Below are positions 1-64,000 of a DNA stretch of 64,000 nucleotides, one piece after another. Both the position numbers and the translations under genes were made by a program. Location of the stretch: assembly GCA_013398295.1 (NCBI GenBank), contig VZSF01008187.1, positions 260,326 to 324,325 of the forward strand, read 5' to 3'. The notes below the pieces were generated by a model that searched no databases, was not told the origin of the DNA, and saw nothing but the letters and a program-made list of their open reading frames with translations. The stretch's first letter is position 1; every line of letters starts with the position of its first letter. This DNA comes from Chionis minor (lineage: Eukaryota; Chordata; Aves; Charadriiformes; Chionididae).

Positions 1-1130
1 TTTAGTACAGGAAAATGTAGTGCATTTATCAGGGAGACCATTCAGAAACTAGACGTCATGCCTGCCTCTCCCGGGCAGAAAAAATCCCACCGCTCAACCC
101 GCATGCTTGCTGCACACCGCCTGCGACAGGCTCCTCCTTCCACCATCCACAGGTCCCTCGTATCCATTTCATACTGCAGCGTCTTCCCCGAGGCAGCAGT
201 CTTGCACAGCCCAGCAAAAGAAACTAGCTGCTCTCCCTCACATGCCTCTACTGACAAATGTGGGGTTTTTTTAATTAATTCCTCATAAAAAAAAATAAAA
301 AAAAATGAAGGTACTGCTAAAGGCTAAGGAAAAGGTCAAGATGTTTGTTTGTGCAGTATGCCTGCCCCAGATCCCCGGAGGCAACGCAGAGAGATGCACA
401 CTATTTAAAGAAATCAAATCATTTCAAAAAAGATCATTGAATTAATTCTAGCTGCTGCCACCAATCTAGCAAATTAAAATTCCTAAGAGCAGCTGATTCA
501 TTAAAGAACTCTGAAAATATAGAGAAACATAAATAAAAAGGGAACCAGTTGAAAGGAGAGCTCTCCAACTGTGTCATATTCAGTGTATTAAAAAATAAGC
601 CTGTCACTTGTGTGGATCTTCTAACAATTTGATCATTAACTGATTTTTCCAGTGTTTGTTTATTTTGTCTTGCAACAAATCAACACCAGAGCTCTCCTAG
701 GAAGTCAGACCCTGGAAACGAGTCAGCACTGGGCTGCCACAAGCCTACAGCCCAGGAGAAATTATTTTTCTTGCTTGCCCACAGGGTCTGGGTTTGGCCA
801 TGGGGCTGAAGCCCTTTGCCTCCAGCTCCTCCCAGCAAGCAAGGAGGTGGGAGAGAGTGGATTTAGCACCCTCCCTTGCTCATAGAAACAGGTGCTGAGC
901 AGGTGTGGCTGGCCATGGAGGAGAGAAGGTGTGGGAGAACATCTCCATGTGCTCACGGCTTGGGGCACTCAACCAAGCAAGACCATTCTGTAAAGGAGTT
1001 TTCCCAAAAGTCTTGGTTGTGCTTGGCCACATGCATTTACACTGGGAGAACCACAGCATTTACACACATCATAAATCTCTGCCCGATTGCTTGGGAAAGG
1101 AGATGCTGGGGGAGCCAGAAAGAAACTCAC
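1..1130 (-). other. Intronic DNA downstream of TMEM182-like exon 3
   Basis: The next TMEM182 exon (starting about VIYRGFW in the family) is not found here on the minus strand, so this is read as intron 3. No repeat or RNA gene is recognised. Confidence 0.6.
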
Positions 1131-1229
1131 CTGCAGTCGTGTCGTAGGAAGGATGGGGGAAAGGTCCAGGAGCGATGGGCATGGGAAAGAGGTAGCCGTG
1201 CATGCAGAACTTGGGGTGTGCTTGGCTGG
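1131..1229 (-). CDS. TMEM182-like coding exon 3 (residues 91-123)
   Basis: Acceptor TTCTTTTCAG, donor GCAG|GTGAGT. It reads TSQAHPKFCMHGYLF, then PMPIAPGPFPHPSYDTTA, aligning with the TMEM182 loop that ends TSYDSAV. The conserved Cys is kept. One base is carried to the next exon, which is not found between base 1 and 1130. Confidence 0.85.
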
Positions 1230-4200
1230 CTGAAAAGAAGAACAACAACAACAAAAATCCCTGTTTGCTTTGGTTTTCTACAAAATCACGGTTATAGTAT
1301 TCAAATGGCAATGTACTGTTCTGCAAAACCTACAAAACTATCACTGAAATCAGAAGGCTGGGGAGCAAAGGACAGTAAATCCTGGTTAGAAAGAAAAAAG
1401 AAGAAGGAAAAGAAGAATGATGCAAAAGGGGACTTATAACAGGATCCGAGACTGCTACCTGTACATCTTCTCATCGTCATAATCTGAGTCTGAGTTGGGC
1501 ATAAATCATGAAAGATGGAGCAACTCAAATCAGTGTAAATATTCCCATTGCAGATTTCCTCCAGAAAACGTGTCTAACTGCCTGGGAAAGGGGTAAAGGT
1601 ATTTGGGTACCAGAACAAGCTACCTTACAAGACCTCCAGTTTGCAAGAAGGGAAAGCACAATTAGAATGGAAGTGCCCCATCAATATTAATACCACTGAG
1701 GCTTATCATGATTAACGGTAATAGAATGAATGTTAAATGAATTAATTAATGGTTGGCCACTTATTTAAATATGTTCCCCAGCTCAAAGGAACACTTTATA
1801 ATAGGTGGACATTAGTTCATGCTAAATTGACTACGGAATACCTATTGAATTAATTATTACTTCCATGAGAGCAGCAAATTAATTTGCCATGATCAATGCT
1901 ATTATAATAAATACCTAAAGAAGTAATACAAATTTGCCAGTTATCTGAAAGAGTCATTTTACTTCAGGTAACATTATATTATATCATGTATTTCTATATA
2001 ATGTAATTAGATAGCAAACTCCCTCTCTCAAGCCTGTCTTTTGTTATCAAAAAATTTGTGCTTGAAAAACCTCACGTTGTCCAGTTGAATGGTAGCAGTA
2101 ACAGTTCCTGCTAGATTTTACAGGAAACATAGGTCAGGGACTGGGGGACAGCAAAGTCATATGAAATTTGAATCTCTGCAGAGTTAATTTATTGTGGGAA
2201 CCTGCATTATTTGCAGCCAAATGCCCTGCGAGGTGATCCCCCTGCTCCACAAGCATGTAAGCATCTTTGAGGGGACCAAAGCAGCAGCGAGCACAGGCTC
2301 AAGGCTTTTGCAGCATTTAAAACCTTTACAGAACTTATTTAAAGTCTCCTCCTTTTATCCTAAACACTTCTGTAGGGTTGTAGCGTCCCAGGGAAAGGAT
2401 GTCCTCTAGTTACCCACTGTGCACTAATGCAGCCAAGCTGATTGCTGGCTTGGTTTTCTTTCTGGTGGGAGCACCTGGTTCACTGGGCCAAGACCCCACA
2501 CTTCACTGCACATGGGCCACCAGTCAGCACCAACTGGTCTCTCAGAACAGGTTTCACCTTCTTCTTTGATTTTTTTTTAAGAGTGAATGTGCTCGCAGAA
2601 AAAAAAAAAAAATTACATCCATCTCCATTTATTCACATGTGCAATTTCAATTACCTTAAAAAGCAAAACAGTCAAGATCTTAAAATTAGGATCTTGTTTG
2701 CTTAAGACCACAAACACATGTGGTTATGGCTCTCCATGGCCCACCACTGCCCACTGCTAGAGGTCCTGAATACCCAGGGACACCATAGGCACGCATGTCC
2801 AGCCTTCCCAGTGCTGAAATCAGTGGGAGGTGGGAACACTCTGGTGGCTGAAAATACAAACAGAAGAGCAATGCACGGGCTCACGTTTAGCAGACCTTAG
2901 CTGAACACAAACATCAAGTGATACAAGGGGAGAGTTGTCCTTGCTGGTGGAAGCCACCACTCCATAAGACTTTGTAGGTGATATATTAAATGGCATCAAA
3001 AGGTTTCTACATTTCTGTGAACAAACCTCTGAGAGAAAAATCCAGTTCAAAAAAGAACACAAAAAGGGTGAGCCAAGTTTGCTTTTGATAGAGAGACAAT
3101 GAGAATGAAAAAAAATGAAATAAGGTAATGACAACTGTCTCCTCACACCTGGGAGCCCTTGTTGTGCTTGCTTGCAATTCAAACTGTGAGCGAACGCTGT
3201 GAATGTGGTGTGGTGGCATTGTACTTACTGTACCAGAAGGTCCAGATGGTCTCTGGGTGGCCCTCGCCAAAGAACCAACACCGCCAGAAGAAGCCCTCAT
3301 GATGGAAAGTAAGGATCTCCTTCCTGACCTCCGTTGGCGTTTCAGCCTGTGGGGGAATGAAAGCCCCAGCTGATACAGGGATGATCATGGTGGAAAGGTG
3401 GAAAGTGTGTATTGTTTGCTTAGACAGTTTTTGCTTTCTATTTTTTGTTGGAGTTTTCATTTTCTGTTGTTTGAGCTGGTTTTGGAGGGTTTGGGGAACA
3501 TGTAGGCAGCTGCTGTCCTTGCCTCTCTGCCATATTAGAGCTACAAAAGGTTCTGGTAACAAATCATCCTGCAGACATTCACAAAACAGTTTCTTCTTGT
3601 CCTAATATCTTTAAATCACTGATTGCCAGAGCTGGACAGGTATGCCAGACAGCAGAGGATTCTGGGTGTATTCTACCTTTTTAATACTTTCCTTAAGTAA
3701 ATTTTACTGCTGTCGTAACCAGTTGGAAGCAGGCTGATTACCACATAAGCAATTTTAGGGGTGACTCAATGCAACAGTTCAGATGTCCTTGCTACTCTGC
3801 AGCATCCATGTAAGGTCCTGCTTAGCCCCAGAAGACAATGCGACTCTAACACTCCCATTGAGCTTCTTCCAATCGCCAGCCCAAAGGTTTTCTTCTTTGT
3901 CCCCCTCTGCTGAGCCCAGCAGGAGTTATGCTAATCCTACATGAGACAGAAATCACTCTTTGCCCACACCACTTTTCTCATAAACCAGGATAAGAATTTA
4001 TCGACAATTATTCCTTCTTTGATGAGTCTACTTTAGCCCACAGACCAGAACTGCAGGCACAAGGTTAAGTCTTTCCAGAGGGAAGGATACTGCAAAGTCA
4101 TGGACTATTTACCAAAAAACTCACTAAACCTATAGCCAAAATCAATTTTGCCTTTATCACACACAATTTGGTAAAGGAGACATGCCTGTTATAAAATTAG

Positions 4201-6086
4201 ATTTTGTGGAGGACGGAGAATCTTCATACAGATTTGGACCCTGTGAACTGGAGAAAGGAGATGGGACCCAAGGGGAAGGTGCTAGAAGACACTTTGCTCT
4301 CCTCGAGGTTTTTATGCATCAAGTTATGACCAATTCCAGAGCTCTGACCTGAATGTCCTTTTACTTTCAGGATAAAATACTAACTATGACAATGGTAACA
4401 TCCAGCCCTCAAACTTCATCAGCTGGATAGTTGGTGATTTAAGTGCATCTATGGCACATTTAATTGCTGTGTGGCAGATACTCGAGACCATCCTCATCTG
4501 TGAGGGACAGGAGTTGCCAGTTTAAGAAAGGGCAGAGAAGGTAAAAACACAGCCCGTTGTACACAACCGGTAACTGAAATAGAAATAATAGAAACAGTGT
4601 CTGAAATAGAAATAGAATAGCTCAGAGGAAAGAGTAAGAGAAGTTCCTATTTCTGCCTGGAGCTTTTGAAGTTGCTCTGCCTCGGTGACAGGCACACTAA
4701 CACTTGTCCAAGAGCGTATCTGAAATGTTTGAGATGCTTATTCATGTCATGCAGTGCAACATCTCTAGTCTCTCCACTTTAAAAGACAAGAGCACAAACA
4801 AAAACAATTAACATCGCCATTTCCCAAGTGCACAAAAACTGAGCGGCACTCCTCTATCCATGACACTCCGCCATCTCTGGGGCTTCACTGCCATGCTTTA
4901 AGCAGTAAAGACAGTGTCTTCTGCCAGGCAGTTTTTCTACCATAATTTTTTTTTTTTTTTCCCACAGAGAAAGTAATTTGGAAACATGACTCAAGTGAAC
5001 AGTGTCCTACATTTGATTACGGGATTCTGAAATGAAACGCAGTATTTCTCGCTGGCACCATGATGCTTACCCAGTGTGACTCACCACACTGAAAAAAAAA
5101 ATCAAACCTAATTGGATTGAACTTTGAGGTAACAAAAAGTCTGCACACAACAAGGATCTTCCTGTCATTTTGTAATTGAAACCACACATTGATCGGCACA
5201 ACAACATTTTTGAAGGCTGGGTGGCTCAGGGAACTGAGCTGGTGGTTATTTCATTGAAGAGTCAGACAACAGCAAGGGCAGCTAAAATCAAACTTTCGAA
5301 AAGATCTATAAACAAGCGATACCAACAGTTAGCACTAAAATACCAAATTGTCCTTTGAAAATTACATTTCCTGCTAATTAAAATCCTATATAAATTGTAA
5401 TTTTAAAATACATAGGCCTCTTCTTGTTAGACGGGCAGAAATTCTTATCTACTCTGTTCTGTGTCTGATGTTCGCTTTTGTTTTCTGTCTGTGCTGTAGT
5501 CGTATCACTTCAGATGTAAATGATTGCTAAGTCCTACACTTTAAAAATATGAACTATTTTAAAATGAAGGAACTACAGAGGGAGAAATCTTTTAATGGCA
5601 AATATCATGAGATATCTTTTGTCTTTAGAGGCAAATGCTGACAACAAGTAAAGCTCTTACATTTTTGCCTTTCATTTCCTAATGCTCATATCTGCCAGAT
5701 TACAGAGGTGCTGTCTTCATGTTTCCTAGACACACTTTACTTCAATCAAAATGCTAGAGACTATGGAAAAGCTGGTTTGGATTCTAAAGTTGTTTCAGAC
5801 TGATAATTTACGTTAGCAGGTCACTTTCAATGAGCATCAATATTATCACAGATTTAAAACTTTACAAATTTAAAATTTTAAATTATATAAATAAATCAAT
5901 TCTTCCAAAGTAAGACAAGGTTTCAGAGTTTACCTCCCCGGTCTGCAGAGTGCTATTCCCACGTTCAAAGATGCCACAGGTCTCCGTAGCCAGGAGCCAG
6001 TAATCGGTCCCAAAAGCGATGAGAAAGAGCAACACGCCGGTGCCGCCAAGGATCCCGGCTGCGAGAGCCGCTACTCCAGCCTTCAT
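1131..6086 (-). CDS. TMEM182-like membrane protein, first three coding exons (3' part beyond the window)
   Basis: Three exons with agreeing phases give 123 residues plus one base. TMEM182 is a four-helix plasma-membrane protein of the claudin/PMP22-like fold, expressed in muscle and linked to myoblast fusion. The ATG start aligns with human TMEM182 without gaps up to GVLLFL; then come AFGTDYWLLATE (24-35), TFHHEGFFWRCWF (64-76) and IWTFWYT (85-91). Against TMEM182 the first extracellular loop is longer between LLATE and TFHHEG and carries a new NST sequon (44-46), while the NCT sequon of the later loop is lost. Exon 4 and beyond, with the remaining helices, should lie left of base 1. It is either a divergent orthologue or, more likely, a paralogue; no symbol is assigned. 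Confidence 0.85.
3229..3346 (-). CDS. TMEM182-like coding exon 2 (residues 52-90)
   Basis: Acceptor TCCCCCACAG, donor TACA|GTAAGT. It reads AETPTEVRKEIL, then TFHHEGFFWRCWFFGEGH, then IWTFWY. The HHEGFFWRCWF core is the TMEM182 hallmark and the strongest identification in this gene. Confidence 0.9.
5934..6086 (-). CDS. TMEM182-like coding exon 1 (residues 1-51)
   Basis: The ATG at 6084-6086 is preceded by 23 untranslated bases and a clear acceptor (TGATTTCCAG), so at least one 5' non-coding exon lies upstream. It encodes TM1 (about 5-26), GTDYWLLATE and an NST sequon. The donor is GGGAG|GTAAAC, phase 0. Confidence 0.88.
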
Positions 6087-7589
6087 GGGGCAGCAGGTAG
6101 GCAGCACAACTGGAAATCAGAAAACAAGAAAAACACTGAATTTTCCAGCGTCGCTGGACGAAGGGGACGAGAGAAGTGCTATTTTTGGACACAGATAAGA
6201 ATCTTCTCTTGGCTGGTGTGAGTTTCAGTGGGTGGTGGGAACAGGACTAATAAAAGCAGATGACCTGGTGTAACCAAACAGCTGTGGCCTTAGGGAACAT
6301 GACAAATAGCCATTGAGACAGAGCAGGAAGGTTTCCAAATAAACACATGGCTGTTTATTTCAGAGGAGTGCTGCAGAGAGCTCTTAGCCTCGGCCACTTG
6401 GGTAGCGTCTGTAGGTCACAAGTCGTTACGGTGCAGAACTGCCCAGGACACTGGAGAGTTTTTAAAACCCCATTTGTGCATGGGATCAGCAGAAAGGTTG
6501 TGCATGGCTTGAGCAGATCTGAACTTAAAGATCTTTACCACATCATGGCATCTGCAGCCATTGCTGTGAGATACCTTTGGCTATGTCTTCACAGGTGCAG
6601 TATAGAAGTGTCACTTCTGGATTATGTGTCTCCTTCAGCTCCTGCTTCCTCTGAACAAAATGCTAATGCAGCTTTCACCCAAAGTGACCCCAGAGATCCA
6701 ATCAATAACATTAAAATATTGGTGATATCTCTTAAATATCTCTTAAAATCTTGATGCCCTCAGAAGCGATGCAATCAACCCGTGTAAACACGTTTAAATC
6801 AGGCAGGTCCACACCTAGGTGGACAAGGAGCATTGAAATCAGGTGTACATACCAATATACCTGGAGGGTCTTGCTATGTAGTTGTAGAAGGATGTTCTCT
6901 CTCCTGCCACAGAAGAGTGGACTATATAGCATCCATACCCATCCCACCACCCAAGCCTGCCGAGGGAGAAATGTCTCATGGGGACAAGGACATTCCTGCA
7001 TGGAATTTCACTGCCATTTAGTTCCTAATGTTTTAGTCTTCTGCTGGAGCATCTGCTGCAGATCACTGCCAGGAACGTGATGCCAGACTAGGAAAATTAT
7101 AATTCCTGTGAGGCAATAACTGTATTCCTGTGACATGCCAGGAGGCTGGAGGAGGAAATATATATATTACAGGGAAAATTCCAGTTTTGGTTTTCTAACC
7201 TTAGCCTAAGTCATGACCTGTTCTAAAAAGCGAGATAGATGAAGATGTTGACTACATTATCCTACGTGATTCCGCATGACCAAATTAATTTCCAAATGAA
7301 TTTAATAGTTAAAGTTAACTGTGAACATATGGGTATCTCAGAGATATTGCATACTGCTTAGGGAAACTGGAGAGGGCTGAGTAAAATTTGTACTACGTTT
7401 CTAGCCAACTGTTGAGGCATACTGACTGATGAATGAGCTCGTTCTTCTTCCATGAGCACAATAGACTTTAAAGTATAATAATTTATTCTATCCTCTGCAT
7501 GTTCTTTCTTAAATCTTGCAGGCTGGGATAGCTTTTAAATAATACATTAGACCTCTCATTCTCACTGTCACAGCAGCAGAGCTGCTGTT

Positions 7590-7900
7590 TGCCTAACCTG
7601 ACCACGAGCACGTGAGCCATCCGACAGGATCCGGGAAAGAGGTCCCTGCCCAGAGGAGTCCCCACACCGACACGTGGAGAAAGGAAAGGTCGGACAGGCT
7701 GCAGACTTACCGTTACGCAGGGTCGAAACTCAGCCACGGCGCCCACAGCCCCATTAGTCAGAGCTAGAGTGGAGCTGCAAGAGGCGAGAGCGCAAGGAGG
7801 GCAAAAGATGATGTTGCATCTGGCGTGGTGGAGCAGGGGGTGGGTGAGCAAGGCAACAGGGAGCCGCAGGATGTGGCCTGCGGGTTGCCTCAAAGGTTAG
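7590..7900 (-). promoter_or_regulatory. CpG-richer patch, candidate promoter and 5' exon of the TMEM182-like gene
   Basis: CpG dinucleotides are noticeably denser here than in flanking AT-rich DNA. Within it, a minus-strand segment 7711-7774 ends in a near-perfect donor (AACG|GTAAGT) and may follow an acceptor-like CTCTTGCAG, or be a first exon. It lies 1.6 kb upstream of coding exon 1, which requires an upstream 5' exon. The function is inferred from position. Confidence 0.35.
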
Positions 7901-10900
7901 GATTACATCTTGGTTGGTCTCTGAAAAGGAAGAATGCCTTCTGACGTTTGAATAACAGGATGAAAGCCCTCACGGCAGGGCTGAATGCTGCTCTTGGGAG
8001 GTAGAAAGATCATACCATGGCCTTCAGACAGGGAGTAGTGGATGTGCGTCTGATGGGAGAGCTGCAGTATAAAGGCTGTTTTCAAGAAGTGAAAATATAC
8101 ATCGTGTCTCTGGTCTGCTTGACCATCCATTTTCTGCCAAGCAAACTATTTAGTCAGCTAAGGGAGAGGAGATATCATTCTGACATGATACAGCCTCCCA
8201 CCGAAACCCCTGGCATGCCCATGAAGGAGCAGCAAGCAGCTCCTCTCTTCCTGTGCTTTCTTGGCAGTGCCGCCTGGGAAACCAGCCCTCCTCAGCCCTG
8301 TAATTCAACATGAATAAACACACACTGTCCCTCCCTGGCCACTTACTCGCCCTCCTGCATTTAGCTGCCATCTCCACTGCAAGCAATCCCTGCTACTGTG
8401 ATGGGTTTGCACATAGGTACTTCTGGCCAACCCTCCCACCACTTTCTCTCGTCCCATATCTACACGTATCAACCCTCTCCCAGCCACTCCCTCGGCTGCC
8501 CAACACATCCACTTCTTTTTCCATAGTTTTGAACTGCAATAAGATACCCATCTCACATTCACCTGGTTACTCTGCAGGCAACAATTGCTGCAATGAGATG
8601 ACCTTTTTGTATTGAACATAAAATGGTTGATTAAATACAAAGTGCAATATATCTATCACCTAATTAATCTTCAGTAAGCGTAATTTCAATCAGTTGCCAT
8701 TTAACTAACATGTAATACTGGTTAAACCTGTCCAAAATGACAAAGAAAACTGGTTGCCGTCTATTCTTGTGATCTATATCTCAAAGCTGAACACAACTGA
8801 TGGGGGAGCTTTGGCAATGCTTGAAGGAGCCTGGTGAAGACAAGGGTTTGCACACTAGAAGTGAGGTCTGTCTTTTTTTTTTTTTGCAGACTGCATTGTA
8901 ATTGCATAAAATTAAAATGCAAAGTGGCCACTTATGTGTTTTAAAAAAAAAAAATGGTATTAACGCAGACTGCCATATTTATATGTATGCTTTTTAGTCA
9001 GCTGTATTTGGCATGGCTGCATTTATGCTAATGCACATTCACAAGTTAGTGCTGTTTGCCATTTGGAAGGTGTCCTCAGCATTTCTCGGTCCCATTGGCA
9101 GAAAAACCCCCGCGTGGCTGCGGCAGAGCAGTGCCGGTGCCCAGCCTTGGCTCCCCACGGGCTGCTCTGTCCCCAGCCAAACATTTCCCAAATTCTTAGG
9201 CTGTGGAATAGGAACTGAGTCTGCAAGGTCAAAACACCTCTCCGTGCAACGCGCTTTCCCTTCACTTTGGCGCACCCCCACACACGTGCTTGTCACCATT
9301 AGGGTCTGAAAAATTCCTGGACACGACGGACAATGCGACTGCGGCTGAGACACCGGCAGCTGCAGTGTGGGGACAGGGATGGGGCAGCTGCTCCAGCAGC
9401 ACCTGGTGGGAGCACCCAGGCTTGCCAGGGATGGCTAACGCACACGAGGGACTACAGCCCCCTTATGTTTCCTTCTGTTCAGCTTGATTATTTTTTTTAA
9501 TTAGGCATCAACTCCATTGCATCAAGCCAGCCCAGAAGGTGAAGCACCTCATGCCAGCAGGCTGTGGGGGCTACCAGAGGAGCAAACTCCTTCAGCCCTG
9601 CTCAGCCCTCTGCAGCCACCTTGATTCACTAGTTCCCTGATGCTTGGGGAAAAAATTAGATAAAATTAAAATTCTTATAATAGGAATGCTTTTTCCTAAG
9701 TCTTTTTAGTCTCACAAACTAGACTAATAGAAAAAATAGTTCCTTTACTCTTCAGAAATAACATCTTTATTAAATATAAGATTCCGACCCATTCTGGTTT
9801 CAAAGTGTAAATTAGCTATCTGGTTTCCTTTTGTGCAAGTATTTTGTTCATATAGATTTTATACAATGCAACCGACAGCCTTGTTAATAGACAGGACCCA
9901 CACATACTGGAACAAAAGAGAGGGGAAAAAATGAAGAAGAAATGGCAGAAAGCCACCAATAAATCATTCCAGCCCCCCTCCCTTCCTCTGCAGTTAGAAA
10001 GAGCTGGGGATTTTCTGATGAACTAATCCGAAAACGTGGGCTTCAAAAAACAAATCATTTTCAAGGAAGGGCTGGGGTGAGTGAGTGCCTCTGGAAAAAT
10101 TTTAAGAAAGGCGTTTTGTAATTTTGAATGTTTCATTTCAACATTTTGAAAGAAAAAAATTCATTCTGGAGATCAAAACATCTTTTGATATCCATCAATG
10201 AAATTAAAACAATTATTAAATATCTAAATTTATGTAAAAATTTTAAGTAAAGGTTTTTTTGAATGATGATCAACTAATCCATATGTTTCATCGTATTTTC
10301 CCTGGGCTGCTTTATGACGTTGCCTTTACACCTGAACTCTGTGTGGAAACATTGTCCCTGTGTAAAATGCTGTAGAGAGTGCTGGGGGACAGACCGTGGA
10401 GCCGGGGCCACACTGTTAACGTCCAACATCCAGCACTTGTTACTGGGAGGCCTACAAAGAACACACAGTGGGGCCATAAGGATGAAAACTTTATGGGGAG
10501 AAAACAGGAATAGAAGTTCTTTTGTTACGCAAAAATACTGTAGGATAAATCCTGAAATCGATAGTAGATTTGCAATTTCCCTAACATAACGGGATTTCAC
10601 CCTCCAGCTCTCAGCCTCACCAAGGGCTCAAGGAGCTCTGATTTGACTCTTCCAGCAGAGATGATCTTTAATTTAGAGATAGAAAGAAACAATTTCCCAG
10701 CCAGGAAGAGCAAGCCCTGGTACTGACGCTCGCCCCACCGCTCCTAGGTCCTGCAGGTCCTCTGCCTGATCCATCCCACTCCACAGAACAAGGTCTGAGA
10801 GGCACCTCCAGAAGGTGATGGAGCTCTTGGCTGGCCTGAATGACCATTAGGACCACACTTGTTTCCTCCTACAAAGTAAGTCTCTGCATGTTAAACAGGT

Positions 10901-13900
10901 TACCTTATGCATGGGGGTTGGGCAGATCAGGAGCTCCTCTGCCTCCACCGCCCAGCCTGGAGGCAGGTTGTTCTGTGGGGGAGCCCTGGAGGGGAGAAGT
11001 CATCCCAAACTTGTCTACAGCCTCCTCTCATCACTAGCTGGTGCCTGAATTAATATAACACCCCTGGAGCACTATAGCATCAGGCTTAAGACCCCCATTC
11101 TAAAAAAAAAAAAAAAAAAATAAAAAAGGGCAACAAAAAATAAACCAACAAAACAAGTAACATCACACTTGGTAAGCCTGTAGAAACTGGTAATGATATT
11201 GATTGTCCTCTATAGCTTGCGTCAGGATCTCTGGAGTGCTACAACAAAGCTAGGTAGGTGTATTAACTGAGCATCTCCATGGTCTGTGCAATACTCAGAC
11301 ACAAATATGACTTAATTATCAAGGAAAACAGACCTCCCTTTCCTCACTTACCTCTCCTGGTGCCAGTGGGAAGCTGCCTTCAGTTTCCTCTTATCCAGAG
11401 ATGTTGAACAAGGATGCCACCACGGACAGCACTAGGACCTATGGATAAGGAAAGGGAAGTTGTATTGTAGTGACCTTTATTTTTTAATTGACCCTGGTGA
11501 TTTTTTGCCCTTAAGCTTTTAAACTGAAATTGTAGGTCTCCAAAACATACATACTCTAGCAAGGAGCTGGGGCTAGTCATCTCAGATTCTTCCTAGAATC
11601 AGGGTTTTACCTTTTGATTGATCCAACACTCCATCAGCGTGGTCTGAGTTATCGTTGCTTTTTGTGTTTTGATCCATGCTTGTGGAAAAATTACATGTTA
11701 TGTAGACAGAGCAACATATTTTCACTCCCTCATGCTGAAAGCAGAGGATTTTTTTCTATTTTATAAACAGACGTGATTTCAGGTGTGCTTTCAGCGACTT
11801 CCCCGAGTCCCTTTGGAGATCTGCATATCTTTCTGTATTACAGCTTACCCTGATGATCTGTCATGTCACGTAGTGTTTCCTTAGGCAGATGGGTTGAATA
11901 CCTCTCGTGGGTCTCTGCCTTTACTCTTGCTTCCACAAACCTCAGAACAAGAAGAAATCAAGGGCAGCGAAGCCATCCAGACCACGACAAGTGCTACCCC
12001 AGCGCTACCAACTTTGCCTTGGAAATGCCACCAGCATCCCCAGATGGTTTTGCAAAGAGCAACCCCCCAGTATGAACTGTGTGGGAAGGGAGAGGAATAG
12101 GTATCTACATTGACATTTGCCCCTTTAATTCTGCATTAAAATTATAATCACCTGTTCATCTCCATCACGTGCTCCTTTTTCATCTCTACCATCTACATGT
12201 CTCTCGAAAGAAGCACATAAGCCTGGATGTTGAAAGATCCTTAGTGTTTCTCATGAGGTTCAATACCCCCAGCACTTGATGTCGGGGGAGGAAAAAAGCT
12301 CTATTTGCCTCACCTGCTTCTTAAGCATTGGCAGTACTTTCCAGGATCAAGCCATTATAATCTCCTTAAGCAGTTGTGAAATGAATTAAGCAGAAGCATA
12401 ATTTTCTGGTTAAAATAAAAATAGAAAAAAGAGTCCACTTGCTGAACACAAATGCTTTTTGGAGTTGCAAGTGCAAGGGAGATTTATAGCCTGAGTTGTA
12501 AATGTGGCTGCTTGATGTATGTGCCCAGACTTTTCTGATGTAGTTTTTGGGCTCTCACTTTGCCATTGAGCAGCTCCCCACTGTTAGCAACTTTTGCCTA
12601 TTTTAACCTTAACTTTCAAAAGATTCCTGCAAACTTCCAGAGTAAGCACAGAGCAATAACTCTCTGAACTGCTAAAAGAATCAAATTGATGCAATTTATT
12701 TCCACAGAACCATGCAATATTCAATGATACACTGAATCCGTGTTTTTAACACTTTTTAAAGGACTAAAACCCTGCAAAGAATTAATTAGGCATGCTCTGA
12801 AGCCTGAGCATTTAACAGTTTTCCACTTGGTTGTAGAATTTTAAGACCACCAACACTGGATACTGGCAAAGATTAACAAAAGTATTCTGGACTGAAATAC
12901 ATACTAGTCAGAGGGCTTGGCCACTAAGTAACTGGAAAATACTTCATGAAAGCTTTAGCTGTGCTATTATATTTTGTAAAGAACCTTAAAAAAAAAATCC
13001 ATAGTATCGAGAAGGTTAAATTTGGGGCAGAGTGACTCATTGGGAAAGTATGTACTGCACAGAATATTGTCTTCTCTGCAGATCAAGCAAATTGTTAATG
13101 CAGCAGAGAGGTATTTATGGTCCCAGCATCGCAAAGCAGGGTTGAAAGGGATTAACAAGCTGGGATCTGCACAGGATCAGGCCAGTGCATGTGCACAGGC
13201 ATGCGGCGCTGGCTGGAGCAGCCTCTGCAGCCACGAGCCACCGAGCCGCACACCTGGAGCTGAGCAACATCTGGAATTGCTAGAAGCTGGGAGATCCTGG
13301 CATCGAAAAGTCTCTTCTTCTGCTAAACTGACATGAAAAGGTACAATTTCTAAAAAATGCAAGCAAATATTTTTTTTTCTTTTTTTCCACAGCAAATAAA
13401 ATTTCAGTTCCATTTTCTGGAAGTGTCCTGATTTTTCCAACCATTTCTGTTGTCTACTACACTATTACAAAGAAATCTACACATGCCAAAACAGCCACCA
13501 TTTGATAAGCTCCTTGGTAGGCCATAACAATATTGCAGAGAACTCATTTTACATGATGGGAAACTCAAAGAAAATAATATTGTTATTTAAGTACCCAATG
13601 CCCAGAAGCATGATGGATGCTGTACAAGACAAAGATGGTACAGACATCTAGATATTGCGGACAAAAGCAAGACCGAATTCAGAAGCCACAAGTTTAAAAA
13701 AAAAAGCTAACACCACACAAAATACCCACAAGGAAGAACTGGCCAAGGAATTCTCAAAGTTTCTATCCTTGATTAAAAAAAACTTAATTAAAAACTCCCT
13801 GGCAAGCAACTTGATTTATTTTCCTTTTTGCTCTCCAGCTACAGAATAAAAAGGTCCCATCTTAGTAAATCTTTCTATAGGTATTCACTGTGCAGAACTT

Positions 13901-15306
13901 AAGGAGAAATTTTAAACACTGTGGACACTAAGCTGCAGGTAAACCGTGGACGCTCCAACCCCAGACAGCCAAGGACCTTCAGATTCAGTATTTTTTTTAT
14001 CCTCTCACTTGTACACAATTGCTTATGCCAATAAACAGGTGATTTTTCTCACTCCTCACAATCACTTGCCTTGCTCGTGATCTTGTGATCACTGACCAAG
14101 GGCTGCACGGGGCAAGAGCTGGATGCGTCGGCTTGGTGTGCCGGACCAATGACACCCGGAGAGTCACCCCCATGTGTCACCAGATACCGCGGACATCATC
14201 GTGAACCCATGGCAGATGCAAGGAGGTAATAACCCTTAAATGATCTCACAACACAGCACATTTAATTGAGATAGAAACGTGGTACATGTATATTACAACA
14301 GCCTCAAAGATGGTCAGTTTTCTAAACAAAGTGTAGACAAACCCACATGCCTCCCATGCAAAACGGATTAAACTAAGAAACAAACCAAAATTTTATTAAA
14401 GTAACTGAAGATGACAATGGACCTATACTAAAAATCACTAAATATGTACACGTATGTATATAAACACACAAATGACATACATAAGGCTAAAAGGTCCAAT
14501 TTTCATTTGCAGTGTGGTGAACTTCCAATGGTGGGGCAGTGAAGGGTGGCCTTCAAGTCAAAATTAAATATATCAGCTTATGTCAGAACACTGTAAAGGA
14601 GTTTGTTCAAATGAAAATTAGACCTCCACATCACTGTAAAGCAAAGACACATAATTTTGTGTCTTTAATTTAAAATGAAAGCCCTGGTGCACCAGGTAGT
14701 GACCTCCTAAGGCAGTATTTCTGCACACTGGAGATGGGTTTTGGAAGTCCAAAAATACCATGGAGGGGAGTATGCAAATTCTTACAGTTTCTTTTATTTT
14801 CAATTCAGAAAGAGTCTCTTTGGCCACTTGTTTAGATTAAATGCCCTTGGATCCTTCAATGCAGAGGAAAGGGAAGAGAAAGGAAAAAGTTGGTATTTGC
14901 AATGCTAAAACTTAGCCTATTGGGTTCAGCTAAGGACAAGAATTCAAAGGCTTGAACACTTACCTGAAATTTCAAAGAAAATTACCCAAATGCAGAGATA
15001 CCCGTCTTCCTCAGGTATTATCCCTGGAGTTTACCTGCATTTTCTCTGCAAAGGGCCTTGCACCTTTCATGGCAGAAGCACTCCACGGTAGCAAGGTTTT
15101 GGGTCCCTCTCTCTGCTGCATCTTCTAAGGAGACGCACTCAAACCTCCTCTGACCCTGCAGCTCTCAGCTATGGCAACCGAGATCTTTTTGGAGAGCCTT
15201 TGCAGGCTTGCTGCAAACAACCAGCCGTGGCACAAGGCTTGCTCATCTGTTTAAGGGACGGCACGCACTTCTCCTGATATCCCCACTGAATTTGGAGCTT
15301 CCCCAT
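7901..15306. other. Intergenic region between the SLC9A2-like and TMEM182-like genes
   Basis: AT-rich unique sequence with short homopolymers. No exon of MFSD9, the gene expected between SLC9A2 and TMEM182 in mammals, is recognised on either strand. One exon-like segment at 11352-11438 is discussed in the findings. Confidence 0.55.
11101..11130. repeat. A-rich homopolymer tract
   Basis: About 18 consecutive A, then T and a further A-run. No retroposed body is recognised beside it. Confidence 0.8.
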
Positions 15307-15312
15307 TTTATT
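15307..15312 (-). terminator. Candidate polyadenylation signal for the SLC9A2-like gene
   Basis: A canonical AATAAA on the minus strand about 0.7 kb past the proposed TAA. It is a single hexamer in AT-rich sequence, so the call depends on exon 12 being terminal. Confidence 0.3.
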
Positions 15313-16023
15313 TTTTGAGGTGAACTAGTTCTTAAATAAATTTTAAAAAATCCGTAAGAATATATTTTCCCCTTCTAACACAGCTGTAATAAGTTTTCAT
15401 TAAAAGAATTCTGTCTAGGTGTTGGAAAATTCCTCTGGTAAGACACAACACCTTATTTAACTATATGATTTAACTTTGGACTTGACATGATTAATGTTCA
15501 TAGTCAGGACTCACCAGTTCTGGAGGAGCAGAAGAGATCTTTCACCGTTTCTGCTGTCTTTCCTGGTGGCATGCTCCACCGCCTAATAAAACCCTCCTTG
15601 AGATAACAAAGTTGTTCCTAATGTGCAACTTAAATGCTCCCCGTTGCTTAGTTTATCCCTGATGACTAATGAGAAGACCTGATACCTCCTCTTATTAAAA
15701 CATCCTTTCTTGCAGTTGCAGACAATTTCAGCAATTTTCCTAGGCTGAACAGACTAATTTTTCCTAGACTTTTCTTAGAAATTCTCTTCGACGTTACCAG
15801 GCATTGTTAGTGCCCAGCTGTGCATCTTTTCCCCTAGTTCCCAATAAAAACCCAGCACTGTGCAATAAGAGCACAGGTTTTGATGTAAACCACTCGGGAT
15901 ATTTTGCCCTGTTCATGCCAACCCTTTTAATATGCATCTTATTTACATTATCTACATGTATAGCAGCCATCCATGAAACAGAGTGACATCCCTCATGGGA
16001 AGCCGGCAGCATCACTTGTGCTT

Positions 16024-16166
16024 TTACATCTCCAAAGTCAGTTCTTTTTCTATTTCTTTCTTCTCACCCCAGGCCGTACCACTGGGCTGGGGCGGTGGGA
16101 CGACACACACCGACTTCGACCGGTTCTGCTTCACTTCCACTTCCCGAACCTTTTCCGCATGCCCCA
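16024..16166 (-). CDS. SLC9A2: SLC9A2-like exon 12 (probable terminal coding exon)
   Basis: After a strong acceptor (TTTTCTCTTCCCACAG), the frame inherited from exon 11 stays open for 47 codons to TAA. It reads [19 protein letters not shown], then [19 protein letters not shown], and ends IEKELTLEM. The charged, proline-containing tail suits an NHE C-terminus, but little direct similarity is visible. A donor-like GG|GTGAGA inside the exon leaves open a further downstream exon. Confidence 0.6.
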
Positions 16167-19100
16167 CTGTGGGAAGAGAAAATCACCAGCTTGTATGAGA
16201 AATGTTCTCCTTTGTGGGTCCACAAGAATGAAGAAATACCAAGAGCTATTGAGGTGGCCACCGGAGATGAGCTATTCCACTGCAAGGATCACTTTTTAAT
16301 TATAAAACAGAAGACAAAGATCAGTGTTTGGGAGGGGTGGGGAGAGGACAAGGCCAATTTAAACTCTATTTTGTAGTTTGAAATGTGCTACATATCTGGA
16401 TCAATACAATCATTCTTTCATCACTACCCACCAGCAACTGTGCAGCACCACAATTCCTATCAGTGACTACCTTAAAATAGCTTTTCAAGATGCAGGCGTC
16501 CTGCCGGAGCACCTAAAATTTCACATTGCCACATTAAGTGATTGTTTTCAGCAATCACGAGGGAAGGGTTACAGCGTCCCTCAGCCATGTCATCAGGTAC
16601 GTTGGAGGCTGTTGTGCTCAGATCTTCCCTGGGGTAGAAAAACCCCACTCAGAAACACTGCTTTTCATGACTTTGCTCTGCTTATACTCGTGTTTTTCTT
16701 CAGGAAGAACACAGTTTAAACATTTATAATAAGTTGTGGATTAAAATACCTACATCCCCAGCAGATGTCCATATTATCAACACACAAATGCCACACAATT
16801 GTGTTTCTTCCATCTACTCTTGTGAAGCTGCAGTAAGATACCTTTGTGCAGAAAAAGTGCCAGCTATTCTACGGCTCTTTATTCTGCAAGTTTTGAGTTA
16901 ATTGTTTAAAGAAAATTACAAAGGAAGAAAACATAAATAGAAGGACACAAAAAGGTTGAAAAGAAATTATGATACTTTCATTCTTCTCAAATATTTTTCC
17001 AGTACATATGTAATGAAGAAATATTCTGTATATTGATGTTAGATCTAGCCCCTTAACCTAACTCAGCCCATACTTGGAGGCAACGTTACCTTCAGGATCA
17101 GCAAACACTGAATCCTTTCAACCATCACTTTTACAGCCGTGATTGTGTTAAAAGGTGTTGTGCCAAGTATTATAAAAACTCAGTGCTCGGTTCCCCACTG
17201 AACATCTCGTTGTGGTTCAGAGGCTGAAAGGACTCTGTCCTCTGCATTTTGAAGGATGCATTTTACAGTTTTGATGAGCTATACGTTGTGTGAGGCTCCA
17301 TTGATATTAAACCACTTTTCTTGAGTGTGAAACCTAAGCTTTCAGTTATCTAAAACCTGAGCTTGGGCTTACAAAAACATGAGGTCTTGAGCCACTGATC
17401 TTTCTGTAACAGATAATCAAAATAGACAGTGCTGCTAATGGGACACTCAACAAGCATTTTAATAACACTTAGCAAGCAAAAAACAAATCTTAATTTTTGT
17501 ACAGCTTTTGGGCATGAACTTCATGTTTCAAAGTATCATTCATTTTTATAAGGTTTTAGTTTATGCATTAGCTTCACCATAGGCAGAACAATCTGCAATT
17601 ACTGTCAAACGTCTTAGTGCTTGGTGGAATATGAAGAACAGTACCAGTTTCGAACGCTTGCCTGGCTGGACAAGGAGACGAGAAAGCTCTCTCTAAATTC
17701 CCACACCTCCTTGCAGCACACAGGTAATAAGGAGGTCAAACACCTGGACTGGGACACATTTCCCACCACTCTGGTTCCCAGCACCACTGCCTGTCCCCGA
17801 GCGGCTGCCTGGAGCACCTTCACTGCCAGCCATGCAGCCCAGCACCCTGAACCTGGTCCCAGGTGCTCCCAGGCTGGGAGGGGGCATTGGGGCTGGGAAG
17901 GGTCTCAGTTCATCTAAGGAGCCCCGCTTTGTCCCCCCAAGGCTGGAGCGATGCCCCTGCAGCCACCAGCCTGCAGCGTACAGCCCAGCTCTCCCTGCTG
18001 CTGCCTGCAGCGAGGTAGGGACGGCAGGGGGATTTGTCTTGGCTGTCTCCCAAATCCCAGCCCCGCAATGGACACGCCACGGACCTCAGCACATCCTCCC
18101 TGTCCCCTGCTGGACCATCCCATGGTTGGGGCAGGGCGAGCAGGGGAGGTAAGAAATCACCACCGGCACCCACCAGCTCCCCAGCTTACCGGTGAAGGAG
18201 CGGCACAGCTTGGGCTGCGTGCTGGAGTCGTCCTGCACAGAACAGGAGTCGCCCTTCTGTGATTAAGGAAGAAAAGTACTTTAATGCATTTATGAAGATT
18301 GCTAGCAAGTCTGTTAATGACACTCCTGCTTCATAAACAAGCCATTTGCAATCCCCAAGGACTCCGTTTCCATTTGTTTTACTTTTGCCAAGAAAAACAA
18401 AAAGAACTGTTGCTAAAAATATACCAAATAGATGGCAGGAAATGTTTACAAACGCTGACTTGTTTCAAGTTGGTGGAAGACGCCTGAGCTCTCCAGGAGT
18501 GATTCAGCAGATAGGATGGGCAGGAGCAGCCCTGGGGCAGGGAGGATGGAGCAGGCGAGTGCGGGAGGTGAAGCCCATCCCCAGGACAGGGACGTTTCCC
18601 ACCTTGGCTGCTCCCAACCTTGGCTGCAGGCCAAGGAGGCAGGTAACGAGCTTGCACTAACGAGCTCCCTGTCCTTTCACTCCAGTGCTAATCTCCACCC
18701 TCCAGGAAAAAAAGAAAAAAAACATAAATCAGGTAGCACAATGCTGCCTGAATTGTTCAGTGCTTCTGTAAACTGGGAATAAGTCTCTTACGCAGCTGTG
18801 ATTTGGCACCTCGGTCCAGAAGCCCCGACTGCCAAAGTAACTCTGGACACGTCCCAGCCTGCTTTTCTGTTTTGTTTCGGTTCGTTCTCCTCCCTCCCCT
18901 AACGAGGACCGATGCCCTCCATCCCTTGTTCGCACTTTTATTGACCATTTTAATAACAATGCCTTCCCAGCTCCAGCAGCAGCGCCTGGCTCCCTGGAAA
19001 GCCATTCCCAGGGGCATTTAACGATTCTCAGAGCATGCTCCATGAAAGGGCTCCGACATAATTACCAAAGGCAGTTATGTCATTTACGCACATGGCTTAC

Positions 19101-22100
19101 AGGCAGCTCCAAATAAGCTCCTTCTGGGGGAGTGTACTCATGTTTTGGCAGAAGAAAAGAGGACGAAGTTGCCTGGCTACAGGTGCAAGGATTTTCTGGG
19201 TGCTCAGTGGTAAATAAAAGCTATCCTGGGTCTCAGAAACCACCCTGCCAGCATACTCTCTGTTGGATCCTTGCCTAAAACAAGGCAAGCCCAAAATCCA
19301 GACAGCGTTCAGAGCCAGCATGATGCACAGCTCCAGGAAGCAGCAGCCTTCGGAAGGAATTTTGTCCTTAGGCAGAGGAACGCGAACTTTCTGCTGGAAC
19401 TAGATAGTCTTGGAGTTAATCCTCTGGGCTATGATTCAGATCTGAAGTCACCTCATAGTCCTGCCAAGGTTTTTCTGCCTGGTGTAAATCATTCAACCTG
19501 TGTTGTTGGCTCAGGAGGGAAGAGGATTGTTCTTCTCTCACTTCTTTTCTCTACCTTCCCTATTCACTCTGCAACCTCTCCTTGGCAGGGGCTTCTAATG
19601 CAGCACTACTGTAAGAGCAAAGGAAGATACCTCAAGTGCAGTAGACCCCCAAGGCACCTAAAGCCACCCAGATTACAGAGAAGAGATGATTTGCTCTGTC
19701 TGAAGCCAGGTGTTGGCCACGGACCAGTGCCTGTCCTGGCCGGGGCACCAGTTTCTCTGCACCAACTGTGGAAGGAAATGGATTGTCCCTCAGGTGAGGT
19801 GAACTTCACTCTTGGCTCCTCCCCAGGCTGGTGGAGCCACAGACCTATAGAAAGATGTCCTTCCATACATGCCTTATTTTGTGGTGACTGGTACAGCAGG
19901 AAAAGACCAACCAGCACCTAATATATTATGAGATGAATCTAACTGAGCTACAACAGCTTCATATTTTAATAGCAAAGGACTAACCAACTTCACTAAAGAA
20001 AGAAGAATATATATGCAGACAGCCAGCAAGCAGAAAAAGCAGTGCTTCTACTGAACCAAAGGGATTTTTTGATTTTTCGCTCAGCTGATAACACCTAACT
20101 GATTGAATGCATCGCCAGAGATTATTTCAAATAGACTGGCAACAGAAGACGCGCAGGTGTTTCACCAGCACCGGAGGGGTTTCAGTAGCCCTTTGCTTGA
20201 AGTTTGTTTCACATTTCCTTGATTTCCAGTTGGGTTCACAAACACAGTTGTAATGCTTCCACCTCGTGGTGAAATGCAGAATAGAAAAATGTGTGGCACG
20301 AGAGCATCTAATTTTTTTCTTGCTGACTCAAAACCTGGAAGGCCAAATCCTTCCCTTTGGGACTACAAAAGATGGAGTATCTGACAATTAGAAAAATTTC
20401 CAACACTAACTAGCTATATTTTTCATTCATCTCTTTTTAAACAGGAAAATGCCATTTGCTTGTCACCTGGGCGTGAAACTAAATCTGAGTGGCTTAATTT
20501 ATTCCCCAAAATTTAAAATATTGAGCTGCTTTTAATGGGCTGAAATCTACTTTTTAGCAATGTTCCTTCTTTCTGCTGACAAATTCTGCAATCTGTCCTC
20601 CTACAGCGTGAAGTAACAGCGTTCACCCACCCTCACACCTCGTGCTAATATTCCAGGGCTCTTTTAGAACATTATCGCATCACTTTTGTGTATTGCCTTA
20701 TTTCTATCCACAGTAAAATGAGGCAGCTGTTCTAAAAAACTAGCAGATAAGCTACTTATCACACAAAACATGCTTGACTTTTCCTTTTGGGAGCAGAGGG
20801 ATAGTTCTCGGGCTTAGAGTCACCCTTACAGATGTCACTGGAATCAGCTCTCTGTATTTACATCTGCTTCACTTAGACTGGCACAAAGCAAAGGTAGCTG
20901 CTATAAAGAGGTGTAATTAGCACCATCAAATTACTCCTATGAGACAGTAGCATTCAGCATCAAATTGGCCTTTTGCATAATCCATAGGAGCACTTGCCAC
21001 CATCCATAAGTCAGCATAGGGACAGAGCAAACTTTACTGCTTTTGCAATTCCCCCCAAAATATTGTGTCCTCTCAAAGGCCAGCTGTAAGCATTCAAAGT
21101 AATGGGAGAAATGGTCTTCCCAAAAGCGCCGAATTTCCTAGCAAATGCACCGCAGTACCTAATGGGAGCAGCAGAGAAGAGGAAAGCAGAAGCACAAGGG
21201 TTAACAATAAAATGTCCTTAAAGTATGTAATGTCATGCTCAAAATCAGCCCTAGTTTGATGTTGTTCTTTTTGAAGTTTAATTATACCAAATGTTCTACA
21301 GGAACATGCCATGTTCTTGCCTATCTATTTTGAATTGTAAGTACCAATCAGCATGTAAATGATCAAATTAAATCTTTTAAGTTGTTTGCAAGAGCCGGAA
21401 CACCTTTCTGTGAATGGAGGGCTGAGAAGCAGCAGCATTTGGTGTGTTACTGCTGTTCTCCGTGAGCTCTTCAATGACTGGCATTTGAACAAAGAAATCA
21501 GAGTGGGAGAAAGCCTGCGGCACTCCCAAGTCCTTGCGCTGTCGAGGAAAATTACTATCTAAATAAAGAAAGATAAATTATTTCTTTTTAAAAGGTCTTT
21601 CTGTTCTCCTTAGTGATGGAGCCTTGCTGCCCAGACTAGAGACCACAGTTTGCACTTTGAGAGCGCTCAAGCTCAAGCCGTCAAAACCTAAGATTCAGAG
21701 AAGTGGGTGAAATTTAGGGATGGCTCAGCAATTACTGCTGCTGACCTGGGGGTTTGGGAGCAAAATGCAGTGGGGTTAACTGCTTCTCCTTTAGAGCAAG
21801 AGTTACAGAGGATGGGAGGAATTGAAAAGACACAGCCTGCTCCTTGTGTGCCATTCCTGGACCATTTCATCTTTGCAAGAGGAAATCTTGGCTCAGCTTC
21901 TCTCACTGAATCCCAAAGAAGTCAGTAAAAGTCTTCACCAGTCACAGACACTGTATTTACCTTGTTTCTCCTCTAATTCAGAATATGAACCAATGTGGAG
22001 CTGTACCAGCTGTAAATTTGGACTCACAGTAGTTCTCCCAGGAATGCGGTATGCAACACTTCCCTCTGTTTTACTTTCTTCAAGTCTGCCCAGAACCATA

Positions 22101-25100
22101 ACTGCTTTTAGAAACAAAAAACTCCCCTCCAGAATAAATAAGAAAGCTCACAATAATGCTTCTGTCCTTTCAAAAGAGTTGGGGGGGAAAAAAACATCGA
22201 ATAGTTTCAAATATTTACAGTCCATCTGGACTGCTGACAATGGGTGAACCAAATTCTCGCCTTTGAAGAAATCTCCCAGAGAAGAAAACATGGGAAAAAC
22301 AGACCACTGAATCTACAGACTGAAGCCCAATTAATAACATTTGCTCAGTAAATAACTCTCCTAGCATGGATGGAAGCCTATGTTCACAAAGCGCTGGAAT
22401 GGCGCTGCACCCAAGATGGCTCATTTGTTTGTCAGGACTTGGGTTGATCCCCCACTCCTCCCGCCCCTTGGTATTTTGTACTCACTGGATTGCAATTTAG
22501 GATTGAGAGACAATTCTTTTTTTTTTTTTTTAAATTTAAGGCAGCAGGATTTGTCTTTAAAAGGAAATACCACTAGCAATAAATCACACTATTCCTAGTG
22601 CTTGTTACATCTTCACAGGGAAAGCAGCCCGTGCATGGTCTCTGCAGGTCTAAGCCTTCCCCCACTCCCTCTTACCTCCTTGCTGGAGCTGGCTGTGTCA
22701 CTTTCGCTCACTTCCACCCACAGGTTTTTGTGCCGGAGGATCAGGATCTCCTTGGCATGCTCCATGGGCTCGGTCTCTCCGGGAAGCGTGTGCCTGTTGT
22801 ATGCCGGCCCCTGCACATTGCACCATGAGAGACCGCTGTTGGAGGTGGGACCATCCCTCTCTCCGCAGCAGCATCCCTTCACTGGTGTCTGCGTCTCCCA
22901 CGTCCTTCACTCCCCGTAACCATTCTGCCTAGTTATGGGGATAAAATGATCCACCCAAGTCTGAGAGGTGGGGATGGAGGGAAAAAACCAAAGAAGGAAG
23001 ATGGAACTCCAAACTCCGCTTCTTTATGTAAAATTGCCCAAGTGATCACTGAGCAACAAGGCTGCGATGCATTTCCATTAGTCCAGCTGACACACCAACC
23101 TAGTGCAACTACCCTGTTCAAGGTGTCTTCAGCCTCAGTGCCTGTGCCCAGCCCCCCCACATTTTATATAAGCCCCATCTTAATATATAAACCATTCAAT
23201 CAACAGGAACCATAAATCCTGCCTCAAAAGCCGTAAACCAACCAAAGTTAACTCTCCCACTAACTTCAGTGGAGTTGGGATAACTCTGTCGCTACAAGGG
23301 GTGAGGCTGGATTTCAGCAGGAGTAAGTGCAAACCGGAGGTATGCCTTCAGCTTCATCCCATTCACCATTTCCACAGGTTTCCTCCCAGCCTTATCTATC
23401 TGCTTCTCTCAGCTCAGCAAAGGGACAGGAGGGGGTGTTTGATCCCTCTGTGCTGAGCTGCCCACACCAGCCACATCCCCAGGGACTCGGTATTTCGTGC
23501 GTAATCCGTAAAACAAAGGCTTAGGTGGATTTTAAGGATAAGGCTCTATATATCACCATGTGAACAGCAATTACAATGCACAGTCCTAGGCGCTGTGTAA
23601 AACCTCAGACAGATTATTCATGAGTTATTCTGTAAACACCAAGTGTTTTCTATGCTATTTACCAGTTGTGCCAGTTTCATGGAAAAATTGCCGAGTGGTT
23701 TTAAAACCTGTTCAGATTAGTTCTCATGCGCAGTTCACTGACTGTCCTCTCTTCCATGGGAAAAAATGCAACGTGAGGATCACCCCAGGAGTTGTTGCAA
23801 CTGCTGGATCTGCTAACCTGATGGCTGAAGATCCACGTGCTCCTCCTTTCTCCTTTCTGGTTCTGGGTACTGATGCCTAAAATACTTCATGAAATTATAG
23901 GCTGACTGGGTGAACCTTTCAAAAGCTGTCATGCTGCAAACAGAAATGTGCCACTGACTTGGAAACTGGATCTGGCTTCACAGAGCCAACTATTCTCTGC
24001 TCACAAAGAGACATCATTAGTAATTATGTAAATATTCATAACATCTGCTCAGGCTGTTAGGATAACTGAGATAACTTTTGTTATTGGACATCTAAAATAC
24101 AGATTGAGGGGAGTCATACCGTTCTCCTTATTCGGTACAGGTTCCTTGACAATATTTCCTGTATATTTTCCAGGACATCCGGATTCAAAGTATCCTCCAA
24201 TTTTTTGTCCGTTATGACAGTCCTGTTGTTGTTGCTGCAAAGAAAACCAGAACGCCTTATTTTGCAAGATGCACAGCAGCGCAACCAGCGCACCCCCAAA
24301 GCCCAGCGTTCACAGCAGCCCTTTCGGAGCCCACCAGGAGTGGACATGACCAACAGCTAATCCTTGCAGATGGAGCTCACTGCAGAAGGGACATTTGGCA
24401 TTTGCATGAGAGCTGTGCATCCATGTGCTCCCTGGTAGATAAAAGAGCTGTGGGGAGCTGTGGCAGAGCAGAGCCATCTGTGAGAGATGAGATGGCCATT
24501 CTGACGTGCAAATATTTGACCCCGCTGCCTCAGCCGATGCTCATTCTCACTGTTGGTTCCTTGAGAAAGTGTAATGGTGCAAAGACATCAAAAAATGGTG
24601 CAAGGGCCTCTTCCTCAGAGCACCATTTCTGTGTAACTCTGGGGTGAGGTGGGGGGATACAGGCGAGCCTTCATTTACAAGATCGGAAACTGTGTTCATC
24701 GATGCCAGTAGATCACTCATCCACATCATTTTTAATGCCCATCTATTAATCTTTAAATAGTGTTTATTTTGAGTTTGTCCAAGCTATGTTGCTCCTTCCC
24801 ATGGGATAGCCCAGCAGGGAAGAGCAGAGGAGGCAGAGGAGTTTGCAAAAGCTTTTCATAACTGTTCCCTCCGGTGGGAGGGTTGTGAGGAGTGGTGGGA
24901 AGGGGATGGACACAGGGGACTTAGAGCACTTACAGCAAGGATGGGTGAGATGGGGCATGCCCCAGCTGCCCTGCTTCTGCCAGCTCGATGGCATGCTTCC
25001 GCTCCAGCTTTTCATAGAGAAGCACGATACTTGATTTTGGCTGATCGTATTCCCGAAGCAGGATCTTCTGCAGGTATTTGCTGTTGAAATATTCTAATCT

Positions 25101-28100
25101 GTTTGAAACAAAACAAGATATGCTTAGCCTCCTCCCACGATGCCCCAGCACTTAAATGGGCCTGAGCAAGCCAGCAGACTCATATCCATGACTGTCCCAT
25201 ATTCCTTTATATTCCATTGCCTCCTTTCCAGAAACCAATTGTCCCAGAGTTCAGTTCTGAATTATTTTTGCACTACAGTACATAAGCTAAGATATTAAAA
25301 TGTTTGCCAAATACAATAAAAACTCCCCAAAGTGCCAGATTTTATCATGAACCTTACTATAAGTGCTACAAGTACAGTCGCCCCAAGGGATGCAACAGAT
25401 TTAAACACTTACAGATTCCCTCTTGAGCCATTTCCTCTCACTTTCTGCCCAAATACAGACCAAGATTTGGGAAAGACTTAGCCAGTATCAAACACTGACG
25501 TTGTTAGCTGCTCACAAACCTGCTAGCCAGGAGCCCAACACTCCTCAGCAGCAGTGATTCCCATACCCTCTAGTGGCACATCCAAGCACCGGCATTCCTA
25601 AGAAAATCCCTGCCAGCTGCATTAATCAGTCTTTACCATGAAGTTAGCTGCATCGGTGTCTGCACAGCCAAGGAATTAGACCTGGTGGATTGCTATTAGT
25701 ATATTTTATGTTATTTGTATTTTTAAAAGAAAAAAAAAGAAAAACAAAAAAAAACTCTTACGTGTACAACCTACTTAATTTTTCTTAATGAAAATTGAGG
25801 ACTTTGCTAGAGAAATCTGTAGAGATCCTCTAAAATTTGTCAGTCCACAACAAGCAGTTGCCCCTCCAAGCGCTGCAAGCTCACATTTGCACTGTTAATT
25901 GGGGACACACTGGGCTGGGGCCCTCAGCTCCCACATGGCCGGACAGGCAGCGCCGCTGCAGGCAGGGACAGGCTGAAGCCACACAAGCTGTGTGTTACAC
26001 TGGCACGGCTCTTTCATTTCCAGCAGATTTCTTTTGACAAGAAGGGACAAATACAATAGGAAAGGAGAAAGGAGTCATTTTAGGGTGAAGTACAATACGT
26101 GACCTGCAAGCAGGGAAGCACCCCAAGAACCTGGTCTCACCTCGGACAAAGAAAAGCTGCCCCTCTGTCACCTGGGTTGTCCCACAAGGATGAACAAGGC
26201 TCAGCTGACCCACAGTGGAAACTGAGGGAACAGAAACCAGCCTCATTTTTTCCTACACATGTATACAGTTGTATTTTGGCAAATCCTTACTTGTCTTTCC
26301 AGTAATACTGTCCCCAGTGTCCAGATATATCTTCAATGCCAGCCAGCAAATGATCCAAGAACTAAACAGAAGAGAGGATTTTGCTATACACCGGTTGCAT
26401 GTATTGCATACGTGATGAACTGAGTCAGCAAACATCAAAAGCCAGCAGACAAAACAGGAGATGCTTTCAGCTCGGTACACAGCACCGGTAAACAAGAAGA
26501 GGGGATGTCGGGCTAATTCCCCATCCAGTCATCCACGTGTATCCCTCAGTTCTGGAGTACAATAAGTGGTTTGGCTGCTTGCTTTCACGTCTGTGCGAGC
26601 AAAGAATAACCGCTGAGGGACATGGATCTGCTCTTTATGATATGTACGGGATGGCTGATGGCTTGCGCGTCCTGCATATTTGGCCTTGATAAGCAGGAAA
26701 TGCTCATATTGCAGTTTTTGAGGACAATTTGTCTCAGGAGTTCAGTATCTTCAGGATACAGATGTAGATAATATACAAATGATGCTTTGACTTGAATAAG
26801 AAATACTGCCTTCCCCCAGACACTCCCACTAAATTAAATCATTGGCCATATCATGCCTTATACAAAAACATTATTGTTTAAAATTATATTAAACATACCA
26901 GACAGGTTGATTTTTCCACCTAGAAGTTGAATCTCTGTAATTTCCCAAATTGTTATCCCTCCTACTGGTGCCTCTAAACTGGTAGAGGGCTCTACTTGAC
27001 TGTGGGTCAATGCCCCTCCACACTCAGGTACCGGTGGCCCTGAAGCTTCCTCCAGCTCTGATTTTTTTTAAAAAATATTTTTTGTGGGATCAGAGGCAGA
27101 AAAGTTTCAGAGCAGTTCACCCAGCCCTGCAGCCTGGTGCAAGCTTAGAGCCCTCACATTGCTATTAGCAGCTGTACAGTCTGAGGACTGACAAATGACC
27201 CCCCCTGCCACTGATCATCGCTGTTGAGAGCAAGAATATCCTGGCTATCTGAGCAGAGAAATAAATTTGAGGAAGAAAGCTGCTTCTGGCTTCTGCGTCC
27301 CTGATTTCCAACTATCTGCATTGTTGCCTTCTTGTACCTTAATTGGTACAAAGCCATTTTCAGCTCACATTTCCTAACAAACGCATTTCCAGAGACAATT
27401 TACTATTCACACACCAACAAAAGAAACTATTCTCTGTTCATGATAGAAAAAGACTCTTCAGCCTGTTGAACTGTTCTGTTAACCTCAGACAAAGCCCTGT
27501 AATACAACCTAATTGTGAAGATGCCAAACAGTTTTTATAAATGTCCTCAGACCTAATGTCTTTATTTCTAGTTAGCCAAAAAGAAGACAAAAATATTCCT
27601 AAAGAAGTCATCCCCACAGAACTGTGACTGGGCATAAACAATTAGATACAGAAACATAATTTTACATCGGGTGCAGATGCAAATGCAAAGCCCCAGCTAG
27701 GTGTGCAGAATACCCTGCTTTGACATGGAGTTGACCCACTCTCTGAAGAAGTCCTCTATAACTAGAAAGGCCAACATTTGGATGGCGAGAGCAAGGTGAA
27801 CTAAATTCCACCTTTGGGCTATGGATTTAGAATCAGAATGGTTTGGGTTGGAAGGGACCTTAAAGATCATGCAGTTCCAACCCTGCTGCGACGGCAGGCA
27901 CACCTCCCACTAGATCAGGTTGCTCAAAGCCCCATCCAACCTGGCCTTGAACACTTCAGGGAGGGGGCACTTCAGTAGTTCCTTCCAATATAGTATTAAG
28001 CTTACCCTCCCTTTGCTAAATCTTTCTGCAAAAATATCCAAACTGATGGTGGTGATGTGCTGGTGAACACATGGAAGATCTCAGCCCTGAAAGCAACCAA

Positions 28101-31100
28101 GTCTCATTTTATTTCTTTCACTCCATCTACAGAAGCAGAAAAGTTAGAGTTAGGTTCAAGTATAAACTTTTGTGCAAGTGAGTATCTTTCTGTCATGTTT
28201 GCGCCCCACCTAATGCAACACCAGCCTGACTGAGTATGTGGCTTCTATTCCAATGCCAATAATAACCCGTGGTTGGGAAGCTGCATAGGACTTCAAACCT
28301 GGAAAGGGACTGACCTGCAGCGGATACAGGTAAAATTGCAGACCTGTAGAGTCCCTGGAGGCACACAACATTTCAGAAGGATCATATTGATATCAGCAAA
28401 GCATATTGGAAAGCTCTGGCATTGAGTTGATAGATGCATCACTTACCCGAATATGGATCTGCTCTCCCACTGTGGGAGCACTCTCTCTTTTCCTCTTGAC
28501 AGCCAACAAGTCAACGAGAGGACGGATGGTCATTCCCTGCAGCATAACCACAAACACAAAAAACAGCCTTTCTTCGCATCAAGCGTTCTTAGTGTCAACA
28601 GGAGCTCACATACAAGCTTCAGGACGGGAGTAGGCAGAGGGGAGAAATGCTCCGCTCTCCTCATCTGGCATCTCCAAGACCACAAAAAGTCAACCGAAAA
28701 CTTCAAGGTCAAGGCTGTGGTTTGCTGCTGGTTGTAGCCTACCAGATGGAAAGGGGCTTGAAACGTTCAAAGTTCAAATGCCTGAAATGATAATGGTCCT
28801 TGAGACTTCACAGCACACAGCCTCTGCCAGCATTTGTCTGCTAACTTTTTGAGTGTTTATGTGTCACAGATCATTACTCCAATGATCTCGGATGGCTAGC
28901 TGGTGGCTAAGTTTACTAATCAAAGTATCCACCTGGTGGGAAGGGTCAAGGGAAGAGTTTTAATGTCCTTTAAGCTTCATGGGTGAACTAAAATGCTGTT
29001 GTGGTGTGTTTCTAAGGCTGGCTTTGGTATGAAATGACTTTTCTAGCACATGTTTACAGCAAAAATGATGGAGTAGTTGATGTTTATGACTTCTGAATGT
29101 CACAAATGCTGGCACAGAGGAGAGTTGAACACATTTTTAATTGCAGAAACAATTAATGTGTCATTTTAATAGCTAATAGCAATAAAAAATGCATAGCTAT
29201 TCAGAGTAAATATCATAAAACTCACACATTCAGAAATAACAGATATTACAAAAATTAAGTAGACACTATGCAATTTGGTCTCTTGCCTCCACTGGAAAAT
29301 CAGCTGCATTTGTTTTCATTTTAAAGTGACATTTTGGAGTTTTGTGACCAGGACTCCCAAATTTAGAAACATCTGAATTCCTTTGGCCCTTCCTGACATT
29401 GAGAGCATTATGGAAACCCCATGTGTCATTTTCAGGCCACATATCATTTCACAATGCTCCTGTAGGTCCCCTGTGATGCTCCTCCACCCACCAGAGATAA
29501 CTCATCTGAAGTGCATCACCCGAGGCTGGCAGCTCTATCACGGCTCACATAAAGTTTTTCTGCTGCCAGCAAACTAAGAGCTAATGGCCTGTGCAGGCAG
29601 CAAACAAACAAAAATCCCCAACTCTTCACAATTATATTTGCTAACAATTTCATGGAAGAGGTCAGAGGCCGATAGGCTGAGAGAGTGAACTTCAAATGGA
29701 GAATGTGGTATTTCATTTTTAAACCACACTGAAAGGCAGAACAATGAGGGCTTTTTGTGACATTCCAGACAAGCCCACGGCTCCTTGGAGGACCTTCTGG
29801 TCTATATGGCACATATCCAGGCCTGCTTGGAAGCACTGAGGAATTGACAATTGCTCAGTCAACCTTCGCAAAATTATTAACCAGGCTTGTTGTGGGAAGA
29901 GCTTTATGCAAGTGAGTTAGGCCAAAATAGATGAGTTTTCTGGGTTGTGTAATGCACTGATAGACTCATGTACGGGCAAGCCCAACTGCTTACATGTTGG
30001 TCATCAGTCTGTGTAGCACAAGGCTTTTCTGACAGCACGGTCAAGATTTCCAAGAAAATGAAGTGGGTTTGTGCTCTGACAAGATGCCTGGCCGGCCTTC
30101 ACCAGCTTCAATGGGCCCAAATCATCTCTCCCCTAGTTTCTGTCCTATCTTAACACAGACACCCCCTGCCAAGTCTGTATCGATATCACTGTGAACATAA
30201 AGAAAACTCATTGCACAAAATAACAACAAAAATAAAGTCCACTAGCCACAGGAGTTGTTTTGCAGCCAGTATTTCACTTGCCCTTTCCACCCAAAGTGAC
30301 ATGCACCATGAAAGATCCTGGGATATTAAGGACATTCACTCTTCAATCCTGCGTCCATTGTTGTGGCTGGCAGCAGAGCCACAGACGTCAGAAGCCGTAG
30401 GGCTCATTTGCAAACCCAGGTTTCTGAAGGTACATCTTAATACCTGCTTCTGTTATATTTACCTATGTTTTCTGTGCTGAGCTACCGCAATATTCTTCTG
30501 GTTCAGCTTTCAAGCAAGTTTACTTCCCTCCCTCTGCCCCCATTCTTGTGGTGGCCTCAGCTACACAATACTGCAGGTATCTGGAGCCTGAGCAAAGTCT
30601 GTCTTTATAGACGCTACGCTCCCGCTGAATGGCTGAAGGTCAAGGGGTCGCCCCGCTGACACATACCCACGGGGGACCCTGTTTAACTCTCACCCTTTAG
30701 CATGGAGATGACATCACCAGTTGAGCTTTGAGGTTACACAAAAGCCCTTTTCCCGGTCCTGGGAAGGATTTTCCGAAGCCTCAGCAGAATGGAGCTGCTG
30801 CCTTAGAACAACCTTTGTCTGAGACTCAAGAGCGTCTCTGCATGAGCGGACGTGCCTAGTGACCGTATCTTTTCAATTTCTGACCCACATTTGCATCTTA
30901 AAACTTGTCAACCTCCACCTAACTATGCTCTCCCCACCCCTGGCCCCTGCTCTCTCCTTTCAGTCTGAAATCTGCACCCGGTCCAGCTGCCTTGCAGGAT
31001 TCAGCTCCAAGCCCATCGGCACGTCAGACTCGTTGACCATTTTTTCAGCTCATGGTGTGGATTAGGTGGACGTGGGGAAGTACAGCCAACCCCAAGCCTC

Positions 31101-34100
31101 AGCTTTGCCCAAGGCCCACACCTGAGGGGTTCAGGAAGGTCAAGCGGAAGGAATTTGCTGTTGTGGGGTGATGCTCAGCCATTGGGTAGCTGTCGCCACG
31201 ACCCACCGTCTCCCAAAGCCCCTGCAGCTGCTCTGCTCCCTCCATCCGCGCACAGCCCTGCGTCAGCAGCCCCGCGTGAACCTCACGCACTTGACTGGAG
31301 GAGCTCCCAGGGAGCTTTTCTGCACAGCACCATTCCCAGACTCCCACCCCACTCGCTTCGGCCCCGTGCAGACACACTCTGAACTTTTTGGGGCAGAGCA
31401 CACCAGGTAGACATCAACCTTGCTCGCTTTGGGACCCCAATTTTTCCACCACATCCTCCTTCAAACGCGCCAGCTGAATGAAAAGGTGCATTTCAGAGAA
31501 ACCCCGACAGCAGCCTGCCCCTTACAGACTTGCTGCTGGGCAGAGAAGAGCGGGGAGACACATCCAAGACCCGCATCCCACAGAAGGCTGCAGGAATGCT
31601 TTCACCACTAGATGTCACAGCAACGCCGAGAGCTGCCGATCCTCCCGAGCAGGGCTTCATCGTGCCCAGGAGCTCAGTGACTACGTACAACCTCAGCCTG
31701 TGCATACGGGAGGGAAAACCTGTCTCCATCATGCACCTGGAGGGCTGCTAATTAGGGATCCGTGAAAAATAAAATAAAATATTAGTGAGGAGAGCAACAC
31801 CAGCACCAAGTTCTGCCCCTGCCCCAGCTGCAGCCAGCCCAGGCTGGGTCCTTGCCTGCTATACAACGGCGGTGGCACCTCCCGTATGCTCCCCAAGAGC
31901 AGCCCAAGCTGCAGATGCTCCCTCAGCCTTTCTCTAGGACTGGGCTTTGCAAAAATACAGCAGAAGTCAGTCTATAATAATTAATAAAATTAAAACTAGT
32001 ACATTCATGCATTGAACAATAAAAGCAGTATCTCAGAGCAACCGGTGGTGTGAGGGTCCACCTCCCTCTGCTACCGCGGCATTGGGGAGGTAACATGTCC
32101 ACAGCCACCCTATGATGTAGAAGGTTTGCCCACTTGCAGAAGGTTTACCCCTGGGTAGGAAACAACCCGAGAATTATGAGGGCAGAAAGAGAAAGCAGGA
32201 AGCAACAGGGCTTAGGGCTCAGTTATAAAAGAAAAATTAGAGGCAAATAAATCAAAGGTCCTACGACTTTTAGTTGCTTCTGATTTTCCTTGCTTTTATG
32301 ACAAGTAACACACCCAATATTTATTTTTTTTTCCAGTGGAGGAATTAATAACTGCGGCTGCTTTGCTGCCTGAATGTGAAAACCTCTCAGACATATATGC
32401 AAAACATTTTGACGAACAACTCACAACCATTATTGCTGCAACTGCTGGATGCCCCAATAAAATGGAACTCATTCTCACAAAATGTTAAGAAGCCACTCCT
32501 TCAAAATTAGGTCCCTTTAAATTGTCCTACTTGTGAACTACCAAAACCGAGATGACCAAACAATAAACCCCTTTTAAAATTCCTGCTGGCCATGTCCAGA
32601 GGGTTTGGAGTGTACCCGGTATATTCCTGGTCTTTGGGGATCAGGAAAACTGAACTTCATCATTGCACGGCTCAGGCAGCATTTCATTTCATGAAGGCCT
32701 AGAACAATATGTGGTTCTTACCTTGCTCAAACAGCAAACTATTTGTAGACTTTGATTCATGTTGGCTTTACTCTCACAAAAAAACATGTAAAAGCACTGC
32801 TTCAGAGAGAAAACCTATGCCAGCTTTGTTCTTCCCAATTTTCACCACTGCTATCCCAATAAGGGTGGACCAGATCAAAGATGGGACAAGTTATCACAGA
32901 AAATGCTAAAGCACATATTGTAAGTCAACAACTGCTAGTCAACCTCATGAACGTGTGACACATTCCCACACTTCCTGCCTCTTTCAGTAACAATTTTAAA
33001 TTTTTATATGCCTAATGGCTTGATGGGGGAAGGCTTTAACGACTGGTAAATCCTTGTATCCATCTAATGGTTTAGCACTAGTTATTTGTCTGGGAAAAAA
33101 AATCATGCTTATTCTTTACATGTGCTGGTGACACCAAGATTGTTTTTACCTGTACGAATACGGTAAAGAGGATGACGACAGTTGTTGCTGCAATGAAGAG
33201 CTTCTTTCTGTGAAAGTCAGGAAGCAAGAAAACCAAAGAGAAACAAATGGCCCCTCGGAGACCCCCATACGCGATAATGAATTGGTCTTTGCTGGTGATG
33301 GTGTTCACATGAAATCTGTTCACAAAGAAAGTCAGCACAAGAACTCCTGAAAAGGAGGAAAGAAGATGGGAGCAGATAAAAAAAAAAAAAAAAAAAAAAN
33401 AAAAAAAAAAGGCAAGCAATTAGATAAAACTCATAATCTTATGATATATTTTACAGTAAAACATCACTGAACTGGTAAACACCAACCATGAGGAACTGAC
33501 CAGGGCCCAAAGTGGTGTATTCCCAATATACCATTGCAGAAGGGCTTTTCTTCCAGCCTGGTCCAACAGGTTTGCATTTAATTTGTCCAGACAAATATTA
33601 ACCCCCAACACATTTCTGATTTGGGACATTACAAATGCCATTGACCGGCTGCAGTTTTGGGGGCTTGGTACAACTACAAAATTGTAGGTCGCTCATCTTG
33701 CAGCAAATCCTCTTGTTTTTTAATTCAGCCTTATGCTTATCACAGTCCAGTTGGGAAACCAGAGTTTCCTTCAGAAGGACTCTGAAGTCTACAGGGAAAT
33801 TTCAGCATCATCCCACTCCCATGACCACATATCCCCAGAACACACCATTTACCTGGTGACTCGGTATTAATCATCAGCTAAATACTGAACAAACAGTAAC
33901 TACTGGCAACATAGAAAGTATTAGCACATTCATTTTGATGGTAGTTAACTAAAGTTTTTAGGGCTATTCCATGGTCATGTGCCAGCTGAATATTTGTATA
34001 ATGATATGGAGCCAGACTCCAAGAACTGAAATGAAATATTGATGGATTTATTCTAATTGGTCATAACAAATGATTGAATTACTTGGATTATAAATGCTCT

Positions 34101-37100
34101 CAAGGCAAACCATCAGCGACAACTTAGCCACAAGTTACCCTCCAATTTCCAAAAATTTCCAAGCAGTAACTTGGATAAGTACCTATATCCTGACTGTGTT
34201 AATGTTGTTTCTTCACAAATCTTTCACTCAAAGATTTATACTGTATGAATTTAAGACTAGGTAAGGTGGCACAGCAATTGATGTAATTTATAGTCATTTG
34301 CAAATACACACACAGATCCAGAAAGGTACAAAAAGTCAGGCCTTAAATCAGTAAGCTGTGATCTTAGTACCAAGTACGGATATGATAAATATCTTATTTC
34401 CTGAAGATTAATGGCCATTTTGAGAACTGATGACACAGACAGTCATTGACTTTTGCTAGGAATTCGCTGGATCCACATCACTATTGCTTTTCTAAAAGGT
34501 GTTTGTAAAAGAACAAAACTTCAAAAATAGTGCGCTTGTAATGTACTTCTTCCCATACACGCACAGCTAAAAATATCTGAACTTTGACTGCACATCAGAC
34601 CGGTTTGAAGAGAACAAAAAAAGCTGGGGATGTTCAGGAATAGGGAACACAATTAACTGAACGTTACAACACCTTCCCCATCTGTGGAGCTCCGTGGACC
34701 TGGTGCCTTCAGTTTCAAGGTTCTTTGTAACTTAAAAATAAATAAATAAATAAAATAAAGCATACCTCCGATCACATCTGCAGCTACTGTAAAGCTCAGG
34801 CAGTGCTGATGATTTAAAGGAATAAAATTTACTTGAGCTGATATCCTGGCCTTTGTCTTAATTTAATCCTTCCTCATAAATTATTATTAGCATTCCCTAA
34901 ACTAATTCAAGACCAGTTTGCTCCAAGGGATGGCATACAATCAATCATTTTGAGCAGAATATGTTTTCTTCTAGAGAGATACCTTGGGAAAGTGCAGAAG
35001 GAAATCTCCCTGGTGCTTGGATAACAGTAGAGTACCAGCGCTGTCACGCAATTAATGCATTTTGATTTTTCAAGTCTCTCTGTTATATCACAGTAATTGC
35101 AGTCTCCAGGCTCCAGCAGAATCATTCCCCGCTTAAGAGTGCTGGGAGGGTCCAATGAAGACCAGAGCACAGCTCACACATTAACCCCAGCACTGTCAAC
35201 CCAAAAGCCCCCAATTCCCACGAGCAAACTCTGTGGGTTGCCCCCCATTTCTGGATCAGCGTCTTGAGCACACGCAGAGCTGCTGGATGGGTCCGAGCAG
35301 GTGAGGGGCGAATCTCAACCACCACCTCCACGGCAGGAGTTTCCCAGCCCGGCTTCCTGCACCGCCCTGCCCGGCTCACATCCCTCCGGCACACCTACGG
35401 CTCTCCAGCAAGGCGCTGCAGAAAAGGGACAACCTACTCAGGATCAGATGTGCAAGACGGTTTTCAACCCTGGTTTGTGTTCCTATTTAATTCAAGGGGG
35501 ATTTTGAACGGAAAGAGGGTTTTCTTTCCTGCCTGCAGTGCTGAGGCCTTCCTCTAATAATGTGATGCATAATTTGAGAATGCAAGACCTGTGTTTAGAG
35601 AGCCAGCGGATTTTCAGTGTAATGTTTTGTAATGTTACCATGCTCTTTGTGTCTTGCAATGAAGAATTTTTGAACTAAAAAAAGTCAAACTCAGAACTTC
35701 TTTTCATTTGAGCAAATAATTTAAGAGAAAACCACTTAATTGTAATAAAACACTTGAATATACACATAAGTGACTAATAAGCATGTTTCCAAGTGCATTT
35801 ATGGTGCATAGTTATTAAAACAAATGTTGGCATGTATTAACAGCTAATAAAACCCATTCTGCTATGTCTTGCTAATAATGGCCTATCCTATTTAAGCAAT
35901 TTCTCGAAGTGTCTATCAAATTTGAGTTCACTCTGTTTGACTCAGTGGTTTGGAAACATAAATCCTGTTGAATGTTTTTTAGGCTCTCAAATTCTTTGCC
36001 AAAATGTGTCCTCTATTTGCAGATATAGTTAAGATACAAAAATATCCATAAATGAGAAGGTAGGCACTCTGTACTCACTTAGGTGACAGGAACACTGTAA
36101 GAGATTCAGCCTCTCTGAACACCAACTCAGTGCAAGATCCAACTGGGGACAATGGTAAAACAGTGCATCTATTTTTCTGGTCATTTACAATGCAAAAAAA
36201 TGGGCTCCCAGAGTATTCTGGGACCAGAACTAGAGTTTTAATCATAACTGGTCTCAAGAAGATGATCTTTAGCCACAATTGTCAGGAGAGTATTTTCAAG
36301 CATAGCTCTCTTCCTCTTGTTATCACTAAGTCTTGGTCACTTTGTCACTGCAAGTTGGGTCAAACACTGCAATAGGTTTCCTAAGGAGGCTGGAGAGTCT
36401 CCATCCATGGAGACAATCAAAAGCTGTCTGGACGCAGTCCTGCTTAGCTGACCCTGCTTAAGCAGGGGGTTGGACCAGATGATCACTAGAGGTCCCTGCC
36501 AACTTCAGCAATTCCCCAATTCTGTGCAATTCTGTCATTCTCAGTCCTTATCTGAGGTTCTTGAGTAGGAGCAGAAGCATCCTCACATTTCAGGTCTCAA
36601 TTCTCATCTACCCAGCAGTAAGCTGGGCATGTGCTCTTCTGTAAAGCAGAAGAGCACCTCCAGGGATAGCTGTTTGAGGGTTTCTCCAGTCTCCCATTTA
36701 AGGATGCTGTTATACACAAACTTGTTAAGAATGAAATCCCTTAAATCTCTACAATTCAGAATATGCAGTCAGAGGCCCCATGGTCTTACACGGCACTCTG
36801 ATCTTGAGCTATGTACTTATAGTCTCCCTCCTACTGTGAAGATACCAAAGGACTAAGACACACTGAAATGGAAGAGATCGCGGCAATCAAAGGAGGCTCC
36901 AAGACAGGGGTGTTGATAAAATAGATGTCATGAAAACTTCTATTTAGCACCAGTGCTGTCTATGGTGAGTGCACAGACTAGGAAATTGCAATAAGATGCA
37001 AGATTTTCTATTGAGCAAGTGATGGAGAAACAGGGAAGCATCGGCTGGGATGTCCCACTTCAGTCCTTGCATTCCCATCTGGGGTACATACACATACAAA

Positions 37101-40100
37101 GTGAGCAGGACAGGATGATGGTGGGGACAGGAGCCTTCTCTTATTTAATAGAATCACACTTTTCATTCCCATAAATAATGATATATATAACAAAATAAAA
37201 TCTGTAACTTCACCATACCTAGGGCTCTCCAAATGAGGCAGAAAATGACGGTGAAGCAAATGTATGGCCAGTTCCACTCGTGATTTTCTCCAATGGTAGA
37301 AACTCCAAGAAAGATGAAGATGAGGGTATCACTAACACTGCTCCACATCTTCATGAAGTATTTGACTGTGGTGTGAGACTTCAGAGAGATGTTGGCCTCT
37401 ACATAACGTTTCATGCCCATGGCACATGCAATGATGCTGAGAAAATGAAAATGAGTCAATAAATTTTTCTACTTAAGCATAAAAAAATCAACATTTTGTC
37501 ATTTATAAAAAAAATAAGCTTCATCAAGTCTCAAATGTTTGCAGACATCTCACTGGGTAGTAACTCATTTCCTGCATCCAGCCAACACTATCAGGAGGAC
37601 CAGTGGACAATAAGATACTATATAGGTTGCCCAGACTCTCTGAATCTTGTTTTTTAACAGATAAACAACTCACTATCTATTGCATTTATCATAGTCACAC
37701 AGTGATACCAAGCATTAACTCCACCCAACTCTTCCCATCACAATACACTTGTTCTCAGTTCTTCAATTTTGCCAAACTCTCACCATCTGGGCTGAAGAGT
37801 TTCATGCTTAGGAGTCCACATTACCTGTTTTGCCCAGATGATAGAGAGACATTTGAGGGAATGGGAGACTTGCTTCTCAGCATGAGGAATGTGTAAGCAG
37901 GACTCCTGTGAGTTTGGCTGATATCTGGTCACTACAACAGAGTCTTGAAGGACTCAGAATTGATGTAGTTTAAGAGCAGTCCAAATGCTGTACTTCACTC
38001 GAGGGACCAAAGCTAATCTAAAATTGGAAAAACTCAAGCATACACTGTACCTCACACTATATACTTCTAAGCCTGACTGGACTTGCACTGTGTATTGTTT
38101 GGGCACAGCTAGGAAGCCATTGACTCCATGCAACCACGAGACAATAAAATGCTCAAGCAGACTCGTAAGGGTGCACAATGAACCAAGAAATGCTCTTGCT
38201 ATAGTCCGAACACTGACCTCCTCAGGTATTCCATATCCAAGGTCACTTCAGAAGTGTGCAGCACCAATTAAAACTTCTGCCTTGCAATTTTTCATGGATA
38301 ATTGGCTCTTCAAGTTACAGGGTACATGTGGTTAGCTTAATTTATCAGCTTTTCAAATCAATACATTTTCAGGACAGCAATCTTAGAAGGTCAAAACAAT
38401 TGAGTACTCAAAGATTCGAAACTCCATTTTTTATATTTTAACCTGGACAGAAACAGTTTGTTCTAAATATTGTAGAAGCAATAACAAAATGGCTTCACAT
38501 TTCTGAGATCTGACTTCCGTTGGTATTTGCTAAGGCCATCCACATGGAGTTTTATCGCATTAAAATTTCCTTTCACAGGGGACATCATGGTAACTCCCTT
38601 TACATTATATCACAGGCAGACAAGCTCACAGAGAAGTACATCCTCAGGTTGCAGAAGTGCACCTGGGTCTGGCAGACTGACTTTAAACACCAGCTGTGAC
38701 CAGGACAGGTAAGTGACCCATATAGATGCAAATAGGTGTTAAGATAGGTCATGGCCTCCGCAGCATATTATCCATAATGTATCCTCTCACCTAAGAACTA
38801 TTCAGAAAGCAGCCATGCAACTACTGCTTTGCAGTGAAAACATCACATTTAACCCCAGAATTTCACAAAGGAGAGTCTTTACATTATTTGGTCTTTGATG
38901 GAAAAATACCAAGGTTGCCACCTGGCCCCAGCGAAGAGCACAGTTTGCAAATGGGCAGAGCTGACTGTGCTGTGCTTGGGGTTTTACAACCTGTGTGAAA
39001 CCAAGGACCCCAATTCTCTCCTCCACAGCTATTTATTTATTTCAGGAAGACACGGTGGGCCACTGCATCGCTGCCCCTGATCTGCACCGCTGATAACGAC
39101 AGCAGAGCAAGGGTCACTTTTCCTTCTGGCTCATCAGTGAATCTCTAGCACATCTTCACTGCCACAACTAAGCATCTATTGTTGGACCAAGACAAAGGAA
39201 TGGACAACAGCTATATTCATTTCTGCTCTACTTGAAGCACTAGGAAAATCAGCAACATTATTATGGGAAAATACTTATCAGGTACTTGGTTGGAATAAAT
39301 AAGAAATTAGATGAAAAAAAACCCCAATACTTTTTCAAATGAAGATGTACTTCCATTCACTGTGAGTTACTGATTACTGGGCTTTGCATTCAAACAAAAC
39401 AAAACAAAACAAACCAACACACACACACATATATCTATTTCTTTCATTTAAAAATAATCATTACCGGTTTACCTCATTGCCATGAAAAAAACTATACTTT
39501 TTTCCAAGGAGAAAGAAACAATTGGGTCGGTCTGAAACTAAAACTGGTCTTCAGGGAGAGGACTTGTAGTAAATGCACAGGATATGAAAGGTCAAACTCA
39601 GAAAAGCCACGATACTCTTACTGGGGAAAGAGATCCTGTTTTATCCAGCAGCATGAGACCAAGATTCAAATCCCTTTTTGAGTTCACATCTTTCATCTCC
39701 TAAGAAAATGTACAAATACTTTAAAATATTCTGAGATTGCTTTTTTTTTGATTTATCATTTTTAGATTAAACTACTTTGCATAAAGCATTGAGCCGAAAG
39801 AGTAACTGGGATTGAACCACAGGCTAAAAAGAAAATAATAAATTCTTCTGTTTCTGTTATCTACCTCAAAATAGTTCCAGCTAGGAACTAAGAAGTCCAA
39901 TGAGTATTTATGGGCAAGTGACTTCCAGAGCTGTGGTTTGAGAACACTTTTTGGGAAAAGGGTATGGGTATTCACACCAGATTCACAGACATGGAATAAA
40001 CTTGACCTGTTCTGTCACAACTTCAAAAAAGGGCACTGTGACTAGGGCAAAGAGGGGAAAAAAAAAAGAAAAAAAGAAATCAAACTAAAAAACATCTGCA

Positions 40101-43100
40101 GAACTGTTTAGCAGATTGGGTTGCATTCACGGGTCTTTTTTGGATTATGTAGAATTGATCATTTTGGCAATCAAATTATTTTTCAAAGAAACAAACTGCC
40201 AAGATCTGCTTCTTATAATACAGTATTCCCTGGTCACAAATGAATGAATTGTTTGAAATCGAGATATATAAAAGAGGCATTTATAATTTGGCAATTATAA
40301 GACCAGCAGTGCAGGAATCAGCTGCCTTTGCAATTGTTTTGCTTCAGAAACAATGCATTATTCAAAAGAAGAGAAAATAGGTTCCATAATGGGTACAGTA
40401 GATGGCAATTGACAGAAGAAGGCACCATTAGGATTAAATGTTTTCTGCTCCATGATGATTAGGCAGCATATTTATTTCACTGTTCTGTCTTACGCACCTA
40501 TAAATAGGCTTTCTCTTACCTATTCCCAGAGCTAGAACTGTTTTCAGTAATGCTAGAATATTGCTCCTGTTAACCATTTGAGGAAACAGAATCTGCAAGA
40601 CATAGAAACAGTTTCTATCCAAAACAGTATCATTAGTTTTAAAATAGATCTCCCAAATACTCCTGTGTCTAGCTGGTACCTGACTTCATTTTTTAATTTT
40701 CTTTTTACCTTCATTATTATCAGATTTATAGTTGTTTACTCTGTAGCTATCAATGCAGCCTAAGTGCACTTTAGAGTCTTCAGAAAAATATGAAATAGTT
40801 GGTTGTGATCCTCGGCACCAGCTGACTTAGTTTAGGCAAGAGAACCAAAAGCAACAGATATTAGCCCACAGAAACCAGAAAGACTGAATCACTCACTCTG
40901 TTTTTCATCTGTCTCTGCTTTGACCATTAGGATTATTACATGTATTTTTTTCTCAGCACCTGCTCTGCAAGTGAAAAGCACGATGTCAGCCCAAAGCTCC
41001 TCTCTTAAAACTAAAGGATCTGGCCCCAAATTATTCATTTTATTGAAAGACCTACCCAGTAAAAATAAAAATAAATTAACTGTAGTACCTATAAATTATA
41101 GTTTGTGAAAGACTGAATTTACAGAAACAGATTCTTTTGCTTCGCTGATCCAAAAAGTTGCATGAGATACACGAGGTGGTATCTGATATGGCGTGGGACT
41201 CAGCTGCAGGACACAGGCAGGCCTTGTTTGCCCCATGTTGCTATAACCTGGTTGTACAAAAGCTTCACAGAGTAAACCCTTCTGTGCTCTAAAGTGTTTT
41301 TGAGATTGAAGAGTGTATAGGAGTGACTGTGCTGTAGTAAATTGCAAGCAGTTTGGGTTTAGTACCTTCGAATCCTGCATCTCTGACAACTTTGGCTGAA
41401 ATCAGTCAGCAGATTTCAAACATTACTGGAGATAGAGAGATGATGGATGACACCCTCACTCAGGAGACCAGAAAAACTCATGAGCTGCGTCTGAACTTCT
41501 TCTGGCAGTAAGTATGAATCTCCAAAGCAGAGGTTTCCATTAGAGCCCGCCACTCCCAAACAGTAGGAATCAGCTCCATAGGAATCAGCTCCATAGGGGT
41601 TACACAACTCCTACCCCATCACTCGCTTTTCTCTGTCACCGTAAGGTCTGCCTCAGCACATCTTCGGGTCCTTCACTCAAAGCTATGTGGTACGTAGGGC
41701 ATGGCGATCAGGAGGGGGCTAGAACAGATGTGCTGTAATCTCAGACCAAACCTTCATGAGGTTTTGATTAAATACTCCTTGCAGCTCTTCAAATGTTAGT
41801 TTTGACTGGGCCACGCATGGAAAATAACAAAGCATGCCAAGAAAGCCTCTCCTGGCTCTGCCAAACCCACTAGACATCTCACTGCTTGAATGTTCAGGGT
41901 TTCCAAACAAAAAATGTGGAGCTCAAATAAACATTCCTCAATAACCTGCACAAACCGATCAGCTGTCTGAAGCTTGCCCAGCGTGGTCATCTGGATCCTT
42001 TGTCACTGCAGCTGTTACCACTGAAGCGTAATTGTGTAATGTGTGAAATGAGGTTACACCTCTCAGCTCTTGCACAGGCTGCTATACTCACTGTTTGCTG
42101 CCATACACAGATTTCCAACTAAGCAAACACACGTTAAAACTTTTTCTGATACTTTTCAGTAAATAGTGCCAAAAAGCTCTCCCGGACAGATCAGACGCTG
42201 GGAAATACTTACGCCACAATCCCCGAAAGGTGAAACATTTCAGCGGTGAGGTAGGACAGATAGCTGTACAGGAAGACAAAGAGCGGTTCAATGACACGGA
42301 TGTCCTTGGTGAACCGTGTGGTAAAGGCAGAGGTCATCCCAAAAGTAAGACCTACTAAAACTCCTCCTAGCCCAACCACAAAGAATTTTCCAACTCCAGC
42401 AAAAACATCCACGCTTGTGATGGTTGGCATTTCACAGAAGGATCGAAATAGCTTGTAGAGCACCTGGATGAAAAATGGGAGAAGAAAAACAGCTGTTAAC
42501 AAGATAGTCACCGGACATGGCCATATGTAGCAATGCCATTAAAATACACGGCTGGGATTTCTGCCAAGGCAGGATCAGCACCCTTCTCTGGAGGTCAGGC
42601 TCCTACAACGGGGGTGCTGCAGCACTCATGTGCATTTCTGTCTCCAGACATAGAATAGAAGAGATGTTCACCTGAAAGCTTCTCAGGACCTCAGGCCAGA
42701 GAAGTGGACCAGGACTCCTCTGCTAGAAGAGGCTGTTGATGCCTTTTCCCTCTGCAGATCTTACGTCCCACCCCTCGGCACCAGACCATCCTTCCTCTGA
42801 ACAATAAATATTCAATATAAAGGCTTGTCCTTACCACTGTCACTGCGTCATTCAGGAGCGATTCACCAAAGACCAAAATGTGTAGCTTTTCATTGACGTG
42901 TATCTCTTCAAAGACGGCTAGCACCGCCACGGGATCCACAGCGGCGATCAAGCTGCCAAACAGGAGGTTGTGGAGCAATGACACATCTTGCAGGTGAAAG
43001 GCTTTCACCTGGCAGATCCCATACAGGGAAAAGCCAATCCCAAACACATTCCATATTGTCCCCACGACTGCGTAGAGGAGAATAGTGCCAATGTTCTCAA

Positions 43101-45072
43101 AAAAGGGACGGCTGGGCATGAAGTACCCAGCGTCAAGGACGATGGGTGGCAGCAGGTAGAGGAAAAAGATATCACTGTCCATAACAGGTGGTGACTTGTC
43201 GTTCAAGCCGTAGATGATTCCCCCCATGATGAGTCCTACAAATATCAATAAACAGCTTTCGGGAACAACAGAAGGCAGCCTGTTATATAGATGAAACCCT
43301 GGAAGGGGGTGAATAGAAAAAAAAAAATACACACCGTATTATCTTATCAGCCCAAACTGGCTGAAGAGCACCAACCAGCTCCTCGTTAGGGTGGGGAAGC
43401 TCCCCATGCTCCCACCTTCAGTAGGCTATGCTTTGGAGTAGTAGTGATAAATGCACACAATTAAGATGAAGTTGCTCAATCAGAAATTGGTTAGAAAATC
43501 TGAAAGATTACTGAAAATCCCAAATTTTCTAATATCACTGTTGGTTCTACTGCTCGTTCAGATTGCATTTCATCATAGCATAAAGTTAAATATATATTTT
43601 TAGGTAATACCCAAACAGACAAACTAAACAATCTGCATAAAGAATTATTTGGATGTAATCTAGTTAGCAGGCTGTCTTCAGCACTAACATAAATAGCAAC
43701 TGCTAATTTTAAACACAATACAGATTCTATACATCAGGAAAAAAAAATCACAAAAAGTAATCTCATTAACTATAAACGGTGCCACTTCTAATGTTAATAA
43801 TTAACAATTGAAGCTAAAGGCAACACTGAAAAAAGTCCCATCAAGCCAGCCTTGTGCAATGCCCAATGTTCGAGAGAACTGCTGACATCCACTACAAGTA
43901 CTCAAGGTGAGTTATTAAAAGAAAGAAATTGAAACAAACCCAACTGGAATAGGAATAATATGGGGAGGAAAAAAAACCCAAACAAAAAACTGTGATCATT
44001 TTTATTTCTTCATGCATGTTAATAGAGTTGACATCTCATCATATAATATGCAGAATAGCGAAACGAAACGACCATTTCTATCTGAAAGAAATTCTGATCT
44101 AAATGAATCTCAGAGGCTTCTCCCTTCTGAGGGAAAAAATAAGAGAAAAAAATGCTATAAAATAACTTTTGTAGCAGTAATTTAACAGAATTGATCACAA
44201 TTCCTGGAGGAAAAAAATACACAATTTCTACTTTTCTATGCCTAGTTTTGCAGGGGGGGAAAAAAAGAAAGATAGGCCCAAGTTATACAAAAATATGATT
44301 TCTCAGGTATCATCACACAGATAACCTCCTTGATGAAAAGAGATTTTATTTTAGGCTGTATAACACCCTGCACATGGACTGAATTATTCCTTGCAGCACC
44401 CTTTTTTAAGTCCAAGGAGTCTTCATTTTAAGATGAAGATGCCAGTGGACATCCTGCATGTAGTGTAGCTGGCAAGCTAATCGAGATGAATGCACACCTT
44501 GGTGCACACTGCAGTTAAATAAAATTCCTAGAAACCCTGATAGTTTTTCTAATAATAGCAACACCATGCACGGGTGTAAACTTCTAGATGGAAAACCATC
44601 ACTTCCAACCTAGAATGCAAGTGGGTCGTTATTTTCCATTCATGGAGTATGTCTAGCACACAGTATGTGCATGCTTAGGACCTGACATGTTATCTCATGC
44701 TCCAAGATTGGAGAAGAGGTGAAGCAAAGGCCACCCCTGCCCATACCATCCCCAAGGAGATTCCCGTCCTTCCCCACCCTCTCAAGATGCCTCACCTATT
44801 TTGGCCAAGGATGCAAGCATGATCCAGAGTGTGATTTCAAAGGGGACTTGAACATGCTGATAATCCAGAGAGAAAAATGCATGCTCTGAGGATTCGTTGC
44901 CCTGGGCTTCCTCGGCAGCCCAGCTGATGTTCTCCAGGATCACGTCCTCCGGCAGTGGCATCGGCGGGGAGCCCTGCAGGGCTCTGAGTGTACTGGCTTG
45001 GAGGATGGAGGAGAGCAAGGACCCAGCTAGGAGAGCAGCTGCAGCTTTGCACCCTGGCCTCGGCCCCTCCAT
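16024..45072 (-). CDS. SLC9A2: Na+/H+ exchanger of the NHE2/NHE4 clade (SLC9A2-like), 12 exons, complete
   Basis: Twelve exons join with consistent splice phases into 2193 coding bases (730 residues); human NHE2 is about 812 residues with a longer tail. Family role: electroneutral exchange of one Na+ for one H+ across the plasma membrane, mainly in epithelia. Visible landmarks are a hydrophobic signal-like start (about 8-27), the amiloride-region helix [18 protein letters not shown] (137-154), [11 protein letters not shown] (214-224), the ion-binding Asn-Asp pair at 242-243 in [19 protein letters not shown] (430-439), and a juxtamembrane tail matching the CHP-binding region (about 500-570). 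Exon 3 is clearly NHE2-like ([14 protein letters not shown]). Exon 2 mixes NHE2 features with NHE4 features ([15 protein letters not shown]). The symbol therefore rests on overall resemblance and could be revised by a tree. Introns run from about 0.37 kb (intron 2) to 4.8 kb (intron 3) and hold no other recognised gene. The last two exons are the least certain. Confidence 0.9.
18190..18256 (-). CDS. SLC9A2: SLC9A2-like exon 11 (probable)
   Basis: A 67-base open segment between acceptor TTAATCACAG and donor CACCG|GTAAGC. It fits phase 0 in and phase 1 out, reading [20 protein letters not shown] then FT. This tail region is poorly conserved among NHEs. Support comes from splice signals, phase agreement and a total exon number equal to the twelve expected for SLC9A2. 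Confidence 0.62.
22676..22810 (-). CDS. SLC9A2: SLC9A2-like exon 10
   Basis: A 135-base exon, phase 0 at both ends, acceptor AATGTGCAG, donor GGAG|GTAAG. It contains [20 protein letters not shown], which aligns with S-Y-N-R-H-S-L plus A-K-E-I-L-I in NHE2. The remainder (SESDTASSS) is diverged regulatory tail, Ser/Glu-rich. Confidence 0.88.
24120..24234 (-). CDS. SLC9A2: SLC9A2-like exon 9
   Basis: Acceptor TTTCTTTGCAG, donor AACG|GTATGA. It encodes an Asn-rich start, then [20 protein letters not shown] and [10 protein letters not shown], matching the LLSRNLYQIRQRT element of NHE2/NHE4. The exon ends in phase 0. Confidence 0.92.
24934..25098 (-). CDS. SLC9A2: SLC9A2-like exon 8
   Basis: Acceptor TTCAAACAG, donor TTGCT|GTAAGT. 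It encodes [20 protein letters not shown], then [20 protein letters not shown], matching the NHE2/NHE4 tail with its conserved PKSSIV and K/R-H-A-I-E elements. The end (about [10 protein letters not shown]) is variable in the family. Confidence 0.95.
26291..26361 (-). CDS. SLC9A2: SLC9A2-like exon 7
   Basis: A 71-base exon, acceptor CTGTTTAG, donor GACAA|GTAAGG. It reads [20 protein letters not shown] then WKDK, the family's D-H-x-x-x-G/A-I-E-D-(V/I)-x-G-H/Q block in the CHP-binding juxtamembrane tail. Two bases are carried to exon 8. Confidence 0.93.
27829..27990 (-). repeat. CR1-type LINE fragment (3' region, minus orientation)
   Basis: The plus strand reads GAATGGTTTGGGTTGGAAGG and continues through TTGCTCAAAGCCCCATCC and CCAACCTGGCCTTGAACACT, the reverse complement of a typical avian CR1 3' region. 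It lies in intron 6 of the exchanger. Only the 3' end is present, the usual 5' truncation. Confidence 0.88.
28447..28536 (-). CDS. SLC9A2: SLC9A2-like exon 6
   Basis: A 90-base exon, phase 0 at both ends, acceptor TGCTGCAG, donor CGG|GTAAGT. It reads [19 protein letters not shown] then [11 protein letters not shown], matching the end of the last membrane helix (G-x-T-I-R-P-L-V) and the start of the cytoplasmic tail. Confidence 0.93.
33150..33346 (-). CDS. SLC9A2: SLC9A2-like exon 5
   Basis: Acceptor CCTCCTTTTCAG, donor CAG|GTAAAA. It encodes [20 protein letters not shown] then [14 protein letters not shown], the strongly conserved arginine-containing core helix, and ends in FTVFVQ. After FLLP it reads DFHRKK where mammalian NHE2 has two more residues, a small loop deletion. 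An unresolved T-run (minus strand) lies just upstream of the acceptor. Confidence 0.96.
33378..33410. repeat. Long A-homopolymer with an undetermined base (N at 33400)
   Basis: About 33 bases of A on the plus strand, interrupted by N. On the transcribed strand this is a T-run 32 bases upstream of the exon 5 acceptor. True length is uncertain. Confidence 0.95.
34734..34760. repeat. (TAAA)n microsatellite
   Basis: Imperfect AAAT/TAAA tandem units within intron 4 of the exchanger. Confidence 0.85.
36374..36538 (+). repeat. CR1-type LINE fragment (3' end, plus orientation)
   Basis: It contains GGAGAGTCTCCATCCATGGA, then GGGGTTGGACCAGATGATCA and AGAGGTCCCTGCCAACTTCA, ending with short ATTCTGT-type tandem units, all CR1 3'-end hallmarks. 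It lies in intron 4 of the exchanger, opposite to the gene. Confidence 0.88.
37219..37436 (-). CDS. SLC9A2: SLC9A2-like exon 4
   Basis: Acceptor TTTTCTCAG, donor CCTAG|GTATGG. It encodes [52 protein letters not shown] and [13 protein letters not shown], all conserved NHE core segments. Both phases match the flanking exons. Confidence 0.96.
39391..39434. repeat. Compound (CAAAA)n-(CA)n microsatellite
   Basis: About four CAAAA units followed by an (AC)n stretch and a short AT tail, in intron 3 of the exchanger. Confidence 0.88.
41565..41594. repeat. 15-bp direct tandem duplication
   Basis: The unit AGGAATCAGCTCCAT occurs twice head to tail without mismatch. It lies in intron 3 of the exchanger and overlaps no exon. 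Confidence 0.85.
42213..42463 (-). CDS. SLC9A2: SLC9A2-like exon 3
   Basis: Acceptor TTTTCATCCAG, donor GTGGC|GTAAGT. It starts [12 protein letters not shown] and continues through [17 protein letters not shown] and the [20 protein letters not shown] block to HLSGIV. This exon gives the clearest NHE2-type signature, because NHE4 differs at most of these positions. Two bases are carried to exon 4. Confidence 0.96.
42835..43298 (-). CDS. SLC9A2: SLC9A2-like exon 2 (residues 93-247)
   Basis: Acceptor CCCTTCCAG, donor GTG|GTAAGG. This largest exon carries the [14 protein letters not shown] helix, the [11 protein letters not shown] element and the essential Asn-Asp pair in [10 protein letters not shown]. 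All catalytic landmarks expected for an active exchanger are intact. The exon ends in phase 0. Confidence 0.97.
44796..45072 (-). CDS. SLC9A2: SLC9A2-like exon 1 (residues 1-92)
   Basis: The ATG at 45070-45072 begins MEGPRPGC followed by an Ala/Leu/Ser-rich hydrophobic stretch resembling a cleavable signal or first membrane segment. An N-glycosylation-type NES precedes [24 protein letters not shown], the conserved first core helix of NHEs. The frame is open further upstream but only to a GTG codon, so this ATG is the best start. The donor is ATAG|GTGAG. One base of a Gly codon is carried to exon 2. Confidence 0.92.
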
Positions 45073-45330
45073 TTGCCCTGGAGGCCGTCTGCCGTGGAGA
45101 TCTGGCTGTTCCCACTCCCACTGCGGCGGGCGAGTGGTTGGGAGCGCTGCTGGAGGCACTGGAGCTCACCCCGCTCACCCTCATTGCGTCGGCTGCTGCA
45201 AAGAGAGGAACAACTGCTCCGCCTCACCCTGACTCTCCTCCCTGGTCAATCAGTTTCCAGCTGGGTGACTCTGCTGGGGAATCGCACCCCTTGGCACCAC
45301 ATACCCAAACGGGCAGAGGCTCCTCCTGCA
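44890..45330 (-). promoter_or_regulatory. GC-rich 5' end and probable promoter-proximal region of the SLC9A2-like gene
   Basis: Exon 1 and the 250 bases upstream are clearly richer in G+C and CpG than the flanking DNA, as is common at vertebrate 5' ends. No TATA box is evident directly upstream of the ATG. The transcription start cannot be placed from sequence alone. Confidence 0.5.
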
Positions 45331-45399
45331 GACGCTTCCCTGAAGAAATAAATGTGTCCTGCACCCTCAGACCAACTGCACATCTGTGCATGCTTGAGA

Positions 45400-48300
45400 A
45401 AAAGGCAAGTTGCATTTTAGTCCTGACTCTTGGCATATTTTTCCTTCCAGTCTCTCAGAAACTCTTCATAGAGGGGGAAAAAAACAAATTTTCACTGCTG
45501 TTAGGGCAGCCAGGCCTTGATGGAACAGGTCCCACCCAAAACAACCCCATCCAGAAACGAACCCATCTTACAGTGGGCTTCCCTGGGTTTCTCTTCTCTA
45601 GTCCAGTGCCCACAGAGAGAACACACAGCAGTAACACTATCGATAACCACAGTTTCCACCTGATAAACCAAGCAAAGCAATCAGCTTTCTTATGCTAAAT
45701 ACAGAGCTGCAGAGTTGTGCTGGGTGGAAGAATAAATTTCAACAATGGCTTAAAGCTTCTTCCTATAATAAAGGCTAACAGGAAAAGTTATCTTCATCTC
45801 TCCTCACTGCTTGAAAAGGGCAATGAAAATTGAGTGAACTTGCTTAGAAAAGTTGAACAGACAGAAAAACAAAAAGTTATTTGCAACAGTGTTAGATGTA
45901 TTCGTAATACAGAGGAAAAAACCCACATTGGACCAAATTCCTCCACTGCTGAGTTTCATTTAAGTTGATGATGTTTCAACAGGGATAAATTTGGTCCAAA
46001 GAACACATGTAATTAAAATACGGAGGCCCCGGGCTGTTGCTAGACTGGTCGATGGCCTATTTATTTCTCTTCAGCTGCCTAAATGACACCAAAATTGAGC
46101 TGCCAATAACAAGCTGGTGACCCACTTTTCTGCTGTAAAGTCAGAACTCAGCATCATGCAGACACAGATCCTGGGTTTCTCAGGACCACGTGAGCTCCCT
46201 GTTTCTGATCTGATTTGTAAAGCAGGAGGAAGATAAACTTTGGGAGACAGGAGAGATGCAATGATACACTCTAGGAGTGACTTCTTTCTACTTTATCATG
46301 ATTAATTTTAATTTATGGTGAGCCTTTACCAAGCTTGCTGACTTTAAAGCAAAGCAACGCTCCTCTCATTAGAGTGGTCTTCTAATAAACTTTTTAAACT
46401 TGGTAGCACTTCTTCCTTTGTATGTTTAAAAAATAAACAAAACTGCAGGACAGACACTTGAAGGGCTGAAATCTCACAAGGTTTTCCTCCATCTTTGTTC
46501 CATAGTTCAATTCTATGGGGTCCGGGACGGGGAGGAGAGGAAGAGTTAAGGAGATGGGATCCCTTGTTACTCTGAAGGAGGAAGAATACAGTGGTCTTAA
46601 CTGCAATTAAGAAGTAATTAAGAAATTAGTCAGCCACAGCTAAGAGCAGTGGAAGCAGTTCTGAACCTGGGCTCGCATGCCAAGCCATCATCTTCCCCCT
46701 TTCTACTGAAATATTTGGTGCTTAACGTGGGAGTTTGAAGACTTCTTCCATTTGGTGACACGGAAAAGGGGTTTTGCCAACCTCCCATTCCCCTCTACCC
46801 CCAAACAATCCATTTTGATTTTTACTATCTTCAGGAGAAAGGCAAGAAAGTTAGCATTCACTTACATTTACCTTAAGCCAAAAATTGTGTGTGTGCATCT
46901 TGGATGGAAAAAAGACTTGCAGCATGGAGCTCAATAGCACTATCTGGAAAATGGTTTTGTGCATAGAATCAATATCTATTTGATAATGGAACCAGAAAAA
47001 ACCAGCAGAGTTGGGACAGTATCTGAGGGAGGTCAATGGAAAGGATAGTATTAAAATAGGGTCCATTTTCTGAATGAAGTTAATTTATAAAATCAGGACA
47101 TTAAGGACTAAGCAACGGTTAACAGGCGTTAACAGGAGAAAAGAGTTACCAAGCCAGAGTTTTTAATGACCCTGTTTTACTTGCTTTCTTCTCTGCTCCT
47201 TTCCGTAATGATAGTTGCCACCCTGCAACAAGCTCCACGCAGATGGATCTGTGCAGCCTCTCTCTGCAAACTGCCTTTCATCTTGCAAAGCTCTGAGCAT
47301 CTCCTGAAAAGCTCCATTGCCCTTCTCACTCTAATTACCAGCTCGCTCTACCTAGACCTGTGCAAGGATAACAAAAGGCTCTTTGCAAATATTTTGAATA
47401 TCGTATTTCATTACAGTGAGAACTTTGAGGTTGCTTTTAGGATTTTGAAACTCCTAATTTTTCTGGTTTGCATTGTTTTACCCTAAAGTTCTATGTAAAT
47501 AATAATTGCTCCTTCCCTTAAATCCTTATATGTATCCCTGTTTATTATATATTAGTTGTAAATTAATGACAAGCCAAAGACAAAATGTTTTTCCAAAGTT
47601 CTATGATAATACAATATGTGTTGTCGCTCTAGTAATGGCTATTGATATTATTGAGCCACTTTTTAATGCGGGTACCATTTGATCATATATTTATTGACAT
47701 GCTTTCATTTTTTTCCTAATGTAATGTGCTTTCCCACATTTTTAGGTTTCCAGGCTAGAATCAGATCCATATAATTGTATTGACGGGTACCTTACTCATG
47801 CTGGAATGAATAGGACGATGAGAATAACAAAGTATTGGTGATAGGGTAACACTGACCAGAATTCAGGCTCCTGCAATGAAAATATTATGTTAAATAAATT
47901 GTTTAAATTCTGTATATTCCTTAATCAATGGTAGCAAATTATTTTTCTTTACTTACTTTGAGAGCAAAAGGAAAGACTGAAATATTTTCTCTTACCTTCC
48001 TGAGGTGTAATTACTTCTAACTCCTCTTTTTCACTATGAATGCATGTATCCTTTAAAGAAAAAAATACTGTAAATTAAATCTCAATTTACGTCACCTCCT
48101 GAAATTCATACACCAACCACCGAAATTTATGAAAGAAACTTTGAATAAGCTCATTCCTTATATCAGGGGAAAGAAAAATAATTTGCAGTGCACCTTTTAG
48201 CTACAGCACCACAAAGACTTTCCATATTATTTGGGCCTCAAATGAGGAAATCATTTAAGCATTTACTCAACTGTAAGTACTCAAGCTTTCGTAGTTTACA

Positions 48301-51300
48301 GTTACTAACTGTATTATTAACACAAAGTTATTAACACAAGAAAATCCTGTGTTGGATTGGAGCATCCCAGAAATGTCCAGCCAAGAGAACCACAGAGCAT
48401 AATCCTCCCCAAAAATCTGCCAAGCTCAAAACTCATCGGAGGTTTTCCTCTCACTGCAAAGGGATTGCAGGATTTCCCGCTGTTGGGACTCCCACTGATT
48501 TCCACTCTTCAATGTAATTCAGGTAATCTTATTAGCATTCTTTCTTCTTTCATAGAAGAAAATGCCAGACCTGCAGCATCCCAGGAGAACACAAACCCCG
48601 GGGCCAGCTGCTGCCCGCAGGCACTGGGCTACCTTTGGCCACAGCAGTTCTACCTGTGGTTTCCTGATCTGTGGCAAGAATAAAGAGATTTTCAAATAAA
48701 TACTTGAGGTGTCTACTGACCTCAGAAAGGCTAAGGCTTCTTCTTCTATTTCTATACCATGAAAGTTTAATGTTTCCAGAAATTATTTAAATGCAGAGAT
48801 ATTGTGTCCATTGGGACATAGTAATAGTAATTACAATAGTAATCCTTCAAAGATAAACTGCCCTTCAGGGCCTTCTTTCCAAAAATTATTTTGGCTCTGA
48901 CTGTGTTACCACTTCTGGTAGACCTGGGATGTGTCTAGTTCTATAAATCCCCCATTCTTCAAAAACCATGAGTCGATCTAATCCCATACCTACCCTACAC
49001 CGCTTACAAGACGTTTTGACTTTGATACTATAGGAATGATATAGCTATCAATTTTTCGCCTCATACAGTTCTCAGAAGACAAATGATTTCTGCAGCTTTC
49101 CCCCCAGGGAACGCTTACCTTCTGACCATAGGCAGCTCCAGAAGTAATGCGGTGGATTATCCCTGCAGGAACTCTTGGCTTCCTCTGGGGAAACCCTTCA
49201 GTGTGCCATGCAGAGCTCTAGGAATTTTGTTTAGAGATAACCCAGATGATTTTGGGGGTCACTAAGATGATGTTTTAGTGTTATCATCTTTTCCCCCTCC
49301 CCCTTTTCCAAGTATACCTTTTTTCTGCTTCCCCTAAAAAATCTTCCTTTTTGCACAAAGCGGACAAGAGATTTCATTAAAAGCATCCTGCTCCACAAGC
49401 AAATTAATATCCAGAGGCATCTCCTAAAAACCTGAACCAGGATGGTAGTTTGGTTCCCTCTCCATCCCTCACACCAAGTAAAAATTCAGATATACATCCT
49501 CATTTGAGCTGGTTCTGCTCAAATGCTCGCTGACAAAAGCTATGGCACACACACAGAAAAGCTCCTAAAACATTACCTGTAGACTTCATCCAATCAGCTT
49601 GTTGTGAAAAGATAAAATATAAGCATTAATGATATCTACATTTGGTATGTAAATATGATTTTCCCCATTAGAATGGCTATTTGTTTACATGCATTGTCGA
49701 AAATTTGCAGGAAATAGCTGTTCTCATTTATGAATGCGCAAAACCTCTTTTTCCCTCACCAGAGTGGAAACTGCTCATATTTGCACATATAATCACCTTA
49801 TTTTTCAGTTTCTCCTGCTCATTGCCTACATTTTCCATTACATTTTAATAGGCCCAGTGAAGACTGTACATCAAATACTGATCGTCTTTCTGAAGAAGCC
49901 AGGACAGGAGAGTACATATTTCCATCCGTATGCAACCCTGGGAACAAACACAGAAAACACGTAAAGCAGACAGACAGTTTAGCAAGAAGACTTATTCAAA
50001 ACTGAAATTAAGACCAAGCACCTCAGCACACTTCCCTTGCTGTGAAGGATTGCACTCACAGCTATTCTGGTCAGCAGGAACAGAAAACCCTTTAAAATGC
50101 AACGCCGTAACATGCGCTTTTCTCAGTGTATCACAGGCCATGAATATACTGAGAAACCAACTCTGCCTTGCAGTGCACGGGATGAACTGACGTGCTGCTT
50201 AACTCATGTGCACCCCACAGAGCCCAGGCTAGAATGCATTTTTGATTTAACATCAGGAAATTCATTCAAAAATCTGGTTTTAACAAGAATTTGAACAAAA
50301 TTACAGTCAGGAAATTTAATATTAATAAGAAAAAAATCAATATTAATAAGAAATTAGTAAAGAAGAATAAATCAAAAGAATAAGACATTCTCTGTCCCCA
50401 CATTCTCATCATCAGGAAACCACAGAGAACATATACAATGCTAGATTCTGTGGTTTGTTGCTTAACATTTCACCAACTTGAAAATCACAGATTTACCTTG
50501 CCTAAATGGAGAGAGTTTGACAAACGCTCCCTCCCATATCAATATTAGGAAGATCCAAAAGATCCATATTCTCCTTTTCTTGCACCTCCTCTTTTTCCGT
50601 ACAGCTTCCATACAGTTTCCATACTGCTCTCACTGCAAGCACAGTAGCCTGGTTATGCTCCCCACCACGCAGCTTTCAGGCAGCAGCCTTGCAAAACAAC
50701 TGCACTATAGCTTTATGTTTAAAAACTGCCTAATTAATGTGGTCTTAAAGAATTCCTATAGGGCAATTCCAGGCTGAGCACCACTTTAATCATCTGGGTA
50801 CTGACTTCTGTTTGGATTCTGCTTTTGTCAATAACAGCTTGAGAACTTCGAGCAATTGCTTGAATGACTTGTAAACTAAATGGCCTTTAATATTTATCTT
50901 AGTTATTATAACTGAAGAAACCTGTCACTGCGGCCTCAATAAAACAACTAATACTTGTCCTTTTTGGTAATCTAAAAAATATTTTTCTGATTTAAACTCC
51001 AAACTTTTAATTCCCAAACGCACATCCAGAACTCACACAATTGCAAATCAGACTCATATTCAAGTGGTCGTATGAGATTTCTTCCATTAAATAATACTTT
51101 TACTACTCATTACTTCTTAGGTGATCAAATTAGAGTGATGTCTGTAAATCTGTGCAGAAAATCTCCAGGTCACAGTGCTGTGCAGTGGGTCAGTCTAAGA
51201 GACTCAGCGGCTGAGTCCAACCAGAGGTAGCACAGTCCCCTTGAGTCAACCATGACATGGAAGTTGTTTCTCATTAATTAGGAGCCCAAACCAACAGGAT

Positions 51301-54300
51301 CCTTCGAGCCCTTCTCACAACAGCGCAGCTGAAGATCTTTCCTGCTCTGGCCTTGAGCATTACACATAGCAAGGCTGGAAGATAGTTCACGGTGTGAGGA
51401 ACAAACTCCTGCAGGAACCCGCCCTGGAAGGATGCGCATGGGTCATGCCAATATTTCTGCAAACCTCCATCATTTCTTCAGCTGTGGTCTGGCTGCTGGG
51501 AAGGGTGAGTGATACCAGCTGCTTCCTCTCTCCTGCTGCTCCTGGTGCTTGCCCTCATGCTCACATGCAGCCTCAGCTGCAGGGGAGGATGGAAGAAATT
51601 CTTCTCCTTCACCATTTTCTGCCAGTTTACGCAACTCTTCCTGTCCCCTGACCAAACTGCTATCCACCCACTGGGAAATTATACAAGCCTGGACAAACCA
51701 AAGGCTGAATATTACTGTTGTCATGGTGCATGGTCATGATAGCTCTATAATCCCAAAATAAAGCAAGAGCCAAAGAGGAAAATGAACCCTGGGGAATCAG
51801 TGAGACGACAGCAAGCAAACTGCAGTGCCATCTGCATTAAAACTTAGGACTGTAAATGTCTTGTCATAAAGTTGTAGTAGATCAAATATACATGAGCACA
51901 ACAACTCCTCACCTCAGAGCTGTGAGCGCACCCCGCCCCCTGAAGACTGTAGAATTTCTAGTGATATCATGGGCGTTTTACTTCAGGGGCTTGAATGCAG
52001 TGTGGAGATCAGTCCCCATTTATCGGCTTCCCGAGCACCACGCTGCTCTCTCTGGATACCCCCACTCTGGTCCCACGCACTGCAACGCACCCCAAGGCAG
52101 GCTGGAGATGCACCGCTAGGAGATGCCTGCTTTCCCTCAAGTCCTTTATCTGCCAAATGCGGCCTTTGGTTTCTTTTTGTGGAATAAACACAAGCAGGTG
52201 GCTACTTCCTAGGTTGCATTTGTTATATAAAAATATTCAATAAATCTGTCCAACAGCCATTTTAGTGCAATGGCATTGCCTGTGATCAGTGACCTGTACT
52301 TTATGTTTAATAGCTGGGCTCGAGCGGTGAATGGTTAGCAAAGGGAAACAGAGTTGTGTTGGCTTCCTCCCTGAGCATTCAACCACCACCAGTGCAAACA
52401 TCCAGGCATATCATTTTACAGTTTAACTTCCACAATTTTTGCATAGGCAACATTAAAATTTTCATTTTCTGTTCCAGGAAAGGTTTTTTTTGTAATTCGT
52501 CTGACAGGAAAGAGGAATAAGAATGAACAGAATCTGTTAATTTAAAACTTCAAGCCAAGATTTTTTGGAAATTAGTTTGCAGTTATGCTCCCTGTTCCAT
52601 TAAGTTCACAAACGTTATTCATTTGAAACAAAGCAGTAATATAGTTTATGTACACAAAAAGAGTGAGAGTGGGCATGCGCCGGGGCTTTCTCTCACTCTT
52701 CTTTGTTAACGTTTGTTACATCTCAGGGTAGTAATTATTTATTGAAACACCAGCTTTATATGGTTGAGCAATGGACAGAGCAAGTAAATGGTCAGTGTGT
52801 CTTACAAATTTGGCACTGGAATGCAGAAGCGTGTAGTCACTTCAGATGGGGAATGAGAACAAAAAATAGCAACGCAGCATATTAAGAAATTACAGTATTG
52901 CACAAAACAAGAAATTTGTTGAGGACAATCAAGGAACCCGAAGTAGTAGGTCAGAGCTTACACGTCAGCAATGTTCTGTGGGCGCGTTTCTGTCACAGGG
53001 AACTCGAAGCTTATGCCGCCCTTTAGAACTCGTGAAACCTACACGGGGCTTCCTACAGCCGGGTATGGCAGGATCTGAGGGTTTGCAGAAAAACCTAATA
53101 CAAAGTATGAAAAGTGAATTAGAGCCATGCCACGTGTCTTAACGCCAAGTGAAGAACTTCAGCTCCAATGAATAAAGCTCCACGTTCACAGCAAAGCTAG
53201 GGTTTCCAGTCCCACGTAAACAGCAGAGGGAAATTGAAGCTAGCAGTTTTGGGGTTAATTCAGCTGCAGTGAAGCTACCAAAATAAACATGTAAGCCAGC
53301 CTTGGCTAACCTGCCAGCACTGCTGACGGACGGAGCAAACAGAGTTTCACTGAGTTCAGAGCTGCATATTTCAATTTTACATAACTGGAGCTATATTTAG
53401 GAAAGATGCTGTTTCCACTTACCCTCAAGGAGAAGCAGCATTAATGAGACATGGAAAACCCCTGTGAGTCTTCGTGCTTCTTCTGTAGTTGATTTTAAAG
53501 ATGCAGCTCTTCTGGTCTCCTGCAGTTTCCAGGTGACGTTCCATAGTCTGTTGCTCACCTGCCTTTTAGCACTTAAACATCAATAAATAAAGTTTCAGAA
53601 AAAGTGGCAAGGTGCCAGGTTGTTTCCAAGAAATGGTAATTTAACGAGAGTGTAGCACAGTGCTATATTTTTTCTCCCTGAAAGAGAGCCCCAAATAAGC
53701 CTCCCAAGGAAAATAAAGTCCTGATAGACACAGCTGACAAAACAGTCCCAGCACATTTTGTGCAAATTTCAGTAATTCAGCTCCAGACAGCCCTGCTGCT
53801 GATGGATGCACAGTTTCCCCCCATGGCTTGCACCACTGCATCATCAGATATTCCTCCAGCCTTTTTGCCTTCCCCAGCGCACAGCCCTCAAGTGAAGGGG
53901 GGATGTCTGCAATCCCAGTGTGGGACAGGATGGAAGAAGGAACGTCTTTGGCCTCTCGGGATTCATAGGTCAATACTAAACACTTTTATTTCCACCTAGA
54001 AGCCTGCAGGCAGCCAGGACGTAGCATGTGATAGTGGCAGAGTTTGTTAGCAGCTGGGCACTCATTTACCAAGCGGCTCCAGACCCACACAGTTGATTTA
54101 TATTCCTAAAAGATTGATGGAGTTATCACAAATAAATTAACTCAAAGGAGATGCAGGCAGGAATTAAGTGGTGAGAAGAAAGTGGCGGTAAGAAAAAGAA
54201 AATTAGATTAATTAAAATCAAATAGCTAAATTTTGGAAACCTCTATGTATAACAGGAGCAAAACAGAAAAAAACCAATATCAGAATTACAATTTCATATA

Positions 54301-57300
54301 TAAACTGGTGGAGAGAAAGCTGGATTCCATCTTTCTACATTTTAACCTGCAGAATATAAGAAGGTCAATTGATGGAGGCTGTTATTCTTCACACCTGGGC
54401 ATCCTTTTCATGGGAAATAATCCTCCCTCCAAAGAGAGGTGGACTTTTGAGGTTTATTTGCAAAATTATTTTAAACTTCTGGTAAATCCTGAACTAAAAG
54501 GTACTAAAGGAAACCACCACTGGATATCATCATTTGACTATTTAATAGATAGCAGGAGAATTGTTACCGTGGATCTGGCATATAGAAATCCCTTTTACAC
54601 ACCCAGTCACCTTCTATAGGGGTCACCAACCCTATAGGGGCTTATTTCCCACCCCTGACAACAGAGGGCAGCCTGGGGAATGACATCCTAACTAGAGGTC
54701 TCAGTTAATTGGGTACATTTAACTAAAGAGCCCAGCTTACTGCAGGGTCCCGGTCCCAGTACCCCATGAGCGTTTCTCTGTGGGAACATGGAATGAGAAC
54801 TGGATACGAAGGCAAAAATTCCCTGCCAATATTTCTTCTTCAATTTCAGGTTTTCTGGCACGTGGATAAACATAACTGCCAGCCAGGATTTGGCCGTATG
54901 TGTATGACCTGTAAAATATGGCACTGCTTTCACTTGTAATAAAATACATCTGCTGTCCTTCAGCAGTCGGGAAAAGCACACCTTTTTAGCGATTTTTCCT
55001 ATGTAATTTGAGTTCACTGAGCCATTTTTCCTGCTAGTGAAAATGGGCACAGCTCCAGTGCAACTGACAGAGTTTAACTCAATTAAATTCAGAATAGGAC
55101 TTGATATTTTTCAAGTGTAAATAAATCCAAAGCATGTCGTGGATTGAAACATGTCAATTAAAATAAAATTGAACTAAAAATAATATCTAAGTGAATAATA
55201 AGTATATTTGTCTCATCTTTCCAGAAATTACTAGACAGTAACAACAGTGCAGATATTTCTTCCGACAAAGAGAAGTGGATTGTGAGAAGTTATTTAAATT
55301 TTGGATTAAACCAGAGTAACAAATGCTGGGTGATACTTTTCCATGGGCAAAACTGCATAGCATCAATAACAAAATATACTCTGTGGTGCTTTACATTAAC
55401 AATGTGCATTTATCTACATCTTCATTTGCACTGCTAAAACATGCATTATCGTGCTAAGCAGCTACATAAATTAGCCGAAAATTCATTTTCCCTTTCCCTC
55501 CTCCAAATTGTGCTTTTATTTATTTAAATTCTAAAAACTCAGTCATCTTATGTTTTTCTGTTAGAAAAACCAAACCCAAAAGCATGCCTGCAATGAAGTC
55601 ATGTACTATCCTCACAGGTGCTAGACACATCCTTGCTTCATCTGCATCCATAATAGAGCTGTTTTCAGTACAGCCGCTATCCTACATACCGTGCTCCTCA
55701 CGCCTCCATCAGGTGGTAATACAGGCTATAATTATAATAAGGGTTACAGATAACAAGCTTTTCCTGTAAAGCTACTTGTTGTGTTGTGTTTCCTTTTCAT
55801 TCTAGATAAAATGGTCCGCGTATTTGATAAAACTATTTAAAAAATGGGCTCTGAAACCAATCAAGTCTTGAAATGGTATGGAATGGACACAGCTTCACAG
55901 TAACCTCGGATTCTCCTAATAGAGAATATTCCTTTCCATATTCTCTTCCGCCACTCCATTTCTTTAATGGGAGAAGCAGATGCATCAGGTTCCACCCACC
56001 ATGGCAGCTGACAATCAGCAGCTTCTGTTGCTTCTGTTAACATCAGTGTTGAAACTGCAGTTGACTGTAATATCTAGGACTAGAGCTCTGAGGTTAGCAA
56101 GAGGGAAGAACAGATCTCCTCTAACGCATTTCTCAGGGCTGGGAAGGACACAAAAACGACCAGAGTCTGGACCTCAGGCTTAAACTCTGACTTACACATT
56201 TCCTGAGGAAGAACCTTGTGCAATTAACTTCTTTCAAGACTTTTGTTTGAGCTATAAATACATCCCAGGGGAAATCAAAGGCTGGACCAAGGCAGCACAA
56301 ATGCCACAGAGCACTTTTTTCTATGGTTAATTGCAAACCCTTTGGTTACTGATGCCCTTCAGAATATTTTTCCTCTCACCCTCAGTTAACTTATTCTCTG
56401 CACCTCTGCCGAGGAAGACCTCAGAACGCTCCCAACTCTGGACTCCTCCAGAATTTAATGAAGTTATTTGGCCTCTTCCAAGAGACTCATCTTTTTGACT
56501 CGTCTGATTTTGAACGCTGAGAAGAGGATTAATGAGACACACATGGAACTAGGGCAATGCATTGTAAAAGCAAAGCATCCTTTCCTGTCATCCTCTTAGA
56601 AAACAGGGATCGGTTTCAGTATGACTTATACTCCTTGCACTACTAAGGTCAATGGGAATTTTTGCTCGGGCAAGGATGCTCACTTAGGTCTTGAACATGC
56701 ACAAGTCTGATTTTGATTAATTATTTGCTATGTACTCAGCAGGAATTGTCTTTGCCTGTCCTTTTAATCAAGAGAGACAGGCTCTTACTTCAGCCACCCA
56801 GATCTCTTTTCCCATGGGAGCAGGTTCTTCTCAATCCTGCCAGTCACCAAACCACAACAATCTCGCTTTTCTTTCATCTGTCTGAGAACACCCATCCAAA
56901 CACAACGCTATCATGGAAAAGTCTACCTCAGATTGAAGACAGCCTGCAAAAATAACATAAAAGATCAAAAGTTGAGCATTAAAGATGAGGAGCAAAGAGC
57001 AGGAATAGGATTTCCAAAGGCAGCTGAAGGAACTGAATGCCTAGCTTTCAAGGTAATTCCAGAGAAGCAGAGTGCCCTTCTTCCTACTGCTCCAAGATTA
57101 AAGTGTAGAAAAATCTGGGAAACACCTCAAAACCAGGGGTATTCAGTCCGTTCGGACACTGAATTGGCTCAATGCTCAGACAGGCTCCTTCAGACAGTCT
57201 ATCAGTTTGAGTCGCCTTGTCAGCCAAGTATTTGTTTTGTGTTTTGGAGCTTTGAGGTGTGATCTCGTATTTGAATATATATGCTTGCATCTGAATGTGT

Positions 57301-59361
57301 GTTAGACATGACGTACATAACTAAAGTGCATGGCTCAATGAATTTAAGTTCCACCAATCCTAGAAGACATCGTAAGGAATCAGGAAAAGGTTAAAAATCT
57401 TAAGATACACGGAAGTTTTTTAGTTCCCTTTCCATTACGCACACTGCTATATGTAGCAGACTGACTGACACCACATACAACGCACACAGAGGCATTTGCA
57501 TCCTCCTCTTCCTCCTCCAAAAGAAGCCCTGTGCCATGAAGGCACAGCCTTTACATAGGTACAGCTTATTAAGGGTCCAATTTGCTGCACATTTTCTCCT
57601 CTAAATAGGCCAAAACAGGTACATTTTTAACTCTAAGCCCCATCATACAGTTTCTATTACAGTAAATGCAACTACTTAGTAAGCTAAATTACTTGAATTG
57701 AGAGCTTCAAGGTGAATCCCTTATGAATTCAGGTCTTCTCAATGTTCTGAGACATTCTTTCAAGCCTATTGTTATTTTCATTATAAATGCCAGCTCAGAG
57801 ATGATTTTTGTAAAAGCCCAACAACTAAAGATGCTGAATTTCAAGAAAAAAAAAAATCCAAACCAAAAAACCCCACAAGCAAAAAAACCCCAATGAAACC
57901 CAACAAACAACTTTGATCTTTTCAAAGGACTAATCAGATGTCAAGGGGCTTCATTTACAAACACAAATATGTTTGCATTTGATGTATTATTACCTAGAGA
58001 TCACAAGATCCTTCATATTCTCATAGAGGATCGACAAAGATTTTTTAAAAAAGCGTATTACGCATCAAATTTTGAGAGATGTGTCTCAAAAACGAAGAAC
58101 GTTTTGGTTTACATTAGTTGTTTCATAGCAAGTTTCACCAAGAAGCTCTCTATAGTTATAAAGCTATAACTCCTCCCATACCTATGCATTGAATGGCTTT
58201 AGGAACTGGATAAAATTATTTAACTAGCACATTAGCATGCATTACAAAGCTTACAATTGTATAAATATAGTTTGTTGCTAGATTTTGGGGTTGGGCTTCA
58301 TGATTGCAATCCCAGAACTGCAGGTCTACTAAGATGTTCTTAGTCATAGTGCAAGTAAGACTTACTAGAAGAAAACTTCTGCAGACCAGGTAACAGTCTA
58401 ATTCATTTATCATTTTACAATGGTGACACAGTGATTAATTTCCAGTTGAAATACTTACTGAGAAGTAGTAATAGAAAAGGAAGAAAATGCATTTGAAAGC
58501 TAAGTAACATGATTTCCATAGCAAAACCAGCATTTAAATGTCCAAATGAAGACGAAGAAAGCTTGCACTACCTTTTCAGGAATGTCGCAATCCTCTTAGC
58601 TTGCCAAGGTTGCAGGTGCTTCATTTCCAAGGAAATAAAGGCAGATTCCATTTACTAAAAAGACAAACGGAACATAAAACAACAACATACTGACAGAAAG
58701 GTGAGTGGATTTCATCAGAGGTAAGGATTTATTTAAAAGGAAAACTTTTTTTACAGAAAACGAAACACTTCTACAATCTTGATCAACTATTTCCTCTAGA
58801 TTTTCACTGTAACGTACTCCACCTATGCAGTACAAACATACATATGTAATAATATCAGTCTTCATTCATGTATCATGTTGATGTATTTCCTCTGTATGAT
58901 AATATATACAAAACAATCCAGAGTTCTGAACACCTCCATCTGCTGACAAAATTTTCAAACCAAAGAAATATTTTTTTCAGCCACTGTGATCAAGCTTGCA
59001 GGAGCAAAATTTGAACATGAACGTCCAAAACTTGCGTTTCAACTACACGACCTAATCCAAAGTCCAGCAAAGACAATTTGACTCATTTACTTACTGGCCC
59101 AGTGGATCAGTCTCTTAGATCAAAGGTTTATCAGCACACGCCTTGACTGATCTTTCTTGCAGGAGTAAATCTGATGGTATGTGAGTACAATTACAATACA
59201 GCCAGAGTCTTCGAAGGAGGATATATACATTATAAAAATACAGCTGACCAGCATTTTAGAGAGAATTTAATTTCAAATTCTGTATTAGAAAAAAGAAAAG
59301 TGACCTTTACTTCCTCTGCTAACAAGCACCATAGACAAAGTATGGCTTAAGCCTTAAAATA
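45400..59361. other. 14-kb intergenic region with no recognised gene
   Basis: Between the 5' end of the exchanger and the 3' end of the TASL-like gene, only short unconnected ORFs are seen, none with a recognised domain or convincing splice context. No clear CR1 copy is seen. It may hold regulatory DNA or long non-coding RNA that sequence reading alone cannot identify. Confidence 0.55.
52659..52700. repeat. Perfect 11-bp inverted repeat with a 20-base GC-rich loop
   Basis: The arms AAGAGTGAGAG (52659-52669) and CTCTCACTCTT (52690-52700) could form a hairpin around a GC-rich loop in otherwise AT-rich intergenic DNA. No gene is attached. Confidence 0.6.
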
Positions 59362-59367
59362 TTTATT
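59362..59367 (-). terminator. Polyadenylation signal AATAAA for the TASL-like gene
   Basis: A canonical AATAAA on the minus strand lies about 93 bases past the TGA stop. It implies a very short 3' UTR. It is the nearest canonical hexamer downstream of the stop. Confidence 0.55.
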
Positions 59368-59459
59368 TGAAATAGTCTGTAGTGTGTAAACGTTTGCCTT
59401 TCCTCAGAGTGAAATATTTGTATCTGAATTGTACTCATCTCTTCAGCCAAGCAGATCAG

Positions 59460-60383
59460 TCACGATGTAAAACGCATCCTGTAGCTCTTTCTCATGCATG
59501 CCGGGTTTGAGATTTGTAAGTCTGGAGTACTAAATTCAGAGCTATTTCTATTGGCAGTGTTGCGCAAACTAAACAAAGCTAAAGAGTGCAAGAGCACTTC
59601 TCTGGCTTTCAGTGTTTCTATATTACACTCCTGGGATATCTGAAAGCTTATCTGATTCAGGTTATTCCTTATCAAACTGCATGTGAGGAGGTTTGTTACA
59701 GAACCACACCTGGTCAAGTTTTCTTCAAAAAACTCTTTATAGAGCTCTGTCACTTTTGTTTCCATGTACTTGTTGAGCATGGAGTTTGAAAGAGGCTCCT
59801 CACAGAGCATGATACTCCTTTCTCCAGCTTCATCTCCAGAGAAGGACTTTATACTTGGCTTTCTGGGATGCTCACATAAAGGGGAATGACCCAGAGGAAT
59901 ATCTATGGACAGCAAAACAGGGCCATCAGGAAGCTCATCACACATGTGGTCCAAAACACAACCCGAATCACACAGATGGTCCCCCACACGGTCTCCCCCA
60001 ATATGTAAGTCGGGATAGTTTTGATAAATGCTGTTGCATGACCAGGATCGATACAAATCCAACTGTTCAGTGTATTGTTCTCTTTTGGGGATATGTAAAG
60101 CTGGTGACACAGTTCCTTTAACAAGCGTTTTCTGATCTTTTGCAGGTATTTCTTTTACAGCTCTCCATTGAGGACCACTCCTGTGTTTCGTTTTGCTACT
60201 TTTAGCAGAGATCTCATCCTGCTCCACATGTCCATCAGCAAAGCCTTTAATTTTTGGGTTGTCTACAAGTTTCTGTCTCCAGATTCCCTCTTTATCCTTT
60301 TTGGATGCATGAGATTTGCAAGGCTTATCTTGATGACAGCTTTCTTTATATATGAGTCTAATTAAGATGCCTTCTGCCAACAT
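59460..60383 (-). CDS. TASL (CXorf21)-like innate immune adaptor, complete single-exon CDS
   Basis: The product has 307 residues; human TASL, recalled as about 301, is also encoded by one coding exon. Similarity to TASL is recognised in four places. The N-terminus MLAEGIL resembles the SLC15A4-inserting start of TASL. The block NSIYQNYPDLHIGG is at residues 117-130. The block PLSNSMLNKYMETKVTELYK starts at residue 197. A third block (LNQISFQISQ, then NIETLKAR) covers about 243-261. At 288-292, DLQIS fits the pLxIS consensus by which TASL, STING, MAVS and TRIF recruit IRFs; its serine codon is 59508-59510. The start is the first in-frame ATG after a splice acceptor at 60434-60435, and the stop is TGA. 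TASL binds the lysosomal transporter SLC15A4 and links TLR7/8/9 to IRF5; the same role here is inference. Mammalian TASL lies elsewhere, near GK and NR0B1, so this is probably a paralogue. Family membership is secure, function is not. Confidence 0.88.
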   Translation of the reverse strand: MLAEGILIRLIYKESCHQDKPCKSHASKKDKEGIWRQKLVDNPKIKGFADGHVEQDEISAKSSKTKHRSGPQWRAVKEIPAKDQKTLVKGTVSPALHIPKREQYTEQLDLYRSWSCNSIYQNYPDLHIGGDRVGDHLCDSGCVLDHMCDELPDGPVLLSIDIPLGHSPLCEHPRKPSIKSFSGDEAGERSIMLCEEPLSNSMLNKYMETKVTELYKEFFEENLTRCGSVTNLLTCSLIRNNLNQISFQISQECNIETLKAREVLLHSLALFSLRNTANRNSSEFSTPDLQISNPACMRKSYRMRFTS

Positions 60384-60433
60384 GACGACAAGCGGGAGTA
60401 ACAGTCTAATCACCAGAGTTCCATGTAGTCCTG
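59460..60433 (-). other. Coding exon of the TASL-like gene with its 3' splice acceptor
   Basis: Read on the minus strand, a pyrimidine-rich tract ending in CACCCACAG precedes base 60433, a strong acceptor. At least one upstream, probably non-coding, exon should therefore lie to the right. The 50 bases between acceptor and ATG contain one out-of-frame ATG that terminates after four codons. In the main frame they are open and hydrophobic. Confidence 0.75.
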
Positions 60434-63400
60434 TGGGTGAAAGAAAGACAGGCAAAGTACCTCAAACTTACTTGGACAAAGAGGAGCAATAATTTTAAAA
60501 AACCTGAACAATGCACTTTTTGTAAGGACTGCGATTTTTCTTTTTCCCTAGAATATTTATTTTTAGTAAACAGTAAACCACAATTTTCTACAATTTTAAC
60601 CTCTATACCATGTCAACAAAAATCATTCTGAACTGGGCTCCTCATCTGTAATATCACTTCTGTTCCTAGGTATCTCTTCTGCATTGTGGCTAGTTAAGAT
60701 AGGTCATACTTAAGAGCTGGAGAAATCAGCAGGACTGTTGTACTTGTCTATCCCTACCATCAGTTGCAAATCAACTTTTTCCATTGAAAGTCAACAATTT
60801 CTAAGAGCTAAAGAGGTGACATAGGAAGGATATCTAGATCAAATGCAGACATAGAGGTTGACACTGAATTGGCCTGAGCCCTCCCGTGAGGTGCTAAGGA
60901 GCTTCAAAAGATGCTGATAGTTCTTCAGGACTGCATCCAAAATGCAGTTTACATACACAAGTGTTTTTAGAGTCCCTCTTAATGTTGATTTTAAAAGATA
61001 TAAATTTGTCTTCCCCAATAGTGAAGTAATGAGTAGTATGTTTGTGCATCTATAAGCTCCACAGTTTTACTAAATGCACAGGAAAAGCTAAACAATAAAA
61101 TAAATTGTAAATAAAATAAAACCAAACAAAATAATCTACTACGTTTAATGATTCCTTATCATTCCTTTTGAATTCACCTACTGTTGAAATCAATGGGAAT
61201 CTTTCCATTTAGAGCTAAGGCTGACCTAAGCTAAGGAAAAGATCATCACAACTCCTCTTTTGGAGGAACTGGAAAGATGAACACAAGAAAATCTCTGTTC
61301 TTCAAATGTCTTTTTAATCTCTGCATAATTCAAGTACCTTCACACACCTCTAGTGCGCTCATGGTTTGAAACTGGGGGGAGAGGCAAGGGATGAGGCAGT
61401 TATAATGAAGAGCACACGGTCAGTCTCCCAAAGAACATAACATACTGCTATGATGCTTGAAGCACACCAAAAAATCTACCTACATCACAGACAATTAATG
61501 TTCAATACTTTTCACAATGCTGCCAATTTACATCAGTAGTAATGTCACACAAGGCACTAGATAGCTCTCCACACAAACAAAACTTCTGCAAATTTAATAT
61601 GATATTCGATATATAACCTGAAAGATCCTCCTCAGTCTACTCACTTGCTTCTAACTATCAGCAACCAAACCATATACTCTGACTTACTTGTTCTGCAATG
61701 AAACTTGATACACTGCATCACTTTTTAATCCCATTACTCCTTCCAGAAAGCTATTGTAAAACTCCAGTTACTTGAGAGACGGAAAGTTTCGACTTCCCTC
61801 CTAAGTTTACACATAGCCACAGTACAACTGATTTTTTCTTTTCTGGGGTTCTTTTTAGGTTAAATTCCCTCCCTGAAGCTGAAGGCAACACTGGAATTGT
61901 AATATGCCTGCAAGTGAGACCAAAGCAGATGAGAAAGGCAGTACACCATGCCTTCTCCTGGTTACACTGGCAGAACTGTTCGCTTTATCTATGGAATCAT
62001 TTACATACGTTAAAAAAAAAAAAAAAGCAGGACATTTTCTTAAGCATTTAAGGAGCATAGGAAACCAGGTGCCATTTTCAAAAGAGACAAGAGTACTTGA
62101 CAGTCTAAATCTTGCTGAACATCGATGGAATTTGGAATGCTGCATGCTCATTTGCTTCTGAAAAAGAGGACGCAGGTACCCAGATCCCTACATGCCAGAA
62201 AATTTTACTGTGTTGCTTTGAAAATGCTCATAGTGCTCATGTAAGAGCTAGAATATGGTAATCTTAGTAAAATTGCTCTCTTTCAAATAAAGTAAATGGT
62301 GCCTGCATCCTGGAAAAGAGCACAAGGGGAAAAAACCCAAAGGCACAAAAAGCCTAGACTTACCAATCCTAGTAGGGTAAGAGAGGCAGATCATCACATA
62401 GCCCAGAACTCTTACTACAGCTGCTGTAAGAGAATGGATTCTTACATGCTCTTTCTTCACCGCTGTCTGTGTGGAAAAAAACCTGACATACGCGTGATTT
62501 AGTTCCTCTTCTTTTCCCTTTAAAACAGAAGTGATCCCACTGGAAAAGTGACAGCAGGTCTAAAAGAGGATGTTGAAGAAGCCATGAATTGAGATGTTTC
62601 TGACTGGTGCAATGCTGACGAGTTGCTAACTGCCATACTACGTCATTCAAAAACAACAAAGACTATGAAAGGTCTTTGGGTGCCTGAGCTTCACCAGGCT
62701 GTTCAAAATCGAAACTGAATTCCACCAAACACTTCTGTCTACAGAAGTTCAGTTTTGTTCCATCACCCACCTGACTTACAGAGGCGATGTTAATTACAGC
62801 ATTTCCCCTTTTGAAACAAACAGCTAAATTTATAGTCTTGCGACCTTCTTCTGATGAGGAAAAAGTTGACAACTTCTTTTCATCAAGATGTTGATGAAAT
62901 CTCATTTGTCTATAAAATGCAAATATTGAGAATGTGCCCTCTGAAAGCAGTAGCCATCAGACAGCCATGGACAATCTTGTTGCTCACTGACCAAAGCCAC
63001 TTTCTCTGGGCTCAGAAATTACCTCGGCCCCAACGCCATGTGCGAGGCGCCCCCACAGTTTTTTTAGTGTGTCCTTCTCACAGAAGCTGAAACTGAGCTC
63101 ATGCCGCAAACTGCACCATTCCCCCAGCACTAGATACAGTCCGTGGACAGCCTGGAGAGTCTTCTGTCAATTCCTTTTCTAAATTTCCTGTTTCTCAGAA
63201 CATAAAAAAAAAATAAAAATCAGAAGCTGAATCTCATCCAGGTACTAGACAAAAGCTGTTAAATAGATGCTGCTTAGTGTAATGATAGGAGCAAGGCATG
63301 AATGTAAAATAAAACTAGAGTGTAAAGATAACATTACAGCAACATATTGATTGCAACCCATCATTCAACATGTTTTGGCAGCAAAATAACGATGCGCCTT

Positions 63401-64000
63401 AGAAATGAATTAATGTAAGACCTGAGGTAACTATGTCCATATAGGTCCAATGGAGCCTCTTTAGAGTTATTCCTCCTCTCCTTATCACTTATATTTCACA
63501 AAAGACTTCCATTTTTATGAAGGCAGAATGACAGCTATTTTTATTCCCACTGACTTTACATAAAACCCATTTCATATCTAAAAGCTGTTTAAAATTACTT
63601 TATTTTTAACCATGTTACATGACATTTCTGCCACAGTAGATGTGGTTGTGACTTCAACGGAGTGATCCTGCCCCCCGTCTTGGAGGGGACCAAACCCCAC
63701 AGGAAACAGGGTGCTTCAAATTCCAGGTAGTTTAAACCCTGCCTCTTTCATGGAGCTTATAATTACTGCCAGCTGCAGCCCTGGCTTTTGTGCAGCAGTT
63801 TCAACAAAACACGAAGTAACAGAGAGAGGGGGAAGCAGGAGAAATCGAGGTAGTTAATTAGTGTTGAATGATTAAAATGAAATCACCTCTCATTTCAGTC
63901 GTAGTCAGGTGTCAAATGCATCAATATCCATGGAAATTAATATATTTCTATCAATAAGATCTTACAACCCCCCCCCTTTATTTACAAGAATAAAATCAGA
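60434..64000 (-). other. Upstream region of the TASL-like gene
   Basis: It should contain the 5' non-coding exon(s) and promoter. Weak candidates are the exon-like segment 62364-62423, a donor (CCGAG|GTAATT) at 63022-63023 beside a small CpG cluster (about 63020-63055), and an ISRE-like site at 63083-63094. No receptor (TIR-domain) exon of IL18RAP type is recognised before the right edge. Confidence 0.45.
62364..62423 (-). other. Candidate 5' non-coding exon upstream of the TASL-like gene
   Basis: On the minus strand a 60-base segment has an acceptor (CTCTTACAG) and a near-consensus donor (TTG|GTAAGT). No obvious coding content is seen. It lies about 1.9 kb upstream of the coding exon, as expected for a TASL-type gene with untranslated 5' exons. 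Splice signals of this strength also occur by chance, so the call is tentative. Confidence 0.25.

Follow-up and report, generated by a model that had tools for sequence, protein, structure and literature searches.

The window, that is, the whole stretch of 64,000 nucleotides of Chionis minor DNA analyzed here, carries on its minus strand a 307-residue open reading frame (ORF) that runs from an ATG at 60383 to a stop codon at 59460-59462 without internal stops, and, on the same strand, a gene for an SLC9A2-like Na+/H+ exchanger (NHE) whose exons match along nearly the whole Larus protein (Table 1). Frame 1 of the plus strand over 59460-60383 contains many stops. The sole Pfam family found on the ORF is PF15133 (TASL; E = 2.1e-102, 343.4 bits against a cut-off of 27), with a match spanning residues 1 to 293 and profile positions 1 to 299 of 300. 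A search with the ORF returned 199 homologues at E ≤ 1e-3, the best 120 of which were examined, and the nearest among the matches listed is a TASL-like protein of Pluvialis apricaria with 90% identity over the whole length. The PF15133 score and the number of homologues place the ORF far above chance, and together with this full-length relative they rule out a chance ORF. The first-pass annotation of this DNA had proposed an intact TASL-family ORF of 307 residues at 59460-60383, with no strand given, and with the TASL architecture and both of its ends kept, and this is borne out: the ORF starts with MLAEGIL and carries DLQIS at residues 288 to 292.

Table 1. Features of the TASL2 locus and of its neighbor in the window (positions are those of the window)
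Feature	Positions	Strand	Basis or remarks
Putative 5' exon	62364..62638	-	Donor ATTG/GTAAGT after 62364; 62638 is the far end of the match to N-terminal extensions in bird gene models
Putative 5' UTR within exon 2	60384..60430	-	Acceptor cacccacag/GACTAC; exon 2 starts at 60430
TASL2 coding sequence	59460..60383	-	307 aa, single coding exon; PF15133; 90% to Pluvialis apricaria TASL-like protein
N-terminal segment, residues 1-13 (MLAEGILIRLIYK)	60345..60383	-	Putative counterpart of the SLC15A4-binding segment in TASL
Conserved internal block, residues 109-131 (DLYRSW...LHIGGD)	59991..60059	-	Mean identity 0.93 in 89 bird or bird-like TASL2 rows
C-terminal helical bundle (predicted), residues 200-280	59544..59786	-	AlphaFold2 model and sequence match to 9irc_B
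pLxIS motif DLQIS, residues 288-292	59508..59522	-	Motif located in the translated ORF
AATAAA polyadenylation-type hexamer	59362..59367	-	3' of the stop codon; motif match only
SLC9A2-like Na+/H+ exchanger gene, exons over span	15987..45072	-	Exons mapped by tblastn from SLC9A2-like proteins of Larus and Alca

In an alignment of 52 rows (the ORF, 30 TASL2 rows, and 21 TASL1 rows), M1, L2, and E4 are invariant and Y12 is kept in at least 90%; the ORF has both Met1 and Glu4, as in the N-terminal SLC15A4-binding segment of the family. The internal block at residues 109 to 131 holds eight invariant columns (L110, C116, I119, Y123, D125, L126, I128, and G130), and within DLQIS, L289 and S292 are invariant and I291 is found in at least 90% of the rows. 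An AlphaFold2 model built from the same 52 rows gives 213 of the 307 residues a pLDDT below 50, including most of residues 1 to 191 (overall mean 52, pTM 0.28), and places helices at residues 200-226, 229-240, 242-253, and 257-280, with mean pLDDT values of 85 to 94 in blocks of residues 201 to 270. The only match at E ≤ 10 in a PDB sequence search is the TASL chain 9irc_B (residues 195 to 293, E = 6.2e-15); a Foldseek search of the model against the PDB gave 25 matches at E ≤ 10 and none at E ≤ 0.001. The model predicts the disordered body and C-terminal helical bundle that PMC10502012 describes for TASL.

Upstream of the coding exon, the predicted placement of donor and acceptor agrees with the N-terminal extensions in bird gene models, and segments of a Falco gene model (P0022) match 62638-62362 and then 60485-59463. 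The 5' UTR of exon 2 contains an out-of-frame upstream ORF of four codons, 41 nt before 60383. Furthermore, the putative 5' exon contains an in-frame ATG, 78 nt before 60383 in the spliced sequence, from which translation would add 26 residues that include a hydrophobic stretch (GTLVIRLLLPLVV). This upstream start, if used, would bury Met1 and should block SLC15A4 binding; the residue matching it in the Falco model is not Met. The coding sequence of mouse Tasl also lies on one exon (PMC11759703).

With respect to orthology, the best 120 of the 199 matches comprise birds from 90% identity downward, turtles, alligator, and tuatara at 56 to 64%, and mammals at 49 to 56%, the mammalian proteins being mostly labelled "-like" or left without a name. 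A separate search seeded with the C-terminal stretch of the PDB TASL chain returned 159 homologues, and the best 120 of these are TASL1 proteins, from squamates and tuatara as well as from turtles, birds, and mammals. An 84-row tree, with 16 bird, 10 reptile, and 18 mammal rows on the TASL1 side and 19 bird, 7 non-avian reptile, and 13 mammal rows plus the window ORF on the TASL2 side, splits 44 TASL1 from 40 TASL2 rows at 100/100 and in 100% of 200 bootstrap trees, and both clades contain mammals, non-avian reptiles, and birds. The ORF falls inside TASL2, together with the shorebirds Pluvialis and Numenius (100/97). A quick tree of 86 rows has the identical split, and so does a FastTree of 240 homologue rows plus the ORF, in which one branch with support 100 separates 121 rows of the TASL2 search (ORF included) from 120 rows of the TASL1 search. 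Residue states agree with the trees: at 13 columns of the 52-row alignment that are fixed in at least 95% for different residues in TASL2 and TASL1, the ORF has the TASL2 state in all 13, and at 23 columns distinguishing 8 mammalian TASL2 from 21 TASL1 rows, it has the TASL2 state at 19, the TASL1 state at 1, and neither at 3. Its identity to the 21 TASL1 rows is 27 to 33%. This indicates that two TASL genes would already have been present in the common ancestor of amniotes and that TASL2 is not a bird invention. All TASL trees are unrooted (no outgroup, root drawn at the midpoint, no fish or amphibian TASL in the set) and would place the duplication no more precisely than before the amniotes; one can only guess that the vertebrate genome doublings gave rise to TASL1 and TASL2.

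Both genes occur together in other species. We found TASL1 and TASL2 in 22 other species (15 birds, 2 turtles, and 5 mammals), on contigs of different size in 20 and of equal size in 2 (Lepus europaeus and Mus caroli), where equal size is a stand-in for the same contig and the paired rows of some species may come from different assemblies. In the nearest relative, Pluvialis apricaria, TASL1 (P0198) is on a contig of 222.7 Mb and TASL2 (P0002) on one of 25.3 Mb, and bird TASL1 in the 15 species that also have TASL2 is 286 to 292 residues long. Human TASL is X-linked, beside GK and NR0B1, and bird TASL1 is presumably linked to GK as well. The first-pass annotation had separated the ORF from the GK-type TASL and inferred that it is a paralogue, and we confirm this by its position in the TASL2 clade and by relatives that carry both genes. 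Prinia subflava has two TASL2 copies, P0052 on a 103-Mb contig and P0086, which carries a LOW QUALITY annotation, on one of 8.8 Mb; the two contigs may represent both halves of a neo-sex chromosome. Among the best 120 of the 199 matches of the TASL2 search, none is named as a squamate or primate TASL2. Squamates do appear among the TASL1 and the SLC9A2-like matches listed, and a loss of TASL2 in squamates and primates is only a suspicion.

The neighboring exchanger was searched with a query joined from five exons (3792 matches, best 120 examined), and the best matches are bird proteins named "sodium/hydrogen exchanger 2-like" at 96% identity, e.g., that of Cariama at 96% over 94% of the query. 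The same bird gene is sometimes labelled "sodium/hydrogen exchanger 2" (Gallus, Cuculus) or "SL9A2." Identity to four mammalian SLC9A2 rows, two of them named by the source (Cervus, Physeter) and two assigned in this analysis (Neovison, Cricetulus), is 74 to 75% for three and 69% for the fourth, and identity to an NHE4 row is 60%. A quick tree of 43 rows sets 38 SLC9A2-like rows, the window NHE included, apart from the 4 mammalian SLC9A2 rows (SH-aLRT 100); in this tree, which uses one long-branched NHE4 row as outgroup and includes birds on the SLC9A2-like side only, the window NHE groups with neither SLC9A2 nor SLC9A4. The SLC9A2-like clade extends over sharks, amphibians, reptiles, birds, monotremes, marsupials, and placentals. 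The closest PDB entries are NHE1 and NHE3, with NHE2 and NHE4 absent among the matches. TASL2 and the SLC9A2-like gene are on contigs of equal size in 14 of 17 pairs, including short scaffolds in Tauraco (30.4 kb) and Chlamydotis (59.8 kb) and three mammals, Tupaia (987 kb), Dipodomys, and Perognathus; the three mismatching pairs, with very unequal contig sizes, likely come from different assemblies.

On a larger scale, two bird gene models, from Callipepla (P0096, with the SH3BGRL-type domain PF04908) and Willisornis (P0085, with the same first residues), join SH3BGRL-like sequence to TASL2 in one protein, so SH3BGRL probably lies upstream of TASL2 and outside the window; SH3BGRL was not found in the 64-kb window using the Callipepla model. 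SH3BGRL is located at human Xq21, a part of the X whose avian counterpart is chromosome 4A. Among the matches listed, TASL2 contigs measure about 18 to 28 Mb in many birds and 84 to 103 Mb in four Sylvioid songbirds, whose neo-sex chromosomes reportedly involve 4A, and these sizes fit a placement on chromosome 4A. The IL1R cluster is located on chicken chromosome 1. An IL1R-cluster location of TASL2 is not supported, and the SH3BGRL and 4A background together with the contig sizes makes it very unlikely. Of the earlier description as an NHE gene of the IL1R-cluster region, the adjoining exchanger stands; the location is rejected, since this NHE belongs to an SLC9A2-like clade, apart from mammalian SLC9A2, that reaches from sharks to mammals and accompanies TASL2 in birds and some mammals.

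Conservation is uneven along TASL2. Mean identity to the ORF residue in 89 bird or bird-like TASL2 rows is 0.87 for residues 1 to 13, 0.93 for 109 to 131, 0.79 for 132 to 192, 0.84 for 193 to 270, and 0.92 for 281 to 293, whereas two linkers have 0.69 to 0.70 and the tail has 0.53. Met1, Leu2, Ala3, Glu4, and Gly5 are unchanged in the bird TASL2 rows covering them, and Tyr12 is kept in 99%. Position 3 is Ala in every covering bird TASL2 row, compared with an MLSE start in 113 of 120 TASL1 rows (the best 120 of 159). The strict pattern [ST]PxLxIS is present in 111 of the best 120 of 199 TASL2-search rows and in 119 of the best 120 of 159 TASL1-search rows. The nine TASL2 exceptions are five rows with LQFS, two with LQVS, and two models that end otherwise (P0082, P0096). 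LQFS replaces LQIS in four turtles and one row grouping with them (P0089, P0090, P0091, P0093, and P0095), and LQVS is found in Hirundo and one further row. All 105 pairwise comparisons among 15 bird species show lower conservation for TASL2 than for TASL1 (means of 77% versus 86%).

We give a probability of roughly 0.85 to the reading in which the Chionis minor ORF is orthologous to TASL2 of mammals (Gm6377 in mouse) and its product works via SLC15A4 and IRF5 alongside TASL1. The endolysosomal transporter SLC15A4/PHT1 has a cavity open to the cytosol, into which the free N-terminus (Met1-Leu2-Ala3-Glu4) would insert, and this anchoring would hold the largely disordered TASL2, with its C-terminal helical bundle, on the endolysosome. 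Stimulation of endosomal nucleic acid-sensing TLRs would then lead to phosphorylation of the pLxIS (DLQIS) serine, and the phosphorylated motif would recruit and activate IRF5 in parallel with TASL1. The choice of IRF is the weakest link in this scheme, and birds may use a different one. Mouse TASL2 needs its first eight residues to bind mouse SLC15A4 and its pLxIS motif to be active; it rescues IRF5 activation when cells lack TASL, and the TASL/TASL2 double knockout phenocopies SLC15A4 loss (PMC11759703). For chicken, PMC10502012 reports that a peptide made of TASL residues 1 to 13 binds PHT1/SLC15A4, that Met1, Ser3, and Glu4 contact PHT1 in a model of the complex, that mutation of Glu4 abolishes binding, and that residues added before Met1 weaken or abolish it. 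Compared with these contact residues, the ORF has Ala3, in place of Ser3, and Glu4. Since the sequence features of mouse TASL2 and chicken TASL are kept except for the change of Ser3 to Ala, SLC15A4-dependent IRF5 activation is expected, and by analogy bird TASL2 would bind SLC15A4, activate IRF5, and be partially redundant with TASL1.

Other readings of the ORF were weighed against this one. A single bird TASL that has merely been relocated is very improbable, given the 15 bird species with a separate TASL1 beside TASL2, Pluvialis apricaria included, and the 100/100 split of the tree; the outcome that the first-pass annotation had named as fatal to its own proposal, a tree with the ORF as the sole, orthologous TASL of the species, was not obtained; the ORF fell in the TASL2 clade, apart from TASL1. 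That annotation had framed the ORF as an extra adaptor of birds before any orthology test with mammals, and a bird- or sauropsid-specific diverged duplicate of TASL1 can now hardly be credited: forcing bird TASL1 and bird TASL2 into one clade changes the log-likelihood by −362 units and is rejected (p-AU = 5.6e-39), mammalian TASL2 rows cluster with bird TASL2, the mammalian TASL2 state is found at 19 of the 23 diagnostic columns, and the SLC9A2-like gene accompanies TASL2 in three mammals too. Related birds do have the second TASL gene that was proposed; it is not specific to birds, and groups with the mammalian TASL2 known in mouse. The absence of TASL2 in human (PMC11759703) and the LOW QUALITY label of the second Prinia copy could be taken as signs of a decaying pseudogene, a reading that we find scarcely plausible for an open frame of 307 codons with conserved segments at 0.84 to 0.93 against the lower values of the linkers, residues 132 to 192, and the tail.

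A true orthologue with a changed job, i.e., a bird TASL2 that keeps both ends but works with some other IRF or transporter, or acts as a competitor of TASL1, is unlikely. The lower conservation of TASL2 in all bird species pairs and the Ala3 for Ser3 are in its favor, as is the behavior of the mouse protein, which bound mouse but not human SLC15A4, so that partner specificity can drift, and whose pLxIS mutant seemed dominant-negative (PMC11759703). In addition, bird IRF3 was found in palaeognaths only (PMC12220609), which suggests that IRF use has been rearranged in other birds. Against a changed job, nearly all bird rows retain Glu4, Tyr12, and the pLxIS block, the features on which the ordinary job depends. 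On the basis of fast evolution with both ends preserved, in lineages with a reduced IRF set, one may speculate that avian TASL2 is re-tuned rather than spare, either coupling TLR7/TLR21 to an IRF other than IRF5 or imposing a threshold through competition for SLC15A4 with TASL1; we consider this quite improbable.

The orthologue reading, with the ordinary job retained, makes the ORF an intact bird copy of an immune adaptor gene that is already characterized, TASL2, with a function in birds that is presumed from mouse by analogy. The 2025 paper on TASL2 presents it as a paralogue in mouse that human lacks, and states that other vertebrates have Gm6377 orthologues (PMC11759703). A literature search found no paper with bird TASL2 as its topic by title, and a supplementary figure of PMC11759703 may include birds. 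If the TASL1/TASL2 split predates the split of birds and mammals and birds keep both genes, a single TASL, as in human, is the derived condition. Furthermore, experiments on avian cells that remove only TASL1 may give misleading results, and published work on chicken "TASL" probably covers only one of two genes. The pairing of TASL2 with a little-studied SLC9A2-like exchanger also offers a practical synteny marker for tracing losses of TASL2.

With respect to known systems, the sensors and organelles of MAVS, STING, and TRIF differ from those of TASL. Like TASL, these three adaptors combine an IRF-recruiting pLxIS motif with organelle anchoring (PMC11759703). TASL1 (CXorf21) shares with the ORF the PF15133 family, a mostly disordered body, C-terminal helices, an N-terminal SLC15A4 segment, and the pLxIS motif, but it forms a separate clade at 27 to 33% identity. 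The chicken TASL that was studied with PHT1 is described with Ser3 (PMC10502012) and so appears to fit TASL1, not TASL2. A chicken "CXorf21," which may be TASL1 or TASL2, is listed with a large ratio in a table of ALV-J macrophage response genes in PMC6404279. The system most like the ORF is mouse TASL2 (Gm6377), represented in the TASL2 clade by a Mus caroli "CXorf21-like" row (P0101) that has a similar length, an MLxE start, and a pLxIS end, and that is probably the Gm6377 orthologue; its contig is equal in size to that of Mus caroli TASL1 (P0122). The ORF is 52% identical to this protein and has Ala3-Glu4-Gly5 where P0101 has Gly3-Glu4-Ala5. Mouse TASL2 is X-linked (PMC11759703), whereas TASL2 of most birds is on seemingly autosomal contigs.
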